In this document: positions 1-64,000 of the stretch, piece after piece | Layout of the letters: the number at the start of each line of letters is the position of its first letter | Numbering within the stretch: the stretch's first letter is position 1 | Source: a virus | DNA length: 64,000 nucleotides | Strand: one strand, 5' to 3' | Virus record (IMG/VR): IMGVR_UViG_3300028392_000029 | Span: 1 to 64,000 of that record | Position numbers and translations under genes: made by a program | The notes under the pieces: generated by a model | The model's input: only the letters and a program-made list of their open reading frames with translations | Told to the model about the DNA's origin: nothing | Databases searched by the model: none

Positions 1-22
1 AAACAACACATAGGAGCGAAAC

Positions 23-373
23 ATGGGTTATTTTACAGATTGCGATTTCGACAGCACACACGAGATGCTGGACTGTATCAATGAAGTGATCGAGCGCAAC
101 ATCCGCAACAACTTCGTACAGCATTCCGCCTCGGACTTGGGACTAGACATTCGCTGTGGGCGAGTACTGGTTGATGCCGCAGACGAGATTATTGCTGTGC
201 CCAATCACAACATCCGGATGCTGGACTACTACGGTGGGTTCGAGTACATTACCGAAGGCGACGGGCGCCAGACAGTAGGCGACTACACTTTCTTTACCTG
301 TGTGAGCGATCGTGTACAGGATTGCTTCGACCACTTGAACGAAAAAGAGTCGGTTGACGAGTCTGAAGAATAA
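23..373 (+). CDS. small acidic early protein, unknown function
   Basis: Encodes 116 residues with no family I recognise. The ATG is preceded by the standard early leader RBS TAGGAGCGAAAC (11-22), which fixes the start; its promoter lies before the window. The C-terminus is strongly acidic (ends ESVDESEE). The codons for the VDE tail also carry the -35 hexamer of the next promoter, so the end of this gene is shaped by transcription of its neighbour. Cytoplasmic by composition, with no membrane segment. It belongs to the run of single-gene early cassettes, so a role in host takeover is plausible but only inferred. Confidence 0.8.
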   Translation: MGYFTDCDFDSTHEMLDCINEVIERNIRNNFVQHSASDLGLDIRCGRVLVDAADEIIAVPNHNIRMLDYYGGFEYITEGDGRQTVGDYTFFTCVSDRVQDCFDHLNEKESVDESEE

Positions 374-382
374 CTGTATAAT
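354..382 (+). promoter_or_regulatory. early sigma70 promoter P1
   Basis: TTGACG (354-359), 17 bp spacer, TATAAT (377-382), followed by the leader AATTAACACTTACACAAACA and RBS GGAGCGAA (405-412). The -35 lies inside the upstream coding region. It drives the 415-1511 operon. Confidence 0.9.
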
Positions 383-414
383 TAACACTTACACAAACAC
401 ACTAGGAGCGAAAA

Positions 415-909
415 ATGGGTACACGATCAATGATTGCAATCCAAAATCCCTACAACAAAACAGTTCGCGCAGTCTACTGCCACTGGGACGGGTACTTGGA
501 ACACAACGGCGCTATCTTGCACAAGCATTACAGCAACAGCCCTAAAGTCAACAATCTGATTGCACTAGGCGACTTGTCTAGCCTGCGTCAGGACATTGGT
601 GAGAAGCACGCCTTTAGCCAGTTTGAGATTGACGACCCAGTAGAGCGTGCCGCACACGAAAAGCTCACAGAGACCCAGTGTACATTTTACACACGCGACA
701 GAGGCGAAGACGCTCCGTTCAAAGTGTTCCCTACACTTGCTAAGGCAGCTGACTATTATGACGGTTGCGGTGTAGAATACTTGTATGTGTTCAAATACAA
801 GAAGAGCGACGACTATCAGTCGGGTGGGTGGCACTTTAAGAAGCCCGGCGGACGCTGGAAGAAACTTGCACCAGCTATCGCTCGACTCAAAGCAGAGGAG
901 TGCGCATAA
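415..909 (+). CDS. conserved phage early protein (MGTRS family), unknown function
   Basis: 164 residues. The opening MGTRSMIAI followed by CHWDGYLEHNG (about residues 22-32) is a pattern I know from uncharacterised proteins in many phages, where it marks a small cytoplasmic protein with no established activity. Start set by GGAGCGAAAA just upstream. It is the first gene of a five-gene operon (415-1511) driven by P1; its stop overlaps the next ATG (TAATG), so translation is probably coupled. No catalytic motif can be assigned. Confidence 0.85.
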   Translation: MGTRSMIAIQNPYNKTVRAVYCHWDGYLEHNGAILHKHYSNSPKVNNLIALGDLSSLRQDIGEKHAFSQFEIDDPVERAAHEKLTETQCTFYTRDRGEDAPFKVFPTLAKAADYYDGCGVEYLYVFKYKKSDDYQSGGWHFKKPGGRWKKLAPAIARLKAEECA

Positions 910-1124
910 TGACAGGGTACCAATCAAAGAAGGCTATGGCCTATGACAAGTTGGCCAGAGGGGACTTGCATGACGAAGTCCTCAATCAAATCGCAGAGGA
1001 TTTGCAGGGTGGTGACTTGACAGCCATTGAAGAGCTGTTGAAGTTTGTCCCCCGTGAAAACTTACTAGCCTATCTATCAGAGAACACAGTAATTGACATC
1101 AACAACACCGGAGGTAAATGGTAA
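909..1124 (+). CDS. small early protein, unknown
   Basis: 71 residues (starts MTGYQSKKAM). I chose ATG 909 rather than the upstream GTG at 900 because AGAGGAG (894-900) is well placed for 909 and the start overlaps the preceding stop as TAATG. Central residues are Glu/Asp/Leu-rich and probably helical. No recognised domain. Second gene of the P1 operon; its stop overlaps the next gene in the same TAATG manner. Confidence 0.7.
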   Translation: MTGYQSKKAMAYDKLARGDLHDEVLNQIAEDLQGGDLTAIEELLKFVPRENLLAYLSENTVIDINNTGGKW

Positions 1125-1339
1125 TGAAGAAAGTTATCGTACGCACAGAGCTGATGCAGGAACTTGAAGTGCCGGACTCATGGGAACGCGAAGATGTATT
1201 TGATTTCCTAGCCGAGTACCAATCGTTCCGTACAGCGTTCCAGGGTGTGAGCAACGAAGATCAAACAGCCCGAATCATTGACTTGGGTGTGGTAATTGAA
1301 ACAGTAGAACAACTAGGTGAGGAGTGTTTTGATGAGTAA
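1124..1339 (+). CDS. small early protein, unknown
   Basis: 71 residues from MKKVIVRTEL. ATG 1124 is preferred over ATG 1118 because GGAGG (1110-1114) is at normal distance only from 1124, and it makes a TAATG overlap with the gene before. Predicted alpha/beta with an acidic C-terminus (GEECFDE). No family recognised. Third gene of the P1 operon, overlapping the next gene by 8 nt. Confidence 0.7.
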   Translation: MKKVIVRTELMQELEVPDSWEREDVFDFLAEYQSFRTAFQGVSNEDQTARIIDLGVVIETVEQLGEECFDE

Positions 1340-1511
1340 GATGGCAGAACTGGCATATGATATCGAGCAACTGTATATCGAAGGGTACAGCCCTAAGGCA
1401 ATCGCAGTCCAGCTGGAGTGTCCATTGAGTGTAGTCTACGATTGGCTAGAAGCAACCAATGTGGCAGAAGCGCCACAGGATGAAGAGTACAGCCCCTACA
1501 ACGGCGCTTGA
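1332..1511 (+). CDS. small helix-turn-helix protein
   Basis: 59 residues from ATG 1332 (RBS GAGGAG at 1319-1324). Residues about 8-38 read as a compact helix-turn-helix of the resolvase/homeodomain-like type: IEQLYIEGYSPKAIAVQL followed by a recognition-helix-like SVVYDWLEA. This suggests binding to DNA or a regulatory role, perhaps on the repeated early promoters, but the target is not visible. Last gene of the P1 operon; its final codon overlaps the -35 of promoter P2. Confidence 0.65.
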   Translation: MSKMAELAYDIEQLYIEGYSPKAIAVQLECPLSVVYDWLEATNVAEAPQDEEYSPYNGA

Positions 1512-1536
1512 CACTTTGGGCTTTTGATTGTATAAT
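1508..1536 (+). promoter_or_regulatory. early sigma70 promoter P2
   Basis: TTGACA (1508-1513), 17 bp spacer, TATAAT (1531-1536). The -35 overlaps the stop codon of the HTH gene. RBS AGGAGCAC follows at 1551. Confidence 0.92.
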
Positions 1537-1558
1537 ACATTTATACAGACAGGAGCAC

Positions 1559-1759
1559 ATGATGATCACAGTAGCAAAGATGACAGACGGTAGGATGGTC
1601 GAAGTCGTTCGGACTGCAGAGACTGTGGGCTTCAGCCCTGACAAAGGTTGGGTGATGGTGTGCTTCGACTTTGAAAAGGTTGATCGCAAGCGTGAGCACT
1701 TCAAGTGGGTGCCGGCCACTACCCGATTTGATTGGGTTAGGGCATACGCTTTTGGTTGA
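1559..1759 (+). CDS. small early protein, unknown
   Basis: 66 residues starting MMITVAKM; either of two adjacent ATGs (1559, 1562) could be used behind AGGAGCAC. Probably a small beta-rich fold (alternating hydrophobics in ITVAKMTDGRMVEVV) with an aromatic C-terminus (FDWVRAYAFG). Nothing in it identifies a function. Monocistronic between promoters P2 and P3. Confidence 0.7.
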   Translation: MMITVAKMTDGRMVEVVRTAETVGFSPDKGWVMVCFDFEKVDRKREHFKWVPATTRFDWVRAYAFG

Positions 1760-1784
1760 CAGGGTGTGCTTTTGGTTGTATAAT
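1756..1784 (+). promoter_or_regulatory. early sigma70 promoter P3
   Basis: TTGACA (1756-1761), 17 bp spacer, TATAAT (1779-1784). The -35 overlaps the end of the upstream gene. The leader is nearly the same as that of P2 (ATACAGACAGGAGCAC). Confidence 0.92.
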
Positions 1785-1809
1785 AAACACATACAGACAG
1801 GAGCACACC

Positions 1810-1950
1810 ATGAAGATTACAATCAAAGTACCAAAGAAGCACAGAGAACACATCATCCTGTTCTGTGCAGGCACACCCTTCAAGCAGAAGGTTGTTCAAA
1901 GTAAAGTTAAATATAAACGTCAACCTAAACACAAAGGCAAATATGATTGA
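1810..1950 (+). CDS. very small basic early protein
   Basis: 46 residues, strongly basic (KVPKKHREH near the start; C-terminus KVKYKRQPKHKGKYD), which suggests nucleic-acid or RNA-polymerase binding, though this is only inference from charge. Start set by AGGAGCACACC before ATG 1810. First gene of a pair; its TGA overlaps the following ATG. Confidence 0.65.
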   Translation: MKITIKVPKKHREHIILFCAGTPFKQKVVQSKVKYKRQPKHKGKYD

Positions 1951-2185
1951 TATCGAACTGCACGGACTGAATGCACGGCAACATGTCATCGCCGACATAT
2001 TGTGGGCCTACGAAGATGGCAAGGATGCTGACCGCTTCATCCGCGGCTTGCCCACTGCAGAGCTTCGCAACGAAGCACAGGGAATTAAAGATCTCATGCT
2101 GATGGCCGCTGTGGAACAAGCCTACGATGGAATCAGTGATAACCCTGAAGCCAACAAGGTCATTGACAGGATCCGGAATCGATAG
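1943..2185 (+). CDS. conserved early protein, unknown
   Basis: 80 residues from ATG 1943 (MIDIELHGLNARQHVIADIL). Mostly helical. The opening HGLNARQHVIADILW is a pattern I associate with short uncharacterised proteins of T4-like aquatic phages. Translationally coupled to the preceding basic peptide by an 8-nt overlap. Its last codons carry the -35 of P4. No enzymatic motif. Confidence 0.7.
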   Translation: MIDIELHGLNARQHVIADILWAYEDGKDADRFIRGLPTAELRNEAQGIKDLMLMAAVEQAYDGISDNPEANKVIDRIRNR

Positions 2186-2191
2186 TATAAT
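2163..2191 (+). promoter_or_regulatory. early sigma70 promoter P4
   Basis: TTGACA (2163-2168) inside the upstream coding region, 17 bp spacer, TATAAT (2186-2191); RBS GGAGCGAA at 2211-2218. Confidence 0.92.
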
Positions 2192-2222
2192 TACTACTTA
2201 AACAACAAAAGGAGCGAACCTT

Positions 2223-2489
2223 ATGAACATTAGCACAATCGAAGCCTATGTAGAGCAGAAGAACAAATGGCGTTCTATCTTCAACCAAAAGCCACTGAGC
2301 CTGTTGAACGCACAGGATCGCCAGGCCATTGCCAACTCAATTGATAGCGAACTTAGCCCAGAGAACCTTACCTGCGATGGTGAACTGCGTGGCGCACAAG
2401 TGCGTGACAAGTTCCGTTATCTTACACGAGCCGCTGAGGAATTGCTCAGCATCGATCCTTCAGTAACCTTTTACGAAATGGGAGTCTAA
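2223..2489 (+). CDS. conserved phage early protein, unknown
   Basis: 88 residues. Contains SPENLTCDGELRGAQVRDKF (about residues 44-63), a pattern widely repeated in uncharacterised phage proteins. Predicted mostly helical. Start fixed by GGAGCGAACCTT. First gene of a four-gene unit (2223-3342); the stop is one base before the next ATG, and the GGAG inside its last codons (ATGGGAGTCTAAG) serves as RBS of that gene. Confidence 0.75.
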   Translation: MNISTIEAYVEQKNKWRSIFNQKPLSLLNAQDRQAIANSIDSELSPENLTCDGELRGAQVRDKFRYLTRAAEELLSIDPSVTFYEMGV

Positions 2490-2490
2490 G

Positions 2491-2634
2491 ATGAAAGTCA
2501 TCTTCAATAGCCTGTTAGCAGGTTGGTTCATTGTGCGTGGTAGCCATCAAACGCCCATCTCGGGTCGCTTTGACAGCAAAGAGGCCGCTTTGGCACACCT
2601 TCGTAAACGCAATCCTTTACACACTGGAGTCTAA
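2491..2634 (+). CDS. 47-residue early protein
   Basis: ATG 2491, RBS GGAG at 2481-2484, ends TAA 2632-2634. The peptide begins MKVIFNSLLAGWFIVRG and ends KRNPLHTGV; the middle (FDSKEAALAHLRKR) looks helical. Function unknown. Its end (ACTGGAGTCTAATATG) repeats the same RBS-in-stop arrangement as its predecessor. This supports it being translated in the operon despite its size. Confidence 0.65.
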   Translation: MKVIFNSLLAGWFIVRGSHQTPISGRFDSKEAALAHLRKRNPLHTGV

Positions 2635-2635
2635 T

Positions 2636-3220
2636 ATGCCTAATTGGTGCAACAACTATCTAGAACTAGAACACGAAGATCCTGCTATGATTGAGCGGGC
2701 CAAGAAGGCCTTTGCTGATGGCAGACTCCTAGCAGAGTTCGTGCCCGTGCCAGCAGATCTGCATGTGGTTGCAGGACGGGTTGGTAATGATGAGGATCCA
2801 GAACAGATCAAACTGGAAGAAGATACAGCCCGCAACATTGCCACACACGGCTATGCCACATGGTATGACTACTGCGTCAATGAGTGGGGCACCAAGTGGG
2901 ATGTGGGTGGTGAAGGTGATCAAGCCAGCCAGGATAGTCCTACTGACCTCTGTATGAACTTTGATTCAGCCTGGGCACCACCCATAGCCGCAATGGAGAA
3001 GTTCCAGGACTTGGGCTTCAAGGTCAAGTTGGTGTATTGGGAATCAGGCATGTGCTTCTGTGGTCTCTTTGATGAGAACGGTGATGACTACTTCGACTAC
3101 ACCGATATGAGTGCGGCTGAAGTGGCTGAGCATATCAATCCTGAGATCGACGAGTGCATGTGCATCGTTGAGAACTTGGAAACATGGGAAGAAGACAACC
3201 GTGAAGAGGAGGCCGAATAA
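2636..3220 (+). CDS. Api92/YubB-like ferredoxin-fold protein
   Basis: 194 residues from ATG 2636. The N-terminus MPNWCNNYLELEHED is the hallmark of the Api92-like/YubB family (DUF1281-type ferredoxin-like domain), found in phages and plasmids without a known biochemical role. The central block has NEWGTKWDVGG and SAWAPPIAAMEKF, and a second half has VYWESGMCFCGLF; all fit that family. The C-terminus is very acidic (EEDNREEEAE). No metal-binding CxxC pair that would make it a true ferredoxin. Coupled to the next gene by TAATG. Confidence 0.85.
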   Translation: MPNWCNNYLELEHEDPAMIERAKKAFADGRLLAEFVPVPADLHVVAGRVGNDEDPEQIKLEEDTARNIATHGYATWYDYCVNEWGTKWDVGGEGDQASQDSPTDLCMNFDSAWAPPIAAMEKFQDLGFKVKLVYWESGMCFCGLFDENGDDYFDYTDMSAAEVAEHINPEIDECMCIVENLETWEEDNREEEAE

Positions 3221-3342
3221 TGGACTTTTGGACATGGCTTGCTTCCTGCCCAGTGAAGTATGAAGTTGATAGCCTACAGGGCTTTGACGGAGTCAGCGTG
3301 GCATTCTACCCACCCTCTGAAGAAGAGGACGAAGAAGAGTAA
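3220..3342 (+). CDS. 40-residue acidic-tailed protein
   Basis: ATG 3220 overlaps the preceding stop (TAATG), with GAAGAGG just upstream as RBS; ends TAA 3340-3342. Starts MDFWTWLASCPVKYEV and ends with an acidic run (SEEEDEEE). Function unknown; support is the coupled start and clean junction with promoter P5 three bases after its stop. Confidence 0.55.
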   Translation: MDFWTWLASCPVKYEVDSLQGFDGVSVAFYPPSEEEDEEE

Positions 3343-3345
3343 TGG

Positions 3346-3374
3346 TTGACTGCCTACCAAAAAGGCAGTATACT
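3346..3374 (+). promoter_or_regulatory. early sigma70 promoter P5
   Basis: TTGACT (3346-3351), 17 bp spacer, TATACT (3369-3374). The leader TTAACACTTAACAACAACA precedes AAGGTACAGCAATG, so this cassette lacks the GGAGCGA box. Confidence 0.85.
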
Positions 3375-3402
3375 TAACACTTAACAACAACAAGGTACAG
3401 CA

Positions 3403-3534
3403 ATGAAAACCACCCGAGAACTTAACACAGCGCATGAGGCCAAACAGGCCGATCGATTGCGTCCCCAGAAACCAGTCTACGACTTTGCGCCCCTGGAAGC
3501 AGTAATGAGGCAATGGATCAAGGCACATGAGTAA
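3403..3534 (+). CDS. 43-residue early protein
   Basis: ATG 3403 follows promoter P5 and a modest RBS (AAGG at 3392-3395); ends TAA 3532-3534. Starts MKTTRELNTAHEAKQADRLR and ends AVMRQWIKAHE. Charged and helical, function unknown. Overlaps the next gene by 8 nt (ATGAGTAA), which supports coupled translation. Confidence 0.55.
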   Translation: MKTTRELNTAHEAKQADRLRPQKPVYDFAPLEAVMRQWIKAHE

Positions 3535-3793
3535 GCTGAACTTATTCGGTAGGCCCTGGGTAGTATTCAATCCAGCAAACAAGGCACACCGACTCCATTA
3601 CCATAACTTCGTTATTACAGGTAGTTGGGGGCAGTGTCCATTTAGGTTTGTTGTAGATGAAGATCATGGTGATTTGGTAACAATGATCCAACGAACTCTT
3701 ATCCATTATTACACTGATAAAGAGTTCGGTACTGTGGTAAAAAAGCCACAAGAAACGGTTCGCCAAAAGCGGAAGAAAACGGTTGACAACTAA
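3527..3793 (+). CDS. small early protein, unknown
   Basis: 88 residues, start ATG 3527 (MSKLNLFGRPWVVFNP). Contains a His/aromatic-rich central part (HRLHYHNFVITGSWG) and a lysine-rich C-terminal tail (RQKRKKTVDN). The last codons supply the -35 of P6. No recognised family. Second gene of the P5 unit. Confidence 0.7.
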   Translation: MSKLNLFGRPWVVFNPANKAHRLHYHNFVITGSWGQCPFRFVVDEDHGDLVTMIQRTLIHYYTDKEFGTVVKKPQETVRQKRKKTVDN

Positions 3794-3811
3794 CCGAAAT
3801 AGTTGTATAAT
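3783..3811 (+). promoter_or_regulatory. early sigma70 promoter P6
   Basis: TTGACA (3783-3788), 17 bp spacer, TATAAT (3806-3811). The base after the -10 core starts an inverted repeat TATGAAC...GTTCATA (3811-3817/3829-3835), a possible operator unique to this promoter. Confidence 0.9.
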
Positions 3812-3866
3812 ATGAACATGGACAAGAAGTTCATATTTTTTAACACACACAGAAGAGGTATTTAAA

Positions 3867-4232
3867 ATGGCTACAGATAAATTGTTTACAGTGGTTGGCG
3901 TTTCTAAACTTGCAGGCGAGTACAAAGTTCGCTTTGCCAATGATACCATGCGTGTCAAGGTGCTCGAGAAGCACGGTCACGAAGACACACGTTTGGTCCA
4001 GTTGGACTCAGCGATGACCAAGTATGATGCGGTCAAGACCATTGCTACATGGCCTGAGTTTGCTGATGCCAGTGCGCAGTCAGCTATTGCAGAGTACTTG
4101 GATGAAAAGGCTCCTAAGACAGCCGCTCCTAAGGCTAAGACTCCAGCAGTTAAAGAGTTGGCAAAAGCCCTTAAGACTAAGGCACCTGCAAAGACAGCTA
4201 AGGTGCTTGAGGACGAAGACGCTCCTTTCTAA
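3867..4232 (+). CDS. DNA-transaction-associated small protein with SSB-like acidic tip
   Basis: 121 residues: a compact N-terminal domain (about 1-75), a Lys/Ala/Pro-rich linker (about 80-113), and an acidic tip ending EDEDAPF. That order (globular domain, flexible linker, acidic end closing with Phe) copies the layout of bacterial SSB C-termini (DDDIPF), which recruit replication partners. The N-terminal part (KLFTVVGVS...) resembles short uncharacterised T4-like phage proteins and is not a recognisable OB fold. A role in recruiting or competing for SSB-binding partners is inference. RBS GAAGAGG upstream; own promoter P6. Confidence 0.75.
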   Translation: MATDKLFTVVGVSKLAGEYKVRFANDTMRVKVLEKHGHEDTRLVQLDSAMTKYDAVKTIATWPEFADASAQSAIAEYLDEKAPKTAAPKAKTPAVKELAKALKTKAPAKTAKVLEDEDAPF

Positions 4233-4246
4233 TCAATGGTACCACA

Positions 4247-4435
4247 ATGAGCTTTATCCAGTTTGAAGTCTGGGCTACATTCGACGGACATGAACAGTTC
4301 GTCGAGTGTTTTCCAACCCTAAAAGAAGCAGAAGGGTTTGTAGAAGATGAGAGAGAGTTCTGGGATGAACTTTGGATCGTCAAGGATGAAGATGATTTGG
4401 AACCAGTAGAGATTAAACGAGTTCAGGGCCTATAG
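4247..4435 (+). CDS. small acidic protein overlapping a tRNA gene
   Basis: 62 residues (MSFIQFEVWATFDGHEQF...), acidic and alpha/beta-like, unknown. No good Shine-Dalgarno; probably read through from the gene 14 nt upstream. The last codons and the TAG stop (4433-4435) lie inside the tRNA: tRNA positions 1-10 encode the end of the protein. Expression of the two products from one transcript is therefore mutually exclusive once the tRNA is processed. Confidence 0.65.
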   Translation: MSFIQFEVWATFDGHEQFVECFPTLKEAEGFVEDEREFWDELWIVKDEDDLEPVEIKRVQGL

Positions 4436-4502
4436 CTCAGTTGGTTAGAGCAGAGGACTCATAATCCTTTGGTCCCTGGTTCGAGTCCAGGTGGGCCCAC
4501 CA
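4426..4502 (+). tRNA. tRNA with CAT anticodon (probably Ile2, else Met)
   Basis: A complete 77-nt cloverleaf. Acceptor GGGCCTA pairs with TGGGCCC; D arm GCTC/GAGC; anticodon stem GAGGA/TCCTT with loop CTCATAA (anticodon CAT); T arm with GGTTCGAGTCC. The terminal CCA is encoded (4500-4502). The body, especially CTCATAATCC followed by TTTGGTC, resembles tRNA-Ile2 (CAU modified to lysidine, reading AUA) more than elongator Met, but identity is not certain by eye. Phage tRNA-Ile2 would help read AUA codons, which are common in the late genes here. Confidence 0.95.
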
Positions 4503-4508
4503 CACTAG

Positions 4509-4536
4509 AAAGGTGTTGTAGAAATACAACACCTTT
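4509..4536 (+). terminator. 12-bp hairpin terminator behind the tRNA
   Basis: AAAGGTGTTGTA, GAAA tetraloop, TACAACACCTTT: a perfect 12-bp stem 7 nt after the tRNA CCA end. The following tract (CGTCTT) is only weakly U-rich, so it may act as terminator and/or as a processing barrier for the tRNA 3' end. Confidence 0.75.
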
Positions 4537-4540
4537 CGTC

Positions 4541-4569
4541 TTGACATCTTTACCAAAAGGCAGTATAAT
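4541..4569 (+). promoter_or_regulatory. early sigma70 promoter P7
   Basis: TTGACA (4541-4546), 17 bp spacer, TATAAT (4564-4569); leader TAACACATACACACAGCA then AAGGAGACAG as RBS. Confidence 0.93.
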
Positions 4570-4597
4570 TAACACATACACACAGCAAGGAGACAGT

Positions 4598-4816
4598 ATG
4601 ATGAAATTTGATGCGATATTTGATCGCAAGCATGGTAGCCTCTATGACAGAGGTGCCGCAGACAGTTACTATGGTCGCCCACGCGATCCCCATTGGTACC
4701 CTGAAGGTACTTACCGTGGCGAGCGTATCCAAGCCACCGACGAGCTAGACATCCGTGAGTACATGGAAGGCTATGACTACAATGAGCGGTATGGCGACAA
4801 AAAGAGTTGGGATTAA
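4598..4816 (+). CDS. conserved phage early protein, unknown
   Basis: 72 residues from the double ATG at 4598/4601. Core motif DRGAADSYYGRPRDPH (about residues 18-33) and the C-terminal YNERYGDKKSWD are a combination I know from many phage hypothetical proteins. Rich in Tyr, Asp and Arg; soluble. RBS AAGGAGACAG. Monocistronic between P7 and P8. Function not known for the family. Confidence 0.85.
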   Translation: MMKFDAIFDRKHGSLYDRGAADSYYGRPRDPHWYPEGTYRGERIQATDELDIREYMEGYDYNERYGDKKSWD

Positions 4817-4819
4817 CGG

Positions 4820-4848
4820 TTGACAGATTAGTCCAAAAGTCGTATAAT
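4820..4848 (+). promoter_or_regulatory. early sigma70 promoter P8
   Basis: TTGACA (4820-4825), 17 bp spacer, TATAAT (4843-4848); RBS CGGAGCACAC follows. Confidence 0.93.
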
Positions 4849-4881
4849 TAGCACATGAACACAAACAACACGGAGCACACA

Positions 4882-5340
4882 ATGGATTACGAAAACATAG
4901 TAGACACACAAAAGGGCATGGCACAGATGGTGGGCAAGACTTTTGTGCAGGTCACTGGCTCCGTTGGTGGCGGTGAGATGATGTTCGTAACCGCACAGGG
5001 TGAACGTTTCATGTTTGCTCACCAGCAAGATTGTTGCGAGTCAGTGGACATCAACGACATTGTGGGTGACCTCCAGGACCTAGTTGGCACTCCTTTGTTG
5101 GTGGCTGAAGAAGTCCGGGGTGCTACTGAGCCAGACGAAGAGCACTACGAATCCTACTCCTATACCTTCTACAAGTTCGCTACCCGCAAGGGATATGTGG
5201 ATGTGCGTTGGTTGGGTGAGAGCAACGGCTACTACTCAGAAGGTGTGGACCTGTTCGTAGAGGGTGTGTCAGGAGCACAAGAAGCCACTGGCACCACCAA
5301 CCTGGGCGAACTGCTTCGTATGCGGTTGACTGGCGACTGA
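4882..5340 (+). CDS. DUF7448-like conserved protein
   Basis: 152 residues from ATG 4882 (RBS CGGAGCAC; the upstream in-frame ATG at 4855 lies in the leader and is rejected). The block FAHQQDCCESVDINDIVGDL (about residues 49-68), then TFYKFATRKGYVDVRW and SNGYYSEGVDL, match a domain of unknown function widespread in phages and bacteria (DUF7448 type). The Asp-Cys-Cys-Glu cluster could bind a metal but no role is established. Its C-terminal LTGD codons carry the -35 of P9. Confidence 0.85.
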   Translation: MDYENIVDTQKGMAQMVGKTFVQVTGSVGGGEMMFVTAQGERFMFAHQQDCCESVDINDIVGDLQDLVGTPLLVAEEVRGATEPDEEHYESYSYTFYKFATRKGYVDVRWLGESNGYYSEGVDLFVEGVSGAQEATGTTNLGELLRMRLTGD

Positions 5341-5354
5341 TTTGGCAGTATAAT
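5326..5354 (+). promoter_or_regulatory. early sigma70 promoter P9
   Basis: TTGACT (5326-5331) inside the upstream gene, 17 bp spacer, TATAAT (5349-5354); RBS GGAGCGAA at 5374-5381. Confidence 0.9.
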
Positions 5355-5383
5355 TAACACACTAACACAGCAAGGAGCGAACC

Positions 5384-5578
5384 ATGCAAGTACACTTTAT
5401 CAACTCAGGTCTAGGCACTGATAGCGGCTTCAAAGAAGTCGACGTGCAGAGCTTCAAAATGGACCATGACGATGCACCCTACGCCATCGTCAGTAACCCA
5501 TTCTTTCCTGGTGATAGCCTACGTGCTGAGTACAACTACTTCAACGGATGCCTGCAATGGGTGGTTGACTTGGATTGA
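5384..5578 (+). CDS. small early protein, unknown
   Basis: 64 residues, starts MQVHFINSGLGTDSGFKEVD and ends QWVVDLD; beta-rich and acidic. Start set by GGAGCGAACC. The VVDL codons at the C-terminus contain the -35 of P10. No family recognised; a single-gene cassette. Confidence 0.75.
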   Translation: MQVHFINSGLGTDSGFKEVDVQSFKMDHDDAPYAIVSNPFFPGDSLRAEYNYFNGCLQWVVDLD

Positions 5579-5593
5579 TTTTGGCAGTATAAT
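5565..5593 (+). promoter_or_regulatory. early sigma70 promoter P10
   Basis: TTGACT (5565-5570), 17 bp spacer, TATAAT (5588-5593); RBS GGAGCG at 5615. Confidence 0.9.
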
Positions 5594-5624
5594 TACTACA
5601 TACAGACACACAAAGGAGCGCAAC

Positions 5625-6008
5625 ATGGAATCATTCAAAAGCTGGGAAGAGATGAGCACTTTGGAACAGTATGCCTGCCAATACTGGGATATGTATAAGG
5701 ATGCCTACGGCGTTCGCCCACGCGGTATCGACACTACTGACTGGACAGAAGCCCAGTTTGAAGCTGAGTTCGTTCAGTTGGGCAAGACCATTGATGCCAA
5801 CTACAAAGAGCAGTTGGAGTCTGAGGCTAAGGCTATCCAGCGTTTCGAAGCACAGGTTGAGAGCTTTATCCAGTCGGGTGCTAAGACACGCGAAACAGCT
5901 ATCCGTTGGTTCCATGAGGCAGAGGGTAGCAATGGGGATGACGAGTACCTGTGCTACTTGTTGGGCTTGCCCTACCGCTATTTTGTGGTTGACGCGGTTG
6001 CAGTTTGA
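5625..6008 (+). CDS. conserved phage early protein, unknown
   Basis: 127 residues from ATG 5625. The segment YACQYWDMYKDAYGVRPRGI (about residues 15-34) is a recurrent pattern in uncharacterised phage proteins. The rest is helical (QLESEAKAIQRFEAQVESFI) and ends in a hydrophobic tail (YRYFVVDAVAV). RBS GGAGCGCAAC. The C-terminal VVDA codons hold the -35 of P11. No activity known. Confidence 0.85.
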   Translation: MESFKSWEEMSTLEQYACQYWDMYKDAYGVRPRGIDTTDWTEAQFEAEFVQLGKTIDANYKEQLESEAKAIQRFEAQVESFIQSGAKTRETAIRWFHEAEGSNGDDEYLCYLLGLPYRYFVVDAVAV

Positions 6009-6017
6009 CAGTATAAT
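5989..6017 (+). promoter_or_regulatory. early sigma70 promoter P11
   Basis: TTGACG (5989-5994) inside the upstream gene, 17 bp spacer, TATAAT (6012-6017). A second TTGACA at 6005-6010 is too close to the -10 to act. RBS GGAGCGAA at 6039-6046. Confidence 0.88.
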
Positions 6018-6050
6018 ATACACATACACAGCAACTAAGGAGCGAAACTT

Positions 6051-6194
6051 ATGTTACAAACAATTTTAAATGCATTCTATATAACTATAGAACTGTGGAT
6101 CTTCCTAGCAATCTTGGGCGCGGCCCTGTTAGTTGAAGAGGGCGTAACAGCCTATAACAAACGTAAGTTGGTTGACAACCCTACGCTTTGGTAA
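6051..6194 (+). CDS. 47-residue single-span membrane peptide
   Basis: ATG 6051 behind GGAGCGAAACTT; ends TAA 6192-6194. Residues about 11-28 (ITIELWIFLAILGAALLV) form one membrane segment, followed by a basic tail (YNKRKLVDNPTLW), predicting N-out/C-in or the reverse with the basic end inside. A small inner-membrane early peptide could act in exclusion or membrane takeover, but nothing in the sequence proves that. Its LVDN codons carry the -35 of P12. Confidence 0.75.
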   Translation: MLQTILNAFYITIELWIFLAILGAALLVEEGVTAYNKRKLVDNPTLW

Positions 6195-6200
6195 TATAAT
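6172..6200 (+). promoter_or_regulatory. early sigma70 promoter P12
   Basis: TTGACA (6172-6177), 17 bp spacer, TATAAT (6195-6200); both hexamers start within or next to the end of the upstream gene. RBS GGAGCGA at 6221-6227. Confidence 0.93.
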
Positions 6201-6232
6201 AGTAACTTAAACAGCAACAAGGAGCGACCCAA

Positions 6233-6616
6233 ATGGCTAAAGTAAATTACGACAACTTCGCAAGTTTTGACCTTAACGAAGCTTGTGACCACTTTGACTG
6301 TACAGATCAAAAGGCCTGGAAGAAGATCCGCCCTTTCATAGTAGCAGACGGAACAGACTACGAGGCAGTGATGACAGAAGGCTTTGACTTCTACGACATC
6401 AGTGAAGAAGAGTACTCAGCATTTGATGCAGGTGTTAAGTATGCTATGACTAAGATGAATATAGCATTTGAAAAGGCAGGCGTAGAGCTTCAGATATGTG
6501 AAGTGGATTTGGTAGATGCCTCAGGCTTTATGATGGTTCGTTGCGATGACGAGCCAGAAGACTTTGTTAAACGAGCCCTTAAGAAGCCTGTCATGATGGT
6601 TGACAGTTGGGTTTAA
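6233..6616 (+). CDS. early protein, unknown
   Basis: 127 residues, acidic, alpha/beta, starts MAKVNYDNFASFDLNEACDH. Contains acidic stretches (SEEEYSAFDAG) and ends KKPVMMVDSWV; the VDS codons carry the -35 of P13. No family recognised and no membrane segment. RBS GGAGCGACCCAA. Confidence 0.75.
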   Translation: MAKVNYDNFASFDLNEACDHFDCTDQKAWKKIRPFIVADGTDYEAVMTEGFDFYDISEEEYSAFDAGVKYAMTKMNIAFEKAGVELQICEVDLVDASGFMMVRCDDEPEDFVKRALKKPVMMVDSWV

Positions 6617-6628
6617 TTGCAGTATAAT
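6600..6628 (+). promoter_or_regulatory. early sigma70 promoter P13
   Basis: TTGACA (6600-6605), 17 bp spacer, TATAAT (6623-6628), leader AACACTTACACAAACACA, RBS GGAGCGAA (6650-6657): the clearest copy of the full cassette. Confidence 0.95.
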
Positions 6629-6662
6629 TAACACTTACACAAACACAATGGAGCGAAACATT

Positions 6663-6983
6663 ATGGTAACAGCACAAGAAATCCAAAAAGGCTTTGTCCT
6701 TGCAGAGAACGCAGGGCAAGCCATGTACCAACAGATAGGCGAGCGTGACGCTTGCGGCTTTGGTTGGGTAGACGTCTACGTGGATCGTACCAACTCAAAG
6801 CAGGCCAAAGAGTTGATTGCCGCAGGCTTCCGCAAAGACTACAAGCCCAAGTGCTTGAGCTTCTGGGATCCAGCAAAGGTTCCTACACAATCAGTATCAG
6901 TTAAAGAAGCGGGTGCGCAGGCTTTGGCTACTTACCTGCAGGGCTTGGGCTTGCGGGCCTATGCAGGAAGCAGGTTAGATTAA
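6663..6983 (+). CDS. conserved phage early protein, unknown
   Basis: 106 residues from ATG 6663. An earlier in-frame ATG (6648) is part of the RBS itself and is rejected. The block ACGFGWVDVYVDRTNSK, then AAGFRKDYKPKCLSFWDP and the ending LRAYAGSRLD, form a pattern repeated in many phage hypothetical proteins. Soluble alpha/beta; function unknown. First of three overlapping genes (6663-7293) of the P13 unit. Confidence 0.85.
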   Translation: MVTAQEIQKGFVLAENAGQAMYQQIGERDACGFGWVDVYVDRTNSKQAKELIAAGFRKDYKPKCLSFWDPAKVPTQSVSVKEAGAQALATYLQGLGLRAYAGSRLD

Positions 6984-7165
6984 TGATAGAGGCAATCCTG
7001 GGCTTTGCAGTCATAGCAGGCCTGGGCCTCATGTTCATCGAGTTGTTGGGCATGTTGGCTCTACTGTTCTTTGGCTTGATCATATTCATGGGTCCATTCC
7101 TGTGGATGAAGATACTTTTTGGCGTAGGCGTTGTGGTCTACTTGTTAACCAAGGGCATCAAATGA
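6983..7165 (+). CDS. small membrane protein
   Basis: 60 residues, almost entirely hydrophobic. Two predicted membrane segments (about residues 4-33 and 36-56) with a short break at the MGPFLWMK region, ending in the basic TKGIK. ATG overlaps the upstream stop (TAATG). Inner-membrane location expected. It is paired with another membrane peptide directly downstream, so the two may assemble together. Holin activity cannot be claimed from sequence alone. Confidence 0.75.
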   Translation: MIEAILGFAVIAGLGLMFIELLGMLALLFFGLIIFMGPFLWMKILFGVGVVVYLLTKGIK

Positions 7166-7293
7166 AAACATTCTATGCCCTAGCGGCAGTAGGGGCGAGT
7201 CTAGTCTGTTTAGCCACAGACAGTGAAACAGCCTTGTTCATGGCGGTATTGGCTGGCTTGGCATTAGTCCAAAAGACGTTGACTGGCGAGTAA
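7162..7293 (+). CDS. 43-residue membrane peptide
   Basis: ATG 7162 overlaps the preceding TGA (ATGA), so the start is coupled. Two short hydrophobic stretches (YALAAVGASLVCLA and ALFMAVLAGLALV), ending KTLTGE. It could carry a signal-like first helix. Function unknown. The LTGE codons provide the -35 of P14. Confidence 0.65.
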   Translation: MKTFYALAAVGASLVCLATDSETALFMAVLAGLALVQKTLTGE

Positions 7294-7307
7294 ATATCTA
7301 GTATAAT
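7279..7307 (+). promoter_or_regulatory. early sigma70 promoter P14
   Basis: TTGACT (7279-7284), 17 bp spacer, TATAAT (7302-7307); RBS GGAGCGA at 7329-7335. Confidence 0.9.
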
Positions 7308-7341
7308 TACTACTTAAACAAACACATAGGAGCGACAGCTT

Positions 7342-8205
7342 ATGAGCAGGATTATTAATGCAATGGATTTGGTATCAACTAAAAGCCTAGAGCAAGAAGC
7401 AGTGAACAAAGTACTTACAGAAACAGATGAGCAGATCATGAAGCGTCTTGCAGATCGCTTTGAGATCCTGGAAGACATGACACGTGCCGTTAAGAAGGGC
7501 GATGTCAAGGCTATGATCGTTACAGGCCCTCCAGGCGTGGGCAAGAGCTTTGGTGTAGAGAAGGTCTTAGCCAAACACGATGTGTTCGCTAACGTTGCGC
7601 AAGACGGCAAGTTGAAGAAGTATCAAGTGGTCAAAGGCGCTATGAGTGCGCTGGGCTTGTACTCAAAGCTGTATGAATACTCAGACAAGAAGAGCATCCT
7701 AGTGTTCGATGACTGTGATAGTGTATTGCTTGATGACCTTAGCCTGAACATCCTGAAGGCAGCATTGGACTCAGGTAAGAAGCGTATGATCCACTGGAAT
7801 ACAGACAGCCGCTTGCTCAAAGATCAAGGTGTGCCCAACTCATTCGAGTTCAAAGGCGGTGCTATCTTTATTACCAACATCAAGTTCGAGCACGTTCGTT
7901 CAAAGAAGCTGAAGGATCACTTGGAAGCTATTGAGTCACGTTGCCACTACTTGGACCTCACGATCGATACAGAGCGTGAGAAGCTACTCCGTATCCGACA
8001 GGTTGTACGTGATTGCGGCATGTTGGACGAGTACGAATTGGACGAGTTTGCCACCAATCAAGTGGTAGACTTTGTAGCCAACAATGCCAAGAAGATGCGT
8101 GAGTTGAGCTTGCGTATGGTCCTGAAGATTGCAGACCTGCGCAGAACATTCCCGGACAAGTGGGAAGCTGTAGCAGAAGTAACATGTATGCGTGGCGCTC
8201 GCTAG
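7342..8205 (+). CDS. AAA+ ATPase
   Basis: 287 residues, cytoplasmic. Walker A GPPGVGKS at residues 62-69, Walker B ILVFDDCD at 119-126, a sensor-1-like IFITNI near residue 178, and an arginine-rich C-terminal helical lid (RELSLRMVLKIADLRR). This is a single-domain P-loop ATPase as found in T4-like phages of aquatic bacteria, of the RFC/RuvB-like class. It might load a replication or transcription factor, but its partner is unknown. RBS GGAGCGACAGCTT. It is the last gene before the hairpin array, which forms its 3' untranslated region unless an internal promoter exists. Confidence 0.9.
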   Translation: MSRIINAMDLVSTKSLEQEAVNKVLTETDEQIMKRLADRFEILEDMTRAVKKGDVKAMIVTGPPGVGKSFGVEKVLAKHDVFANVAQDGKLKKYQVVKGAMSALGLYSKLYEYSDKKSILVFDDCDSVLLDDLSLNILKAALDSGKKRMIHWNTDSRLLKDQGVPNSFEFKGGAIFITNIKFEHVRSKKLKDHLEAIESRCHYLDLTIDTEREKLLRIRQVVRDCGMLDEYELDEFATNQVVDFVANNAKKMRELSLRMVLKIADLRRTFPDKWEAVAEVTCMRGAR

Positions 8206-8254
8206 TGCATACAAGTAAGCGGGCCTAGACCCGTAGCAGTAAGAACATGCCCAA

Positions 8255-8272
8255 CGATTCGCTCCCGGCAAG
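8255..8272 (+). repeat. 18-nt loop repeat, copy 1
   Basis: CGATTCGCTCCCGGCAAG, identical to 8334-8351. Seventeen bases (TTCGCTCCCGGCAAGCA, 8258-8274) recur at 53688-53704 within the sedolisin gene, antisense to it. Confidence 0.95.
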
Positions 8273-8315
8273 CATGTTCAACTAAGAAACCAAGCCCGCA
8301 AGGCACAGTTTCTTT

Positions 8316-8366
8316 GCCCTAGTCCAGTAAGCCCGATTCGCTCCCGGCAAGACTAGGGCTTTTTTT
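8316..8366 (+). terminator. rho-independent terminator after the ATPase gene
   Basis: Perfect 9-bp stem GCCCTAGTC/GACTAGGGC followed by TTTTTTT (8360-8366). The loop is unusually long (26 nt) and carries the repeated anti-RBS sequence; an inner GCC/GGC pairing may shorten it to 12 nt. Confidence 0.85.
8334..8351 (+). repeat. 18-nt loop repeat, copy 2
   Basis: Identical to 8255-8272, in the loop of the terminator hairpin. Confidence 0.95.
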
Positions 8367-8368
8367 GG

Positions 8369-8397
8369 TTGACAGTTTGGGCTAAGTCTAGTACAAT
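8369..8397 (+). promoter_or_regulatory. early sigma70 promoter P15
   Basis: TTGACA (8369-8374), 17 bp spacer, TACAAT (8392-8397), starting three bases after the terminator T-run; RBS GGAGCG at 8415. Confidence 0.88.
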
Positions 8398-8423
8398 TGA
8401 CACATACACACACAGGAGCGCAC

Positions 8424-8756
8424 ATGTTACAGACTACAGAACTAGACACTAAGCCCGCAGGGTTCTATGCCTATGCTGCCGCTAGAGATGCCAGCATGCG
8501 TAGCTATGCCGCTAGCACAGGCTACACACTAGCAGAGCGCACTAGGGCACAGCGTACACTGCTAGGCTTAGAGCTAGCATACACGTCTACAGCGCAGTAC
8601 ATCACATACCGTAAGAAGTTCGTAGTAGTTAAGCTAGAGAACGCTCGTGTACGCGACCGTGCAAGTCTTAGGGCACTAGAGGCACAGTATGAGGCGGAAG
8701 GAATCTCAAAGACAGTTACTGCACAAGCAGTCAGCTACAGGATCCCAAAAATTTAA
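8424..8756 (+). CDS. Ala/Arg-rich early protein, unknown
   Basis: 110 residues from ATG 8424, basic, rich in Ala, Arg, Tyr and Thr, probably helical throughout (ERTRAQRTLLGLELAY; VRDRASLRALEAQYEAEG). No family recognised. The DNA is odd: I count nine CTAG tetramers in 333 bases, where about one is expected by chance, mainly through CTA leucine and GCT-AGx codon pairs. Last gene of the early plus-strand block. Confidence 0.75.
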   Translation: MLQTTELDTKPAGFYAYAAARDASMRSYAASTGYTLAERTRAQRTLLGLELAYTSTAQYITYRKKFVVVKLENARVRDRASLRALEAQYEAEGISKTVTAQAVSYRIPKI

Positions 8757-8940
8757 TTTCTCGCTGGGGGGTGGGGGGCATATAAACAAAATGACTGTTG
8801 CAAAAATGCAACAGCGCATGCAAAATTCACCCATAGGTGCAAAATCACCAGGCTGAATCTATAAGTACTTGTTTATAATTTTTTACGCGGACGAAATTTT
8901 GACCCCACAGGACCCATTCGGCCCAGCACACAGGTTCAAA
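8757..8940. other. convergent intergenic region with G-runs and hairpin
   Basis: Holds GGGGGG-T-GGGGGG (8766-8778) and a perfect 8-bp hairpin CTGTTGCA-AAAA-TGCAACAG (8795-8814) without a T-run. It lies between the 3' ends of the early block and of the minus-strand gene at 8941. It may serve as a transcription block; no gene is seen. Confidence 0.5.
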
Positions 8941-9240
8941 TTATACGGGTATTCCCCATGTGCTTGAGGCATTTTCTCCCACACCAATCACACAGGCTGT
9001 GGCACTAGTGTACTCAATCAGAGTCCATGCGCCAGTTTTAAGATTCACAGTCAGCACAGTACGGGTGCCCGCAGTGGCGTTTGATCCCTGCCATTGCGGT
9101 GTTTCCCCAAATTCTTCCACTATGGCTTTGAACACAGTGACCGTAGCGTCGCAGGTCACAGGCTTGTTTAGAGTGCGTGGTTCTGCTGGTGCAGTGGTTA
9201 TCACACTGCATAACAATACAGTAGCTAAAAAGTTCTTCAT
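8941..9240 (-). CDS. small secreted (periplasmic) protein
   Basis: 99 residues with a clear signal peptide: MKNFLATVLLCSVITTAPAEP, cleavage likely after APA. Mature part contains two Cys (PVTCDATVTVFKAIVEEFGE; TACVIGVGE) that could form a disulfide, and a pattern (F-K-A-E-E-F-G-E-x-P-x-W, then LKTGAWTLIEY) seen in uncharacterised periplasmic proteins of phages and proteobacteria. No Shine-Dalgarno; AATAAATA lies 4 nt before the ATG, suggesting a leaderless late transcript. Function unknown. Confidence 0.8.
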   Translation of the reverse strand: MKNFLATVLLCSVITTAPAEPRTLNKPVTCDATVTVFKAIVEEFGETPQWQGSNATAGTRTVLTVNLKTGAWTLIEYTSATACVIGVGENASSTWGIPV

Positions 9241-9244
9241 ACGG

Positions 9245-9252
9245 TATTTATT
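9245..9252 (-). promoter_or_regulatory. possible late promoter, 4 nt before ATG
   Basis: AATAAATA on the minus strand (T4 late consensus TATAAATA), then CCGT and the ATG of the secreted protein. Confidence 0.5.
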
Positions 9253-9254
9253 CA

Positions 9255-9355
9255 GCTAAGTACATGATATGCGTACTCTATACACTCTCTCAGCTCTACT
9301 GCCATTAGACTACTCTGCGAGCTAAGTATTTTCACCATGGGGCGGCTGCTAAGTA
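9255..9355. repeat. three GCTAAGTA direct repeats
   Basis: GCTAAGTA at 9255-9262, 9321-9328 and 9348-9355 in the 166-bp divergent region between the secreted protein and the first oxygenase. Possible operator repeats; the spacing is irregular. Confidence 0.6.
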
Positions 9356-9406
9356 CTTGGCAAAAATTTTTTGCGCTGCCGGCTCCGCCGTTATCCTGAT
9401 ACCCTT

Positions 9407-9940
9407 ATGAACCTATCTCCCTTTATACGCGGCTACACTATCAACACTGATCTATGCGATCGGTTGGTCGCTGCCAGTGAGCGTATTGAGTTTACTTCAG
9501 GTCCCAAGGCCTATACACACTGCATGTTGGATCAGTTTGACCAGGATCTACGTGACAGTTATGTTCATGCACTGTTTGCCGCAGTAGAGCAGTACAAAGC
9601 AGAATTTCCCTGGTGCTATCGTGAGATCAATCGTTGGGGACTGTATCCCTTGATTAAACTACAGCGTTATAGTCCCGGACACTACTATGCTGAATGGCAC
9701 TGCGAAAATGGGGGAAACATGCACGGGGATAATCTCCTGCGGCACTTGGTATTCATGACCTACTTGACGGATTGTGAAGTTGGAGGCGGTACTGAGTTTC
9801 TCTATCAGGATCTACAGGTCCAACCCCAAAAAGGACTTACCTTGATATGGCCCGCAGATTGGACACATCATCACAGGGGTATTCCTGCTCCCACAGCGAC
9901 CAAGTTGATCGTTACAGGGTGGTTTACCTTTGCTCCCTAG
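9407..9940 (+). CDS. 2OG-Fe(II) oxygenase
   Basis: 177 residues. Candidate iron ligands: His98 and Glu100 in EWHCENGG and a distal His in WTHHHRG (154-156), with Lys166 in TKLIVTGWF as 2-oxoglutarate anchor. The sheet core is LVFMTYLTDCEVGGGTEFLY. This is the prolyl-4-hydroxylase-like class with a WHCE motif seen in many aquatic phages; substrate unknown (protein side chain or small molecule). Start at ATG 9407 because the region upstream is GC-rich and lacks a better start; no strong RBS. It opens a cluster of four such oxygenases. Confidence 0.85.
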   Translation: MNLSPFIRGYTINTDLCDRLVAASERIEFTSGPKAYTHCMLDQFDQDLRDSYVHALFAAVEQYKAEFPWCYREINRWGLYPLIKLQRYSPGHYYAEWHCENGGNMHGDNLLRHLVFMTYLTDCEVGGGTEFLYQDLQVQPQKGLTLIWPADWTHHHRGIPAPTATKLIVTGWFTFAP

Positions 9941-9948
9941 TCTCGCTG

Positions 9949-9956
9949 TATAAATA
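9949..9956 (+). promoter_or_regulatory. T4-type late promoter
   Basis: TATAAATA, an exact match to the T4 late promoter, 40 nt before ATG 9996, which has the RBS TTGGAGA. Confidence 0.75.
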
Positions 9957-9995
9957 CACTTATAAAGAGCTTGAGCTCGATTATTGGAGAACATT

Positions 9996-10289
9996 ATGGC
10001 CGGAGTATTAGTAATTTTTAAACGTCAGCGTCAATCAGCTAGCGTACCTTGGTTCCAGCCTATCCCGGAATACAAAGAACAAGAGTTGGCCACTTTAAAG
10101 GGCTACGGCTCCGGGGTTGGAATAGAGTATTTGACCTATATAAGAACAGTGTATTTTGCCACCCTAGCTGACTACACAGAATGGGCCAATTCGCCTGCCG
10201 TTATAGCTCTATCTGAGGCACGCCGCAAATATCATGAGTCAGTGGGCATTGATGAATTCAAAGAAGTAGTTAGCCTAACAGTAGTATAA
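9996..10289 (+). CDS. small protein, unknown
   Basis: 97 residues from ATG 9996 (RBS GGAGA 9986-9990; the upstream TTG is rejected). Predicted alpha/beta: VLVIFKRQRQ strand, then TYIRTVYFATLADYTEWANS and a helical ARRKYHESVG. Its size and layout recall antibiotic-biosynthesis-monooxygenase-like dimeric folds, but I cannot assign it. A perfect late promoter precedes it, so late expression is expected. Confidence 0.7.
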   Translation: MAGVLVIFKRQRQSASVPWFQPIPEYKEQELATLKGYGSGVGIEYLTYIRTVYFATLADYTEWANSPAVIALSEARRKYHESVGIDEFKEVVSLTVV

Positions 10290-10316
10290 TAATTTCGCAG
10301 TCACCCAGCCCAGCTG

Positions 10317-10324
10317 GTTAAATA
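10317..10324 (+). promoter_or_regulatory. possible late promoter, 6 nt before ATG
   Basis: GTTAAATA followed by TCCATT and the ATG of the TauD-like gene, without a Shine-Dalgarno. Confidence 0.4.
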
Positions 10325-10330
10325 TCCATT

Positions 10331-11191
10331 ATGCAACTACTACCGATATACCCAGAATGGGCCACCCAAGTACAGGTCACTTGGGAAGAAGCCATGGCAG
10401 CAACTCCCGAATTCTGGAGTCAGCTGGTCTTAGACCGTAATCTTATAGTTATACAGGGCTTGGGCAATCAATTGGCCGACGCAGAGTTTTATCAACTAGG
10501 TCAAAAATTTGGCCGAGTGTGGGACCAAACAGACTACAAAAAGCCCGTGGTCAGCAACGGATTTGACCCCACCCTAGCCGACCGAACTGGTGCTACGCCT
10601 GTGAGCTATTTTAAAAGCAACAACAATCATTTTGGTGCTGGCTACATGGACTATCATGCTGACATGGTGCATATTGGAGCCAACTCATATCCCGGGCGAC
10701 TACTCTACATGGTCAACAACACCACTGATGGCTCGGGGCAGACTGCTTGGCTCAATCTAGAACTAGGTTGGAGTTTGCTCACTGATGAAGAACAGGCTCA
10801 GTACAGTGACTGCTGGATTTGGATGCACGACATGTACATACCGGAAACTAGAGTTGAACGCTTGCCCTTGCTCAAAACCAATCCCAAAACCGGACGAGTA
10901 AGCCCCACACTGAACTGCAACTATATGGGCCCACATACTCGGGCCTGGATCAATCATGTGGAACGCAATGGACAACAGCTGAGCTGGGCTGATTCTACCC
11001 AGTTTATCACTGAGCTGTATCAACTGCTAGAAAGCCGTGCCAATACTGTCTATTGGCACAATTGGACCCAAGGTGATATCATAGTCTACGACAATTGGTT
11101 CAATGTGCATAAACGACTAGCTGTGGTTGATGCCAGCACAGCAGATGGCCGAGGTCGACTGCTCAAACGCTTGACCTTTAACTTCCGTTAA
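10331..11191 (+). CDS. TauD/TfdA-like 2OG-Fe(II) dioxygenase
   Basis: 286 residues, the usual length of the TauD family. HxD iron motif H109-A-D111 (MDYHADMVH) and distal His260 in GDIIVYDNWFNVHKR complete the 2-His-1-carboxylate triad; following arginines (KRLAVV; RGRLLKR) supply the 2-oxoglutarate salt bridge. N-terminal part (LVLDRNLIVIQGLG; FGRVWDQTDY) also fits the family. Substrate unknown. Such enzymes in phages may act on host metabolites, antibiotics or phage proteins. The ATG lacks an RBS. Confidence 0.88.
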   Translation: MQLLPIYPEWATQVQVTWEEAMAATPEFWSQLVLDRNLIVIQGLGNQLADAEFYQLGQKFGRVWDQTDYKKPVVSNGFDPTLADRTGATPVSYFKSNNNHFGAGYMDYHADMVHIGANSYPGRLLYMVNNTTDGSGQTAWLNLELGWSLLTDEEQAQYSDCWIWMHDMYIPETRVERLPLLKTNPKTGRVSPTLNCNYMGPHTRAWINHVERNGQQLSWADSTQFITELYQLLESRANTVYWHNWTQGDIIVYDNWFNVHKRLAVVDASTADGRGRLLKRLTFNFR

Positions 11192-11841
11192 CCCAGTATA
11201 TTTTTACTCTCGGGTCGAGTTTTAACTAGATCTTCTGCTGCCAGATCAAAGAAAAAGTTACCGGCTATACTGACCCTGAGCTCATCACTAGAGTAAAATG
11301 GCATGACTGAATGATTCAAGGCACTAGGGAATATGCATAGTACGCCGCGCCAGTCTTTGTATGAATTTAACATTTCACAGGCCTGTTGTCCTAGTGCGTT
11401 GGTATAGTGAAATGCAAACTGACCCGCATAGTTGACTTCTGGTGGTACATAGGGTCTTGCCGCAATTTCACTTTCACGAGTATATGGTACATTGAGCCAA
11501 ATTACCCAACTCATTACTCCACCATGTGAGTGCATGTTATAGTACTCATGCTTGCTCATCCAATTGACCCAGACCTGATCTAGTTTTAGGCTACGGCCAT
11601 GCTCTAATACCCGCAGGCTGTGTGGATAGCCATAGGTCATGTTGTAACTTTTGATACGTTCGCCAATGGCCCGTTCTAGGTGTGGCACTGTGCGCTTTAA
11701 AAATCCCTTGTGATTGACCAATCCATTGGGTGTATTAAAATCCATTGTTTCACGTATTTCTTCTACTTCTGCCTCTACAGCTTTGATCAGTTCTTCATCC
11801 ATTTGCCACAGATGATAGCCGATATTTTTAAATTCTTGCAT
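11188..11841 (-). CDS. 2OG-Fe(II) oxygenase (PF13759-like)
   Basis: 217 residues. Iron motif H104-S-H106 (YNMHSHGGVMSW), distal His177 in IFPSALNHSVMPF, and Arg189 in ELRVSIAGNFFFD match the putative 2OG-Fe(II) oxygenase family common in T4-like marine phages. Overlaps the convergent TauD-like gene by 4 nt. Upstream it abuts the GNAT-like gene (1 nt apart), suggesting one transcript of tailoring enzymes. Substrate unknown. Confidence 0.82.
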   Translation of the reverse strand: MQEFKNIGYHLWQMDEELIKAVEAEVEEIRETMDFNTPNGLVNHKGFLKRTVPHLERAIGERIKSYNMTYGYPHSLRVLEHGRSLKLDQVWVNWMSKHEYYNMHSHGGVMSWVIWLNVPYTRESEIAARPYVPPEVNYAGQFAFHYTNALGQQACEMLNSYKDWRGVLCIFPSALNHSVMPFYSSDELRVSIAGNFFFDLAAEDLVKTRPESKNILG

Positions 11842-11842
11842 G

Positions 11843-12292
11843 TTAACCTTTAGGTCGTGAGTAGTATTTGTAGTTCACCGTGGTTTCGTTGGTCTTGTGT
11901 ACACTAGCACCATTCTTTAGGTGAAAACGTTCAGCCATTTTAGTTTGCGGGCTTAGGGTAACAATATTTTCAACTTCTTTGTTTGTTCCCAAGATCCAAG
12001 CCGCTGCCTGCTTGATCAGTTCGGCACCTGCACCTGGAGCATAACTCCAAATGGTATAGAACACTGCGGTGTTGTGTTCCTTGCCCATATTGACCAAGTC
12101 TTCTTCACTGGTTGGTATGTCACTTAGCCATTGCATACAAGTGGCGGCTAGGATTTCTTCTCCGGCTTTGAGCACAAGAATTTGTGCGGCTTCGTTGATT
12201 CGCTGTTCAAGCGGAATGTGCGGACGTACAGGGTCGTCTTTGATCAATCGAACTAGGGGGTCTGTGATGTCTGTGATGTGGTGTAGTTCCAT
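11843..12292 (-). CDS. GNAT-like acyltransferase
   Basis: 149 residues. The pattern AVFYTIWSYAPGAGAELIKQ (about residues 76-95) followed by an amphipathic helix and VTLSPQTKMAERFHLKNGA (about 112-130) has the look of the acetyl-CoA-binding core and the last helix of GNAT acetyltransferases: a small molecule or protein amine would be acetylated. The classic Q/RxxGxG/A pyrophosphate motif is only loosely present (PGAGAELIKQA), so confidence is moderate. Similar short proteins occur in T4-like phages. Confidence 0.6.
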   Translation of the reverse strand: MELHHITDITDPLVRLIKDDPVRPHIPLEQRINEAAQILVLKAGEEILAATCMQWLSDIPTSEEDLVNMGKEHNTAVFYTIWSYAPGAGAELIKQAAAWILGTNKEVENIVTLSPQTKMAERFHLKNGASVHKTNETTVNYKYYSRPKG

Positions 12293-12326
12293 GATTTATA
12301 TTAGTATTATATACGTACTTATCTAA

Positions 12327-12917
12327 TTAGTCAAAAATCTTGTTAACAGTATGTCTGTAAATAGTGTTAAATGCCAAACTAACTCGGCGATCAGTTTCAT
12401 TGTTTCTACTGCTATGAGATAGCCAACTTGGAAACAACAATAGTCTTCCGGTAACACATTCTGTTGTGATAAAGTTAGCATTGTAAAAATTAGGTGTTCG
12501 ACTGTGTTCAAACATGCGCAGTTGTTCTAACGGCGAGTGCAGATCTAAGCCAACACTGCCAGGTTCTACGTCTACATAAAATACACCACTGCACACACTA
12601 AGTTCGTGGCGGTGATATTCGATCCTGTCACCTCGACCTAGATTGTTTACCCAACTGTTGGTGATCATAAGTTCATCACAGCCCATTGCACTGGCCCAAC
12701 CGTCTACACATTCTTGTAGTCTATCAGCTAGTTCTTTAACAATGGGATCAGCTAAGATTCCCTTGTCACGACCACTATAGCTACTGGCCGCTACTTTACC
12801 GTGTTGCTTTAGCGGTGTGGCATCTATAACTTTTTTCAGTTGAGCCAGAGCATGATCATTTGGTAAATCGTACTCATGTATTACTGTTGGGAATAGTAAT
12901 ATTTGTTCTGGCGTCAT
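12327..12917 (-). CDS. 2OG-Fe(II) oxygenase (PF13759-like)
   Basis: 196 residues. Iron motif H102-R-H104 (RIEYHRHELSVCSGVFY), distal His168 in LLFPSWLSHSS and Arg177/178 in DRRVSLAFN are in family order: jelly-roll strands GVFYVDVEPGSVGLDLHSP lie between them. Substrate unknown. It overlaps the start of the helicase gene by 4 nt (ATGA), so it is co-translated with replication genes; this placement hints at a role in the replication phase rather than in the virion. Confidence 0.85.
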   Translation of the reverse strand: MTPEQILLFPTVIHEYDLPNDHALAQLKKVIDATPLKQHGKVAASSYSGRDKGILADPIVKELADRLQECVDGWASAMGCDELMITNSWVNNLGRGDRIEYHRHELSVCSGVFYVDVEPGSVGLDLHSPLEQLRMFEHSRTPNFYNANFITTECVTGRLLLFPSWLSHSSRNNETDRRVSLAFNTIYRHTVNKIFD

Positions 12918-14365
12918 AGTTCATCGCCGGGCAGATTGTTAAGTAATTCTCGTAGTTTACTACTGGCTACCTCGGCTTTGATTTTCGGCTTGCCTAGATC
13001 AAACCCTTCTTTAGGAGTAGCACGTTCCCAGCCAGTGCCAGCGGTATCTTCACTGACAGTTTGACGATTCTTAATTGAGTTTAGCAAGCTACTTCCAGCA
13101 CTTTGACTGTTGTGATTACCATAACCGTCTTCTTGCTCGCAGTCAGTAATACGCAGACTATCAATGTTAAACTCTAGATCAATCTTCATACCGACACCAC
13201 TAGATGAACGTGTCTTCATCAACTGAATTTGATAGCGTCCACGCTCACGCATAGCTCTACTGGTAAAGATGCCAAACACATTATCCGCAGTTTGAATCTT
13301 AGATAGTCCGCCTGAAATATGACTGTGATCAAACTCAACTTCTTCAACAGCACCGCGATTCAACTGCGCCGCAGTGACAAATACACAGTTCTTTTCCATG
13401 GCCAAGTTACGTAATTCTTCACTTACATACTTGTCCTTGACAAACAAGTTTTCTGCTGAAATCTTCTTGCCCATTGGCATCAACAAGTCCAGGTAGTCAA
13501 CCAATAGTACATCAACTTTACGTCCTAGTTTGATTTCATATTCTTTCAAATACGCACGGATATCATTTGTAGTTTTACCTGATGGCATATACTTGATCTG
13601 ATACGTGCCAGACTTCTTACCTACCATTTTGACCTTCATCTCAACGTCGTCTAAGTTCTTAAACACATCTTTAGTGGCCATTCCTGTTACCATAGCATCC
13701 ATACGCATGGCAACAAGTTCTTCACTAAGTTCTAAGGTTAAGTAGACTACATTCATACCTTTTTCTGCAAAGTTGATACCTAAGTTGGCTAGGAATAATG
13801 ACTTGCCTGCACCTGAGCCGCCAGCAAAAATGTTAAGTTCACCTCGGTTAAAACCACCAAACAGTTTATCATCAACACTTTTCCAACCAGTAGATACCTG
13901 TCCGTTTTTATCTTTGATCTTCATTAATCGAGCACGGGGATCCAACCAGTAATCTGTGCCTAGGTCACGTTGCAATCCTACTTGTACAGCCAATTTGATC
14001 TTTTCTTCTACACTGCCGTATTCACCTTTTTCAAGTAAGTCGGCACTTTCTAGAATGGCTTTTTCTAAGCCTTTATGTCGAATAAATGTTTCAAAATCAT
14101 TCAACAACCAATCAAAATGCTCATCACGCAAGTCATGGGGTACCTTAAGATTTGTACCAGTGGCAGCATTAATAATTTCTTCTGTGGGCACTACATTATG
14201 CTCTTCAATATACTGACTCATAAATTCAGCCGCAGTCTGTAGTTTACGGTCAAACAGAGTATGGTCAAAGATACCCTGACATCTGCTAAATGTAGCCGCG
14301 TCGGCTAGCATCATTTCTAAATATACTTTTTGTATATCGTATCCGTAATCTGTATTTTGTTTCAT
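12914..14365 (-). CDS. 41: replicative DNA helicase, DnaB/gp41 family
   Basis: 483 residues, full length. N-terminal helical domain (about 1-140), then a RecA-like motor: Walker A GGSGAGKS 182-189, Glu-containing LELSEEL 211-217, Walker B LLVDYLDLL 287-295, and a QLNR-type motif near the arginine finger region (TAAQLNRGAVEE). It unwinds the lagging-strand template 5' to 3' as a hexamer with the primase encoded two genes upstream. A consensus-like promoter (TTGAAA-17-TATAAT, minus strand) ends 6 nt before the ATG, with no RBS, so its mRNA may be leaderless. Confidence 0.93.
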   Translation of the reverse strand: MKQNTDYGYDIQKVYLEMMLADAATFSRCQGIFDHTLFDRKLQTAAEFMSQYIEEHNVVPTEEIINAATGTNLKVPHDLRDEHFDWLLNDFETFIRHKGLEKAILESADLLEKGEYGSVEEKIKLAVQVGLQRDLGTDYWLDPRARLMKIKDKNGQVSTGWKSVDDKLFGGFNRGELNIFAGGSGAGKSLFLANLGINFAEKGMNVVYLTLELSEELVAMRMDAMVTGMATKDVFKNLDDVEMKVKMVGKKSGTYQIKYMPSGKTTNDIRAYLKEYEIKLGRKVDVLLVDYLDLLMPMGKKISAENLFVKDKYVSEELRNLAMEKNCVFVTAAQLNRGAVEEVEFDHSHISGGLSKIQTADNVFGIFTSRAMRERGRYQIQLMKTRSSSGVGMKIDLEFNIDSLRITDCEQEDGYGNHNSQSAGSSLLNSIKNRQTVSEDTAGTGWERATPKEGFDLGKPKIKAEVASSKLRELLNNLPGDEL

Positions 14366-14371
14366 AGTTGT

Positions 14372-14400
14372 ATTATACGCTAGTTAGACTTTTATTTCAA
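14372..14400 (-). promoter_or_regulatory. sigma70-like promoter for the helicase
   Basis: On the minus strand: TTGAAA (14400-14395), exactly 17 bp, TATAAT (14377-14372), then ACAACT and the helicase ATG. It overlaps the end of the carbamoyltransferase-like gene, the same embedding style as in the early block. Confidence 0.7.
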
Positions 14401-15325
14401 TATGTTTGACAGGATCCCATCGATAATCCCATACTCGTTGTTTAGTGTGGTACAATACTGCACCGATACTTGAGCTAGGATCACCGGGATTGGGTAGGCT
14501 CCAGCGGTACTTGAATCTGGGCTCTACAAACTTTTTATTAGCGGTACTATTCATAGCACATCCGCCCATGTAAACCAAACTATCTGTATCAATCAGCTGT
14601 TTAGCTTTGAGCATAACAGCTGATACTTGATCTTCAAACACCTGTTGTACTGCGGCCGCAATGTCACATTGATCTTGCAAATTACCGATAGGATAAGGCC
14701 AATCTAAAACTCCCCTATGCAGGTTGCGAGTTAGTTTGACTGTGTAATCTATGTAACTCGTAACCTCAGTCAAATATCTTTTAGGATCACCTTGTTCACT
14801 CATTTGTTGTAGCAAATATTCTTGTTTGATAGGCTCTAGTCCTATTAACTTTGTGAACGCACTGTAAAATAATCCTAAGCTATGTGGATAACTTCGACTC
14901 CACACTTTGGTCATTTCACCGTGTAGCCCTTGCCATATGGAAGCACATTCAAATTCTCCGATCGCATCGAGCACAACAATCGCACAATGATTAAACGGAC
15001 TTGTATAATAGCCAGCGGCAGCATGACTAGCATGATGAGGAGTATAAGAAATGTTTGCATATTTGAATTGTCGCAGGTGATGTTTTGGTAATGTCGACAT
15101 GTCTAATGCTGTTGAATATTGTCCAGCATATACCTGTCTTGCTTTTTTGATCCACGGACGCTCGTACCAAAAAATGCGATCCGGACTTCCATAATTTAGT
15201 GCTGGAACAGTCTGACGACTTGATAGCTCGTCTTCTGCGCTAGTAGTCTGCGATATCAGTTTACCCTCTTTGAATACAGCAAGACTGGAGCCGTGATTAA
15301 GAGCGTTTATCCCCCAGTGTATCAT
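14384..15325 (-). CDS. carbamoyltransferase N-terminal (Kae1-like) domain protein
   Basis: 313 residues, about half the length of NodU/TobZ carbamoyltransferases. It has the N-terminal ASKHA/Kae1-like domain: opening WGINALNHGSSLAVF, metal-binding H97-x3-H101 (PHHASHAAAGYY), VVLDAIGEFE, and MGGCAMNSTAN near residue 265. The C-terminal YrdC-like-adjacent domain with GRSENGPRALG is missing. In full enzymes the N-terminal domain makes the final carbamoyl transfer from carbamoyl-AMP, so this protein needs another source of the activated intermediate or a partner. It sits in an ATGA-coupled replication operon. Confidence 0.82.
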   Translation of the reverse strand: MIHWGINALNHGSSLAVFKEGKLISQTTSAEDELSSRQTVPALNYGSPDRIFWYERPWIKKARQVYAGQYSTALDMSTLPKHHLRQFKYANISYTPHHASHAAAGYYTSPFNHCAIVVLDAIGEFECASIWQGLHGEMTKVWSRSYPHSLGLFYSAFTKLIGLEPIKQEYLLQQMSEQGDPKRYLTEVTSYIDYTVKLTRNLHRGVLDWPYPIGNLQDQCDIAAAVQQVFEDQVSAVMLKAKQLIDTDSLVYMGGCAMNSTANKKFVEPRFKYRWSLPNPGDPSSSIGAVLYHTKQRVWDYRWDPVKHIEIKV

Positions 15326-15435
15326 TTGTAGATAAATGGATCACGTTTCTGTAATTCTTTGATACGTTTTTTCCACTCACGATTTTCCTTCCATTTTCGC
15401 CAGGGGGTTAATAAAAAGTCTATTATTTTTTTCAT
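15322..15435 (-). CDS. 37-residue conserved phage peptide
   Basis: Starts MKKIIDFLLTPWRKWKENRE and ends KKRIKELQKRDPFIYK, very basic. Its ATG overlaps the primase stop and its TGA overlaps the carbamoyltransferase-like start (ATGA at both ends), so it is translated in a tight cascade. I recognise the LLTPWRxWKENR...RDPFIYK pattern from many T4-like phages; no function has been shown. It would be missed by length cut-offs. Confidence 0.85.
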   Translation of the reverse strand: MKKIIDFLLTPWRKWKENREWKKRIKELQKRDPFIYK

Positions 15436-16400
15436 GTTATGTCCTTAAACCATTTCTTCGCTCTTAATTGTATTTTGAGACTATTAGATTCTTTAGCATT
15501 AATAATTAACCATAAAGTAGCTAATCGTCCTAGCTTACATACTGCATCATTTACATCTTTAACACCGGCTGGCCAGTCCGGCATTGACACTGACCATCCG
15601 TATTCTACTGCTTGTTCTACAGTCTTAGGACCTTCGTGATCATAATCTGGAACAAGAATAATTTCTTTGCCTAACTGCTTGAGTAGCCAATTTTGACTGT
15701 CTTTGATCTCTGCTCCGAGTAAAGCACACCCATCAATACTTATCGCATCAAAAGGGCCTTCACACACAATTACGAAGTTGCGATCATTTGATTGCCTATC
15801 TAAATTAAACACATATCCCGGCTGTTGCTCACTGATATACTTAGGTTTAGTGTCGCCTATGGCCCGAGCTGTGTAGCCTACAATGACATTGTCCTTGAGG
15901 AACGGTATGATTACTCTGTTGCTAAACCCTATTTTCGGTGTCCAGTAAAACGGATAATCTTCGAGATATAAACTTCTGCTTGAAAGATATTCAAGTACAG
16001 GAATGAGCTTGTCCGGGATATGGTTCAAACTGGAAATAAGTTCGCTGTCTAATGGTAGCGCACGTTCTTCGAACTTAGGTATTATGCTTTGCACAACTGT
16101 GTTAGAGTTGTCGTTGAGTCGTAATGCTTCTAATCTAAGCTGGCTAATCGTATCGTCACTCATATTGAGCAACCGCATAAATTTACTCATCTTTTGACTA
16201 ATAGTTCTGCCAGGTTGCCAACTACATTTGAACTGACAATTGAAACAATGATAACTTACAGCATCACCGCCGTTGACGATAAATCCGCCACGTTGTCTTT
16301 TATCGTCACAACAGGGCGCATTAAAACTGACCCAGCCACTTGGAGTAGTTTTTCGTTTACCAGGTAAATGTGTAAGTAATGTTTCTGAAATTAGGCCCAT
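15432..16400 (-). CDS. 61: DNA primase, gp61/DnaG-like
   Basis: 322 residues. N-terminal zinc ribbon: Cys30/Cys31 (NAPCCDDKRQ) and Cys52/Cys55 (YHCFNCQFKCSW). Toprim domain: Glu214 in VIVCEGPFDAIS and acidic DYDHEG 252-257 that binds catalytic metals. It makes RNA primers for lagging-strand synthesis together with the DnaB-type helicase in the same operon. The length matches phage primases without a helicase domain. Confidence 0.9.
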   Translation of the reverse strand: MGLISETLLTHLPGKRKTTPSGWVSFNAPCCDDKRQRGGFIVNGGDAVSYHCFNCQFKCSWQPGRTISQKMSKFMRLLNMSDDTISQLRLEALRLNDNSNTVVQSIIPKFEERALPLDSELISSLNHIPDKLIPVLEYLSSRSLYLEDYPFYWTPKIGFSNRVIIPFLKDNVIVGYTARAIGDTKPKYISEQQPGYVFNLDRQSNDRNFVIVCEGPFDAISIDGCALLGAEIKDSQNWLLKQLGKEIILVPDYDHEGPKTVEQAVEYGWSVSMPDWPAGVKDVNDAVCKLGRLATLWLIINAKESNSLKIQLRAKKWFKDIT

Positions 16401-16411
16401 GCCTAATTATA

Positions 16412-17284
16412 CTACGAAACAGTAAAAGATACAACCTTTCCGGGGCCATTAGTTGCGCCATAACCTCCATAAATATCCATATTTGAATAAATTGACGAAG
16501 TTAAGGGCCAGCCGTATGTTAATCGGAAATAGTTATAAGTTCCTACGGGAACGGTAACTGTAACTGTACTTTGGATTGAGGTTGGTGTGTTAGTTGCTTT
16601 GTTATCAAAAATTACAGTTTGTGCGGCATTTAACCAACTATTCACAGATATAGTCATATCAGAAGTGCTTTCTAAATAAATTTTACCTAGAAATCCTTTG
16701 CTGATAATCACTGCAAATGTTAGCTCAGTTGTTGGAACTGCTTCATAAAATTTAGCAGGAACTGCCGAACTATGATTCTGCACATTGCCGGCAAAATCAA
16801 TTTCACCGGTAAAGGTATCATACACTCTGTCATCTCTAAACGTCGGCATTGCATCGCCTACAAGTTCAATTTTACCAATAGCACCGAATCTACTGTCAGC
16901 ATATAACAATACATCTACACCATTTTTTAAAGCACTCACGCTGTAGGTAAGATACTGACTAGATAGCTCTGTCAAATCTTCTTGTGGAATAGTAACGCTG
17001 GCTAGACCCTTGCTAACCGTTTGATTTAGCGGAGTAATAGAGTAAGGACTGTTTGGTAAAGAATTACCCGCCATGTCCATTATATTAAGTTCTATCTGGG
17101 TTAGAGTTGCCAAGTCAATGCGTTTCTGGTCGGCATTCTTAATGTCGAACTCTAAGGTATTATCAATACCGTTATATATTTTTACAGTTCTCTGATACAC
17201 GATTGTATACTCCGTTGTGAATCCTGCCAGATCAGCTATTAGAGTGATTCGATTTGGATATAAATAACTTGAAATTTTTTGCAT
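16412..17284 (-). CDS. virion/baseplate-type structural protein
   Basis: 290 residues, beta-rich. N-terminal part (TVKIYNGIDNTLEFDIKNAD) resembles an Ig-like BppU/fibre domain. The middle contains TFTGEIDFAGNVQNHSSAVP followed by KFYEAVPTTELTF, a block I associate with virion structural proteins of T4-like aquatic phages. A late-type promoter (CATAAATA) and AAGG RBS precede it. It is a structural gene embedded among replication genes, so its timing probably comes from its own late promoter. Confidence 0.7.
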   Translation of the reverse strand: MQKISSYLYPNRITLIADLAGFTTEYTIVYQRTVKIYNGIDNTLEFDIKNADQKRIDLATLTQIELNIMDMAGNSLPNSPYSITPLNQTVSKGLASVTIPQEDLTELSSQYLTYSVSALKNGVDVLLYADSRFGAIGKIELVGDAMPTFRDDRVYDTFTGEIDFAGNVQNHSSAVPAKFYEAVPTTELTFAVIISKGFLGKIYLESTSDMTISVNSWLNAAQTVIFDNKATNTPTSIQSTVTVTVPVGTYNYFRLTYGWPLTSSIYSNMDIYGGYGATNGPGKVVSFTVS

Positions 17285-17304
17285 CTGGCAGGACCTTTAT
17301 ACTA

Positions 17305-17312
17305 TATTTATG
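17305..17312 (-). promoter_or_regulatory. late promoter for the 17284 structural gene
   Basis: CATAAATA on the minus strand, 20 nt before the ATG at 17284, leaving room for the RBS AAGG. It overlaps the ATG of the divergent plus-strand gene at 17310. Confidence 0.6.
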
Positions 17313-17684
17313 GCAAAACTAAGAGACAACATCGAACAAAATCTACCCTTTATCAGTGTGTTAAACTACGGTGATAATGAATATGTGGGAATCATAATAA
17401 ATCAAGATCAGTTTGTTACCAGCTTCTACGATTTAAACGCTATCAAAACTCCAGAAGAAAAAACACTTTTTTTAGAAATAGGTGAAATTTGGTGGTGGGA
17501 AAGTAATCGACAATTTCCTATTAATATATTTTGTAGGGATCAAATAGGACCATTTGCCTATGCTATTAAAACATTTAATAGCAAGGATACTAGAGTAATA
17601 TTGGGACCTGTAGTTAATTTGATGAATCTTACTCTTAAGCGTGTTAAACGCAAAAGTGTTCAGCTAGTCCGTAGAGTTCGCTAA
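17310..17684 (+). CDS. conserved T4-like phage protein, unknown
   Basis: 124 residues, a lone plus-strand gene within the minus-strand replication block. Beta-rich N-terminal part (PFISVLNYGDNEYVGIIINQ), a Trp-rich GEIWWWESNRQFPI near residue 55, and a basic C-terminus (KRVKRKSVQLVRRVR) that could bind nucleic acid. I recall similar short proteins in T4-like marine phages, with no function. Overlaps the convergent DnaE-like gene by 21 bp. Confidence 0.75.
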   Translation: MAKLRDNIEQNLPFISVLNYGDNEYVGIIINQDQFVTSFYDLNAIKTPEEKTLFLEIGEIWWWESNRQFPINIFCRDQIGPFAYAIKTFNSKDTRVILGPVVNLMNLTLKRVKRKSVQLVRRVR

Positions 17685-18242
17685 TTGTTCACAAATTAAA
17701 TTCATCTGCACAACTATTACATGAGCATAGGCAATAGCATGTGCTTTCTTAAAATAGTATTCGTCAGTCGTTGGTTTCAACCAAACCTCGCTGAGCACGG
17801 TCTCCCAATCTTTCCCTATCAAATATCGTTTGGCCGGTCGAATGATTGCTATCAATGCCGCGAGCTCTTCTACGCTCTTCGGTTTCATTAAGCTCGTTAT
17901 GCTCGCGTGTCCGTTCACGTGAAAGAGCAGATTCACAAACTCTTCCTGTTGTAGTAAGTCCCATATTGGTTCAGTCTCCATTAATTGTTTTAGGTGGGCC
18001 GGATCTCGGACCTTGTCATATACACTGACATTTAAAAAATCTATTTTAAAATATCCTCTATTTTCTGCTGTCTTGTAGTCAATAGTACTTAATTTAGTAA
18101 ATGGATTATACGGAATAGAAGTGCAATATACTCCTGAATTATGCTTTTTAAAAGTGCCATCTTCATCAATTGAAGCTACCACATGCTTAAATTTTTCTAA
18201 AGCAATAGTTCTGTCTGCAAAGTCAATATCAATATCAGGCAT
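17664..18242 (-). CDS. DnaE-like (Pol III alpha) fragment protein
   Basis: 192 residues. Opens with MPDIDIDFADR, matching the PDxDxDF motif that holds two catalytic aspartates in bacterial DNA polymerase III alpha. Later HNSGVYCTSIPYNP and AENRGYFKIDFLNV fit the following palm region, and KKAHAIAYAHVIVVQMNL resembles the FNKSHAxAYAxVSYQ motif. The PHP, fingers and tau-binding parts of the >1100-residue enzyme are absent. T4-like aquatic phages carry such mini-DnaE genes beside replication genes; whether they polymerise, regulate or are relics is not known. Its ATG overlaps the upstream stop. Confidence 0.7.
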   Translation of the reverse strand: MPDIDIDFADRTIALEKFKHVVASIDEDGTFKKHNSGVYCTSIPYNPFTKLSTIDYKTAENRGYFKIDFLNVSVYDKVRDPAHLKQLMETEPIWDLLQQEEFVNLLFHVNGHASITSLMKPKSVEELAALIAIIRPAKRYLIGKDWETVLSEVWLKPTTDEYYFKKAHAIAYAHVIVVQMNLICEQLANSTD

Positions 18243-18937
18243 TATAAATTACTCTCTTTAATAACTTGTCTAACAAACTCTAGATCAGCAGGCAACTTTT
18301 TAAATTTAGAGGCCCAAAATGACGGATCAATAATGCCAAATACTGCATTAGTTTGTTCGTCATTGAATTTTCTTAACATGTCTTTTCCATGTTTGCTATT
18401 TAATATTACCCAAGGGCTGATTTTTCCATCTTTAATATCATAACAGGCCCGGCTTAGGCTTACATATAAGAAATAATGATTCCACTGCGCATTATTAGTT
18501 TCTGCCCAACCCATCATATGATTGATACTACGTTGCAAGGCAGTTTCTACTGTTTCGGTCCTAATAAGATCTCCAACATACTTTTCATACAGTTCATCTC
18601 TACACCAGTGATCCAGTTTAATACCACTGACGACAATCCAGTCAATGAATCGTTCCGGGTAGAGAGGATTAACATTATTAACAAAACTGCCAAACTTAAC
18701 GAAAGCATTATAATAAGGGCTTTTAGCAAATTCGTCATAGGTTTTATTTTGTTTAAGTTGAGGTTGTGCTCGTCTAAAAAACTTATTAAAGGCATCATAT
18801 CCAATAACCACATGCTTGTCAGTCTTAGCCAACGCCCTACGTTTTTGTTCGCACACATGTACAAACAAAGTTTTTTCCTGCATGAATCCTTTGTTACAAT
18901 GCCCGCAAACGTAAGGTTGTTTTATTAAAGACATCAT
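18242..18937 (-). CDS. zinc-finger protein of the replication operon
   Basis: 231 residues. N-terminal zinc finger C11-x2-C14-x12-H27-x-C29 (YVCGHCNKGFMQEKTLFVHV then C), i.e. a C2HC variant of the C2H2 finger. The rest is helical with many aromatic residues and resembles uncharacterised T4-like phage proteins next to clamp-loader genes. Likely a DNA- or protein-binding replication/recombination factor. Two ATGs in a row (18937, 18934). Coupled to both neighbours by 1-4 nt overlaps. Confidence 0.75.
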   Translation of the reverse strand: MMSLIKQPYVCGHCNKGFMQEKTLFVHVCEQKRRALAKTDKHVVIGYDAFNKFFRRAQPQLKQNKTYDEFAKSPYYNAFVKFGSFVNNVNPLYPERFIDWIVVSGIKLDHWCRDELYEKYVGDLIRTETVETALQRSINHMMGWAETNNAQWNHYFLYVSLSRACYDIKDGKISPWVILNSKHGKDMLRKFNDEQTNAVFGIIDPSFWASKFKKLPADLEFVRQVIKESNL

Positions 18938-19413
18938 TTAAGTTTTTTTGCAATAGTTGCCTCGTCCATCCCATACCCCCTAGCAAGCTCTTTTAGTTCC
19001 TTGTCAGTATGCATTTCAGCAAGCAATTCTAATTCGTCATCTTTATAGTTTGGATAAAGTTCTTCTAAAAATTTAATCTTCTTTCCAGTATTGCCTGTAC
19101 GTTTTTTATTACCCAACCATTGGTGAAAAAACACCTTTTCACCATTATAACTACACATACACAATAACTGCCACATTAACTTAGGATGTTTTTGTAGGCT
19201 ATTCCAATGCTTATTGAAATATTCATTTACTGCTAAAACAAAGTGTTCTTGTATATCTCTGCTCTGCCCTTGCACATTACTAATGTATCGATTAAGGATA
19301 AAGAATTCCTGTTTAAGACTTTTTTGTTGTTCAGCATCCATTGCGTCCCACAATTCTCGAACGTTTTGATCTACTGCCGCTAGCTTTTCTTTTAGTTCAA
19401 TCTTTTCGCTCAT
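18934..19413 (-). CDS. possible clamp-loader small subunit (gp62-like)
   Basis: 159 residues from ATG 19413 (MSEKIELKEK). Helical throughout. The layout FFILNRYISN...(helices)...FFHQWLGNKKRT...FLEELYPNYKDDELELLAEM resembles gp62 clamp-loader subunits of T4-like cyanophages (INRxxS...FxxWxxK...YxxxxDxxxxLL), which hold the gp44 ATPases to load the sliding clamp. The match is by pattern only. Alternatively it is another helical replication accessory protein. Coupled to the zinc-finger gene by ATGA. Confidence 0.5.
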   Translation of the reverse strand: MSEKIELKEKLAAVDQNVRELWDAMDAEQQKSLKQEFFILNRYISNVQGQSRDIQEHFVLAVNEYFNKHWNSLQKHPKLMWQLLCMCSYNGEKVFFHQWLGNKKRTGNTGKKIKFLEELYPNYKDDELELLAEMHTDKELKELARGYGMDEATIAKKLK

Positions 19414-19679
19414 ACCTTGTCCTTGGATAGCTTGTATATCATTATAACACGATCTAGAGCCTTTTGTAAAGTCACATTGGTTTTCGCCTCGCGGTGAATC
19501 TCGCCCCACATCTTGCTGTCCATTATGTGATCGTGTAATGGTCTGCCATCACTTGTACGTGGATCATAATTGTACCCAATTTCTTTTCGCGTGCCAGGGT
19601 CGGCCCCAAATTCTCGAGCATAGACCGTGCCTTTGTCACGCTCGTAAATATAATTTGCGCCTGGTTTAAGATTGCCCAT
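19410..19679 (-). CDS. conserved phage protein, unknown
   Basis: 89 residues. YIYERDKGTVYAREFGADP, then GYNYDPRTSDGRPLHDHI and TLQKALDRVIMIYKLSKDK, are strongly patterned segments that recur in T4-like phages of aquatic bacteria, always as a small protein in the replication region. Soluble; no catalytic motif I can defend. Ends with a 4-nt overlap into the next gene. Confidence 0.85.
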   Translation of the reverse strand: MGNLKPGANYIYERDKGTVYAREFGADPGTRKEIGYNYDPRTSDGRPLHDHIMDSKMWGEIHREAKTNVTLQKALDRVIMIYKLSKDKV

Positions 19680-20322
19680 TATTAAATTCTGCCATTACTT
19701 CATCTTTCGGAACTAGTCTAGCATCAAATGCTACTACAGTTCGTTCACCGGTACCATTCCAAGGATATACTGTGTGCGGTAAGTAGCTTGGAAATAACAA
19801 CATAGTTCCGGGAGTAGGACTATATTTCCATGTGTCGTTCATTATGAATTTGTTAATATCTCTAGTTTGCGGCATTCTAAATAATATCTGCCCATCAGTA
19901 GCATTGCTATTTGGTTCAAAGTCTGGAGCCTTGATGTACACATTTCCGCTAAAATTTCCAGCAGGATGAGTATGCATCTCTTGATAATCACCCGGCTCTT
20001 GTCGAATAGTCCATATACTAATAATTACAGGTTTACATAGTTTTAAATCATCAGTGCCGCTTTGTTGATTAATAATCTCCATATATCCTTCACACACAGT
20101 CTCCAGCCATTTGACAAGCCACGTAACATCTAAACTAATGGTGTTTGGATAAACTTGTATTTGCTGGCCACCGCGAATACTGAGAAATGGATTTAACGCA
20201 TCGTTAAGCTCAGGATGGGCGTGTAATGTTTCTACTAAATTATAAAGTTTACTAAATTCAACCGGCGGCACGTTATCAACAGCAATAACAACTGGTTGGA
20301 AGTAGGCGATTTTTAATGTCAT
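19666..20322 (-). CDS. 2OG-Fe(II) oxygenase (PF13759-like)
   Basis: 218 residues. Iron motif H117-T-H119 (QEMHTHPAGNFSGNVYI), distal His183 in LLFPSYLPHTVYPW, and Arg194 in ERTVVAFDARL, in the expected order. This is the classical member of the family also found at 12327 and 11188, but at low mutual similarity, so these are not recent duplicates. It lies within the replication operon, overlapping the 19410 gene by 14 nt. Substrate unknown. Confidence 0.87.
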   Translation of the reverse strand: MTLKIAYFQPVVIAVDNVPPVEFSKLYNLVETLHAHPELNDALNPFLSIRGGQQIQVYPNTISLDVTWLVKWLETVCEGYMEIINQQSGTDDLKLCKPVIISIWTIRQEPGDYQEMHTHPAGNFSGNVYIKAPDFEPNSNATDGQILFRMPQTRDINKFIMNDTWKYSPTPGTMLLFPSYLPHTVYPWNGTGERTVVAFDARLVPKDEVMAEFNNGQS

Positions 20323-20331
20323 GATAAATCC

Positions 20332-20838
20332 TTATAGTATTTTATCTAATTGTATAATTTCACTTTGTCGACTAATTTCTTTAACAACATATACACAATC
20401 TGGCTTAGATCCAAATCTAGTAGGACTAGCTAATAGTTGTCCGTTTTTCATCTTTGGAAAGTACCATTTAACATCATTGTAAAAATTTACAATTTCAATC
20501 TTTTTAAACTCTACCCTAAACGAACTTAATGGATTAAAAACTAATGCTTCAAACCCTCGGTCATTTAAACTGGTTAAAGGTAAAATTTCAATATCACATG
20601 CACTGCTACTATCGCCTACTGCAATACTCCAATCAATCGGCATAGCAATCTCATCATTGCCAATACGCAGTACCATCGCTGGTGCGTTAAAACTTTCTAA
20701 GAAAATCAACGGCATGAAGAAAAAGTCTGGGTCATTAGGATTACTGTTATCTAGTACTGCAAATCTAGTGCTTTCATCCACCTCATCTGGTAAATTGTTC
20801 AATGAGAACGTTGTGTTATCTAATGTTAATATTTGCAT
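20332..20838 (-). CDS. conserved T4-like phage protein, unknown
   Basis: 168 residues. FLESFNAPAMVLRIGNDEIA, PIDWSIAVGDSSS, LPLTSLNDRGFEALVFNP and DVKWYFPKMKNGQLLA form a distinctive signature that I recall from T4-like cyanophage and pelagiphage genomes next to uvsW; no function is known. Beta-rich, soluble, acidic N-terminus. It lies 6 nt after the UvsW stop, in the same transcript. Confidence 0.8.
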   Translation of the reverse strand: MQILTLDNTTFSLNNLPDEVDESTRFAVLDNSNPNDPDFFFMPLIFLESFNAPAMVLRIGNDEIAMPIDWSIAVGDSSSACDIEILPLTSLNDRGFEALVFNPLSSFRVEFKKIEIVNFYNDVKWYFPKMKNGQLLASPTRFGSKPDCVYVVKEISRQSEIIQLDKIL

Positions 20839-20844
20839 AATTCC

Positions 20845-22311
20845 TTATTTTTGCCAGTCTATCTTTTCAATGGTGAAAGGATACTTAGCGTCCTTGTAAA
20901 ATTTCTTTCTTTCTGTAAGATGCCGTTTTGCATACTTGCAGGTACTTGTTAAGTCCCATATTTGGACAAAATCCTTGTCTTCTGCCTTACGAATACCACG
21001 GCCTATACTTTGAATAACTCTAACAAACGATTTGCCAGGCTCCAACAGTACCATGTTAAAGATGCGAGGAATATTAATTCCAACAGCCGCGACGCCGTAA
21101 GTCGCAACAATAATTTTGTTATCGCTGGTTTTAATTTCGTCATATTCTTCTTTACGATCTTTAGTTTTGACTTCACCTGATACAAATACTGCTTCTGGTA
21201 ATTCGTTTATTATAAATTTGCCTGAATCAATTCTATTGACTAGAACTAGAGTGTTGCCTGTAAGCGATACTTTTTTAATAAGTTTACTGATGTAAATCAT
21301 TCGATCATCATCAGTAACAAGATATTTTAATTCGTCGGAATAACTGCTAAATTCTGGTAGATCAATCATTTGTACAACATTCACGTGACATGTGGATAAC
21401 ACTCCCATGGTCTGCAATTCATGCGCTTTGATACCTCCAACAACTGGCCCAAGGCTTGCAAAAATTTGTTCAGATTCGAATTTTTCTTTAGGAACTGTTC
21501 CAGTCAACCCCCAACGAATTGGCGCATTACACAAGTTTTGTGTGAGTAAATTCTTCAATACCTCGGCTTTAGCCATGTGTACTTCATCAACAATAACAGT
21601 TCGTACTCCATCAAGAAATTCTGCCAAGGTGACAATTTCATGTTCGTGGTTTTTACTTTTCTTGTCTAAAATGTTAAGACTTTGCCATGTACAAATAGTG
21701 TGTGTCTTGTTAAGATCTTTGCGATCTCCGTAGTAAACACCAACATCTAACCCAACTGCAATAAAGTCTTCTTCTGTTTGTTCTACTAGACTTTTGTTAG
21801 GAACGATTGTGATCGTACGTCCATATTTTTCTGCAAGTTGCGATAAAGTTGCAGTTGTAATAGTTTTACCTGCGCCTGTGGCGATTTCTTGCAGTGCTTG
21901 GGTGTTGGCTAAAAATGTATTAATCGCATCAACTTGATAATCTCGCAACATGATAGGTTGGCCTTCTTGTTGATGCCCCTTTGGCCATACTTTGCCTTGG
22001 TCAGCCCAGTAGGATTCTGTTACAGGTACAAAATTAATTTGGGGAGTTGTTCTCTGATCATCAACATCATCAATATTAATACCTTGTTTAGATAATATCT
22101 CTAAAATCTTCTCTAGCTGGCTTAGATAGCCATTACCACCGAGCCCAAATAAACTAACCATTCCGTCCCAACGTCCTAACTTAAACGCAGGATGATATCT
22201 AGCATACGGAATCTCATACTTAAATGCGTTGGCTAACTTCTTACGAGCATCAAGTGGTAAGTTTTCAAGTTTTATATTAACTTCGTCGCGAATTACTAAT
22301 TTTACGGCCAT
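20845..22311 (-). CDS. uvsW: UvsW-like RNA-DNA helicase
   Basis: 488 residues, superfamily 2. N-terminal UvsW-type domain (FKYEIPYARYHPAFKLGRWDG, about residues 30-50), Walker A ATGAGKT 144-150, DEVH box 242-245, motif III GLTGT 268-272, and motif VI QSIGRGIRK 434-442. In T4 UvsW unwinds R-loops and branched DNA and switches replication from origin- to recombination-dependent mode. The length is close to T4 UvsW (503). It overlaps the upstream gene by 10 nt. Confidence 0.93.
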   Translation of the reverse strand: MAVKLVIRDEVNIKLENLPLDARKKLANAFKYEIPYARYHPAFKLGRWDGMVSLFGLGGNGYLSQLEKILEILSKQGINIDDVDDQRTTPQINFVPVTESYWADQGKVWPKGHQQEGQPIMLRDYQVDAINTFLANTQALQEIATGAGKTITTATLSQLAEKYGRTITIVPNKSLVEQTEEDFIAVGLDVGVYYGDRKDLNKTHTICTWQSLNILDKKSKNHEHEIVTLAEFLDGVRTVIVDEVHMAKAEVLKNLLTQNLCNAPIRWGLTGTVPKEKFESEQIFASLGPVVGGIKAHELQTMGVLSTCHVNVVQMIDLPEFSSYSDELKYLVTDDDRMIYISKLIKKVSLTGNTLVLVNRIDSGKFIINELPEAVFVSGEVKTKDRKEEYDEIKTSDNKIIVATYGVAAVGINIPRIFNMVLLEPGKSFVRVIQSIGRGIRKAEDKDFVQIWDLTSTCKYAKRHLTERKKFYKDAKYPFTIEKIDWQK

Positions 22312-23504
22312 TTTACAATTATCTTATGTTCAAGTAGTGCGGGTTGTTCTGCGTATTCAACTATCAAATCACAGCAATTGGTATACACTGAAGTTTTGCC
22401 GTGTCGCATACCCATGCGTGTATCGACAGCAATAACACTCATAGGCTTCCAGGGGTTTTTTAGGAAAAATTTCGGTATTTTTCCACCTAACAATGAAGCA
22501 ACTTTTGTGTCAACATCTAATGGATAATTGTACTGCTTGGATGAAATAAATGAATTGAATTTTTTGCCAGCGTCGTCGTTTGGTAGTCGAAAATAAATTC
22601 CTACGTGATCAAAAATACCATTATTTTCCAACGCTTCCGACAAAATTTCGATATTTTCTTGGAATTTTGAAGTAGCATTTGGATCAAACACAACTAGTAG
22701 CGGCAGTCGTTTTAATTGTACCAATGCCTTGATGACATCAGTCAGTGTATGCTGTTTTTGATCAACCCACACTCTAGGAGTTGATCTATTAGCCAAATAC
22801 TCTACCAAATTTTCGCCTGGATTTTTCACATTTTCTGTGAAATATTGATAACGCATACTTCGATCGTTTATGACGTTTTGATCAAGTGCTGTTTCAATGC
22901 CAAGGTCGGCTGTGATAGCCCTATGAAAGTTTGGATATTCAATATTGGTCAATAACATCCGATTACGGATCTCAGTTTCTGACCAAGATTTTATGGTATT
23001 GTAGTGGTTTTCTATGGAATCTGAAATTTCAAAGTTTAGTGGAGTCAACAAGTCGGTCAACATTACAATGTTTTTTTCAGTTAGGTCTGCATGGTAGTAT
23101 TTTCCGGGAGACAACTGTATTAAGTTATCAACCGTCTTAGTTGCATCCAGCAAAATCTTCCGAATTTTACCAGAAGCAGTTACTTCTAGCTGTAATACTA
23201 ACTCATCTTCGGAATTTTTGACAATACTAAATTTTAGCACTTGTTCGATATGTCGAAATGGTCTAGACCATGTTGGAGATTCTAATACTTCGTAAATACT
23301 GTTATCAATAGTTGACAATTTTTCTTTATTATCTTTAAGAATTTTTAATAATAGATTAGATTGCGATTCTGTTATGAACTGATAACCAGTCATCGACGTC
23401 GCTAGGCTATTTAATACTCTTATGTCTCGTTTTGAAATCAAAGTATCAATGGCTGGATTAGAAAAATTTATAATTTGTAATAGAAGATTATCAACAGTTA
23501 TCAT
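22302..23504 (-). CDS. conserved protein next to uvsW, unknown
   Basis: 400 residues from ATG 23504 (MITVDNLLLQIINF); an upstream GTG at 23519 is possible, and neither has a clear RBS. Mixed alpha/beta. The C-terminal third reads like a nuclease or Rossmann-type domain (RLPLLVVFDPNATSKF; PWKPMSVIAVDTRMG; TNCCDLIVEY) but no catalytic set can be named. T4-like aquatic phages often carry a protein of this size beside uvsW. A role in recombination-dependent replication is guessed from context. Confidence 0.7.
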   Translation of the reverse strand: MITVDNLLLQIINFSNPAIDTLISKRDIRVLNSLATSMTGYQFITESQSNLLLKILKDNKEKLSTIDNSIYEVLESPTWSRPFRHIEQVLKFSIVKNSEDELVLQLEVTASGKIRKILLDATKTVDNLIQLSPGKYYHADLTEKNIVMLTDLLTPLNFEISDSIENHYNTIKSWSETEIRNRMLLTNIEYPNFHRAITADLGIETALDQNVINDRSMRYQYFTENVKNPGENLVEYLANRSTPRVWVDQKQHTLTDVIKALVQLKRLPLLVVFDPNATSKFQENIEILSEALENNGIFDHVGIYFRLPNDDAGKKFNSFISSKQYNYPLDVDTKVASLLGGKIPKFFLKNPWKPMSVIAVDTRMGMRHGKTSVYTNCCDLIVEYAEQPALLEHKIIVKWP

Positions 23505-23548
23505 AAAGTAAGTATACACTAATTTGTTCCATAGATCAACCTTTTAGA

Positions 23549-23584
23549 CAAAAAAATAGGCCTCAATATTATTTAAGACCTATT
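23549..23584 (-). terminator. rho-independent terminator (minus strand)
   Basis: On the minus strand AATAGG...CCTATT (6-bp stem, 18-nt loop) followed by TTTTTTT. It lies behind the 23607 gene, separating the uvsX-proximal unit from the uvsW unit. Confidence 0.7.
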
Positions 23585-23606
23585 AGTCACCGTTTGGTGA
23601 AATTGA

Positions 23607-24059
23607 TTATAGCGTTGCGTCTTCCATTCCTGCAACACGTAATTTTACAATGTTAGTGAGTTGCCATTGTTTTTGATCGAGGGCTTTGGTAATACCTAAC
23701 CATTTGTTTCTAAGCAGAGCAAACTCGTTGATAATTTTTTCAAAGTCGACTACATCTGATTCGCCTTCTACATATTTTTCGCAATCTCGGCTACTTAGAG
23801 CACGTTGATAGTTTTCTAAGTATTTTCGAAAATGCTGACTTTTTAAACGCCTAAGTTCAATGTTTAAGTATTCTAAAATAGCCTCAATTTCTTGAAGTTG
23901 GCTAAATCGTTGTTCAACAACGCCTGGCATACTTGCCGAAGCCTTCTCAATATTTCCGACGATGCGGCATTCTAATCTTGCTTGGTCTAACTCAGCATTA
24001 TAGAATTCAACAGCGTCAGGGATATAAGAAATATCCTTGGCTATTTTATTATACCACAT
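23607..24059 (-). CDS. possible UvsY-like recombination mediator
   Basis: 150 residues, almost fully helical and highly charged (VVEQRFSQLQEIEAILEYLN; RRLKSQHFRKYLENYQRALS). Size, helix content and position one gene from uvsX fit UvsY (137 residues in T4), which loads UvsX onto gp32-covered single strands. The ALLRNKWLGITKALDQKQWQ region is typical of T4-like phage homologues. The identification rests on context and general character, so it is tentative. Stop followed by a terminator. Confidence 0.5.
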   Translation of the reverse strand: MWYNKIAKDISYIPDAVEFYNAELDQARLECRIVGNIEKASASMPGVVEQRFSQLQEIEAILEYLNIELRRLKSQHFRKYLENYQRALSSRDCEKYVEGESDVVDFEKIINEFALLRNKWLGITKALDQKQWQLTNIVKLRVAGMEDATL

Positions 24060-24298
24060 TAAAACTCCAATTCACCGTAGTCTTCGTCGTCTTCTTCTAC
24101 TTCGTCTTCGTTTAGATAATAACCAATTGCTTGATCTAAAATTTCATCAACGCCAACTGCTTCTTGCAACACCTTGTCTGGTACACCGAAGTCTGCCAGC
24201 ATGTCAATATAACGCTCTGCTACAGTTTCTAATTGCTTCTTATCCATATATTCAACGAACATTAACCATATGTCGCCAACTTGAGTTTCATTCAACAT
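24059..24298 (-). CDS. small acidic protein linked to uvsX
   Basis: 79 residues. DIWLMFVEYMDKKQLETVAE then RYIDMLADFGV (about residues 9-39) is a conserved pattern of a small protein directly after uvsX in T4-like phages. The C-terminus is a run of acids (NEDEVEEDDEDYGELEF) that could contact a DNA-binding partner. It overlaps uvsX by 11 bp and the next gene by 1 bp. Function unknown. Confidence 0.8.
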   Translation of the reverse strand: MLNETQVGDIWLMFVEYMDKKQLETVAERYIDMLADFGVPDKVLQEAVGVDEILDQAIGYYLNEDEVEEDDEDYGELEF

Positions 24299-25343
24299 TT
24301 TCTTCTGTCTCCTCAGGAATAGTAGTTGTTAAAGGTTTGATATGAAAATTCTTCACTATCATATCTAATTTATCATCTTTCCATTCTTTTCGGTAGAATA
24401 AGAATTCTTCACCTGTAGTCGGATCTACATACTTTAGTCTGTTTCCTTGCTGTACAAGTAATCCTGCTTTCTCAAACAAATCAACTAGACCGCTGTAAGG
24501 ACTCATACCGGTTGAATATGGAATTTCAATTTGCAATGTCTCAAAAGGCTTTGCATACCGAGTTTTCATAATCTTACAGGCAGCACGGATACCATGCACT
24601 TCGCTGGTCTTAGTACCGTTTTCATCAGTCTTAAGTTTAAGTTTTTTCATAGCAACAACAATACTAGAAGCATAAACGAAACCTTGTCCACCTGAGATTT
24701 TGTCGTCTGGATCAAACATGTCTTGACTTGCGTATGTATGATTTGTACAAACCATACCTACATTTAAATTGCCAAACATGTTAACACAATTACGAACTAG
24801 TGCTGTAAGTGCTTTAGGTTTACGACCCATATCGCCTTTTAGATCCCCCGCTTCAAACTGATTGATATCAGTAGGAGTGAGCAACATACCTAGGCTGTCT
24901 ATGACAAATAAGACCTTAGGACGATCTGCCATTTCTTTATACTCTTTAGTAAACTCGTGAATGGTTTTTGCCACATCATCGATCATTGCCATATTGAGTT
25001 TGAGAAGTTTTTCTTCGCTTGTATCTACACCTAAGTCGTGTAGCCATTTTTCATCAAGTGCGTTTTCGCTATCAATTAAGATAACATAAATGCCTTGTTC
25101 TTGTGCATTACGTACTAGATTGCCTGAACAGATAAAACTCTTACCTGCACCGGATTCTCCAGCAAAAACAGTAACTTTACCCAATGGTACACCTTTGTTA
25201 AAGTCTCCGCTAATGAGATAGTTCAAAGCATAATTGCCTGTGCTGATCCAATCTGTAGGGTCGTTAAATCCTACACCTAGACCATCGATCGACTTGGTCA
25301 AGGTTTTTCTAAATTTCGATAAATCGAACGCCTTTGTGGCCAT
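24288..25343 (-). CDS. uvsX: UvsX/RecA recombinase
   Basis: 351 residues, the usual UvsX length. Walker A GESGAGKS 62-69, Walker B LFVIDS 145-150, and an L2-region-like segment with SGGQGFVYASSIVVAMKK. It forms filaments on single-stranded DNA and exchanges strands for recombination-dependent replication and repair. RBS AGGAG upstream; a TATAAT (minus 25363-25358) lies before it without a recognisable -35, so an activator-dependent middle promoter is possible. Confidence 0.95.
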   Translation of the reverse strand: MATKAFDLSKFRKTLTKSIDGLGVGFNDPTDWISTGNYALNYLISGDFNKGVPLGKVTVFAGESGAGKSFICSGNLVRNAQEQGIYVILIDSENALDEKWLHDLGVDTSEEKLLKLNMAMIDDVAKTIHEFTKEYKEMADRPKVLFVIDSLGMLLTPTDINQFEAGDLKGDMGRKPKALTALVRNCVNMFGNLNVGMVCTNHTYASQDMFDPDDKISGGQGFVYASSIVVAMKKLKLKTDENGTKTSEVHGIRAACKIMKTRYAKPFETLQIEIPYSTGMSPYSGLVDLFEKAGLLVQQGNRLKYVDPTTGEEFLFYRKEWKDDKLDMIVKNFHIKPLTTTIPEETEENVE

Positions 25344-25404
25344 ATATTTCTCCTAAATTATAGATAACCTGGGCGTACAACTAGATTGCAGAGGCCCAAG
25401 CCGT

Positions 25405-26397
25405 TTATGCTTTTTGACGGTTACGAATCATTGCCAAGATGTCTTGGGCACGTGAGTCACCACCTTCACTTGCTTCAGCTTTTGGTGCCGGAGCAGGAGT
25501 AGCTTTTACCGCTGGTGTAGGATCTACATCAAACGGTGCATCATCACTTGCTGTCGGAGCAGGTGCTGATTTAGGAGTTGCTGACTTTTGTGGATCGCCA
25601 GTGTTCTGGCTCATACCCGCTGGTTTGAAGTATTGTCCCCAACGTTCCATATCATATGGCTCGCCGTCAACTGAAGCTTCAAACATCTCTTTCATGACTT
25701 TGAGCTCTACTTCGCTTGGCTTCTTAGGCAAAAAGTCATTTAGATTAAACAGCCCGTGTTCTTTAATAGCCGCTTGTTCTTGATCGTTTAGCGGACGCTC
25801 ACGACGTGCCCAGCTTGAAGTTGAGTAGTCAGCATACCCGCCTTTTGAACCTTTCTTCATACGATAGTCTAAGCCATGCACAAAGTCAGTTGGCAAATCT
25901 TCCAACTCTGGGTCTACCAAAGCGGCACGAATGCTTGTAAAGATTTGAGGGCCAATAATGAAACGGCGGATTGGATTTGTTGCTGTTTCTTTTTCCTTCA
26001 GGCCGTCTTCAACGACAAAACCTTGGAAAATGTAACTACGTTTCTTCCAATACTTACGACCCATATCTTCTAGTGCTGGGTCTTTAAACCATGCACGTAC
26101 TTCAGATAGGATTGGGCAAGTATCGCCATACATTTCTACGCATGGCACTTGAACGATAGTTTGTTTGCTTTCTGATTCACCTTTGATTCCGGCGAATGGC
26201 AATTTGATCATTGCACGTTCTACCCAGAAAAATGTGTTATCGGCGTTACCATCTGGTAAGAATCGCAGTACGGATTCGTCGCCTTCTTTTAGATTCCAGA
26301 ACGGATAAATGGAATTGTCTCCACCTGTTCTGTTATTGTCTGAACCTTTCGATTCTGCTGCCTTAAGTTTTGCTCTGATTTCTGCTAAAGATGCCAT
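25405..26397 (-). CDS. 32: single-stranded DNA-binding protein, gp32-like
   Basis: 330 residues. The N-terminus MASLAEIRAKLKAAESK is the gp32-type cooperativity region; the core holds YPFWNLKEGDESVLRFLPDG, the Cys pair VPCVEMYGDTCPILSE (zinc region, about residues 84-99), and KYWKKRSYIFQGFVV. The C-terminal part is Ala/Pro-rich with an internal acidic DDAPFDVDP rather than an acidic end; the true terminus is basic (RNRQKA). In T4 the acidic tail recruits replication proteins. RBS GGAGAAC. Confidence 0.92.
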   Translation of the reverse strand: MASLAEIRAKLKAAESKGSDNNRTGGDNSIYPFWNLKEGDESVLRFLPDGNADNTFFWVERAMIKLPFAGIKGESESKQTIVQVPCVEMYGDTCPILSEVRAWFKDPALEDMGRKYWKKRSYIFQGFVVEDGLKEKETATNPIRRFIIGPQIFTSIRAALVDPELEDLPTDFVHGLDYRMKKGSKGGYADYSTSSWARRERPLNDQEQAAIKEHGLFNLNDFLPKKPSEVELKVMKEMFEASVDGEPYDMERWGQYFKPAGMSQNTGDPQKSATPKSAPAPTASDDAPFDVDPTPAVKATPAPAPKAEASEGGDSRAQDILAMIRNRQKA

Positions 26398-26473
26398 GTT
26401 AGTTCTCCTATTAATAGCCTTTGTGTTTGCATTTCTGCTTTTATTTGCCTATATTCCTTTAAGATCTACTTAA

Positions 26474-26510
26474 AGAAAAAGCGCATACATGTTATTGTAT
26501 ACGCTTTTAT
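26474..26510 (-). terminator. rho-independent terminator (minus strand)
   Basis: On the minus strand GCGTATAC-AATAACAT-GTATGCGC followed by TTTTTCTTT; the one imperfect pair is a G-U wobble only on this strand. It closes the 26559 gene and insulates gp32. Confidence 0.8.
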
Positions 26511-26558
26511 TTATCAGAGCAAGAGAAATCTTGCTTAAATGTGAGTATATTTTGCCAA

Positions 26559-27506
26559 TTAGCCTCTTGCCAGGCGGATAATACGAGCTAAACTTTCTTC
26601 TTGTCCAAATACTACATGTTCGCTAACTGGAGCATTAGGGACTGCCTTTCTCATTCTAGCAAGAATGATCGGATCAGTTTTATCAGCGCCGCCGAGCCAT
26701 TTTAATTGTTCCGGAGTAGCTGCCGGGCCTCCATCGGCCATCTTAGCCGCCGCAGGGGCTGCCGCAGGGGCTGCCGCTGGTGCTGCCGCTGGTGCTGCCG
26801 CTGGTGCTGCCGCTGGTGCTGCCGCTGGTGTAGCTTTTCCGCCGTTAGGTAATGGCTTGCCGTCTGGACCTAATACGCCAGTCACTCCAGCCGCATTAGT
26901 TACCATAGTATTGCCGTCATCATCTGTCATTGTAGTTGCGGCAGGGGCTGCCGCAGGTGCCGCAACAGCATTTTTATTAAACTGTGACATATCGTTTTCT
27001 GGGGTATCCGGTTCAGTCATTCCTTGAGCGGCGGCCGCTGGTGCCGCTGGTGCTGCCGCCGCAAACTGTTTCTGAGCCGCTTGTGTAGCAGGTCCCATGA
27101 TACCGTCAGCTTTGATTTTTGCACCCTTAGCAATTAAGTCTTGTTGAATTTTCATAACAGCTGGATCTGGTTTCGCCGCTGGTTTCGCAGGAGTTGCTCC
27201 TTGCCCGCCTGCTGCCGGTTTGCCGGCGTATGCTTGTTGAGCACCTTGCGCTACACCACCAGCAAAGTTTTTAACACCTTGCACAGCACTACTAGCCGCA
27301 TTACTAACAGCATTGCCAACTGCACCGGCGGCATTGCCAACTGCATTTACAGCCTGCTTACCATAGTTACCAACTGTGCCGGCAATATTACCGATTGTCT
27401 GGCCAACTGACTGTGCATCTTCATTTTGTTGTTCAACAATAGACATGTACTCACGTAAACCGTTTACACGATTTTTTAATTCTGTTTCATTGATCATTTT
27501 TTTCAT
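26559..27506 (-). CDS. Ala/Pro-rich virion-type protein with peptidoglycan-binding-like domain
   Basis: 315 residues. N-terminal MKKMINETELKNRVNGLREY is a leader-like helix; residues about 45-110 are Ala/Gly/Val-rich helices; about 112-150 (VMKIQQDLIAKGAKIKADGI then MGPATQAAQKQF) match the PG_binding_1 fold, which binds cell-wall peptidoglycan. Then comes a long AAPA repeat linker (encoded by 12-bp tandem repeats) and a C-terminal ESLARIIRLARG. Such proteins may be internal head or tail-tip proteins that meet the cell wall at infection. RBS AAGGAAT. Confidence 0.7.
   Translation of the reverse strand: MKKMINETELKNRVNGLREYMSIVEQQNEDAQSVGQTIGNIAGTVGNYGKQAVNAVGNAAGAVGNAVSNAASSAVQGVKNFAGGVAQGAQQAYAGKPAAGGQGATPAKPAAKPDPAVMKIQQDLIAKGAKIKADGIMGPATQAAQKQFAAAAPAAPAAAAQGMTEPDTPENDMSQFNKNAVAAPAAAPAATTMTDDDGNTMVTNAAGVTGVLGPDGKPLPNGGKATPAAAPAAAPAAAPAAAPAAAPAAAPAAAKMADGGPAATPEQLKWLGGADKTDPIILARMRKAVPNAPVSEHVVFGQEESLARIIRLARG
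26749..26829. repeat. 12-bp tandem repeats (Ala-Pro linker)
   Basis: Period-12 array in plus-strand notation GCCGCTGGTGCT: two diverged units (26749-26772), four exact units (26773-26820) and a partial one. Encodes AAPA repeats on the minus strand; prone to length change by slippage. Confidence 0.9.
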
Positions 27507-27515
27507 AATAATTCC

Positions 27516-30419
27516 TTATCTTAATCCTGCAATTTTTAGCATAGCTGTTAGTTCAGCATCTTCGTTCATTCCAGGCATGTTCATGCCCTTCATCATTGAT
27601 CCCATATCCGGCATTCCGCCTTGACCTGCGCCTTTCGGTATCTTACTCATTATGCCATTCATCATATCTTTTGGATTCATGGTAGCGCCAGGCATGCTCA
27701 CTGTTTGGTTGGGCATATTTCCAGCCATTTTGCCCATCTTTCCGTGCAACTTCTGGAACATAGCCTGTGGGTTTGAAAAGTCCATCTCGTCTTCGGTATC
27801 GTCATCACCCATAGCCGGCAATTTAAATTTCATACCTTTAGCTTTGGCCATTGCATCATCATAGCTAGCAGGCTTACCATCTATGGTACCTGTACTTGTA
27901 TGATTTTGTGTAACAGTTGCTCCTGGATTATCTTTTTGGAATTGTTGTAGCAATGCTCCTGGATTAGCACCCTGGTGATTTTGCATGAACTGTTGCATTA
28001 GTGCATTAAAGTCTCTAGTATCATCTTGCCCAGCTTCGTCAATTTCGTGTTCATGATGTACGCCAGCTAAATGTGTAATATGATTGATTTCTGGATGTAC
28101 ATCACTGCTTGGATCCATTTTTTCAATCATGTCGATTACATGTTTAACATGCTCGGGCTCTGCCCCTGGAAATGCTCCATCTTTAAAATCTTTTAATACT
28201 TTGATCTTAGTGCGTGTTCCGCCTAGTGTAAAGTTCTTTTCTTGTGGATTCCAAAATCCACTGATTGATTTCAGGATCTCGTGTGTCGGGTCTTCGTGTT
28301 CTTGTTTTTCGAATCCAAAATCATCTGGGCTCATTCCGCACTCTTCAATACAATCGTGTAAGGTCATTTCTTTATGACCAAAATCTAATTTAGTATCTAG
28401 TTTTGCACCTGCTTTCTTAGCATTATGGATTGCTTTGATCATTCCAGACTTAGCCAAGTGTTTAGCTTGGCTGTGTCCAGTGTGGGTAGCACCGCTTTTA
28501 TCCGTAATATTGCCTTTGGCTTTTGTGTAAGGACCGTCGAACGGTGGTTCTTCATCTTGTCCTTCTGCAACCGGTGCCGGTGGAGCATCTGGTGGAGGAG
28601 GAGCACCTGCTGCCGCATCTGGGGCTGGTGGAGGAGGAGCACCTGCTGCCGCATCTGGGGCTGGTGGAGGAGGAGCACCTGCTGCCGCATCTGGGGCTGG
28701 TGCTGGTGCAGTATCTGCACCGCCAACTTGTCCGTCACCGCTGAAATCTAATTGGTTTTCAAGTCCTGGGTCACGCTGTAATACATATTGTTGTATCATT
28801 GCTCGTGCATCTAAATCTGGATCTAGTTCTTTAAACATACTTAAAAATTCTGGATCGTCAATAATGTGCTTGTTAGTTAAACTACCTATAACATCGTCAC
28901 CATTTGTGCCAACTTTTAATTCAGCACCCATGATACCATTTAGGTCATCAATCGCTTGCTTTTGAACTGTTAAGTTATCGCTAAACAAATTATCGCGTTC
29001 TTCTGATTCGTCGTCTTCATTTACTATGCTATCCATGAAGTTTTCAAATGCATTCATAGGATCATAACTTTCGCGCTCCATACGGTCGTCAAATTCTTGA
29101 CGGCGAGCTTCGTCTCGTTCTTCAGCGTGTTTTAACATTGCTTTTGCACGCTCGTCACCGGCTTCTGCTTTCTTTTTAAGTTCTGCTCTTTGATGAGCTT
29201 TTAAATCTCGTGCGTGTGTTGCGGCTACTGAGTTTGGATTGTAACTGTCTTTTAAATTGCCCTCTTTTTCTGCACGGTTCAATATATCGTAACGATCTTT
29301 GAAACCTTTAGTTCCAGGTTTGATATTTGCGGCATCTGCCTTATCACCGTAGCTAGCTTTCTTTAAATGCTTTAATGTTGTCTTAGCTTGATGACTGTGA
29401 GGAGTACCCTCTGTATCGTCTTCACCAAGAATATCTTCAGGATTCAATCCTTTAACTGGAATAGATGTTTCGTCTACTAGTCGAAAAATATATGGAAATG
29501 CTGTTTTTAATTCTTCATTGAATGTGCGAATTGTTAGTCGATCAATCCAGTCACTCATAATGTCTTCTGGAATCATTTGATCTTCACGATCCTCAAATGC
29601 TTCGGCAAATTGTTCGTAGTATGATTTACGAGAAAGACTTGCTACTTCTTTTTTAACCTGTTCAATACGCTCGAATACCTTGGTTGTAATGTCGCCCATT
29701 GCTTCTGCTAATGTTTCATTACGACTAACATAACCTTTGAATTTACGTAACTGAGCTAATTCTTCTGATAAACTTGTAATGTGTTTGCCAATACTGTCGT
29801 ATGGAATTCCGCCGTGTTTCAAATGTTCTGCTAGAGCACGAGCACCACTTAGATGTTTGAAAGGATATTTAAAGCGTTCACCTTGAGCGTTTTCAACGTA
29901 AATTGCTTCGATGTGTTGTGTACGTCCTGCGGCTAAATCTGTATTAACAGGTTGGCTGTGTTTGACTACAAGCCTTGCCTCGCCTAAGTCTTGGTAACTG
30001 ATCTTAGCAGTACCGTACATTTTACTTTCCATCATAGGTTCTTCCTTGGATTTGGTCTGGAAATGATAATCTCTTTTATCTAAATTATTCTTCCCTATAT
30101 TTATCTCATCATAATTTAACAATCTTGATCGAGCAAAATCTCTCAAAGAACGTATAAATTTAAAAGCCTTGGGATGTCTAGAGTCAACTAGATCTCCGCT
30201 TAATTGTACAAACACGCCCTTCTTTTGGCTAAGTGTAATAGTAACTGTGCCTAGTACTTCGCCGTGATCTTTGTATTCAAACTCAAAGAATCTTGCGTTG
30301 GGTATATCTTCTTCGCGACTAAGTATTTTCCCCTCTTCATCACCAAAGGTAACGTCAGAAAATCTAGTACGGATTTTACCGTATAGTTCTTGCGCGATTT
30401 TGTCTAAGTTAATGTCCAT
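27516..30419 (-). CDS. large virion-associated protein with Pro/Ala repeats
   Basis: 967 residues from ATG 30419 (MDINLDKIAQELYGKIRTRF); a longer start at 30479 would overlap the terminase end and is less likely. Parts: N-terminal alpha/beta domain (1-125), helical middle, charged KKKAEAGDERAKAMLKHAEE-type region, an EF-hand-like loop DFSGDGQVGGAD near residue 600, three repeats APDAAAGAPPPP, and Gly/Met-rich C-terminus (GMPDMGSMMKGMNMPGMNED). Similar giant proteins occur next to terminase in T4-like marine phages and are found in virions. AATAAATA lies 4 nt before the ATG and no RBS is visible. Confidence 0.75.
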   Translation of the reverse strand: MDINLDKIAQELYGKIRTRFSDVTFGDEEGKILSREEDIPNARFFEFEYKDHGEVLGTVTITLSQKKGVFVQLSGDLVDSRHPKAFKFIRSLRDFARSRLLNYDEINIGKNNLDKRDYHFQTKSKEEPMMESKMYGTAKISYQDLGEARLVVKHSQPVNTDLAAGRTQHIEAIYVENAQGERFKYPFKHLSGARALAEHLKHGGIPYDSIGKHITSLSEELAQLRKFKGYVSRNETLAEAMGDITTKVFERIEQVKKEVASLSRKSYYEQFAEAFEDREDQMIPEDIMSDWIDRLTIRTFNEELKTAFPYIFRLVDETSIPVKGLNPEDILGEDDTEGTPHSHQAKTTLKHLKKASYGDKADAANIKPGTKGFKDRYDILNRAEKEGNLKDSYNPNSVAATHARDLKAHQRAELKKKAEAGDERAKAMLKHAEERDEARRQEFDDRMERESYDPMNAFENFMDSIVNEDDESEERDNLFSDNLTVQKQAIDDLNGIMGAELKVGTNGDDVIGSLTNKHIIDDPEFLSMFKELDPDLDARAMIQQYVLQRDPGLENQLDFSGDGQVGGADTAPAPAPDAAAGAPPPPAPDAAAGAPPPPAPDAAAGAPPPPDAPPAPVAEGQDEEPPFDGPYTKAKGNITDKSGATHTGHSQAKHLAKSGMIKAIHNAKKAGAKLDTKLDFGHKEMTLHDCIEECGMSPDDFGFEKQEHEDPTHEILKSISGFWNPQEKNFTLGGTRTKIKVLKDFKDGAFPGAEPEHVKHVIDMIEKMDPSSDVHPEINHITHLAGVHHEHEIDEAGQDDTRDFNALMQQFMQNHQGANPGALLQQFQKDNPGATVTQNHTSTGTIDGKPASYDDAMAKAKGMKFKLPAMGDDDTEDEMDFSNPQAMFQKLHGKMGKMAGNMPNQTVSMPGATMNPKDMMNGIMSKIPKGAGQGGMPDMGSMMKGMNMPGMNEDAELTAMLKIAGLR
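28591..28698. repeat. three exact 36-bp tandem repeats
   Basis: Three identical 36-bp units (28591-28626, 28627-28662, 28663-28698) encoding APDAAAGAPPPP three times on the minus strand. Perfect identity at DNA level indicates recent expansion. Confidence 0.95.
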
Positions 30420-30423
30420 ACTA

Positions 30424-30431
30424 TATTTATT
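30424..30431 (-). promoter_or_regulatory. late promoter 4 nt before ATG 30419
   Basis: AATAAATA on the minus strand, then TAGT and ATG. No Shine-Dalgarno between; a transcript starting in the usual place would be leaderless. Confidence 0.55.
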
Positions 30432-32025
30432 AGATATTACTAGAAATAAATATCGGGAGTGGAGCTTCCCAATCTTCATCTAGATGTGAATTTATGCTGA
30501 GAGTTTCAAACACTCTAGGATCCCACTCTGCTAGTACTACACTCATGCGTACAACTAGCAATAACGCAGAAACTAAGTCATCATGCTGTCCTGTTTTTGC
30601 TTTAAAACTGGTGCCTGCCGCAATAAAACTTTTAAGCTCACTGAGTAAAGGACGACTGTGAATTTTCATCTTATCTTCCTCAATTAAGAACTTTACTCTG
30701 GCGCATGCTGATATTTTATTACCAAATGTAGTGTTAAATCCTTTACGGAATTTACGTACATGCCCTTTTCTCACCGGTTCACTTACAAATAATCCGGGGA
30801 AGTTTTCTTCTCCTAAATCCTTAATCACTACTAGAGCCGCTTCGCCCACAGTGTTGTTTTCACAACTCCAGTAGATACTGTTAGGGTATTCTTGTCCAAT
30901 TTCGTCTTGAATATAGCGCAATAAATCTCTAAATATTTTGACTTGATCTTGTATAATTGTTAAGTTGTGTTGCCATTCTGCTACCTGTATCATGCTGGGT
31001 AATTCAAACACTTCTATGGCAGCATAGTCACCACCTGTGCCTAGGCTAGGATCTAGGGCCGCGGCATAGAGTAATCCGGGTTGAGGTTTTTTATACCAGC
31101 GCACTTGCCCCATACGGAATGCTGGTTCTTTACCCACAAGTTCTGCAAGTTTAATACTGTTAATTAGTGTTTCGTCAAATACTAAAAACTCGCAACCGTA
31201 CTCACGACGGAAACGTTCTTCACCAATACGACCCATCTCAGTTCGCTTCCATTCTTCATCACGATCCGGATGTTCGTGCCATTCAGCACGGAATCCGTGG
31301 AATCCGTTGCGTCCTATACCTTCTTGATTTTCGTTGCCGAACTCATCAAAAAGATCTTTGCTTTCTTTCCAAATAATAGCAAACGTATCTTCGTCACTAT
31401 TAGGAGTTGAAGTGATAATTGCTCGTCCACCAGTTGCTAGTGTTGGTGATATTGAAGTCCAAAATTCTTCAGCAATGTTAGGTTGTACGAAAGCAAACTC
31501 ATCGCAATATAGTAAGGATATGGACATACCACGACCGGTGTTACCAGTAGTAGTAGCTGAAACAATTCTTGATCCGTTCTCAAATTCAATACTCCCTTTG
31601 TTATAGTTAACCACACCTGCACGTATGTAGTCTGGGCATAGTTCGTATCCATAGCGAATACGTTGCATGATTTCTTGTGAGCCTGTATATTTGTGCGCGG
31701 CCACTAGGATAGTTTGATCCGGATGAAACATGGCATACCACAACAAGTATGCTGATGCACAAGTTGTTTTACCACTTTGTCGTGGCAACATGTTTATGTT
31801 GAATCGATAATCGTGATAAGAATTTAATAACCCTACTTGATAGTCATACGGCTGAAACAGCATCTTGCCTTTAACAGGATGCTGAATATAAAAGAAGGTT
31901 TTAGCAAAGTGCAGATACCCTGTAGTAGGATCTGAGCAGGCTAATAAGTGCTGAACTTGTTCTTCAGTAAATGATTCTTTGGTGTGCGCTTTTTTGGTTA
32001 AGACGCCGTCTAGTGATTTTGCCAT
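30430..32025 (-). CDS. 17: terminase large subunit (gp17)
   Basis: 531 residues. ATPase: Walker A PRQSGKTT 81-88, Walker B LLYCDE 171-176 with the catalytic Glu, and a coupling-motif-like TSTPNS near 206-211. RNase H-fold nuclease: Asp325 in ALDPSLGTGGD, CENNTVGEAA near residue 395, and KTGQHDDLVSALLL with paired Asp near 493. It packages DNA into the prohead and cuts the concatemer. A rho-independent terminator and then ATTAAATA sit just before the ATG, so transcription appears to restart here. Confidence 0.95.
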   Translation of the reverse strand: MAKSLDGVLTKKAHTKESFTEEQVQHLLACSDPTTGYLHFAKTFFYIQHPVKGKMLFQPYDYQVGLLNSYHDYRFNINMLPRQSGKTTCASAYLLWYAMFHPDQTILVAAHKYTGSQEIMQRIRYGYELCPDYIRAGVVNYNKGSIEFENGSRIVSATTTGNTGRGMSISLLYCDEFAFVQPNIAEEFWTSISPTLATGGRAIITSTPNSDEDTFAIIWKESKDLFDEFGNENQEGIGRNGFHGFRAEWHEHPDRDEEWKRTEMGRIGEERFRREYGCEFLVFDETLINSIKLAELVGKEPAFRMGQVRWYKKPQPGLLYAAALDPSLGTGGDYAAIEVFELPSMIQVAEWQHNLTIIQDQVKIFRDLLRYIQDEIGQEYPNSIYWSCENNTVGEAALVVIKDLGEENFPGLFVSEPVRKGHVRKFRKGFNTTFGNKISACARVKFLIEEDKMKIHSRPLLSELKSFIAAGTSFKAKTGQHDDLVSALLLVVRMSVVLAEWDPRVFETLSINSHLDEDWEAPLPIFISSNI

Positions 32026-32030
32026 ATGTT

Positions 32031-32038
32031 TATTTAAT
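32031..32038 (-). promoter_or_regulatory. late promoter 5 nt before the terminase ATG
   Basis: ATTAAATA on the minus strand, then AACAT and ATG; it follows directly on the T-run of the upstream terminator. No Shine-Dalgarno. Confidence 0.5.
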
Positions 32039-32039
32039 C

Positions 32040-32067
32040 AAAAAAATAGACCCCGGAGGGTCTATTT
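32040..32067 (-). terminator. rho-independent terminator (minus strand)
   Basis: On the minus strand AAATAGACCC-TCCG-GGGTCTATTT followed by further T (seven Ts in the run from 32046 to 32040, three of them in the stem): a perfect 10-bp stem. It ends the 33868-32082 transcript just before terminase. Confidence 0.92.
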
Positions 32068-32081
32068 GGCAAATTTAACCT

Positions 32082-32693
32082 TTATCTGTTTTTAACTTCT
32101 TGATATAATTCGTCTAGGCGACTAACTAATGCTTCTTGTAGTGGGTTCTCGCCGCCGTTTACTTTCAGTCTTTTTACATCGCCCTTGCTGTGCATGTCAG
32201 TACCGTGTTTAGTAATAGCATCAACACCATAGGTAACACGATGGGGTCTATTTCGTACTCGGTCATTCTTGTCAGCATCAATTTTATCGCCGTGCTGTTC
32301 GTCTAACTCGATGTCAAACTCACCGTCTATAGGATGCGGAGCACTGACCACTGCATCATGGTGTTGGTCACCTGCTTCAATACTTCTAATGATGTCCATT
32401 AGGTCTTTGATACCGCCAGCACCGCTACCATTCATGCTGACATTCATAGTAACTGAATCTTCTTGCTTGTGCGGCATACCCATCATACCGCTTGGCATTG
32501 GGCCGCCTAAACTGATCATGCTTTCCTCAGTAGGCGGAGTGTCAGTGTTCTTAGGAGCAACTGGTGGTTGTTGTGGCTCCATCGCACCTAAGCGTTTAGC
32601 TTCTTCTGGACTGCTTGCACCTGATGGATTTGGATGAACTGTTAAGTTCTCGTCTATGGCACGTATCTTTGTATATAATTCAGTGAAATTCAT
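32082..32693 (-). CDS. virion/head-assembly protein, unknown
   Basis: 203 residues. N-terminal helix MNFTELYTKIRAIDENL, a Pro/Met-rich low-complexity middle (GGPMPSGMMGMPHKQED), SVTMNVSMNGSGAGGIKDLM, and a charged segment EQHGDKIDADKNDRVRNR. Position between small and large terminase genes and the disordered, His/Met-rich composition suggest an internal head protein or scaffold-like component. No catalytic motif. Overlaps the upstream gene by 4 nt. Confidence 0.65.
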   Translation of the reverse strand: MNFTELYTKIRAIDENLTVHPNPSGASSPEEAKRLGAMEPQQPPVAPKNTDTPPTEESMISLGGPMPSGMMGMPHKQEDSVTMNVSMNGSGAGGIKDLMDIIRSIEAGDQHHDAVVSAPHPIDGEFDIELDEQHGDKIDADKNDRVRNRPHRVTYGVDAITKHGTDMHSKGDVKRLKVNGGENPLQEALVSRLDELYQEVKNR

Positions 32694-33358
32694 TTTACTT
32701 TTCCTTTTGCTTTGGCAGCGACATTTAAGCTGTTATGTACGCTGTCAGCGTATGGGGTTAGTTTAACTTTTTTAGTACCTACAGGACTTGTCATTCCTTG
32801 TTTTTCTGTTACTGTTGATTGTTCAGGCTGTTCTTTAGATTTCTTTGCTTTGGGAAACAACGGATCATTAATACCTTTGTACTGCTCAGGAAGATGCTTT
32901 GCCTTGCTTAGATCTTTTAGTAAACTAAACTTTCGTTTTTCTCCAACTAGGTCTTGATGATTTACTTTTTCGTAATCAGTGCCGACAACTGCTTCGCCTG
33001 TTGGTTCATCGTTTTCATGGTTAAGATCAATTTCTGCTTGCTCATGCTCGTTGTGAACTCGAACATCACCTTGCGGAATATTTAATAAGTGTGCTACTTT
33101 TGAAAGTACTTGTTTGCTAGTTGTAGGATAACTAGTAACAGCGTCAAACACTGTTACTGAAATATTCTTGTGTTCTGGAAATTCAATATGTGTTGCTTGG
33201 ATCGGTGAGGATTTTCCGCTTGATACAGATTGCACACCAAACTCTGCAAGAGCGCCTTTGATTTTGCTAGCGCAATCTTTTGGGCAGTCGCAGGCAAGTT
33301 TAATCTTAAATTCGTAGCGTTTTTGATTTTCTGTTAGGTATTGTTTAAATGATTTCAT
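32690..33358 (-). CDS. head-region protein with MKSFKQYL leader, unknown
   Basis: 222 residues. Begins MKSFKQYLTEN, an N-terminal motif shared by several virion proteins of T4-like phages and probably a head-targeting or processing signal. Contains CDCPKDCASKIKGALAEFGV (four Cys in about 10 residues), a ferredoxin-like alpha/beta domain (residues about 14-100), and a Lys-rich disordered C-terminus. A late promoter (AATAAATA, 33377-33384) and RBS CAGGA precede it. Confidence 0.65.
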   Translation of the reverse strand: MKSFKQYLTENQKRYEFKIKLACDCPKDCASKIKGALAEFGVQSVSSGKSSPIQATHIEFPEHKNISVTVFDAVTSYPTTSKQVLSKVAHLLNIPQGDVRVHNEHEQAEIDLNHENDEPTGEAVVGTDYEKVNHQDLVGEKRKFSLLKDLSKAKHLPEQYKGINDPLFPKAKKSKEQPEQSTVTEKQGMTSPVGTKKVKLTPYADSVHNSLNVAAKAKGKVK

Positions 33359-33376
33359 AGTGAATTCCTGATGTAG

Positions 33377-33384
33377 TATTTATT
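33377..33384 (-). promoter_or_regulatory. late promoter for the 33358 gene
   Basis: AATAAATA on the minus strand, 18 nt before the ATG with RBS CAGGA in between. It overlaps the stop of the small terminase gene. Confidence 0.6.
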
Positions 33385-33868
33385 TTAAATTCTTCAATTT
33401 TTCCAACAAGCTATTACGATCAGTAATAATAACCCCGTCTCCGTGTATGTTAACACTGTCATCTACACCAGCCGCTTCTTGATCTAATTTTTGTTTCTTA
33501 AGCTGTAAATCAATCATTTTTAGCTTTTTATCTAATTTGGCAGTTTTAGCTGTAATAGCATTGCCTAGCATACTAGCGGCTACTTCGAACAAACGACCAC
33601 TATATCTAGCTTCAACATTCATACCTAGATCCATGATGTCATCGTAGGCATCTACAGCTTTTTTAGCCAACTCGTCTAGCTCAGAATCTGCTAAATCCCC
33701 TAGTCCTTTAACAGCTGGTAAGGCAGCGGCGATTTTATCAAATTCACTGATATCGCGCAATAACGGTTGTGCTTGAGCAACCATTTCTTTTTTCTTCTTT
33801 TTTTCTTCTTGCTTGATAACTTCTTTGCTAGAAGGAAGATTTAGTAATTCTTCAAGTTTCTTGGTCAT
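33380..33868 (-). CDS. 16: probable terminase small subunit (gp16)
   Basis: 162 residues, helical. Starts MTKKLEELLNLPSSKEVI with a lysine cluster (EEKKKKKEM), and the central coiled segment AYDDIMDLGMNVEARYSGRL plus KTAKLDKKLKMIDLQLKKQK matches the pattern of gp16 in T4-like cyanophages. gp16 forms rings that recognise or prepare DNA for gp17. Size equals T4 gp16 (164). Here it is separated from gp17 by two virion genes. Confidence 0.72.
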   Translation of the reverse strand: MTKKLEELLNLPSSKEVIKQEEKKKKKEMVAQAQPLLRDISEFDKIAAALPAVKGLGDLADSELDELAKKAVDAYDDIMDLGMNVEARYSGRLFEVAASMLGNAITAKTAKLDKKLKMIDLQLKKQKLDQEAAGVDDSVNIHGDGVIITDRNSLLEKLKNLK

Positions 33869-33882
33869 AACACTACTTATGC

Positions 33883-34311
33883 TTATGTTTGAGTGAATAT
33901 ATCATTTTCATTAAGTATACGGAATCTAATACCTTGCTGTCTGCACCAAATATTAGCACTGGCCCATTTGGCTTGATTTTTAACAAATTGTGCTTGATTA
34001 TACTTGTTTTTACCCACACGCTCTAATATAGTTTGACTAGCTGGTTTTATCTCAACTAGTTCAACTATTAATTTGTTGTGTTTATCTAGGTACTGGATAA
34101 AGAAATCGGGGACATACACCGTTTGTTTACCAGTTAACGGATCGCGATATGGTATCTGGATTGCTTCGCTAGCCCATTTATGTACTCGATCGTTTTCATC
34201 ACAAAATCGCATAAATGTCCACTCCCATGAACTTCGATATGTTGGAATTTTTGTTCCAACATACTTCTCGGGATGGCGCATGACGAATTTACCTCGAGCA
34301 AATTTAGCCAT
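33883..34311 (-). CDS. 4: head completion protein gp4
   Basis: 142 residues. MAKFARGKFVMRHPEKYVGT, TYRSSWEWTFMRFCDENDRV and IPYRDPLTGKQTVYVPDFFI followed by VELVEIKPASQT are the conserved blocks of gp4 (gp50/gp4 head-completion family). The PDFFI...EIKP arrangement is an endonuclease-like core (PD-(D/E)xK style), thought to trim or seal the packaged DNA end. Length close to T4 gp4 (150). Confidence 0.92.
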   Translation of the reverse strand: MAKFARGKFVMRHPEKYVGTKIPTYRSSWEWTFMRFCDENDRVHKWASEAIQIPYRDPLTGKQTVYVPDFFIQYLDKHNKLIVELVEIKPASQTILERVGKNKYNQAQFVKNQAKWASANIWCRQQGIRFRILNENDIFTQT

Positions 34312-34312
34312 G

Positions 34313-34684
34313 TTAGATTAGAATATTACGTGCTTCGTAACTATTTTCAACAGTTGATACTTTATAGCCTAAGATGCTTGTTTTTTCTCTATACCCATTT
34401 AAAATTTGAGCTACTACCTGCCCTAGTTGTACATCAGTAAGAGATTTCAACATATCTAGTAATTGGAATACTGATACTCCGTCGATTCTTGCTTGATTCA
34501 ATAATACAATAGTTGTACTGGCGGCACTGGAATGATCAAAACCTCTTTTAGTAAAAAATGCAACCGTGCTGTCAATTTCATTTGCTGGGAAACTAACTGG
34601 TGCAACAAAATAGTTGTCAAAAAATGTTTTTACATCTTGAACATTTGTATTTTCTTTTGTAGGAAGGTTTGTAATGATACTCAT
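34313..34684 (-). CDS. tail/neck-region protein, unknown
   Basis: 123 residues, soluble, mixed helices (DVKTFFDNYFVAPVSFPANE; GFDHSSAASTTIVLLNQAR; FQLLDMLKSLTDVQLGQVV). It lies between the gp4 gene and a tube-like gene with 1-nt gaps, so it is co-expressed with tail genes. T4-like marine phages encode a protein of the same type here and it is reported among virion proteins, but its exact location is not known to me. Confidence 0.65.
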   Translation of the reverse strand: MSIITNLPTKENTNVQDVKTFFDNYFVAPVSFPANEIDSTVAFFTKRGFDHSSAASTTIVLLNQARIDGVSVFQLLDMLKSLTDVQLGQVVAQILNGYREKTSILGYKVSTVENSYEARNILI

Positions 34685-34685
34685 A

Positions 34686-35678
34686 TTATGCTCCTAGTTT
34701 TGTAGGTGTAGCTACTGTTGTATTCGTAGCATTATTTGCCACCGGAAACACTACACCCGGTACTCCGCCTATAGTTTGCGGTAAGACCCCTCTTGACAAA
34801 CCGACAGTGCCAGCCTGGGGAGGAACTTTTGAGTTCTGATACCTATTTACGCTATTGATTGCATTATTAAGGGTCGACACTGCTACACTAGTCGAATTTA
34901 GATTATCAACAAAACTTGGATGTATAGTAGTAGGGTCGGGATTAATACCCTGTAGCGGTGACGGATTCACATCATAATGTTCTATACCAAATCCTTCGGG
35001 TGCTCCGGCTGAAACTACACCATTGCCATACGTTACAGTTTCGTAGGCAAGTTGCATGGTAAAATCATGTGTAGTAGATTTAGCATAATCTAAATTGTTG
35101 CCATTCCAAGTTTTGATTATGGGGTTGATTAATTTAATACTGATATACTCATGTCGAGCCATCTGATAAATTGTAATATAATTAAAAAAGGGGTTTGTAC
35201 TTTTATTATCTAAGCCATACGGTGTGGTAATAAAATTACTGCTTCGAGTGGCGTTTCTATTGTAAGCGCCTGCTTGTGTTGCACTGGTTGGGTCGGCATA
35301 ATAATACGTGTAATAATTCTGCCATAGTTGATTAATCAACCCCATGTTGTCGTCGTGAAATGCAATGGTAACGTCTTCAGCATTGATGTGGGTTTGTATA
35401 TTCTTTTTTCTATTGTACTGATTAGCAGAATCAAGAGTAACTGTAAATTTAGGTAATGTTACATTCTTAACCAACATATTAATTTCGTTAGAGTATCGTT
35501 GCGCAAGTTCGGCATTTTTCAATGCGGCTTTGTTAATACTGAACGCTACATGGAACTGAAAGTCAAATTTAGGTGCCAGCCTAAACTGATTATCAGAAAA
35601 CATCCTGGCGGCATGTTGCCAGTCACGTAGATTGGTTGTAGTGTTGCTAGTTAGATTGTTGTTTGCAGTAAAGGCCAT
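34686..35678 (-). CDS. second tail-tube-like virion protein
   Basis: 330 residues. FDFQFHVAFSINKAALKNAE, VKNVTLPKFTVTLDSANQYN, and DVTIAFHDDNMGLINQLWQN have the gp19-family fold signature (strands around a P-x-F hinge and an amphipathic helix), but the protein is 120 residues longer than the main tube gene downstream in the list. It may be the tube initiator at the baseplate (gp54/gp48-like) or a terminator. AATAAATA 5 nt before the ATG and no RBS. Confidence 0.65.
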   Translation of the reverse strand: MAFTANNNLTSNTTTNLRDWQHAARMFSDNQFRLAPKFDFQFHVAFSINKAALKNAELAQRYSNEINMLVKNVTLPKFTVTLDSANQYNRKKNIQTHINAEDVTIAFHDDNMGLINQLWQNYYTYYYADPTSATQAGAYNRNATRSSNFITTPYGLDNKSTNPFFNYITIYQMARHEYISIKLINPIIKTWNGNNLDYAKSTTHDFTMQLAYETVTYGNGVVSAGAPEGFGIEHYDVNPSPLQGINPDPTTIHPSFVDNLNSTSVAVSTLNNAINSVNRYQNSKVPPQAGTVGLSRGVLPQTIGGVPGVVFPVANNATNTTVATPTKLGA

Positions 35679-35683
35679 AACAA

Positions 35684-35691
35684 TATTTATT
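35684..35691 (-). promoter_or_regulatory. late promoter 5 nt before ATG 35678
   Basis: AATAAATA on the minus strand, then TTGTT and ATG; no Shine-Dalgarno. It lies just downstream of the tail-tube terminator. Confidence 0.55.
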
Positions 35692-35720
35692 AAAAAAATA
35701 AACTACGCATATTATGAATA

Positions 35721-35752
35721 CCTATAATAAAACCCACCGAAGTGGGTTTATT
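35721..35752 (-). terminator. rho-independent terminator after tail tube gene
   Basis: On the minus strand AAACCCAC-TTCG-GTGGGTTT then TATTATAGG: 8-bp stem with the stable UUCG tetraloop, 2 nt after the stop codon of the tail-tube gene. Confidence 0.92.
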
Positions 35753-35753
35753 A

Positions 35754-36377
35754 TTAAGAACCTAAAGCGTTTGTACCGCGTACTTGCGTGAATCCTGGAG
35801 TACCCAAACCTGCAGTAGCACCTGTCTGAACAGCATTATCATACTGGATAGTCAAGTCGATCATCACGGGAGTTTGATCTGAATACTTGATGTCATTCCA
35901 GTTGGTCTTTTGCAAGTAGCAACCGTATAGTTCCCATGTTTCTAATACATTAGGAGTTTCTGCGCCGTTGCCGCCGTCTAGCATTTCAATGCGTAGTGTA
36001 AATTTGTAGTCACCTGCAGATGCCGCTGAAGCCTGCTCAAAGAAGTCAAACTGTCTTTGATTTTGTTCACCGATCAACTTGCTGACATTACCAAGTACAT
36101 CGTCACGTAACTTAATAGTGATTGGACTCCACTTGGTTTTACCTGCATAGTAAATTCTGCTGTTGTAGACATCAATAGTTTGATTTTCAAACTCAACACT
36201 TGGTCGAGCCGCTTCTGCAACTTGTTTAGTCATCTCTGTTGTGCTACCACTTACACCAAAGTTTTCAAAGTTTAATCTAAAACGATACTTCAACTTAGGC
36301 ATTAACTGGCCTTGTGAAGCGGCGCTCTGATCAGACGCTAATGGTACTGTAAATCTTGATAAGGCTGCGATTGACAT
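35754..36377 (-). CDS. 19: tail tube protein (gp19)
   Basis: 207 residues (T4 gp19 has 163). LMPKLKYRFRLNFENFGVSG, EAARPSVEFENQTIDVYNSR and KTKWSPITIKLRDDVLGNVS are the standard gp19 blocks; rings of six stack into the inner tube through which DNA passes. It has its own terminator, which would favour high expression ahead of later genes. It follows the sheath gene at 14 nt, with RBS AGGAG. Confidence 0.92.
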   Translation of the reverse strand: MSIAALSRFTVPLASDQSAASQGQLMPKLKYRFRLNFENFGVSGSTTEMTKQVAEAARPSVEFENQTIDVYNSRIYYAGKTKWSPITIKLRDDVLGNVSKLIGEQNQRQFDFFEQASAASAGDYKFTLRIEMLDGGNGAETPNVLETWELYGCYLQKTNWNDIKYSDQTPVMIDLTIQYDNAVQTGATAGLGTPGFTQVRGTNALGS

Positions 36378-36391
36378 TTAATATCTCCTAA

Positions 36392-39300
36392 TTATTTTCC
36401 AAGGCCTTTGACTCCACCAGTGTTCTCTAAGCGCAATGGAATGTAAATAAATTCTACTGCCTTAACTGGTTCGATCGCTATATCTAGATATAGCTCGTTG
36501 CGATCAATTCTAGCTGGTGTATTGTTTGAAGTATCGCATACTACGATAAAGTCATACAACGCACGTTGACCTACTAATTCTAACATTAATGCTTCTGCTG
36601 CCTGTTTGATTTCATTACGTGTAATAGTATCATTCGGCTCAAACACATATGGCTTAGCTAGTTGTGCTAGTTGTCTACGTAGATACACTACCAAACGTGC
36701 CACGTTGATACGATCTAACGAACTTGCTACAAGTTGACGTGTTTTCTGTCCGTAGCATACTAGTCCTGTGCCACCAATGTATGTTAATGGATTAACATGG
36801 ATGCTGGCTAAGGTATCACGCTGGCCGATGTTTAATGCTGTTGCATTGAATTCACCAGTCATTGGATCAACATAACCTACTGAACTGGCATTGGTAATTC
36901 CACCGCGACGTACACCAGCTGGTGCAAACCATGGATAACTAACGTTGTCACTTAGGGCGATTGTACGCAACATGATATGGCTTGGTGGAACAACAATGTT
37001 ATTACCAATCAAGTCAACTGTGTAACCCCATGGATAGTACACACCCAAATACGCATTGGTTGTAATCAATCCTTGATCACCGTCTTGCACAGCTGAGCTA
37101 ACATTGTTACCCCAGTTGCTCAATGTAGTAGCATCTGGTGTTAAACGTGCAGGTGTATCACCTACAATAAATGCTGTTTCACCGCGATCAGTATTCAATC
37201 CAACTAGTAAAGACAGCATTTCTGGGTAACCAGGGCATGCCATTAAGTTGAATATTCTGCTGTCTGTATCACGGATCTGTTGGTTCTCTTGGATAGTTGC
37301 ACCGAGAGCTTGTAGTACAACTTGACGTTGTGCTTTGCGACCAAATGTACCAGCACCATTAACTTGGTTAGCGGCATCAGTTAACCAACGATGTGGATAG
37401 TATGTATTCATCAAACCGTTGCTTTGGCGTATGTTACGTCCAGTAGTGTCAATATAGTTCTTTGCAAATTTCAATACATTATTACCTGAACGACGTAGAT
37501 TCCATAGTAACATACCTTTTGGATATAGTGCAGGATCTGGTGCATCTGGGTCTAAGAAATTGCTCGATAGCAAACTAGCAATGCTAGAAGCAGTTGCGCT
37601 AGTACCGCCAATGCTCCAACGTGCATCGTGGAATAACACACCGTTTTCTGTAGTTTGGTCAGTATTGTCTAACAGCACCCATTTCTTGGTCAAGTAGTTA
37701 AACTTGTAGATCATTGGATAGTTTTCAGTATCGCTAGGATCAATCCATAGATCACCGTTGGCTAATGGTGTGCCATCGCTTTGTACTGTTGGTTGTGTGG
37801 CTGTTACTAACGGGCCTGCTGGGTCAGTAGCTGTGCTCACAGCACCTAATGTTTGATTGTAATTTAGATAGCCTTTCCATCCTGTGCCGTCATTGACCAT
37901 AATGTCAATGTCGTCAAGGTAGCTGTTAAACCACAATGTACCATCTAGTGGTATTGTTGTTGGCGGTGTGTCACTTGCCACAGCAAATGCACTACCGTTA
38001 ACTGTTGGGGTCCACAAGCTGGCAACATAATTCTTAGCTGTACCTGCTGGATTTGTATAGAAGTTAGAAGTAACACCTACGCTAAACAACTTGCTTACTG
38101 GGTCAGCTGTTACGTCTACTAGTCGAATGTCTCCGCCTTTAGTATGAGTAATAGTTAATTGGCCAGCGGCAGTAGTTGATGCAACAATATTAGCAAACGG
38201 ATTGCTGTTGGCGTCAACTGCATTGTTAATTGCACTAGCAATTAAAGCAAGATCGCTTGCGGCACTAGTAGCAGTAAATGTTATAGTGATAGCAGTACCT
38301 AAAGTTCCGCTTCCGACTAAACTTTCTTGCAAAGTAAAAGAGTTACTGCCTGCGGTAAATGTACCAGTACTTACTGGTACTGATGTAATGCTGGTAGGGC
38401 CAACGCCACTACGACCGTAGATTTTAAAGTTTGCATTAGTAGGACTGCCTTCATCATCGTTGTATTTTACATAAGTTGCACCAATCGCTAGATTTAATCC
38501 ACCGCCTGTTGCATCTAATCCTGCTAGGGCACTTTGGCCGTTAGCATACAATTTAACTTTTTGCTGAATCCATGAGCTTGTTGCTGAGTTATACTTCTTG
38601 ATAAACCAGTCAGCACCATTATTAACTGCGGTAGTCTTGATCCAAATTGAACCAGTTGGGCGACCGTTAACTACAGCAACATCGTCAGTGGCACGCCATA
38701 GCGGCACTGAATAGTGTGGAGAAGCTGTAACTGCCGGAGCCTTATATGTTCCAGATACGAGTCCAACTTTAGCAACTGTTGTTCCAGAAATAACAACGTC
38801 AACACCGGTTGAATATAAGTTTAGATAACCGTTGATTACTGCGGCTTTAACACCAGTTACGTTACTACCAACTGCTGTAACAAAAGTAGCTAATGATGTT
38901 GCGCCTGTAACAGCATAACCATTAATAGTCATTGTATCGCCAACTAACAGTGTTGGGCTTGCTGTAGTACCAGTAGCTGTAGGCCAGCTAGCGGCCCATG
39001 CAGATGAACCAACTGCTACCCAAGTTCCTGCGGCTGTATCTGTTTGATATTTTTTCATCCACAGCTTGTGCAATGTAGTTGTAGAAACTATTGCATAAGC
39101 ACCAATAGATCCATAACTGGCTATTGGAGCTCCAGTCACACTAACAACTTTAGTGCTGTCAGTAATTACTGTAAGACTGCCGTCGGCTTGTTGATCTGAA
39201 AATGTTTGCCCGTCTGTGACTGTAGCAGGTGCTGAGTTCCATTCAAATACACCGAACATTGAATCTGCTGTATCAAACCAGAATGTTCCATCTTCTGGAT

Positions 39301-39688
39301 CACCTACTGGAGCTGATGTTTTGCCTTCTAGTTGTGCCACATCCAAATCTGCACGTACTACATAAGCACGATTGCTCACACCTAAGAAACTGTAGGCAGC
39401 TTCTAGGCCGTATTCATTCTGTTCTCCAGCATGAATTGGGTTATTGTTTGCATCAGTATAAAATTTCGGAACACCAAAGGTGCTCGATAAATCCATCTGA
39501 CTTGTTAGTAAATAAACTTTACCAGCATTTGCTTTTAATGTGCCCGGGGCAATACCTGTGTTTGCACCGTTCATTTTGCTTTCAGCTGATGCAACGATTA
39601 TTAGTGGTACGGTACCTGGGGCTGCGGGTGTATAGAATGATTCATCTATAACTGTTACGCTTACGCCTGGTGAACTTAGTTGAGCCAT
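36392..39688 (-). CDS. 18: tail sheath protein (gp18), enlarged
   Basis: 1098 residues from ATG 39688 (MAQLSSPGVSVTVIDESFYT; RBS TTGGAG). N-terminal sheath core (about 1-125), a large insertion of beta-rich, Ser/Thr/Gly/Ala-rich domains (about 130-700), then the conserved C-terminal sheath domain: RWLTDAANQVNGAG, YGQKTRQLVASSLDRINVAR and YLRRQLAQLAKPYVFEPND. T4 gp18 has 659 residues, so the exposed insertion is much bigger here. It contracts to drive the tube through the envelope. Late promoter at 39722-39729. Confidence 0.93.
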   Translation of the reverse strand: MAQLSSPGVSVTVIDESFYTPAAPGTVPLIIVASAESKMNGANTGIAPGTLKANAGKVYLLTSQMDLSSTFGVPKFYTDANNNPIHAGEQNEYGLEAAYSFLGVSNRAYVVRADLDVAQLEGKTSAPVGDPEDGTFWFDTADSMFGVFEWNSAPATVTDGQTFSDQQADGSLTVITDSTKVVSVTGAPIASYGSIGAYAIVSTTTLHKLWMKKYQTDTAAGTWVAVGSSAWAASWPTATGTTASPTLLVGDTMTINGYAVTGATSLATFVTAVGSNVTGVKAAVINGYLNLYSTGVDVVISGTTVAKVGLVSGTYKAPAVTASPHYSVPLWRATDDVAVVNGRPTGSIWIKTTAVNNGADWFIKKYNSATSSWIQQKVKLYANGQSALAGLDATGGGLNLAIGATYVKYNDDEGSPTNANFKIYGRSGVGPTSITSVPVSTGTFTAGSNSFTLQESLVGSGTLGTAITITFTATSAASDLALIASAINNAVDANSNPFANIVASTTAAGQLTITHTKGGDIRLVDVTADPVSKLFSVGVTSNFYTNPAGTAKNYVASLWTPTVNGSAFAVASDTPPTTIPLDGTLWFNSYLDDIDIMVNDGTGWKGYLNYNQTLGAVSTATDPAGPLVTATQPTVQSDGTPLANGDLWIDPSDTENYPMIYKFNYLTKKWVLLDNTDQTTENGVLFHDARWSIGGTSATASSIASLLSSNFLDPDAPDPALYPKGMLLWNLRRSGNNVLKFAKNYIDTTGRNIRQSNGLMNTYYPHRWLTDAANQVNGAGTFGRKAQRQVVLQALGATIQENQQIRDTDSRIFNLMACPGYPEMLSLLVGLNTDRGETAFIVGDTPARLTPDATTLSNWGNNVSSAVQDGDQGLITTNAYLGVYYPWGYTVDLIGNNIVVPPSHIMLRTIALSDNVSYPWFAPAGVRRGGITNASSVGYVDPMTGEFNATALNIGQRDTLASIHVNPLTYIGGTGLVCYGQKTRQLVASSLDRINVARLVVYLRRQLAQLAKPYVFEPNDTITRNEIKQAAEALMLELVGQRALYDFIVVCDTSNNTPARIDRNELYLDIAIEPVKAVEFIYIPLRLENTGGVKGLGK

Positions 39689-39721
39689 ATTTTTATCTCC
39701 AATGAGTACATGTTCTTGTAT

Positions 39722-39729
39722 GTATTTAG
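39722..39729 (-). promoter_or_regulatory. late promoter for tail sheath
   Basis: CTAAATAC on the minus strand, 33 nt before ATG 39688, which has its own RBS. Continues as ATAC, like the element at 52208-52214 (TAAATACATAC shared). Confidence 0.6.
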
Positions 39730-39782
39730 TGGTTTTGGATAATTTGTGGCTATAATAGCCTATCAAAAAGGTTCTAAAAAGG

Positions 39783-39790
39783 CTTAAATA
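39783..39790 (+). promoter_or_regulatory. late promoter 4 nt before ATG 39795
   Basis: CTTAAATA on the plus strand, then TAAT and ATG; no Shine-Dalgarno. Confidence 0.45.
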
Positions 39791-39794
39791 TAAT

Positions 39795-40121
39795 ATGAGA
39801 CCTTTATGTTCTTGCGGAAGAGCACCTGTTGCTATAAACTACTATAAAAATAAAAAAGCATTCTATCGAAGCCAGTGCGGGTCGTGTAGCCGCGGTGTAA
39901 AACTACCAAGGTGGTACTCTAGCGGATATCGTCCTAAATCCGCTTGCGATAAATGTGGATTTAAATCGCCTCACACTGAAGTATTCTCAGTGTTTCATGT
40001 AGACGGTGATTTAAATAATTGTAGACTGACTAATTTAAAAACAGTGTGTTCTAACTGTGCTCGTGTTCTACATAAGGAAGGGATTCGCTGGCGGCAAGGG
40101 GATCTTGTACCAGACCTTTAA
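39795..40121 (+). CDS. zinc-ribbon/HNH-like phage protein
   Basis: 108 residues with three Cys pairs: CSCGRAPVAINYYKN (about 5-7), CGSCSRG (about 28-31) and CDKCGFK (about 51-54), plus a fourth pair in VCSNCARV. The stretch FHVDGDLNNCRLTNLKTVCS looks like the HNH finger (H-x-D/N...N-L), so it may be a small nuclease or a zinc-binding accessory protein. The pattern CGR-APVAINY...W-Y-SGYR is common in T4-like cyanophages. Its 3' end overlaps the convergent kinase gene by 71 bp. Confidence 0.8.
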   Translation: MRPLCSCGRAPVAINYYKNKKAFYRSQCGSCSRGVKLPRWYSSGYRPKSACDKCGFKSPHTEVFSVFHVDGDLNNCRLTNLKTVCSNCARVLHKEGIRWRQGDLVPDL

Positions 40122-40731
40122 CCTGTGCAAACAAGTCGTCAATAGTAGTATTATTGTCCATGATTGCATCAAACTTTGTGCCGACCCAAGCGGTTTCGCT
40201 TGCATGGATGCCTAGCTTTTTGATACGTTCTTTAGCTATGGCATAGTTCATACAGCGATCGCCGGCATTCATATCTGCGGCATCTTGATACCAATCAGGT
40301 TCAGGCCCGCGGACAACACGAACTACAATGCCGCCTGCATCTTTAATTGATTTAATTTCATTAGGAAACCGGCAGTCACTAATAACAATGTCGTCTGTGC
40401 TATTACGTAGTTTATTTTCTAAGCTGGCGATCCAAATGTCATCGTGGAATGCCTTGCGACATACCTCTGTACCCCAATATTGCAGGACCCAGCGTGGAGT
40501 AAGATTAGGCATGTTCAAGCGTTCTGCCCACCACGGATCTACTTGTTCGCGCCATGCACGAGCCTGTGTAGTGCGACCCTCTAGCATGGTTCGATCCCAA
40601 CCGAACACGTGAGCCACCGCATCTTTAAGGGAATTTGCAAAACTTTCTCGACGAAATCCGTGAAAGTTAACGAGATAATCAGCAATAGTATCTTTGCCTG
40701 AACCAATAAAACCGCACACACCAATAATCAT
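40051..40731 (-). CDS. 1: deoxynucleoside monophosphate kinase (gp1-like)
   Basis: 226 residues. P-loop GFIGSGKDT 7-15, a substrate region RWVLQYWGTEVCRKAFHDDI (about residues 80-99), and VISDCRFPNEIKSIK with the Walker-B-like SDCRFPNE. It phosphorylates dNMPs to dNDPs to feed DNA synthesis. T4 gp1 has 241 residues. Here the gene sits among tail genes. Its last 23 codons overlap the convergent zinc-ribbon gene, so the C-terminal tail (SESLPYVEHEHS) is probably a lineage-specific extension. Confidence 0.88.
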   Translation of the reverse strand: MIIGVCGFIGSGKDTIADYLVNFHGFRRESFANSLKDAVAHVFGWDRTMLEGRTTQARAWREQVDPWWAERLNMPNLTPRWVLQYWGTEVCRKAFHDDIWIASLENKLRNSTDDIVISDCRFPNEIKSIKDAGGIVVRVVRGPEPDWYQDAADMNAGDRCMNYAIAKERIKKLGIHASETAWVGTKFDAIMDNNTTIDDLFAQVKGLVQDPLAASESLPYVEHEHS

Positions 40732-40788
40732 AGAGCCCCCTAAGTTAGCTCTAGTATATAACAGTTTTATTACAAGGTCAAATTATTT

Positions 40789-41577
40789 TTAACCGATTAC
40801 AAAATAATAGCCTGTACCGCCGGCTGTTAAATCGATAATTTCTTTATCAAGTGCCGCCATTTCTTCTTTAGCTTCAGAAATTAGAGCTGTACCGTTTAGT
40901 GTAATTGGTGATCCCGGGCCGGCGATCGACCCAAATTTAGAGCGTGCTTGCCCTAGAATTTGTTTGCATACTGCAAGTGAATAATTTCTTAACCACTGTT
41001 TAGCATAGGTATCTTGTAGTAGTACCCAATCTGGGCGATAATTATAACTCTGTATCAATATTTGCTCGCCTTGGGCAAACGGTCGCTGTAGCACATTTAA
41101 AATGTGAGTGGTAGGTTTCCAACTAAATTCTATATAGCTACCAAACATTTTACCTACTAGTTTTTGATACCCAGCAAACATGTCGTAGGTTGCTAGGCCA
41201 CCCATCATACTGCCTGACATCATGTAGGTGTTTGTGTAGGCTAAGTTAAACGGCTCAAATAACGTGCCGCCTGCACCCATACCAGTTCTTGAGCCAATAG
41301 CTCTACGAAACACTTGACGCACTGTGATAATTTCATCAGGTAATCTGTATTCATTTTGGTCCTGTATAAGTTCTAAAAAGCTGTAACTTTCTTCCACAGC
41401 ATTGCTACTACGCTGACGATAATGCGTAAGAGCTCGATCTAGTGCTAGTTCGTAGTGCGCAGGATCTAACTCAATATCAACCATGCCGTCGCCTAGCATT
41501 AGTTTAATAAACTCGAATACTTTATTACGCTCTATAGTAGAGTTGCTTTGGGTAGTTGATGGTAGGGAATCTGACAT
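40789..41577 (-). CDS. neck protein (gp13-like)
   Basis: 262 residues. N-terminal helical part (FEFIKLMLGDGMVDIELDPA, HYELALDRALTHYRQRSS), then a Gly/Met-rich loop and IEFSWKPTTHILNVLQRPFA, NYRPDWVLLQDTYAKQWLRN and LGQARSKFGSIAGPGSP. I recall this as the neck/adaptor protein of T4-like aquatic phages that joins head and tail; the T4 name gp13 is tentative. RBS AGGAG and a divergent late promoter precede it. Confidence 0.65.
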   Translation of the reverse strand: MSDSLPSTTQSNSTIERNKVFEFIKLMLGDGMVDIELDPAHYELALDRALTHYRQRSSNAVEESYSFLELIQDQNEYRLPDEIITVRQVFRRAIGSRTGMGAGGTLFEPFNLAYTNTYMMSGSMMGGLATYDMFAGYQKLVGKMFGSYIEFSWKPTTHILNVLQRPFAQGEQILIQSYNYRPDWVLLQDTYAKQWLRNYSLAVCKQILGQARSKFGSIAGPGSPITLNGTALISEAKEEMAALDKEIIDLTAGGTGYYFVIG

Positions 41578-41592
41578 TTTTTGTTCTCCTAG

Positions 41593-41601
41593 TATATTTA
41601 G
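41593..41601 (-). promoter_or_regulatory. late promoter, minus half of a divergent pair
   Basis: CTAAATATA on the minus strand, 15 nt before ATG 41577, with RBS AGGAG in between. Back-to-back with the plus-strand element at 41607-41614, five bases apart. Confidence 0.6.
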
Positions 41602-41606
41602 CTATC

Positions 41607-41614
41607 GATAAATA
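41607..41614 (+). promoter_or_regulatory. late promoter, plus half of a divergent pair
   Basis: GATAAATA on the plus strand, then TGTTACT and ATG 41622; no Shine-Dalgarno. Confidence 0.55.
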
Positions 41615-41621
41615 TGTTACT

Positions 41622-43055
41622 ATGCCAAGACTATCTCTCTATAAACCAGAAAAAGGTAACGACTATAAATTTATAGATCGTACAGCTTCAGAAATGTTCC
41701 AGGCTGGCGGAACAGATGTATATTTGCACAAATATCTAGGGCCTACGATTAAAACTTCGGGCACTGCGGATCAGCCGGTTTATGGCGCACTAAGTCCTAC
41801 TAATATACAAGACCTATTATTTTTAGAAAATCGTGATAGAAAATACGATACAGAGATTTATCGATTACGCGGTATGTATAATGTTGCAAATATTGACTTC
41901 AATCTAAGCCAATTTGGGTTATTCATTGATAATGATACCATATATATGACTGTACATATTAACGATATCATCAATACTATTGGTAGAAAACCAATAAGTG
42001 GGGACGTTTTTGAACTGCCGCATTTGCGTGATGACTTTGCTCTTAATGATTTTGATATAAGTCTGCCTCGATACTATGTTATTGAAGATGTGGGCCGGGC
42101 TAGTGAAGGATTCTCAGTAACTTGGTTTCCACATTTATATAGATTAAAATGTAAAAAAGTAGTAGACAGTCAACAGTTTGCTGATATACTAAGCAAGCCG
42201 GCTCTTGATGCCAATGGCGATCCGATGGCAAACACTAGTTTGCGAGATTTAATTAGTACACATAATAAAGAATTGCAAATTAATGATAGTGTTGTTGCGC
42301 AAGCAGAAGCCGATGCTCCTAAAAGTGGATACGAATCTAGACAATTTTGGACCATGGCTGTTGATCCTCAAGGTAAGCCAGTTATACAGACTGCCGACGA
42401 AACAACAATCGATGCCAGTACTAGTAGTATTCTTGCAAGTGATGTTAACGGAGTTCCTGTTAGAGCTGGCTATAGCGGATATCTACTAGGAGACGGTTAT
42501 CCTGTCAACGGGCACGAATTTGGTCACGGTATACAATTTCCAAGTGCTCCGGCACAAAATGATTTTTTCCTGCGTACAGATTTTATGCCAAACAGATTAT
42601 TCCGATTTGATAACTCAAAGTGGCTCATGGTTGAAGATGCTGTTAGAATGAATATGACTAACAATGATACCAGAAGCACATTAAAAACTGGATTCATTAA
42701 TAATACATATTATACCTACAATGAAGAAGTTGGATCTGATATTATAACACTTGCTAGTGGAGATACTGTTATCAATACTGAAATTAATTATATTACTTCA
42801 TCGTATATTGTACTAAAACAAGCGCCGACATTAATTGCATACACTGTTGCTGATTATCCAAGTATGATTAGTTCGTATAATTATACAAGCCCGATAGGTG
42901 TAATGTCAGCCAAGGTTAGAATAACATTACCTGTGGTAAATGGTGTGCAACAAACTGTTCCAGTCGGCGGTGTATGGACTATTAGTTTGTACAACTATAG
43001 GGAATCACAACGACAGAGTTTATCAGAGGCTCTTAAACCAAAGGCGGATTTCTAA
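41622..43055 (+). CDS. neck/tail-completion structural protein (gp14-like)
   Basis: 477 residues from ATG 41622 (MPRLSLYKPEKGNDYKFIDR; the longer frame begins in the promoter region). The blocks GGTDVYLHKYLGP, NIQDLLFLENRDRKYD and NIDFNLSQFGLFIDNDTIYM are typical of a virion protein of T4-like aquatic phages that I associate with gp14 of the neck. Beta-rich; C-terminal part binds neighbours. Stop and next ATG overlap by one base, so it is co-translated with the sheath-stabiliser gene. Confidence 0.65.
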   Translation: MPRLSLYKPEKGNDYKFIDRTASEMFQAGGTDVYLHKYLGPTIKTSGTADQPVYGALSPTNIQDLLFLENRDRKYDTEIYRLRGMYNVANIDFNLSQFGLFIDNDTIYMTVHINDIINTIGRKPISGDVFELPHLRDDFALNDFDISLPRYYVIEDVGRASEGFSVTWFPHLYRLKCKKVVDSQQFADILSKPALDANGDPMANTSLRDLISTHNKELQINDSVVAQAEADAPKSGYESRQFWTMAVDPQGKPVIQTADETTIDASTSSILASDVNGVPVRAGYSGYLLGDGYPVNGHEFGHGIQFPSAPAQNDFFLRTDFMPNRLFRFDNSKWLMVEDAVRMNMTNNDTRSTLKTGFINNTYYTYNEEVGSDIITLASGDTVINTEINYITSSYIVLKQAPTLIAYTVADYPSMISSYNYTSPIGVMSAKVRITLPVVNGVQQTVPVGGVWTISLYNYRESQRQSLSEALKPKADF

Positions 43056-44551
43056 TGCAGTTTTTCTATGACGGTCAAATAAGACGATATATTACTCAAG
43101 TTGTACGAGTATTCAGTAACTTTGTAGTTAGATACGGCGACGGAACTTTGGTTAGAATCCCTGTAATGTATGGTGATGCTGATCGACAAGTAGCTAGTAT
43201 CATTCGAAATAACAGTGAAAATAAAATTAATAGTGTTCCACGAATTTCAGTATATGTTACTGCACTGGCATTAGATAGAGAAAGATTAAGTGACAGTACA
43301 TATATTGGAAAAGTGAATGTTAGAGAAAGAGGTATCGACCCAACCACTGGCGAGTATAATCAAACCTCGGGAAGGAATTACACAGTTGAACGGATAATGC
43401 CTACTCCGTTTAAGTTGACCTTAAAGGTTGATATTTGGAGTTCTAATACCGAACAGAAGTTACAAATTTTAGAACAAGTTCTTGTACTGTTCAATCCCAG
43501 CTTAGAGCTACAGACCACTGATAATTTTATAGACTGGACTAGTCTAACTGTTTTAAATCTAAATGACATCGCTTGGTCTAGCAGAACAGTACCAGTCGGC
43601 GTTGATACTCCTATAGAAATTGGTACACTTACGTTAGAAACTCCTATCTGGATCAGTCCGCCTGCTAAGGTCAAACACTTAGGTGTTATTACAAAAATTA
43701 TTACTAGTATGTACGCCGGAGCATCTACAAGTGACACCGGGTATATCGATGGACTAGGTGCTGATCTTGCAGATCCCACAACGACTATGTCGGATAATCT
43801 GCTTACTAGAGATGCAACCACTGTTACTGATTATCGAATACAGGTATACAACAGTAAAGCCTATCTAATGACCCATTCAGAAAGTTCAAGTCCTCGGGAG
43901 CCTACATTAGATATCCCAATAAGATTAGGCCCTCCGATCAATTGGGTTGATATTTTTAATCTATATCCGGGGCAGTATACTGCTGGTGCCAGCACACTAT
44001 ATTTGATGCAACCTAACGGCACTGAAGTCAAAGGTACAATTGCAGTAGATCCATTAGATAATTCCATACTTCAGGTTAACTGGAACACAGACACCCTGGT
44101 CAGCAATACCGGTATTGATAGTAGTGGTTATTTAGATTCAGATGTAGCATACAACGCCGCAGGTAGTTACAGGGCAAGAAGTCCTGGTACTATCGATGCT
44201 ATTATAAATCCTCTAACTTTTAATCCAAAAAGACCTACAGGCACTGAAGAAAATGATCAAGCAGTAGCTGCCGGTATGCGATTTTTAATTATAGAAGATA
44301 TCGGCGATCCCCAGTCAATTACAGATGGCAACTATGCTAGTGCATGGGGACCATTAGTGGCTAAAACTAATGACATAGTTGAATACACTGGCACTGCATG
44401 GCATGTTATATTTCACAGTGCTCAAGAAACTACTACTATGATCTGGCAAACGAATATATACACAGGAGTTCAATACCTATGGAACGGAGTTCAATGGGTT
44501 AAGAGCTTTGAAGGTGACTATAAGCCAGGATCATGGAGAATCGAACTATAA
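43055..44551 (+). CDS. tail sheath stabiliser/tail completion protein (gp15/gp3-like)
   Basis: 498 residues. MQFFYDGQIRRYITQVVRVF, IPVMYGDADRQVASIIRNNS, and VERIMPTPFKLTLKVDIWSS followed by EQVLVLFNPSLELQTTDN are conserved blocks of the protein capping the tail in T4-like phages (gp15-type). T4 gp15 has 272 residues; the extra C-terminal half (SWRIEL end) contains an unrelated Gly/Thr-rich domain, as is common in marine relatives. Overlaps the Nudix gene by 19 nt. Confidence 0.72.
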   Translation: MQFFYDGQIRRYITQVVRVFSNFVVRYGDGTLVRIPVMYGDADRQVASIIRNNSENKINSVPRISVYVTALALDRERLSDSTYIGKVNVRERGIDPTTGEYNQTSGRNYTVERIMPTPFKLTLKVDIWSSNTEQKLQILEQVLVLFNPSLELQTTDNFIDWTSLTVLNLNDIAWSSRTVPVGVDTPIEIGTLTLETPIWISPPAKVKHLGVITKIITSMYAGASTSDTGYIDGLGADLADPTTTMSDNLLTRDATTVTDYRIQVYNSKAYLMTHSESSSPREPTLDIPIRLGPPINWVDIFNLYPGQYTAGASTLYLMQPNGTEVKGTIAVDPLDNSILQVNWNTDTLVSNTGIDSSGYLDSDVAYNAAGSYRARSPGTIDAIINPLTFNPKRPTGTEENDQAVAAGMRFLIIEDIGDPQSITDGNYASAWGPLVAKTNDIVEYTGTAWHVIFHSAQETTTMIWQTNIYTGVQYLWNGVQWVKSFEGDYKPGSWRIEL

Positions 44552-44982
44552 AAGAACAGATTGTATGTAGCGGAGCATTGCTATACGCTAAATCAACACG
44601 ACGTTTTTTATTGTTACAGAAAGCACATGGTAAACACGCTGGCACATGGGGCTTAGTAGGTGGTACTACTATCAGCGGTGAAACTCCTTGGCAGGGATTA
44701 CAGCGTGAAATCACTGAAGAAATAGGAGCCATACCTCCTATTATAAAAACAATCCCATTAGAAACATTTGTCAGCAACGACAACGTGTTTAACTTTCACA
44801 CATATCTCTGTGTGATTGAAGATGAATTTATTCCTGTACTAAGCGACGAGCATAGTGCGTGGGCATGGGCTGTAATAGACCATGCACCAAAACCCTTGCA
44901 CCAAGGCCTGAGGAATAGTTTTTCAAACAAGACCATTCGTACCAAGCTACAAACGGTCTTTGATTTGATCGCTTTGATTTAA
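44533..44982 (+). CDS. Nudix hydrolase
   Basis: 149 residues. Complete Nudix box, G44-x5-E50-x7-R58-E-I-T-E-E-I-G65, in GGTTISGETPWQGLQREI then TEEIGA, so the metal-binding glutamates are all present. N-terminal strands VCSGALLYAKSTRRFLLLQK also fit. It would hydrolyse nucleoside diphosphate derivatives such as oxidised dNTPs, NADH-like compounds or capped RNA; substrate cannot be told from sequence. RBS CCAGGA within the upstream gene. Convergent with the giant fibre gene (4-nt overlap). Confidence 0.92.
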   Translation: MENRTIKEQIVCSGALLYAKSTRRFLLLQKAHGKHAGTWGLVGGTTISGETPWQGLQREITEEIGAIPPIIKTIPLETFVSNDNVFNFHTYLCVIEDEFIPVLSDEHSAWAWAVIDHAPKPLHQGLRNSFSNKTIRTKLQTVFDLIALI

Positions 44983-47900
44983 GCCTGTGCTTCACTCCAG
45001 CGCAACAACACGTTGGTATTAATGTTACCAGTACCCGACGCACGATACAAGTTAATACACAATACGTCTGGACCATTTGGATAGCAACCTCTGCCACCTA
45101 AGGTAGTATTAGTCAATTCTTTCAGTCCTGACAGATCTAAAACAGCTTCTGTACCAGGCGCCGCAATAAACGAGAATACAGTTTCACCTGGTTGCGCATA
45201 TGCCGGCAAACCAAAGGAGAACGTAATTGTTGTGTTGTTTGGTACACTAATCAACGCACTCTGTGTAAAGTTAATTCGATAATAGCTTGTGCCACCAAAC
45301 GAACTCAATACACTTACACTAGATATAGTTGTTCCAGATGGAAAGTATGTAGGAGTTACAACTAATGTACCAACACCAGCTCCATTGCTAGCAACTAGTG
45401 CTTCCCATGATGCTTGTGAGAAATACTGGAAGCTAGATGTTGCTGATACAATAGCAGGTGTTACAGCAAAGTACGGAGTTGCAGTAATAGCAATACCCGA
45501 CAATGTCGACTGCGTTGGCGCTACAGTCCAAGTTGTTCCACTACCGCTGACTATTTTTGCATCAGCTGTTAAACCTGAGCCAGTTAGAGCCATACCTGCT
45601 GAAAAAGTACCTGTAACAGTTCCACCAATAGTTAGTGTAGTTGTGCTAAAGCTACAGCTTGATGCCGTAGCATATGTAACAGCCACGCTTGAAGGTTTAC
45701 TCATTGTTAACGCATAATACGCTATGGCTGTAAATGTCACTTGAGTTCCGCTTGGAACATTTATTAGTAAAGGATTACTAAATGTTACAATATAATAACT
45801 TGTACTATTAAATGTTTGAATACTACTAATTGTACTAATTGTAGTACCAGCAGTTAGTTTGAACGGATCATTAGTGCTATTGCCTACAACAGGAGTACCA
45901 ATCGGTAATGAGTTCCACGATGCTTGTGTAAAATATAGTGTGCTAGTTGTGGCAGCGGCAGTACCACCCACTGACAATGTAATTGTAGATAAACTATTAT
46001 TGTTAACAACACGCGGAGTACCGGCTAATACTGTTCCAAAATTAGAAGCATTGACCTGTACCCCAGTTGTTGAACAACTTACCACGGTATAGGTACCATT
46101 GTAACCCGAAGCTACACCAGTTAATCCTGACACAGTAATACTATCACCATTACTATACGGAGCATAAGTCTGTGCGGCAAATGTAAATGTTGCTGTTGGG
46201 TTAGTGTAAACAATTCCAGTAATTGTTAAGTTTGACACTACTGGATTGTGTGCAGTATTAGTACCAGCACTAAATGCCACGTTATAATATGAATAACCAG
46301 CTGAGCTAAACGGTCCAGTAACACCAGTCACTGTTGTGTTAGCAGGGAAGTCTGTACTGTAGACATTGTTACCTACGCTTCCGCCTAGTGTTGTCCAACT
46401 AGTTTGTAATATAGCTATTGTAGTAGCACCACTTGCTGTTTTAAAAAATGCACTCGGCGGTATTGAAATGCTACCAATAAGTTGAGCCAGTGTTGTAGCA
46501 ATTGGTGATGGGTTTGCAATCACAGTACTAATTGTAGTACCTGCTGGAAACTTAGTTTCTGCAGAAGACAACGCATATCCAGCTTGAGCTCCTAAAGTGT
46601 CCCAGCTGGTTTTAGTTACATACACGTTAGATGAACCAATTGCTTGGTTAAACAACGCACTTGACGGCATTGCTGCCGTACCAGTTGGTGCTGAAATTAC
46701 TGTTGCTGTTGCTGTTGTAGTTGAACCACCACCTGCCCAGCTAACAGAACCGCCCGGTGCTACTTGTGTAAAGCTAGGTTGTCCACCGGCTGCCTGACTT
46801 GCTAGACCTGCCCATGTAATAGAGCCTGGATCTGTTGGATAGTTGGCAGGATTTAGTACACCCTGAACAATGATACCACCAGTACCCGAGTCTGATGTAA
46901 CTTGAATTTCTTGTAACAATAATTGCGCACGATTAATAAGTTCTCTGTCGCCCAAGTCGCCAATAATAGCGTTTGATACGCTAGGTGCTAGTCGAATTAA
47001 GAACGCTGTTGCTACTGTAGTTGAAACTTGAATACCAGTAGATGCATAGTTAAACAAATATCCTCGGTCATCATCAAAGCGTCCGTCTGTTAAGAAAGCT
47101 GAACCCCAATGACTAATGTTTGGACTAATAGTATTACTAACTAAAATAACTCCAGTATTAATTTCATGGACTGCGGCTGCGCCGGCAGTAAATGAACGAT
47201 TTGCACCACCTACATAGTTAAGCATTGGACTAGCACGTGAACAACCTGTTAAGTTGTTACCAGTCTTGCCAGTAAAACTGATTAGTTCGTTGTCAATGTA
47301 AACTTGTCCTGAATCATTTGGAAAATAAGTTCCATCGGTTAACGGTATTACTGTGGCAGTAGCAGTGATACTACTTGCTAGTTTGCTCACAGCACTTTCA
47401 TTAATAACTTCGTAACGCACAGGCATGTTACCAGTACGCATATAAGCCTCGGTGTTTACGTTTGAGTTACGAATACGATGTGCAAACACATAGTTACCGT
47501 CAGAACCGCGTAGCATAAAATCAATAAAACCAGCACCATACCATGACCATTGTAATCCGATCATCTGCATTTTGCCAATGTCTAAGTTATATCCGCTTGG
47601 GCCTGTACCATCTAAATGATCTAGGTTAAACTCGCTTTGTTTTACAATTACGTCTTGTACCAAACATGCTTTACTTGACACACAGGCAGTATTACCTCGA
47701 TAGTCAGGAGTCACTGTCATAGTTGTTTGAGTTGGTACACTGCTTACCACGTGCGTCATACCTTTGATAGTAATCCTATCTCCGGCTTTGACTTGATCTC
47801 TAAATCTTGTATTAACTCCCGTTAATGTATTACTGTTTGGACTAATACTAACAGTACCGGCTAGTTTAAGCGTACTTGATCTACGTACTACGCTAAGATA

Positions 47901-50900
47901 TTGTCCGTCATACTGCCAGAACATACCGTTTTGGTCGTCAAATGTTCCTGCACGTACTGTGGCACCATGCCACCTAATTACAGTCATCTGCGCACTAGTT
48001 GTGATAGTTGCATATATGTTAGTTAATACAGTAGTAGCTCTAACCACTAGCACACGTTCACTAATTACACTATCAACAATATAGGTGCCGTTATAGCCAG
48101 CTGTATCAACACCAACAATTCTAATGTATCCCCCTGGTTGGCAACCGTGATCAACATCGTCTGTAGTTAATGTTATAAATGATCCGACAGCAGTTCCGGT
48201 TGACGACATGCTTTGAATATCAAAACTTGGTGCAAATAACGCACCGGTAGTATACATAATACCCTTACCAGACTGATAACGAATATATTTCTTACTCATA
48301 CGAATTGCTTGCGCAGAGTGTTGCGGGCCGCCAGTACCTAAAATAACTCCACCGTCAAACGGTCTATGTTGGAAGAAACTATTTGGTCTAGCGTAAACTG
48401 TACCAATTAAAGCTGTGCCTGTATCAATAGTGCCGGCAGTTCTAGCAGTATAAATTATTGTTGTCGGTGTTGGAACTTGTTCAACAAAGAAAGGACCTTT
48501 GGCAAAAGAGTGATTTGTTCCTGTTGAGCTTATGTCGCACAACATACTCATGCCTGGCACAAGACCGTGATTTGAACTAAATGTGATTAATATTTTTGAA
48601 ATTGCCGCAGTAGTTATTGTAGTACTATCTGGTATGTTTGCTGTTACAAAATCAGTTAACGAAACTGTTGAGTAAAAAGCAATTGTAGATGCACTAACTG
48701 AGGTCCCGGAGAAAGTAAATCCGCCGATGGATCCACCAGTTACTGTTGTTATAACAATAGTTAAATCGTTAGCCGCAGTTGCACCTTCTAATGCAGTTCC
48801 TAATATTTTAATTCTATCGCCAACTTGGTAATTAGTACCTAATTGATTAGATACAACTGAATAAGATCCAGCTGACCTAGTAATGTCAAAAGTACCGCCG
48901 GTACCAACACCTACTGAGCTAGTACTTGATAACCCAGTATATGTTGCATCTGGATTTCGAGCAACTCCACTTGTTGTAAAACTGTTAATTGCTCCTTGAG
49001 CGTTTACACCTGTAACTGTAATCGTTAAATCGTTGCCAGGCGTTGTTCCGCCTAAACTAGTACCCAATACTGTAATCGTTTCGTTTAATACATAGCCAGT
49101 TCCAACGGCACTTATTAACACATTATATGCTGTGGCATTTGTAGTAACTGAAAATTTAGCATTTGTTCCTGACCCAGAAGTGCTAGATTGACCTACGTTT
49201 GTAAATGTAGCTTCGCCGCTAATACTAGTTCCAGTATAGCTTAATGTCGCTACTCCACCGCTGCCGTCAATAGTAGATACGGTTACTGTAATGTCGTTTG
49301 CTGGAGATGTTCCGCCTAATGCAGTACCAAGAATAACAATCTGTTTTCCAACAACATAACCAGTACCTGCAGTTGTTGCAGTTACAGATCCATATGCGCC
49401 GCTTGTTCGTACAACAGTGAATATTGCGCCAGAACCAACTCCAACAATATTAGTACCACCTACATTAGTATATGTTGCTGTTGATCCAATTCTAACAGTG
49501 GTCAATGGATTATTAACATAGACTGTTGTACCAATAACCGAGTTTACAAATGTAGCAGTACCTGTGCCGTTGTCTATGCCTAGGCCTTCAACAATACCGG
49601 TTGCATCAGTAACTACAAAACTAATATCATTTAAAACTGTAGTAGTAAGAACTGTAGCTGTGGCTATTAATCCACCTGTGCCAATAGTTCCCGACACTTG
49701 AGTACCAGACGGAATTCCAGTTCCAGAAATTGGTACACCTGCCGGCGGTGCAGTTCCTGTGTAGGCTATCTGTTGACTGCCCAACGGTGTAATAAATTTG
49801 CTGGTTAATGTGCCTACAGCACCGTTAGAGTTAACGCTAAAAATTGGAGTGCCAATTGATGCACCTGTATAAAAATTACCTTTGCGCAACTGTGTATAGT
49901 TGCTACTTAGTACATCTCCGTTATTTGTACCAACTTTACTAGTTGAATAATACGTAAATGTAGTTAAGGTAGGTGCAGAGAATACAATAAACGAGCCTTC
50001 AGCACGAGCGAAGCCTGCTACAGAATTAGCAAACGCTGAAATAGTAAATGGTGTTCCAACGGTTAATCCATGACTACTTTGAGTTGTAACAGTAATCAAG
50101 CTAGAACCAACACCAGCTGTACCAGATGAAGCATCTGTAACTACTGATACTACACTTATATCTGTTCCAGGCAATTCATAAATTGACGGATATCCACGTG
50201 CAATACCAATAGCCTGCCACTTAGTAGGCTGTAGTCCGTACTCAAAGTCAGCATCAAGCATTGACTGTGGTTGTGCCACACGTTGACGTTCAATGGCATC
50301 TGTACCAAAGTCATAAGGACGGGTACGCATTTCTTTATCTTCAACAAATATTTGTACATCGTCTGTAGTAGAACCTGTTGAAGTATCAATATCAAATGTA
50401 ATTGAAGTTACATAATCAGCCGTTTGTATAAACTGCGGAAAATCTAAATCTGGGAACGTACCATTACTATCGTATGTTCCAGCATATGAAACTCTCGCTG
50501 AATGTTGATTATCAGCAAAGTTATATAAAATTGTATTGCTTGTGGTATTTGTAATTAATAAAAGAGTATCAAGTTTTTGTTTACCTTGAACCTTAACTGT
50601 AGTAACACCGTTAACTAGTGTTGGTAATGCTGAAGTACCGTTTGTTATTACATTAGTTAATATTCCAGACAGTGTATTAATTCGTCCAACTGCACCTGCT
50701 TCGTATGTAATTCCTCCAATTCGAACAATTGGGACTGCTGATTGTTTTGGATTTGCATACGCGGCTTGTGGTAAGATATATGTGTTGATCAGCGTGGCAA
50801 TAAATTGATGCGTTAGTATTTCTGATCTACGATCACCGGTAATCTGAGGATAACCACTGCTCCAATATCTACTAGAAATTAAACTAATTTGATAGTTTCC

Positions 50901-51656
50901 GCCGTAGCGTAGATCATTCAAGTAGGCATTCAATACAAATCCAATATCACGTTGACATTTTGCACTGTCATAGATATAATTTGTAAATGCGTATGTTGGA
51001 TATACTATTGCTGGTAATGTACTTAATCCGCCGCTAATCACTCCGCTAATGTATGTTGACAGTCCAGTGACTTGAGTTTGCGCGGCTGTTTCTGCAACTG
51101 TTCCAGTTAAGTTTTGTGTGCTTGTTACAGGACTTTGTTGGCTAGTATATGCTACTTTCTTTAGAATATAATTGCTGATAATATTCCAAAGTTGAGTTTG
51201 TATTGCAAGCTCAACAGGTGAGTTAACAATTTGAATAACACCGCTTAGATAATACTGGCTGGCAACATAGCTAACATTTTCATTTCCGCCCCATTGCACA
51301 TCTTGAGTCAATGCTGTAACCAAGTAGCCAACATCTCGTTTGCATTTTGCAATTAACGTTGCAGTATAAGAATAATTGTAAAAGGTTGTACCAACACCTG
51401 CACTGGCTATCTGTGCAGTAGTCCAAGCTGAAATTTCATCTGCAATAAATGTAGCATTGTTTTTTAATAGTGCAACGGCATTTGGATATATGCTTTGCGC
51501 AGAATTTGCTGTTACTTGGCTGGCAATCCATGCTGTTGCTTCTTTGGTAATAAAGTTTAAATTACTGTTTATTAATGAGTACGCATTTGGATACGCATTA
51601 CTACTACTTGCAACTCCCGGTAAAAAAACATAATTCTGTATTCTTTTCTTAGCCAT
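44979..51656 (-). CDS. giant tail-fibre/baseplate protein
   Basis: 2225 residues. N-terminal tandem modules: YPNAYSLINSNLNFI...AWIASQV repeated as YPNAVALLKNNATFI...AWTTAQI, then two larger copies with CKRDVGYLVTALTQDVQWGG and CQRDIGFVLNAYLNDLRYGG. Residues about 720-990 are three beta modules (GTGYVVGKQIVILGTALGG type). The centre (YVRxS... GMFWQYDGQYLSVVRRSSTL; LRGSDGNYVFAHRIRNSN) is the conserved fibre core, and the C-terminal third is Thr/Ser/Gly-rich, ending NTNVLLRWSEAQA. Likely long or short tail fibre, or baseplate-attached spike, contacting the cell surface. Confidence 0.8.
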   Translation of the reverse strand: MAKKRIQNYVFLPGVASSSNAYPNAYSLINSNLNFITKEATAWIASQVTANSAQSIYPNAVALLKNNATFIADEISAWTTAQIASAGVGTTFYNYSYTATLIAKCKRDVGYLVTALTQDVQWGGNENVSYVASQYYLSGVIQIVNSPVELAIQTQLWNIISNYILKKVAYTSQQSPVTSTQNLTGTVAETAAQTQVTGLSTYISGVISGGLSTLPAIVYPTYAFTNYIYDSAKCQRDIGFVLNAYLNDLRYGGNYQISLISSRYWSSGYPQITGDRRSEILTHQFIATLINTYILPQAAYANPKQSAVPIVRIGGITYEAGAVGRINTLSGILTNVITNGTSALPTLVNGVTTVKVQGKQKLDTLLLITNTTSNTILYNFADNQHSARVSYAGTYDSNGTFPDLDFPQFIQTADYVTSITFDIDTSTGSTTDDVQIFVEDKEMRTRPYDFGTDAIERQRVAQPQSMLDADFEYGLQPTKWQAIGIARGYPSIYELPGTDISVVSVVTDASSGTAGVGSSLITVTTQSSHGLTVGTPFTISAFANSVAGFARAEGSFIVFSAPTLTTFTYYSTSKVGTNNGDVLSSNYTQLRKGNFYTGASIGTPIFSVNSNGAVGTLTSKFITPLGSQQIAYTGTAPPAGVPISGTGIPSGTQVSGTIGTGGLIATATVLTTTVLNDISFVVTDATGIVEGLGIDNGTGTATFVNSVIGTTVYVNNPLTTVRIGSTATYTNVGGTNIVGVGSGAIFTVVRTSGAYGSVTATTAGTGYVVGKQIVILGTALGGTSPANDITVTVSTIDGSGGVATLSYTGTSISGEATFTNVGQSSTSGSGTNAKFSVTTNATAYNVLISAVGTGYVLNETITVLGTSLGGTTPGNDLTITVTGVNAQGAINSFTTSGVARNPDATYTGLSSTSSVGVGTGGTFDITRSAGSYSVVSNQLGTNYQVGDRIKILGTALEGATAANDLTIVITTVTGGSIGGFTFSGTSVSASTIAFYSTVSLTDFVTANIPDSTTITTAAISKILITFSSNHGLVPGMSMLCDISSTGTNHSFAKGPFFVEQVPTPTTIIYTARTAGTIDTGTALIGTVYARPNSFFQHRPFDGGVILGTGGPQHSAQAIRMSKKYIRYQSGKGIMYTTGALFAPSFDIQSMSSTGTAVGSFITLTTDDVDHGCQPGGYIRIVGVDTAGYNGTYIVDSVISERVLVVRATTVLTNIYATITTSAQMTVIRWHGATVRAGTFDDQNGMFWQYDGQYLSVVRRSSTLKLAGTVSISPNSNTLTGVNTRFRDQVKAGDRITIKGMTHVVSSVPTQTTMTVTPDYRGNTACVSSKACLVQDVIVKQSEFNLDHLDGTGPSGYNLDIGKMQMIGLQWSWYGAGFIDFMLRGSDGNYVFAHRIRNSNVNTEAYMRTGNMPVRYEVINESAVSKLASSITATATVIPLTDGTYFPNDSGQVYIDNELISFTGKTGNNLTGCSRASPMLNYVGGANRSFTAGAAAVHEINTGVILVSNTISPNISHWGSAFLTDGRFDDDRGYLFNYASTGIQVSTTVATAFLIRLAPSVSNAIIGDLGDRELINRAQLLLQEIQVTSDSGTGGIIVQGVLNPANYPTDPGSITWAGLASQAAGGQPSFTQVAPGGSVSWAGGGSTTTATATVISAPTGTAAMPSSALFNQAIGSSNVYVTKTSWDTLGAQAGYALSSAETKFPAGTTISTVIANPSPIATTLAQLIGSISIPPSAFFKTASGATTIAILQTSWTTLGGSVGNNVYSTDFPANTTVTGVTGPFSSAGYSYYNVAFSAGTNTAHNPVVSNLTITGIVYTNPTATFTFAAQTYAPYSNGDSITVSGLTGVASGYNGTYTVVSCSTTGVQVNASNFGTVLAGTPRVVNNNSLSTITLSVGGTAAATTSTLYFTQASWNSLPIGTPVVGNSTNDPFKLTAGTTISTISSIQTFNSTSYYIVTFSNPLLINVPSGTQVTFTAIAYYALTMSKPSSVAVTYATASSCSFSTTTLTIGGTVTGTFSAGMALTGSGLTADAKIVSGSGTTWTVAPTQSTLSGIAITATPYFAVTPAIVSATSSFQYFSQASWEALVASNGAGVGTLVVTPTYFPSGTTISSVSVLSSFGGTSYYRINFTQSALISVPNNTTITFSFGLPAYAQPGETVFSFIAAPGTEAVLDLSGLKELTNTTLGGRGCYPNGPDVLCINLYRASGTGNINTNVLLRWSEAQA

Positions 51657-51669
51657 TCACAATTCTCCG

Positions 51670-52188
51670 TTATGCACCTAGCGCAATTGCTAGCGCAGAT
51701 GCTTTACTATCTACGTATTGTTTGTTTGTTGCCTGGGTAGACAATGTAGGGGTTGGAACTGTTATTGTTCCGTTTGCTGTAATCGATGTTGCAATTATTG
51801 ATGTAAAATTACCAGCGGCTGGTGTTGTAACACCTATTGTCATGTTGTTGATATTTCCAACACCGTTAGAAGAAATTGAAACAGTAGTTCCTGAAAACGT
51901 TAAATTAGAGCCTGCACTTATTGCTACAACACCGGTTGCACTAATAGCCACTGTGCTTCCGCCCGATATCTGTGTATTGCCGCCAACTATTAGATTACTT
52001 AGTGTTCCTAATCTTGTTAAACTACTGCTTACAATACCACTACCTAAAGTAGAACTACTAAGAACCGTAGCTCCCGATATTAAAAAATTTGATAGGGTAT
52101 TAACGTTACCATTAGAGTCAACAGTAAATCCTGGACTTTCAAACCCAGCTTCTGATCTTAGATATTTTTGATTTACAATAAATGTCAT
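51670..52188 (-). CDS. small fibre protein
   Basis: 172 residues. N-terminal MTFIVNQKYLRSEAGFESPG (fibre-joining type), a Ser/Thr/Gly/Ile-rich region of regular strands that looks like a beta-helix, and the C-terminal TLSTQATNKQYVDSKASALA, a pattern typical of tail-fibre ends before a trimerising segment. Lies 13 nt before the giant fibre gene in transcription order. Late promoter GTAAATA at 52208-52214 and RBS AGGAAT. Confidence 0.72.
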   Translation of the reverse strand: MTFIVNQKYLRSEAGFESPGFTVDSNGNVNTLSNFLISGATVLSSSTLGSGIVSSSLTRLGTLSNLIVGGNTQISGGSTVAISATGVVAISAGSNLTFSGTTVSISSNGVGNINNMTIGVTTPAAGNFTSIIATSITANGTITVPTPTLSTQATNKQYVDSKASALAIALGA

Positions 52189-52207
52189 CTCTATTCCTGT
52201 TAGTATG

Positions 52208-52214
52208 TATTTAC
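52208..52214 (-). promoter_or_regulatory. late promoter for the small fibre gene
   Basis: GTAAATA (then CATACTAACAGGAATAGAG) on the minus strand before ATG 52188; shares TAAATACATAC with the sheath promoter. Confidence 0.55.
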
Positions 52215-52238
52215 CCGAATTTTAAAGCACACGGTTTA

Positions 52239-53810
52239 TTACCTAGCCCCTGTTGTACGTCTAGGATAAGTCTGACCCGAAGCTGGTCTAAATCCATAGT
52301 TTAATTTAGGAAATGTAGATCCTGTATGAAAATATTTGTAAATTTGATCCACCTTTGGAGTACCCATACCAGTTACTGGATCCCATCCTGCTGTTGTTGT
52401 ATATCCAGTAGCGTAACCGTTACGGTTATCACCGCTGGTAATGTCATTAAATAATGCGCTGTTGGCATACCAAGTGGCCATATTAAACGGTATTCTAAAT
52501 CCTAGTAATCCAGATAATCTTGCCCATATGCCGGCAAGCAATGGAGCTGATGCGCTGGTACCGCCATATTGCACTAGACTATTGTTTACATAGAATTGAA
52601 AACCTGTGTTAGGATCGGCAGGGGCACTTATATCCGGAACTCCGCGACGCGGTAGTGCAGTTACAGCTCCAGTTGTAGTTGAAGTTTGTGTTCTAGTTGT
52701 TAGGCCGTTTTGCCAACTTGGGCGTGGAACTGTGCTACTAATTCCGCCGCCACTTCCACTCCAAGCAACTTCGCTAGTAATTTGATTACTGCCGTTAAGT
52801 ACTACAGTAGTTCCGCCTGCAGAAACCATGTATTGACTACAGCAAGTATACTGCATATTCAAATCATTTGCTCCGCTATCGCCACTACTGACAAAAACTG
52901 TTATACCCTTGGCAATACAGGCTTGTAGTGCAGTATCATATTGGGTGCCGTCGCCGATGCCCCAGCTGATATCTAGTACACAGGGGTTATTCACAGTATC
53001 AGTAGCAGTGGTATTGATATTATCTATAATATTTTGAGTGCCGCCGTTTGGTGCTGTATAGTAGGCTATTTTTGCTCGGGGTGCGGCTGCGCCGGCACAA
53101 TAGATGTCTAACATACTTTCTGCATCACTAGTGTTACTGGCTGTAGCACCATTAACATTTATTCTAGTAATTGAGGGAGCAGATAATCCAATTCGACTAA
53201 AAGTATTTGTTACATCACTGGCACTATAACCAGTAACATAGCCGCTGTAGGTCAATTCAAAAATACCAATGCACACTCCGTAGCCGTCACCTGTGGGAGA
53301 TTTGTAAGCTGTATTCATTTGAACTGGCGTCACAGCAATTGCCGGTGTCACTGCCATGGGGTCTATATTATGTTTAATTGCATGTTTAACTGCAATAAAA
53401 CTTTCATCAAATCCCGGAACTTGTTCAATCATACTTGCAATGTCTGTTGGTATCGTCGGAGTAACATCGGGCATCATAAAAGTTCTGCCGTCAGCTGTTA
53501 CATCTTGTAGCGTAATTTTAAATAGCCTGTTAAAAACTTCCACAGTTCCTTCGACTTTGACCACACTTTGTCCGTGGTGTGCTTCTGTTACTGTAAGATT
53601 ATTTGATCTAGCCCACGCTGTTACCCTATTTAGATTATCGTCTGTTGCACCAAATTGATAAACAAACTCACTGTGCCCTAAAATTGGTTCGCTCCCGGCA
53701 AGCACATTGTCAGCATACTGTTTTAAAGTCATTCCGTTTTCATGTGTATCTCTAATAAGATACAAACTAATCTTAATAACATCGGTAATATTTTTATTAA
53801 TTGAAGACAT
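52239..53810 (-). CDS. sedolisin (S53, pro-kumamolisin-type) protease
   Basis: 523 residues: propeptide (about 1-150) and peptidase domain. Catalytic set of sedolisins is complete: Glu231 and Asp235 (SDAESMLDIY), Asp311 (SSGDSGAND), Ser419 (YGGTSASAPLLAG); the calcium site is DITSGDN (Asp456) with GWDPVTGMGTP. No signal peptide. The C-terminus GFRPASGQTYPRRTTGAR probably is a virion-attachment tail. It sits between fibre genes, so it likely rides on the virion to digest surface proteins or mature fibres. Sedolisins prefer acidic pH and are rare in phages as far as I know. The minus-strand mRNA at 53688-53704 complements the early hairpin loops. Confidence 0.9.
   Translation of the reverse strand: MSSINKNITDVIKISLYLIRDTHENGMTLKQYADNVLAGSEPILGHSEFVYQFGATDDNLNRVTAWARSNNLTVTEAHHGQSVVKVEGTVEVFNRLFKITLQDVTADGRTFMMPDVTPTIPTDIASMIEQVPGFDESFIAVKHAIKHNIDPMAVTPAIAVTPVQMNTAYKSPTGDGYGVCIGIFELTYSGYVTGYSASDVTNTFSRIGLSAPSITRINVNGATASNTSDAESMLDIYCAGAAAPRAKIAYYTAPNGGTQNIIDNINTTATDTVNNPCVLDISWGIGDGTQYDTALQACIAKGITVFVSSGDSGANDLNMQYTCCSQYMVSAGGTTVVLNGSNQITSEVAWSGSGGGISSTVPRPSWQNGLTTRTQTSTTTGAVTALPRRGVPDISAPADPNTGFQFYVNNSLVQYGGTSASAPLLAGIWARLSGLLGFRIPFNMATWYANSALFNDITSGDNRNGYATGYTTTAGWDPVTGMGTPKVDQIYKYFHTGSTFPKLNYGFRPASGQTYPRRTTGAR
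53688..53704 (+). repeat. 17-nt match to the early hairpin loop
   Basis: TTCGCTCCCGGCAAGCA on the plus strand, identical to 8258-8274; antisense to codons about 36-41 of the sedolisin gene. Confidence 0.9.
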
Positions 53811-53811
53811 A

Positions 53812-54957
53812 TTAGACCTCTAGCTGAACAAATGTCAGTGTAACTGTTATTATAACACTACTAGAACCATTATTATAAATTCTTAACGGAATTGCAGTAG
53901 TTGGCGTTGGTGTTTCTGCACTATAACCAATGATCGCTGGGCTAAAATATTGTGTTGCACCTGTAGTGGTTATAGCTTCTGCAATTACGCCTGTGCCAGG
54001 TGTTGGATCTGTAGTAATACTTCGTCCAGCATCAGATGCCATAGTTGCCGCACTGTTGTAAATTGTCACCCATGCGGCACTTGATGTTTGTATGCTGTAT
54101 AATGCATAGCCTTTAAATCCAGTAATAGTATAAGTGCCACTAGTGCCTGCAGGTAATGTTATTGAATTAACTGACGCTGATGTTCGACTAACTAGGCCGT
54201 TACCTGACCCTCCGCTACTTGAAGCACTAATGACTCCACCAACAATAGTAATACTAGTACCGTCTACTTTGACACCACCTAATGTACTAGTTGTTGCCGC
54301 TGGTAGAGCATATTGTAATGCCCCAATAACGCCATTATTAATTGTAATAGTTGTTCCATCTATCTTGACACCGCCTAATACACTTGTGCTAGCTGTTGGT
54401 AGAGAGTATGAGTTAACTGTACTAATAACACCATTGCTAATAGTAATACTAGTACCGTCTACTTTAACACCGCCTAATTGTCCGCTTGAACTAATTCCTG
54501 CAATAGGTAATGAATACGAACTACTGTCAACAGTTATTGTAGCAACACCGCCTGACACTACAGCACGAGTTAATCCAGTTCCTGTAAAATTTAAAGTAGT
54601 TACAGCATTAGCAGATCCTTGAGTAACTCCTGTATTTTGTACAGTAACTCCTGATATACCTGCTTGCTGTTGAGTGCCTGAAACTGTACTAGTTAATACA
54701 CCAGTTCCGCTATTGTAACTAAACGTTATGCCAGTTGATGTGCCATTTGTTAGTAAGGCTGCGGCAACTGATTTTATATTACTAGAACTTGCACTAAGTA
54801 CATTGCTAGTGTTAATAATACTAGTACCGTCTGCGCTAAGTAGACTACCGGCAGAGCTGGCTTGAACACTCCAAGCTGATCCGTTATAGACCCATGTCGT
54901 ACCGCTATACGTGTATGTTTGATTTGTTATAGGACTTAACGGAAAACTAAAACTCAT
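53812..54957 (-). CDS. fibre protein with GGVKVDGTSITI repeats
   Basis: 381 residues. N-terminal MSFSFPLSPITNQTYTYSGT plus WVYNGSAW (fibre head domain), then a TGxTVQNTGVTQGSANAVTT block and at least three repeats of the form S-L-P-x-A-x-T-S-x-L-GGVKxDGTxITI-x-x-GVI (about residues 165-260), a beta-prism type repeat shared with the next two genes. C-terminal domain ends VTLTFVQLEV. It is a tail-fibre shaft component; the tip is likely its last 120 residues. Confidence 0.75.
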   Translation of the reverse strand: MSFSFPLSPITNQTYTYSGTTWVYNGSAWSVQASSAGSLLSADGTSIINTSNVLSASSSNIKSVAAALLTNGTSTGITFSYNSGTGVLTSTVSGTQQQAGISGVTVQNTGVTQGSANAVTTLNFTGTGLTRAVVSGGVATITVDSSSYSLPIAGISSSGQLGGVKVDGTSITISNGVISTVNSYSLPTASTSVLGGVKIDGTTITINNGVIGALQYALPAATTSTLGGVKVDGTSITIVGGVISASSSGGSGNGLVSRTSASVNSITLPAGTSGTYTITGFKGYALYSIQTSSAAWVTIYNSAATMASDAGRSITTDPTPGTGVIAEAITTTGATQYFSPAIIGYSAETPTPTTAIPLRIYNNGSSSVIITVTLTFVQLEV

Positions 54958-54972
54958 AAGATATCCTTAATA

Positions 54973-55476
54973 TTACCAAGTGCTTAAAGCCGCACGTTTC
55001 CATGTGTTTGTAGCGATACATACATAGACGTAAGTACTATCATAAGCAATTTGGCCTTGAATTCCTACACTGGTTGCAGTTGCCGGGGCAGAAATTAAGC
55101 CGCTACTGATAACACCATTGTTGATTGTTATTGTAGATCCGTCAACTTTGACACCTCCTAATACACCCAACGAACTAATACCCGCTTGCGGAAGAGTGTA
55201 GGTGTTGTTGGCTGTGATAACTCCACTGCCGTTTATAGTAATGCTAGTGCCGTCAATCTTCACTCCGCCTAATATACTGGTAGTAGCGGTGGGTAATGTA
55301 TAACTGTTGCCTGTTGGATTACTTGCATAGCTTAGACTATTCCAGGCACTGCTACCATTACCGTATTTTACTTTTAGTGTATCGGTTTCAAGACCTGGTT
55401 CACCACTAGCAAGTGTTGGGTTTACACTAGCCCAGTTTGCGGCTGTGTCTCTTCGTAATTTAATTTGTACTGACAT
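54973..55476 (-). CDS. fibre protein with Mtd-N-like head and repeats
   Basis: 167 residues. The N-terminus VQIKLRRDTAANWASVNPTL then ASGEPGLETDTLKVKYGNGS matches the N-terminal attachment domain of phage receptor-binding proteins (major tropism determinant type: R-R-D/G-T-A-x-x-W...E-x-G-x-E-T-D). It is followed by two GGVKxDGxxITI repeats and ends TNTWKRAALSTW. A short fibre or a connector between shaft proteins. RBS AGGAG. Confidence 0.78.
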   Translation of the reverse strand: MSVQIKLRRDTAANWASVNPTLASGEPGLETDTLKVKYGNGSSAWNSLSYASNPTGNSYTLPTATTSILGGVKIDGTSITINGSGVITANNTYTLPQAGISSLGVLGGVKVDGSTITINNGVISSGLISAPATATSVGIQGQIAYDSTYVYVCIATNTWKRAALSTW

Positions 55477-55491
55477 GTTTTCTCCTAATTT

Positions 55492-56502
55492 TTACCCGGC
55501 AGCTGATCCGCCATCTACACTACTTATAGATACAGAGTCTACAGGTTGTATCCATTGAGTACCGGTATATATAAACAATTGGCCAGTAATAGTACTAAGC
55601 CATAAATTTCCAGTCACTGGCGTTGATGGGGCTGTGTCACTTAAAACAGCACTACTTCCTCCGCCACTACTGCTTGTAATTGCTATGTTTGCAACACTAC
55701 CAGAAACAACAGTTGATACACCTGCTCCTGTAAAATTTAATGTAGTCACGGCGGCTGTTGAGCCAGCGGTTACACCTTCATCTTGTACAGTAACTCCAGT
55801 TATACCAGTTCCGCCAACACCACCACTTACAATGCTGGTCATAGTACCTGTACCAGCATTATATGTAAATGAAATTCCAGTTTGTGTTCCGCCAGTTAAC
55901 ATTGCGGCTGCGGCTGCTTTTATTGCGCTTGATACTGTGCTAATTTTTCCAGTAATGTCAACTGTGATTGTTGTACCATCGATAATTACTCCGCCTAAAG
56001 CTGTAGTAGTTGCTGGTGTTAAAACTGTTCCAGAACCTCCACTACCTGCTCCAGCTCCGCCGCCAACTACTGGGCTTGCAACAATTTGTGTTGGTATTGC
56101 TAACGGAAATATTGTTTCTGCGTAGGTAGCAGTAAAACTAACTTTTGCGCCTGCAAAGCCTGTATTTGGTGTTGCATATAAAATTAAATAACTGTCATTT
56201 ACAGTAGCTGATAAAGTGACAATTTGACTAGTGAGTGTAGTTCTTCCAAAGATTGTATACGCGGCACCTTCTGGGCGAGCAGTAACTAGTACATGCATAC
56301 TTTCTTTGTTATTACTATCTGCTTCTGCATGTAAAAAATACGTAGCACTGGCAAAATTTCCTACATACCAGCGATCAATCTCGATAGATGTTGAAACCGA
56401 TGGGAGCAATGTTCTATTTCCCTTGTAAGAGAAATTAGATCCGGGCAACAACGATAACGAATGTTGTGGGCCTTGTGAAAAATAAGTAGTTAGATTTAAC
56501 AT
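55492..56502 (-). CDS. virion fibre/adhesion protein
   Basis: 336 residues. N-terminal half has LTTYFSQGPQHSLSLLPGSN, STSIEIDRWYVGNFASATYF and MHVLVTARPEGAAYTIFGRT, blocks I know from virion structural proteins of aquatic T4-like phages; then a Gly-rich hinge, one GGVIIDGTTIT repeat, and a C-terminal VLSDTAPSTPVTGNLWLSTI domain. Shares the TGVTVQ-G-T-GS repeat block with the 53812 gene. First gene of the fibre transcript; late promoter CTAAATA at 56541-56547. Confidence 0.72.
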   Translation of the reverse strand: MLNLTTYFSQGPQHSLSLLPGSNFSYKGNRTLLPSVSTSIEIDRWYVGNFASATYFLHAEADSNNKESMHVLVTARPEGAAYTIFGRTTLTSQIVTLSATVNDSYLILYATPNTGFAGAKVSFTATYAETIFPLAIPTQIVASPVVGGGAGAGSGGSGTVLTPATTTALGGVIIDGTTITVDITGKISTVSSAIKAAAAAMLTGGTQTGISFTYNAGTGTMTSIVSGGVGGTGITGVTVQDEGVTAGSTAAVTTLNFTGAGVSTVVSGSVANIAITSSSGGGSSAVLSDTAPSTPVTGNLWLSTITGQLFIYTGTQWIQPVDSVSISSVDGGSAAG

Positions 56503-56540
56503 AGATTAACCAGAATGTACATGCTTTTAGCCATTATGTA

Positions 56541-56547
56541 TATTTAG
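56541..56547 (-). promoter_or_regulatory. late promoter for the fibre transcript
   Basis: CTAAATA (then TACATAATGG) on the minus strand, 38 nt before ATG 56502. Confidence 0.55.
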
Positions 56548-56617
56548 CTATTTCAAAACTCTTGCTCGCAACCGCAAAATATGCTAAATTACTGTATATT
56601 TCACTATAGGACTATCT

Positions 56618-57628
56618 ATGACTCAAAGAGCAAAGGCCTTTTTTATCAACGGTGGAGCCGGCAGAACACTATGTTCAATTCCAGCCCTTGAAAAATACGC
56701 AGAAGAAAACGGCAATGATTTTATCATTGTTTGCGAAGGTGGCACCGATTTTTATAAAGGGCACCCGCTACTACATCCCAGAGCCTACGATCATTGGCAC
56801 AAAAACTTATTCGAAGAAAAACTCATTAATATGGAATTAGTAACCCCTGAACCTTATAGAGTTTGGGAATACTACAATCAAAAATGTAGTATTGCGCAGG
56901 CATTCGATATTGCTATTAACAACAAAGGAGTCCGTGAATTACCAAGACCCAATGTTAGATTGTCAAATGAAGAGCTATTTTTAGGTCATAGTCTAGTAAA
57001 AGAAGTCCGTGAAAAAACTAAAAAAGACAAAATCATTGTATTTCAACCATTTGGTCGTGGTACACACTCCGAAGGTGGCGTTATATTTGATACTTCTGGT
57101 AGAAGTTTTGAAGGCGAGCACGTTCTTAATATTGTTAAAAAGTTGCAAAAGAACTACGGGATTATAATGATGAGTGAAATTGGTATTGATTTCCAAAAAC
57201 ATGGTTGTAAAGATCCAGTAGCACACCCACAAAATGTTAGCCTACGCCAGTGGTGCTCAGTTATTGGTAACGCTGATTACTTCTTAGGTTGTGACAGCGT
57301 GGGACAACACTTGGCGTATACTCTTGATCGCCCAGCTACCGTTGTATTAGGATCGACTTTTGATATCAATGTAACTTATCCACAATACAACAAGTTTGAT
57401 GTACTTGATATGGGCGGTGATATGCGCAGATATAGTCCTATCAGAATTACCATGGACGAAGTTGCTGATCGCGGCAATGACGGTATCATGCGTATGAATG
57501 AAAAAGTAGAAGATGCCATTGTTAAGTCTGTTCAAAACGGCATTAAAACTTGGAGTCAAACGGCAATCAAAGGCCCGATCGAAGTTAAACAAATTGCCAG
57601 CAAAAAAGAAATGCCAAAAGAAGCATGA
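56618..57628 (+). CDS. GT9-like glycosyltransferase
   Basis: 336 residues, GT-B fold. N-terminal INGGAGRTLCSIPALEKYAE (Rossmann domain with Gly-rich loop), and the C-terminal nucleotide-sugar side has IIVFQPFGRGTHSEGG (about residue 138) and NADYFLGCDSVGQHLAYTLD then RPATVVLGSTF (about residues 222-253), typical of heptosyltransferase-like GT9 enzymes. It would add a sugar to an acceptor, perhaps phage protein or LPS-like glycan. Overlaps the next gene by 4 nt; starts a four-gene plus-strand operon. RBS ATAGGA. Confidence 0.72.
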   Translation: MTQRAKAFFINGGAGRTLCSIPALEKYAEENGNDFIIVCEGGTDFYKGHPLLHPRAYDHWHKNLFEEKLINMELVTPEPYRVWEYYNQKCSIAQAFDIAINNKGVRELPRPNVRLSNEELFLGHSLVKEVREKTKKDKIIVFQPFGRGTHSEGGVIFDTSGRSFEGEHVLNIVKKLQKNYGIIMMSEIGIDFQKHGCKDPVAHPQNVSLRQWCSVIGNADYFLGCDSVGQHLAYTLDRPATVVLGSTFDINVTYPQYNKFDVLDMGGDMRRYSPIRITMDEVADRGNDGIMRMNEKVEDAIVKSVQNGIKTWSQTAIKGPIEVKQIASKKEMPKEA

Positions 57629-58521
57629 GTAGACTGTTTACGTTTGGGTGTAGTTACACACATTACGCCTGGCCCAGCTGGGCAGATTTCTTAGGCCTTG
57701 AGTTTACTCAGCATGAAAATTGGGGATATCTTGGTTTAGGAAATCGTGCCATTGCAGAACGAGTCGCTGAATGTAATGTTAAAAATAAATTTACATCTGA
57801 TGATGTAGTCATAGTTCAATGGTCCAGTCATCTACGCAACGACTATCATACTGAGCGCAGGCGAATAAATTATCAGCAGTCTGGACCATTTGTAGGACAA
57901 GGTGGCTGGAAAACTGGTGGCAGTATGTTCAACTACATCAACAACACTATCTATGATAATCAATGGATCAATCAATTCTTCGACGAAAAATCATATTTTT
58001 TACACACACTTAACAACATCTTGTTAACACAAGGACTGTTAAAATCTACTGGATGTAAATGGTACATGACTAGCATGGCAGATCTTGATGCGCTAGGTAC
58101 AGACATTGGCATCATGCATGGCGAAAACATCAACAAAGCCACAGCAGGTTATAGTGTGTGGGAAGATCCCAAGTATGAATCAGTATGGGATTATAAAGAT
58201 GCAATTTGGACCAACAATGCAGAAATGTGGCTACCTAGTATAGGACCCTATGTATGGAATAAGTTTCCAGAACTGCAATGGAGTTTTCAAGATGTAAACA
58301 GTCCTAGATTAGTGTTTCCAGAATTGCATCCTAGTCCAAAGCAACATGCGGCCTATGTTACAGAAGTTATTAGACCCGAGTTAAATCTAACTGATAATAC
58401 CGCTGAATTATATGCTCCTTGGTTTTCACTAACAGATAAAGCTAAAGAATTAGCACAAGATCTTAAAACTTGTGATAGTATGCTGTCGCAATACTGGAAC
58501 TTGCCGTACATGGGGATTTAA
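57625..58521 (+). CDS. SGNH-hydrolase-like protein, copy 1
   Basis: 298 residues. LFTFGCSYTHYAWPSWADFL carries the block I serine (GCSYT); LGLGNRAIAERVAE gives the block II glycine; VIVQWSSHLRND resembles block III; and FPELHPSPKQHAAYV supplies the C-terminal His. The catalytic residues of SGNH/GDSL acyl hydrolases or sugar O-acetyl-modifying enzymes appear present, although the Asp of D-x-x-H is not seen. Clearly paralogous to the following gene. Common in T4-like marine phages next to glycosyltransferases. Confidence 0.72.
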   Translation: MSRLFTFGCSYTHYAWPSWADFLGLEFTQHENWGYLGLGNRAIAERVAECNVKNKFTSDDVVIVQWSSHLRNDYHTERRRINYQQSGPFVGQGGWKTGGSMFNYINNTIYDNQWINQFFDEKSYFLHTLNNILLTQGLLKSTGCKWYMTSMADLDALGTDIGIMHGENINKATAGYSVWEDPKYESVWDYKDAIWTNNAEMWLPSIGPYVWNKFPELQWSFQDVNSPRLVFPELHPSPKQHAAYVTEVIRPELNLTDNTAELYAPWFSLTDKAKELAQDLKTCDSMLSQYWNLPYMGI

Positions 58522-58524
58522 TAT

Positions 58525-59448
58525 ATGTCAAGACTTTTTACATTTGGATGTAGTTACACCAGTTACAGCTGGCCTACTTGGGCAGATCTCGCTGGTATGA
58601 ATTACAAACTGCATAAAAATTGGGGCATGAGTGGCCTAGGTAATCGTGCCATTGCAGAACGAGTCGCCGAAGCTCATGCCAAGTATAACTTTGGGCCGGG
58701 CGATACTGTTATAGTGCAATGGTCCAGCCACTTGCGCAATGATTGGTGGCACCAAAATCCCACAGTTAGCAAATACCCAGGCTGGCAAACTTGTGGTAGT
58801 ATTTTTAATTATATTAATGAAAAAATATACACACTAGAGTGGATTAAAACTTTCTTTTTCGAGCCTGCTTGGATCATGCATACTCTTAATCATATACTGC
58901 TGACCCAGGGATTATTGAAATCTACAGGTGCCGATTGGTATATGACCAGCATTGGTGATATTAGAAATATAGGTGCTGACATCCGTGACAATGACGGAAT
59001 TGGTGAAGACACTGGCTTTTTAACCCCTAGGGATAAAGAGATACTACATGTGCTATGGCGTAAAATTCCAGAAATGTGTGTATACGACAAACCCATATGG
59101 GGCGACAATCAGGAACACTGGTTAGAGCCTCTGGAGCTATTTGCACAAAAACATGCAGAACTTACGTTTCAGTTTGATGATACTAGAAAAAAAGGTAAAA
59201 CATTTTATGATACACATCCTAGTACACGACAACACGCCATGTGGCTTGACAATCAGTTGAAAGAGAAGTTACAATTGAGTGATGCAACTATGAAAACTTC
59301 TTGGGAAATTGCTGATAGTGTAGATGCATTACAAAAGAAGTTTAGGTTTAATAAGAATTTATTTGAGCTTAATCTAGCAAAGAGAATGGGATTTCCGGCT
59401 TCCGCCCAGCGCACACTTAGATGGCCGTTTCCCTCAGAAGGTTTTTAA
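58525..59448 (+). CDS. SGNH-hydrolase-like protein, copy 2
   Basis: 307 residues. Same blocks as copy 1 in the same order: LFTFGCSYTSYSWPTWADLA, MSGLGNRAIAERVAEAH, VIVQWSSHLRNDWWH, LNHILLTQGLLKSTGADWYM, and DTHPSTRQHAMWL. The first 80 residues are nearly identical to copy 1 while the middle and C-terminus differ, so the pair arose by duplication and has diverged in the substrate-side loops. No RBS is obvious in the 3-nt gap; probably translation continues from copy 1. Confidence 0.72.
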   Translation: MSRLFTFGCSYTSYSWPTWADLAGMNYKLHKNWGMSGLGNRAIAERVAEAHAKYNFGPGDTVIVQWSSHLRNDWWHQNPTVSKYPGWQTCGSIFNYINEKIYTLEWIKTFFFEPAWIMHTLNHILLTQGLLKSTGADWYMTSIGDIRNIGADIRDNDGIGEDTGFLTPRDKEILHVLWRKIPEMCVYDKPIWGDNQEHWLEPLELFAQKHAELTFQFDDTRKKGKTFYDTHPSTRQHAMWLDNQLKEKLQLSDATMKTSWEIADSVDALQKKFRFNKNLFELNLAKRMGFPASAQRTLRWPFPSEGF

Positions 59449-59461
59449 ACAAGGATTAATT

Positions 59462-61252
59462 ATGAACAACAAAGATATTTGGATTGCCGCGATAGCCCGT
59501 GGTCACAACGGCAGTGTATGCTTGCTTAAAAATGGCGAAATTATTTTTAGCATTGAGGAAGAACGCCTAAGCCGTAAAAAGTATGACGGTGGGCCGTTGG
59601 CTGCCATGCTAAAGATTCTAGATTACACTGATAAAATTGATTATCTAGTGATTGCACACACTCAAAAGTTAAGTGAAACTGCTGGTCGTATTGACTTTAG
59701 TGGTGATGATATCTATACCGGACTTGCTAGGAAATTAGGACTTATCAGTCGCCATGAAAATCCCTACGATCATCCGCAGGTTGTCGACATGAGTCATATA
59801 CACCACAAATTGCATGCGGCTTGTGCATTTTATCGTTCAGGTTTTGACGAAGCCGCTGCCTTAATTGTTGACGGTGCTGGTACATTTATACCATTAATGA
59901 TCAACAATGAACAAGTTATTGGCTGGGAAACTGAATCAATTTATGACTGTTCTTATCCTGCAAAGTTCACAACAGTATACAAACACATTGGATTGCGTGG
60001 ACCATTGCAAGGTACATTCATTGAAAACTTTGACAGCACTCCGCAAGATGAGCCTGGATATACACACGAAGCATTGATTACAGATCGTGCTGGTATTACT
60101 AAAGTGTATGAAGCTGTTACTAGATATTGCGGTTGGGATTCTATCGAAGCAGGTAAAACCATGGGATTATTTCCATATGGGAAAGAAAACTCAAAGATTC
60201 CTAAGTTGTTCGACGACTCAAGTATCTTTCCTTTAGCCAATCGTAATCTCATTGTACCTACATATCCTAATGGTGCTCAAGTAAACTATGGTTTATTCCC
60301 GTACTTAGACAGTGTTGATAAAGATATTACACAATTAGAAAATCGTAGAGACTTGGCATATGCTTGCCAAACACAAACTCAAGAACAGGTAGTTCGATTG
60401 ATCCGCATGGCTGTTGAAAAAACTGGTCAAAAGAATGTTGTAATTAGTGGCGGCTATGGGTTGAACTGTGTTGCTAACTATCATTATTTAGAAGCATTAA
60501 AAGAAGAAGGCATTAACATCTATGTAGAACCTATCAGCAATGATGCCGGAACTGCTATTGGTGCTGGATTGTTGTATTACAAAGATATCATTGATCAGGA
60601 CAGCAATATTGATTATACTAAAAATAGATTGTATCTAGGTTTTAAATATGATTATACTACTGATGACCTGGCCAAGTACGCAGATACCGGTGTTGAAATT
60701 ACTGGTGCGACTAACGATGATATTGTTGAGTTGTTGTTGAATAAGAACATTGTTTGTTTTTATCAAGGACGCAGTGAAAACGGGCCACGTGCATTAGGTA
60801 ATCGTAGTATATTGTTTAATCCAACTTACGAAGATGGCAAAGACTTTGTTAACGAAGTTAAACATCGTGAATACTTCCGGCCGTTTGCAGGATCTATTCT
60901 ACAAGATCATGTGCATGATTGGTTTGATCTACGCGGAATGGCAGATAGTCCATACATGATGTATGCTGTAAATTGTCAAGATGGCGTTGCAGAAAAGATC
61001 CCAAGTATTATTCACGTTGACGGTACATGCCGTATACAAACTGTTACTCAAGAAGAAAACGGTCATTATTATGATTTGATCAAAGCGTTCTATGATCGGA
61101 CAGGGGTTCCTATCTTGTTTAATACTAGTTTTAACCTAGGTGGAGATCCACTAGTAGAAACACTAGATGATGCTGTTGATACACTAGTGCGCAGTGATAT
61201 TGAATACTTGTATTTGCCGGAATTAGGCAAGTTACTTAAAGTAGCAAACTAA
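59462..61252 (+). CDS. carbamoyltransferase (NodU/TobZ family), full length
   Basis: 596 residues, full length for the family. N-terminal Kae1-like domain: ARGHNGSVCLLKNGEIIFSI, EERLSRKKYDGG, metal-binding His114-x3-His118 (IHHKLHAA), LIVDGAGTF. C-terminal YrdC-like part: FYQGRSENGPRALGNRSILF, REYFRPFAGSI and GVPILFNTSFNLGGDPLV. It would transfer a carbamoyl group from carbamoyl phosphate (via carbamoyl-AMP) to a sugar or other hydroxyl/amine. Together with the glycosyltransferase and SGNH proteins it makes a glycan- or nucleobase-modifying set. RBS AAGGAT. A bidirectional terminator begins at its stop. Confidence 0.9.
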   Translation: MNNKDIWIAAIARGHNGSVCLLKNGEIIFSIEEERLSRKKYDGGPLAAMLKILDYTDKIDYLVIAHTQKLSETAGRIDFSGDDIYTGLARKLGLISRHENPYDHPQVVDMSHIHHKLHAACAFYRSGFDEAAALIVDGAGTFIPLMINNEQVIGWETESIYDCSYPAKFTTVYKHIGLRGPLQGTFIENFDSTPQDEPGYTHEALITDRAGITKVYEAVTRYCGWDSIEAGKTMGLFPYGKENSKIPKLFDDSSIFPLANRNLIVPTYPNGAQVNYGLFPYLDSVDKDITQLENRRDLAYACQTQTQEQVVRLIRMAVEKTGQKNVVISGGYGLNCVANYHYLEALKEEGINIYVEPISNDAGTAIGAGLLYYKDIIDQDSNIDYTKNRLYLGFKYDYTTDDLAKYADTGVEITGATNDDIVELLLNKNIVCFYQGRSENGPRALGNRSILFNPTYEDGKDFVNEVKHREYFRPFAGSILQDHVHDWFDLRGMADSPYMMYAVNCQDGVAEKIPSIIHVDGTCRIQTVTQEENGHYYDLIKAFYDRTGVPILFNTSFNLGGDPLVETLDDAVDTLVRSDIEYLYLPELGKLLKVAN

Positions 61253-61277
61253 AAAAAGCACCCTAGGGTGCTTTTTT
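61252..61277. terminator. bidirectional rho-independent terminator
   Basis: AAAAAAGCACCC-TA-GGGTGCTTTTTT: perfect palindrome with A-run and T-run, between the convergent carbamoyltransferase (+) and 61287 (-) genes; serves both strands. Confidence 0.95.
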
Positions 61278-61286
61278 ATTGTCTTC

Positions 61287-62219
61287 TTACGTACCAAACG
61301 TGCCGTCTGGGCTTGGTATTGGTTGCCACTTAAACGCAGGTGTTGTAGGTTCACCGTGGAACTTAATTGTTTTATTTGTTTCTTCAACTTGACGTATAAT
61401 AGGTGTACTCAACGTAACTAACTTGGTAGCTGGGTCAACACTTACTACAGTAGTAATTGACGCAGGTTCGAATAATGTATTTTGTAGTTGCCAGTCACTA
61501 TTGCTTACCCACATGCCGGCTTTGATACCGGTAACATCATACATTTTAATAACATATTGATGCGGAGTATTAGCAGGGCCTGTCGCACTAACATCTGCAT
61601 TTTGTTCTACGTTAACAGCACCGTGTACTTGTGGCATGTCGCGTAGTTTCTGTCGGAATTCTACCCAAGGTGCAGTGTGGCTTTCTGGTGCATCATCAGG
61701 TACCAATGAATCAGTTGCTCCTAATGCGCCGTTACGCCATTTTCTAAGATCATGCCATGTAACATGCGGCTCTCTAAATCCAGGTAAAATCCAACCTTGA
61801 TTTTCCGAACTCCACTCTAGCTCTTCATGATCATGTGTGTGATCTGGTGGAGTATCTTTTACACGAGTATAGACACTACCGCATGGTAATGTTTCCGAAT
61901 GTTGTTCGAGATCATCATACGGTGTGCGATGAAGTATATCTGCACCGATAATTTGACAAATGATAGGATCAGTTTCGCAGTCAACCATTACTTTAGTTTT
62001 ATGCAATGGAGTTGGAACATCAGCACCATCTTCTGCTTCGGTAAGCCACGGGCCCACATATTTGTTTGTTTCGTTATCTATGAATACCCAAATTTTGTTT
62101 GGGCCCGTATACGTATGGGTTGCTGTTTTATTTAAAGTACGTTCTGTACTTAGATAATCGTCTGGCACATCATACGTGAATGTTTTTTCGATAATTGTAT
62201 TTTTGCTTAAATCTGCCAT
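61287..62219 (-). CDS. virion structural/fibre-associated protein
   Basis: 310 residues. N-terminal beta domain (TFTYDVPDDYLSTERT; THTYTGPNKIWVFIDNETNK), a Cys-containing middle (VDCETDPIICQII; LPCGSVYTRV), then WVEFRQKLRDMPQVHGAVNV, which resembles the YRQxLRDLP motif of fibre-assembly/connector proteins, and a C-terminal IKAGMWVSNSDWQLQNTLFE domain. The same YRQKLRDLP motif recurs in the partial gene at the end of the window. Likely part of the tail-tip or fibre attachment. Its ATG sits 4 nt after the stop of the Cys-rich gene. Confidence 0.65.
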   Translation of the reverse strand: MADLSKNTIIEKTFTYDVPDDYLSTERTLNKTATHTYTGPNKIWVFIDNETNKYVGPWLTEAEDGADVPTPLHKTKVMVDCETDPIICQIIGADILHRTPYDDLEQHSETLPCGSVYTRVKDTPPDHTHDHEELEWSSENQGWILPGFREPHVTWHDLRKWRNGALGATDSLVPDDAPESHTAPWVEFRQKLRDMPQVHGAVNVEQNADVSATGPANTPHQYVIKMYDVTGIKAGMWVSNSDWQLQNTLFEPASITTVVSVDPATKLVTLSTPIIRQVEETNKTIKFHGEPTTPAFKWQPIPSPDGTFGT

Positions 62220-62223
62220 GTTT

Positions 62224-62982
62224 TTATCCGTATGTAATTGAAACTAAGCCGCCGCCACCCATGCCGCCGCACCAACAGTTTCCACCGTGTGCTTGAGCAC
62301 TTAGGCCTCCGCCGCCTGGGAATGGCGTACAACCAAACCAGCCGCCGCAACCATTACTTTGCTGGCTTCCGTTAATACAGCCGCCTGGTCCGTAAAACGG
62401 TCCAGACTGTGCTGCCGGAGCTGTGTGAGCATGTTGTTGTGGATACTGTGCGCACCATGTACTACCAGTATAACTACTGTTAATTCCGTGAATATTTACA
62501 TCTCCGCCATAAGCACAACAGCAGTATGGCGATTCTGTATTACAGGTGTAACAAGAATAGTATAACCAGCAAGTTGCATTGCCGTATGATCCGCCGTTAG
62601 CGCAGAAGTTACTTAGTCCATAACCTGTTACATAACTGGTATAGCCGCCGCAACCGATACAGTTAACTGATTGGTAAGTTGTTGATGCCGCGCATACAGT
62701 GTATGAGCATCCTGCTAGCGCAGAGCTGTATACTGTCTTAACTGAATAGCTTCCACCGCCGCCTGGCCATGACTGCATACAGCAACATGCTCCGGATCCA
62801 CCACCACCACCGCCCCACATTTCAAATGTAACAAAAGTTGACCCAGCTGGCACTACAAAGTTACAGCATTGTCCACCATTTGATCCCGAGTTAACGCTAG
62901 TGTTGTATACTAGAATTTCTGTAGGGTAATTTGTTCCGCCGGGATAATTCAGCGTGTACATTAATGATCTTAAATCTGACAT
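62224..62982 (-). CDS. Gly/Cys-rich fibre-tip protein, copy 1
   Basis: 252 residues with 22 cysteines by my count and many glycines (WGGGGGGSGACCC; PGGGGSYSVKT; GGMGGGGLVSITYG). The CCC triplets (67-69 and about 153-155) and GxG stretches suggest a polyglycine-II-like adhesin tip, as in T4-type gp38 adhesins, stabilised here by disulfides or metal. The N-terminus NYPGGTNYPTEILVYN is a short attachment domain. A second copy follows. Possible receptor-binding protein; inferred from composition and from location among fibre genes. Confidence 0.7.
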   Translation of the reverse strand: MSDLRSLMYTLNYPGGTNYPTEILVYNTSVNSGSNGGQCCNFVVPAGSTFVTFEMWGGGGGGSGACCCMQSWPGGGGSYSVKTVYSSALAGCSYTVCAASTTYQSVNCIGCGGYTSYVTGYGLSNFCANGGSYGNATCWLYYSCYTCNTESPYCCCAYGGDVNIHGINSSYTGSTWCAQYPQQHAHTAPAAQSGPFYGPGGCINGSQQSNGCGGWFGCTPFPGGGGLSAQAHGGNCWCGGMGGGGLVSITYG

Positions 62983-62995
62983 AGTTATTTGCGCC

Positions 62996-63751
62996 TTATT
63001 TGTAAGTTACTTGAACTAGGCCGCCGGATCCCCAACCACCCCAGCAACAACCGCCATAACTAATAGCTGTGCCGCCGCCTCCGCCGGGCCAAGCGTTAAA
63101 GTTACCGCTCATTGCGCAACCCATCCATGACTCGCCACATGTTGTAAATGATGTACGTGTACCAGCACCAATATAAGTAGGTGATCCCATCATGTGCCAA
63201 GTGTCGTATCCACACCATCCTTCGTGGGCGGCACCAGTAACTCCGCAAATTGCTAGGTCATATCCACATGCACATCCGCAAACGTTGGTAGCACAGTGAT
63301 AGTTACCGCCAATGGCGGCCCAGCAACAGCTCTGGCCGCCGTAGCCGCCGCTTGCGCATAGATTTAATGCATAGGTAACTGTACCAGCACCTTGTGCAAA
63401 ACTTGGGAATCCGTTAGTACCCTTGGCATCTTGAGCACAGCATCCCGAGCCGGCTGCACAAATCACATAACATTGCCCTGCAACAACTCGAATAGTTTTT
63501 CGAGCATAAGTTCCCGAGCCTCCGCCTTGACTTGGTTGTTGGCAACAACAGGCTCCGCCGCCGTCACCACCTGCGCCCCAGAGTTCAAATTTAGCCCAAA
63601 CTACGTTGGCTGGAACTACCCACAAACAACATCTACCGCCGTCTTGTACCGCGTTACCAGTGTTGCCGTTATAAACATATAACTGACCAAAGGTTTGCGG
63701 AATATTAAATGTATATCTGCTGTCTGGGAAAAACTGTGTTAAGGAACTCAT
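62996..63751 (-). CDS. Gly/Cys-rich fibre-tip protein, copy 2
   Basis: 251 residues, also 22 cysteines. Shared framework with copy 1: CCxFVVPAG/CCLWVVPAN near residue 40, FEMWGGGGGG/FELWGAGGDGG, ACCCMQ/ACCCQQ, and the C-terminal GGLVSITYG/GGLVQVTYK. The regions between differ strongly, so the copies probably present different surfaces. Same suggested role as copy 1: adhesin or receptor-binding tip. A gap of 13 nt separates the two; RBS not obvious. Confidence 0.7.
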   Translation of the reverse strand: MSSLTQFFPDSRYTFNIPQTFGQLYVYNGNTGNAVQDGGRCCLWVVPANVVWAKFELWGAGGDGGGACCCQQPSQGGGSGTYARKTIRVVAGQCYVICAAGSGCCAQDAKGTNGFPSFAQGAGTVTYALNLCASGGYGGQSCCWAAIGGNYHCATNVCGCACGYDLAICGVTGAAHEGWCGYDTWHMMGSPTYIGAGTRTSFTTCGESWMGCAMSGNFNAWPGGGGGTAISYGGCCWGGWGSGGLVQVTYK

Positions 63752-63769
63752 ATTATAATATTCTCCGGA

Positions 63770-64000
63770 TTATAGTTGAGGACCAAGGTCGCCCGGGTTA
63801 GTTGGCATTACCACATCGGTTGGATTTGCTGGAAATGGAACTTTCCATGGATCAATCCCTGCGAATGTCTTTGGAAGGTCGCGTAATTTTTGACGATACT
63901 CTGATAACTTTTGTTTGATAACTGGATCAGTAGCCTGATGGAATGACTGGTCAGTACCTTTGAGAATCGAATCACGAGCTTTAGTCAATGTTTCCCAGTC
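63770..64000 (-). CDS. partial fibre-connector protein (runs off window)
   Basis: C-terminal 76 residues of a gene open to the window edge (visible part begins DWETLTKARDSILKG). Contains KQKLSEYRQKLRDLPKTFAG, the connector motif also in the 61287 protein, and ends PTNPGDLGPQL. Partial at its 5' end, so no start is given. Probably a fibre-associated virion protein. Confidence 0.65.
   Translation of the reverse strand, partial: DWETLTKARDSILKGTDQSFHQATDPVIKQKLSEYRQKLRDLPKTFAGIDPWKVPFPANPTDVVMPTNPGDLGPQL

Follow-up and report, generated by a model that had tools for sequence, protein, structure and literature searches.

The window, that is, the whole stretch of DNA analyzed here, covers positions 1–64,000 of an IMG/VR virus record 223,176 bases long. 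This record contains T4-like structural and replication genes, including tail sheath, terminase and a DnaB-type helicase. We found 0 matches to DNA resembling the window among 50,697 phage records, and matches in those records to the ATPase protein described below were all under 60% identity. The ATPase matches in genome contigs were four stray metagenome-bin contigs and are uninformative on the host. The early region (bases 1–8750) consists of small + strand genes, many with their own TTGACA/TATAAT promoter. A tRNA with a CAT anticodon lies within it (window 4426–4502); several relatives also had tRNAs near the corresponding early region.

Behind an AAA ATPase gene of the early region, we observed an array of hairpins with the following features:

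7342–8205, + strand: AAA ATPase gene (phrog_1250), homologue of T4-type nrdC.10; its 3′ UTR contains the element
8243–8279, + strand: hairpin 1, with stem P1 GAACATGC/GCATGTTC, inner CG/CG and loop ATTCGCTCC at 8257–8265
8258–8265, + strand: predicted anti-RBS 8-mer TTCGCTCC, copy 1
8284–8314, + strand: middle hairpin AAGAAAC/GTTTCTT, without the anti-RBS loop
8316–8366, + strand: hairpin 3, the terminator, with stem GCCCTAGTC/GACTAGGGC, inner CCG/CGG and loop ATTCGCTCC at 8336–8344; the hairpin ends at 8359 and T7 follows at 8360–8366
8337–8344, + strand: predicted anti-RBS 8-mer TTCGCTCC, copy 2

The first-pass annotation had placed two loop-bearing hairpins with a common 18-mer in the 3′ region of the ATPase gene. 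Both hairpins are present, and the 18-mer CGATTCGCTCCCGGCAAG occurs in identical copies at 8255–8272 and 8334–8351. They adjoin the gene and are not within it, lying in the 3′ UTR after the stop at 8205, and the third, motif-free hairpin between them (8284–8314) had been overlooked. The terminator had been read correctly as rho-independent with seven T: hairpin 3 is an intrinsic terminator, a stable hairpin with a T run after it at 8360–8366. Folding of the 8242–8366 RNA gave −40.1 kcal/mol (z = −3.97). Public annotation of the ATPase homologues was inconsistent, with “thioredoxin” in two Pseudomonas phage records and nrdC.10 in Aeromonas phage 25.

The complement of the loop was found in the leaders of early genes. 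The typical leader of the first gene after an early promoter is ACACA...GGAGCGAA...ATG, and the early leaders are near-identical cassettes with the box close behind TATAAT-type promoters. We observed the following boxes:

13–20, + strand: leader box GGAGCGAA, ATG at 23
405–412, + strand: leader box GGAGCGAA, ATG at 415
2211–2218, + strand: leader box GGAGCGAA, ATG at 2223
5374–5381, + strand: leader box GGAGCGAA, ATG at 5384
6039–6046, + strand: leader box GGAGCGAA, ATG at 6051
6650–6657, + strand: leader box GGAGCGAA, ATG at 6663
6221–6227, + strand: leader box GGAGCGA, 7-base match, ATG at 6233
7329–7335, + strand: leader box GGAGCGA, 7-base match, the ATPase’s own (predicted target), ATG at 7342
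5615–5620, + strand: partial leader box GGAGCG, ATG at 5625
8415–8420, + strand: partial leader box GGAGCG, ATG at 8424, first gene past the element

All six GGAGCGAA boxes that had been proposed as the early RBS are thus in place, each a few bases 5′ of an ATG, as are the previously reported GGAGCGA at 6221 and 7329 and GGAGCG at 5615 and 8415. Among 16 promoter-proximal starts marked by eye in the window, 6 had GGAGCGAA, 2 GGAGCGA, 2 GGAGCGC and 3 GGAGCAC. The full box was not present at every early start: the three GGAGCAC leaders (before ATGs 1562, 1810 and 4882) match the loop over 5 bases only, and none of these boxes was found at operon-internal early starts in the window. On both strands of the 64-kb window, GGAGCGAA occurred 9 times compared to 0.74 expected, and 0 of 100 shuffles reached 9.

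Structural genes had been described as lacking the box. One GGAGCGAACC-ATG lies at 183091–183103 (− strand) of the 223-kb record (G000, in L040), far from the early cluster. The gene behind it, whose product starts MADEEVKSASELKKEDW, appears holin-like from our reading of its own sequence. It would be unsurprising for a lysis gene with this tag to be targeted as well. As an extended target we also tried a 15-base exact match to TTCGCTCCCGGCAAG (window 53688–53702, + strand, inside the minus-strand structural gene 52239–53810). Because this match was absent from the relatives searched, it is probably due to chance.

The loop was predicted to pair with the six full-match leaders at −13.1 to −13.3 kcal/mol, loop strain being outside this figure. 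The canonical 16S 3′ end was predicted to pair with the same leaders at −5.6 to −8.3 kcal/mol (about −6.5). Mean predicted pairing was −10.1 kcal/mol for early first genes and −3.5 kcal/mol for late genes; at the GGAGCAC leaders of the window, the predicted GGAGC pairing was about −8.8 kcal/mol. The anticipated excess of predicted pairing at early starts over permuted loops was observed, the real loop being equalled by 4 of 500. Energy alone ranked the real loop third among 256 A-NNNN-CTCC loops. Eight-base pairing within a 9-base loop would impose strain if the inner stem (CG/CG or CCG/CGG) stayed closed; this short stem lies beside an internal loop and could open upon binding.

The exact 18-mer CGATTCGCTCCCGGCAAG was present in 30 other viral contigs, and the motif was directly behind the same ATPase in 29 of them. 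To avoid selection on the loop, a second sample of relatives was gathered by the ATPase protein alone. In this sample, one or two TCGCTCC loops lay behind the ATPase at every locus of about 72% ATPase identity or more. The loop was found behind the ATPase in 47/48 array-clade rows examined, usually in two copies. The 47 distinct motif-bearing array-clade loci had two copies in 44 cases and one in three. We observed a T-run no more than 110 nt past the last loop in 47/47 array-clade relatives, and at least two GGAGCGA-ATG leaders in all array-clade loci for which 1 kb or more of upstream sequence was available, with L072 as the sole exception.

Across the 47 distinct relatives (at least 72% ATPase identity), the loop was nearly invariant and the stems varied with strong compensatory change. 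In the terminator hairpin, each of the 11 outer-stem pairs had changes on both sides (131 cells of this kind in the full structure), and one inner-stem pair swapped A-U and G-C. In this hairpin 83.8% of cells were paired and the covariation score was 0.657, compared to at most 0.356 for slid partners. Hairpin 1 had both-side changes at all 8 outer pairs, with 91.9% paired and a covariation score of 0.716 compared to at most 0.202 for slid partners. Closing stems around an unchanged ATTCGCTCC or AATCGCTCC included CG/CG, GTG/CAC, CTG/CAG and CCGG/CCGG. One relative (L143, about 1424–1640) had five successive hairpins with five different stems and A[AT]TCGCTCC loops, then a terminator. Some relatives also had a motif-free hairpin at the place of the middle hairpin. 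Because the stem alignments were anchored on the loop, they are evidence for the stems; the evidence for loop conservation is the ATPase sample. Scanning for strong terminators with anti-leader loops was discarded: with a short inner stem separated from the rest by an internal loop, many elements escaped it. Bare 6-mer counting in hairpin loops, also discarded, returned mostly promoter and tRNA sequences.

We observed the same loop on a second scaffold. Phages at 62–69% ATPase identity with GGAGCGA leaders were mostly without the array, and in these phages CCG-ATTCGCTCC-CGG occurred in another hairpin, located after a small HTH_39 gene (PF14090, phrog_4973). Loci gathered with the HTH_39 protein numbered 118 distinct. 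Leaders were called by rule and not from annotation (GGAG, an ATG within about 12 bases and an open frame). The 108 HTH_39 loci with at least five leaders comprised 59 with a CGCTCC element, 7 with a TGCTCC element (L205 doubtful) and 42 with none. The share of GGAGCG/GGAGCA among GGAG leaders was 54% with an element compared to 14% without (P = 1.7e-16, Mann-Whitney, loci taken as independent). In some contigs of the group with none, the HTH_39 locus was a second copy, and the element may therefore lie elsewhere in that genome. Behind the HTH_39 gene of the GGAGCA clade (L332 8264–8494, L263, L284 and others), we also observed a conserved NTCGCTCC-GAAGTCC followed by a hairpin, CCyGGG-GGTAGTGT-CCCrGG, with a conserved loop GGTAGTGT.

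These data bear on whether the element acts only in cis or locally. It could serve the ATPase operon alone, ending transcription and stabilising the mRNA at its 3′ end and perhaps pairing with the ATPase mRNA’s own leader, with the other matches arising from copied cassettes. Such a local role would suit a good terminator with T7 (hairpin 3) and a T-run in all 47 relatives, a 7-base match in the ATPase leader itself, and near-identical early leader cassettes. However, a terminator can do without a constant loop sequence, whereas here the loop stays constant on free stems, and does so in hairpins that are not terminators and after an unrelated gene as well. Copying of cassettes would also leave unexplained why the box is identical to the loop complement. 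We consider a role restricted to the ATPase operon unlikely.

We observed an association between loop and leader across phages. Of 91 ATPase loci for which five or more leaders were called, 62 had the loop and 29 lacked it; two or more GGAGCGA leaders were present in 60 of the former and 6 of the latter (P = 5.7e-14, related loci taken as independent). With shuffled loop cores (up to 300), the lowest value was P = 0.096. Six loci had GGAGCGA leaders without the loop in the DNA examined. The top GGAG leader 8-mer was GGAGCGAA in both the array clade (153/414) and the HTH_39 clade (138/536), and it was missing among the listed top leader 8-mers of element-free HTH_39 loci. Leader conservation dropped after base 8, at the end of loop complementarity. 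Leaders of the form GGAGCGAA-ATG clustered within about 10 kb of the element in records of about 100–223 kb, and the reversed pattern gave 0–1 matches.

Several phages combined GGAGCA-rich leaders with a TGCTCC hairpin (L111/L263, L264, L265, L274, L277, L314 and L155), and all but L155 had a further single-stranded TGCTCC copy behind the HTH_39 stop codon. TGCTCC loops occurred only on GGAGCA backgrounds, with 2–3 origins on an HTH_39 protein tree of few columns and many open forks. Loop type and leader type were associated in a two-by-two comparison (P = 3e-4, Fisher’s test, loci taken as independent). The CG/CA leader split was mostly one deep event. The compared sequences are suggestive of a loop change accompanying the leader change (GGAGCA/TGCTCC). 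CGCTCC was retained in 16 GGAGCA-dominant HTH_39 loci, often unstructured behind the stop codon, and likewise in L072 of the array clade, which has GGAGCA leaders. Keeping CGCTCC against GGAGCA leaders costs one base of match and leaves GGAGC pairing. We rejected strict loop-leader covariation because most GGAGCA phages keep CGCTCC. A changed leader with an unchanged loop, which the first-pass annotation had named as a refutation of its reading, was thus found in about 17 more distant, mostly GGAGCA phages, and loop and leader are not tightly locked family-wide. In L160 and L307, whose leaders are mostly GGAGAA, a matching loop was not found in the DNA examined.

This retention of CGCTCC in about 17 GGAGCA-leader phages would also be expected if the loop were bound by an RNA-binding protein of the phage or its host and the leader match were a by-product of the resemblance between Shine-Dalgarno and anti-Shine-Dalgarno sequences. 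Protein-binding hairpins likewise show an invariant loop on a variable stem, and CTCC alone matches GGAG by chance. Here, however, four further bases are matched (CGAA/TTCG), leader conservation fades where the loop ends, loop and leader co-occur far above shuffled cores, and some GGAGCA phages have TGCTCC in both copies. A protein site therefore appears quite improbable. A further alternative is that a phage transcription factor binds GGAGCGAA/TTCGCTCC as double-stranded DNA, both just downstream of early promoters and at the element. In its favour, leader and loop are the same duplex 8-mer in DNA and leaders lie close behind TATAAT-type promoters. Against it, covarying stems enclose the element 8-mer in a hairpin loop, on the strand with the terminal T-run, and the leader box keeps the Shine-Dalgarno position before the ATG at no fixed distance from the promoter. 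We consider this reading very improbable.

We propose that the ATPase 3′ UTR (about 8206–8366) is probably a conserved phage riboregulator that masks early ribosome-binding sites in trans and lowers early translation. Two hairpins present the 9-base loop AUUCGCUCC, of which eight bases are complementary to GGAGCGAA, a tag that begins at the Shine-Dalgarno core and extends 3′ of it in promoter-proximal early leaders. The element would act after release by processing or as the mRNA tail, and would occupy early ribosome-binding sites in trans, including the ATPase’s own. Early translation would then fall as ATPase transcripts accumulate, and the 7-base match in the ATPase leader would yield negative feedback. 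Masking of the ribosome-binding site is expected because the anti-Shine-Dalgarno sRNAs NfeR1 (PMC10746234) and RNAIII (PMC2837412) act in this way. With the pairing preserved across dozens of relatives, the RNA probably lowers the early genes together. The analysis establishes the structure, its conservation, its complementarity to the leaders and the association of loop and leader across phages; that the RNAs pair inside the cell, and that repression, feedback and timing follow, is inference. By comparison, the anti-RBS reading of the first-pass annotation has good support from the invariant loop on covarying stems, the two unrelated scaffolds and the strong GGAGCGA association; taken as a whole, with a discrete repressing RNA and the early-to-late switch that it would time, that interpretation is supported in part.

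The proposed riboregulator would account for a leader box that extends beyond the Shine-Dalgarno core. If the proposal is true, a whole temporal gene class is under one short RNA-RNA code, with no repressor protein, and this code is portable, as leader tag plus loop. Early-to-late timing in uncultured large phages would become testable by a two-plasmid reporter. The 3′-UTR hairpins beside early genes of other phages merit a scan of loop against leader.

The PeSL cassettes of T4-type phages place early promoters and stem-loop terminators between early genes; to our knowledge, no loop-leader complementarity is known for them. We found no description of such an RNA for T4-like or large phages in the literature searched, with subscription journals mostly outside the search. 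At the gathering score, Rfam matched only tRNA in the window and seven relatives; SpF51 and SNORA49 matches had weak E-values and were set aside as chance.

The cuckoo RNA/alpha-r14 sRNAs have several hairpins with an identical anti-Shine-Dalgarno loop motif and freely differing stems, and NfeR1 silences by pairing about eight bases at the translation start (PMC10746234). The phage element similarly has at least two hairpins with an identical loop and variable stems. Unlike these sRNAs, it has the loop AUUCGCUCC and the motif UUCGCUCC, not CCUCCUCCC, it is phage-encoded behind an ATPase or HTH_39 gene, and its predicted targets are the phage’s own early genes with a matching extended tag. With a differing motif and no Rfam match, it is not a member of cuckoo/alpha-r14. 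In Staphylococcus aureus RNAIII and related RNAs, C-rich hairpin loops bind the Shine-Dalgarno region of several mRNAs and so keep the ribosome off (PMC2837412). RNAIII itself is long and chromosomally encoded, shows a general UCCC loop signature and makes additional duplex contacts, whereas here the short loop alone would give specificity. A phage precedent is the c4 antisense RNA of P1/P7, which blocks the ribosome-binding site of a phage gene via presumed loop sequences (PMC12197685); the loop of the element likewise complements ribosome-binding sites of its phage. However, c4 has one target (ant) and a role in temperate-phage immunity, whereas the element matches a tag shared by many early genes.

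The T4 RegA protein represses about 30 early mRNAs together by occupying translation starts (PMC3014915). RegA (PF01818) was not found in this record and nine relatives, which may be incomplete records; the T4 control was positive. RegA is a protein that binds A/U-rich starts, whereas the regulator proposed here is an RNA. We hold it an evenly balanced question whether, in this T4-like large-phage lineage, an RNA does RegA’s job, with hairpin arrays that would read the shared address GGAGCGAA and shut the class off while address and reader drift together.

Follow-up and report, generated by a model that had tools for sequence, protein, structure and literature searches.

A sedolisin gene coupled to a phage tail-fibre gene and a candidate C-terminal tag for docking proteases on fibre tips

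Enzymes carried on phage fibres are known chiefly as depolymerases that cut sugars, borne on fibres or spikes and attacking the host surface. In T4-type phages, a separate fibre-tip protein, gp38, is encoded directly downstream of the fibre protein gp37 and sits on its tip. Phage proteases that act on virion proteins include the prohead protease gp21, of family S77. Kumamolisin and the other sedolisins (MEROPS S53, e.g. 1t1e) combine a propeptide, a typical fold, a Glu/Asp/Asp/Ser catalytic set and a calcium site. The subtilisin-like proteases of the Kyanoviridae (phrog_9158; YP_010670457.1 of S-H38; T4-GC 292 in P-SSM2) are S8 subtilases known as genes, with no role described in the literature searched, and cyanophage peptidase genes in syntenic places have already been noted (PMC3037559). 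No description of phage sedolisins, of fibre-linked subtilases or of the tag considered below was found in the open literature; what is new here is the coupling of a tagged protease to a neighbouring fibre of one particular type.

The window—the whole stretch of DNA analysed, 64,000 nucleotides—belongs to a virus record of 223,176 bases with T4-like genes (IMGVR_UViG_3300028392_000029, positions 1 to 64,000). The terminase of the record is nearest to those of Pseudomonas phages such as PA5oct (54%), while cyanophage relatives were found for a 2225-aa structural protein; psbA, a photosynthesis marker that would point to a cyanobacterial host, was not found in the record. The sedolisin gene lies among fibre genes, as Pfam and PHROG matches bear out, with the following features:

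55492-56502, minus strand: fibre-like protein, 336 aa, at the start of the operon (clusters with other fibres)
54973-55476, minus strand: small fibre protein with an Mtd_N domain, same operon (Pfam, PHROG)
53812-54957, minus strand: fibre gene, 381 aa, its stop 1 nt ahead of the sedolisin ATG
53815-54198, minus strand: FT domain, the last 128 residues of the 381-aa fibre; proposed dock
52239-53810, minus strand: sedolisin (S53) gene, 523 aa from the ATG (Pfam, phmmer, structure match)
53406-53744, minus strand: propeptide domain, Pro-kuma_activ, residues 23-135 (Pfam PF09286, E 1e-13)
52326-53339, minus strand: catalytic domain, residues about 158-495 (phmmer, structure comparison)
53118-53120, minus strand: codon of catalytic Glu231 (alignment to kumamolisin and relatives)
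53106-53108, minus strand: codon of catalytic Asp235 (same alignment)
52878-52880, minus strand: codon of oxyanion-hole Asp311 (same alignment)
52554-52556, minus strand: codon of catalytic Ser419 (same alignment)
52242-52319, minus strand: tail at the C-terminus, residues 498-523, built of two tandem [ST][FY]P[KR]xxxGxR units
52260-52289, minus strand: tail core RPASGQTYPR, residues 508-517
51670-52188, minus strand: small fibre-like protein, 172 aa, next gene downstream of the sedolisin
44979-51656, minus strand: virion structural protein, 2225 aa, phrog_5838

A preliminary description of this DNA, made from the letters alone, had proposed a sedolisin in a tail-fibre locus. It had the position of the gene right and left the strand unstated; the plus strand across 52239-53810 is full of stops (ORF check). 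Pro-kumamolisin (1t1e) is matched over residues 44-485 (E 4.3e-56, phmmer against PDB sequences), and there is also a Pfam Peptidase_S8 match over residues 232-433 (E 2.4e-9). In spite of a mean pLDDT of only 65, the AlphaFold model matches kumamolisin-As in the PDB with Z 37.6 (rmsd 2.4 over 320 residues), subtilisins scoring far lower, at Z 22-24. The four catalytic residues named in that description are all correct: in the phmmer alignment they correspond to Glu78, Asp82, Asp164 and Ser278, in the usual kumamolisin numbering, and together with Glu185 and Trp283 they are invariant across 18 relatives. The calcium site it claimed is present at the conserved positions Asp456, Gly475 and Asp477, its propeptide is the PF09286 match listed above, and inspection of the N-terminus agrees with it that no hydrophobic signal is evident. 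The protein has no PHROG match and carries the sedolisin residues instead of the Asp-His-Ser of the S8 subtilases (phrog_9158). By all the sequence and fold features examined, the enzyme is a member of S53. A chance or artefactual ORF is ruled out by the Pfam and phmmer matches and the IMG/VR relatives, and a pseudoenzyme, as far as sequence can tell, by the intact catalytic residues. Selection has been purifying, with dN/dS of 0.053 against locus L002 (dN 0 within the tail) and 0.053 to 0.112 among diverged pairs, those whose dS is at most 0.05 being uninformative.

Unlike the kumamolisin-type sedolisins, the window enzyme is phage-encoded, without an evident signal peptide, bears a tandem C-terminal tail, has its gene coupled to a fibre gene, and falls in a clade of phage sedolisins. 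At least 80 related loci are found in IMG/VR (a scan with the protein itself as query gave 30 loci, and one with an alignment as query gave the best 80 of 106). Neither the PHROGs nor 50,697 phage records gave a match to the sedolisin. In a quick tree, 53 of 54 phage sedolisins form one clade (SH-aLRT 98) apart from 45 cellular ones; together with the IMG/VR loci, this rules out host contamination or a lone acquisition. The exception, L106:7728-9491, is the sole sedolisin on a viral contig that groups with those of Acetobacteraceae; it has neither tail nor FT fibre and may have been gained recently or come from a host.

The Glu/Asp/Asp/Ser set is intact in all phage sedolisins aligned, which come in three forms: with a propeptide (about 520-570 aa), without one (about 410 aa), and longer, up to 1551 aa. 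The short form (L077:7908-9134, L080:7938-9173, L086:7911-9137 and others up to L105) is odd, because sedolisins are thought to need the propeptide for folding; in it Glu185 is replaced by Ser (Gly in L103), the remaining catalytic residues being intact. Among the long ones, three proteins of 1430-1551 aa have strings of Ig or cadherin-like domains fused to the sedolisin, with no tail and no FT fibre (L072:7935-12590, L073:7950-12242, L108:7953-12461).

In loci with quite different gene neighbourhoods, the gene upstream of the protease again encodes a fibre, conserved throughout only in its last 128 residues, here named FT. In the window, the purine-rich ribosome-binding site of the sedolisin sits inside the final fibre codons. 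The distance of 1 nt from fibre stop to protease start recurs in these loci; a few deviate, with spacings between -1 and 35 nt. Modelled alone, FT folds confidently as a beta-sandwich (pLDDT 96). Against solved structures, no clear relative was found: the best Z is 7.2, with many tied beta-sandwiches that include viral coat proteins and the C-terminal domain of a subtilase, and no fold family is therefore claimed. Against viral structure models, the tail fibres of cyanophages match, and the fibres of Synechococcus phages do end in FT.

The model leaves the last 26 residues of the sedolisin disordered (pLDDT about 25). Among the 47 dereplicated sedolisins with enough upstream sequence to judge, 38 combine an FT fibre immediately upstream with an R-P-[ST]-[ST]-G-x-x-Y-P-R tail, nine have neither, and none has one alone (Fisher p 7e-10, no more than a guide, the sequences being related). 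Sedolisins that lack the tail are scattered over several parts of the quick tree. The tail was absent from the last 70 residues of all 645 other ORFs of at least 150 aa, which rules it out as a general phage peptide, and from all 46 cellular sedolisins examined. The window itself has the FT fibre directly upstream and a C-terminal R-P-x-x-G-x-x-[FYW]-P-R tag. The preliminary description had seen in the tail a likely virion-attachment segment, and its exceptionless pairing with FT among the dereplicated phage sedolisins lends weight to that idea. The description was right on enzyme and propeptide; the digestion of S-layer or outer-membrane proteins by a virion-borne enzyme, which it proposed, is a conjecture. 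It overlooked the coupling to the FT fibre, the relatives and the cyanophage subtilases that share the tail. The pattern suggests, at the level of sequence, a segment that would dock the protease on the tip of the FT fibre.

Those subtilases provide a fresh test, because the motif was defined on sedolisins first. In Synechococcus phages, the gene after the FT fibre often encodes an S8 subtilase with the same tail core. Among the matches listed, which describe close relatives of the query, an [FYW]PR tag is found behind an FT fibre in 41 of 42 dereplicated subtilases and 43/43 sedolisins, mostly in the context R-P-[ST]-[ST]-G-x-x; in 14 subtilases, the sequence continues past the tag. The Kyanoviridae proteases therefore resemble the window sedolisin in their place behind an FT fibre and, for most, in their C-terminal tag, while belonging to another family. 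In P-SSM2, S-SCSM1, S-T4 and Sf-CH8, the fibre ahead of a related subtilase has a different C-terminal domain, and the subtilase lacks the tag. Partner type has switched some six to eight times along the FT tree; two or more of these switches fall on well supported branches, and one subtilase, L147, is nested among sedolisin partners in a group with full support.

At some loci, what follows the FT fibre is an untagged partner that, by Pfam, is not a protease and ends in ARTT or similar (L115:5383-7680, L117:5326-7152, L118:5388-7358, L121:5351-7681). Four untagged subtilases (L127:2768-10167, L128:4730-7326, L129:2115-7836, L130:1770-7572) follow fibres with another conserved C-terminal domain (YAQEYAxMYN...TPEPGxxGxxTYR), perhaps a second docking type.

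What, then, is the protease for? We consider it probable that the gene encodes a functional sedolisin acting as a detachable enzymatic head of the tail fibre, docked through its tail on FT and cutting host surface proteins at adsorption. As the sequence shows by the 1-nt spacing and the ribosome-binding site within the end of the fibre gene, fibre and protease are made together. The R-P-[ST]-[ST]-G-x-x-Y-P-R tail would bind FT at the C-terminal end of the fibre, as suggested by the strict co-occurrence of the two, the same core on S8 subtilases and its loss behind another fibre domain. By analogy with the family, the propeptide presumably holds the enzyme inactive inside the cell, a safety catch that is not general, since the forms of about 410 aa do without it. 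After maturation, the enzyme at the fibre tip would cut host surface proteins during adsorption, as a protein-cutting counterpart of the polysaccharide depolymerases. The likeness to those enzymes and to gp38 on gp37 is one of anatomy; here, in contrast, it is a protease that would be mounted, on a short peptide tag. Partner swaps on the FT tree, coupling in unrelated gene neighbourhoods, the tail-less sedolisins fused to Ig or cadherin domains, the intact catalytic residues, dN/dS of about 0.05-0.11 and a separate S77 prohead protease all speak for this reading. Counted against it is the acid pH at which sedolisins usually work; the IMG sample numbers, looked for as a lead to the acidity of the waters, did not turn up in the open literature. 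More broadly, there is an even chance, in our judgement, that aquatic phages share a plug-in system: by way of one shared C-terminal tag, proteases of either family could be exchanged on the FT tip, and would make up a widespread and undescribed fibre-borne class acting on host surface proteins. The FT dock would accept sedolisins here and, in aquatic phages that include the marine cyanophages, subtilases; the gene pairs themselves are seen in the sequence.

The main rival is an assembly protease: its tail would bring it to FT, where it would cleave either the fibre or a different virion protein as the particle matures, with no action on the host. The autocatalytic fibre cleavage suggested in the preliminary description is likewise a rival, and a speculative one. 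Fibres can be matured by proteases, and a translationally coupled gene directly downstream of the fibre is in the usual place of a fibre chaperone; still, we think this fairly unlikely, because two protease families of different specificity swap behind the same FT domain. With these two specificities and an FT conserved to its very end, no obvious common cut in the fibre presents itself. Prohead maturation, moreover, has its own S77 protease, a separate gene at 94239-94706 of the record, which makes a capsid maturation role unlikely; the sedolisin is of another family than gp21 and lacks the place of that class next to the capsid genes. The record holds no second PF00082 match.

Might the enzyme be displayed for some other purpose than entry? 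On the fibres or free in the lysate, it could act at lysis on debris or decoy receptors and so free the progeny. The same display anatomy would suit this, and the timing of action cannot be read from a sequence, but the location within the operon of the fibres and the strict link to a fibre domain fit host contact best, and we regard such a role as distinctly improbable. Finally, tail and FT fibre could be hitch-hikers, inherited as one cassette without touching each other. The sequences are related and the fibre and protease genes travel together, so that the co-occurrence counts are inflated, a point that also counts against the docked protease. However, both protease families bear the ten-residue core, it is lost within each of them where the fibre domain differs, and tail-less forms occur in several parts of the tree; mere co-inheritance is therefore very improbable.

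For the docked protease, some indication comes from cyanophage virions. A virion proteome of 45 proteins has been published for S-SCSM1 (PMC9602691), and the record of this phage lists as virion proteins its FT fibre (gp141), the partner of that fibre (gp140) and gp144, which has a subtilase domain. We counted 47 virion labels against the 45 proteins of the paper, and the labels include the unexpected proteins of that study. They support the presence in virions of FT fibres and of a sister protease, the S-SCSM1 subtilase itself being untagged. The pair of FT fibre and tagged protease is present in the cultured cyanophages S-H38, S-CREM1, S-WAM2 and S-RSM4, which makes the idea directly testable. 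A fibre-tip protease would explain what a common "hypothetical" cyanophage gene does, and would imply that picocyanobacteria and other aquatic bacteria have protein barriers or receptors that phages must cut. Enzymes could also be mounted on fibres with the tag as a short peptide and FT as a small dock.

The rest of the window holds several other features. The first fibre of the operon has 336 aa here (55492-56502) and 808 aa in the otherwise nearly identical locus L002 (L002:5888-8314), a difference that reflects fast fibre remodelling. Between fibre genes lies a block of opposite orientation (56618-61252, plus strand) that encodes a phrog_8954 protein, two paralogues (298 and 307 aa) whose family is unknown, and a Nol-like carbamoyltransferase; a second protein with a carbamoyltransferase N-domain is encoded at 14384-15325. 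At 62224-63751 on the minus strand are two adjacent paralogues, each about 250 aa long, with a very high Gly and Cys content and CCC motifs, which belong to phrog_4205, a family of unknown function.
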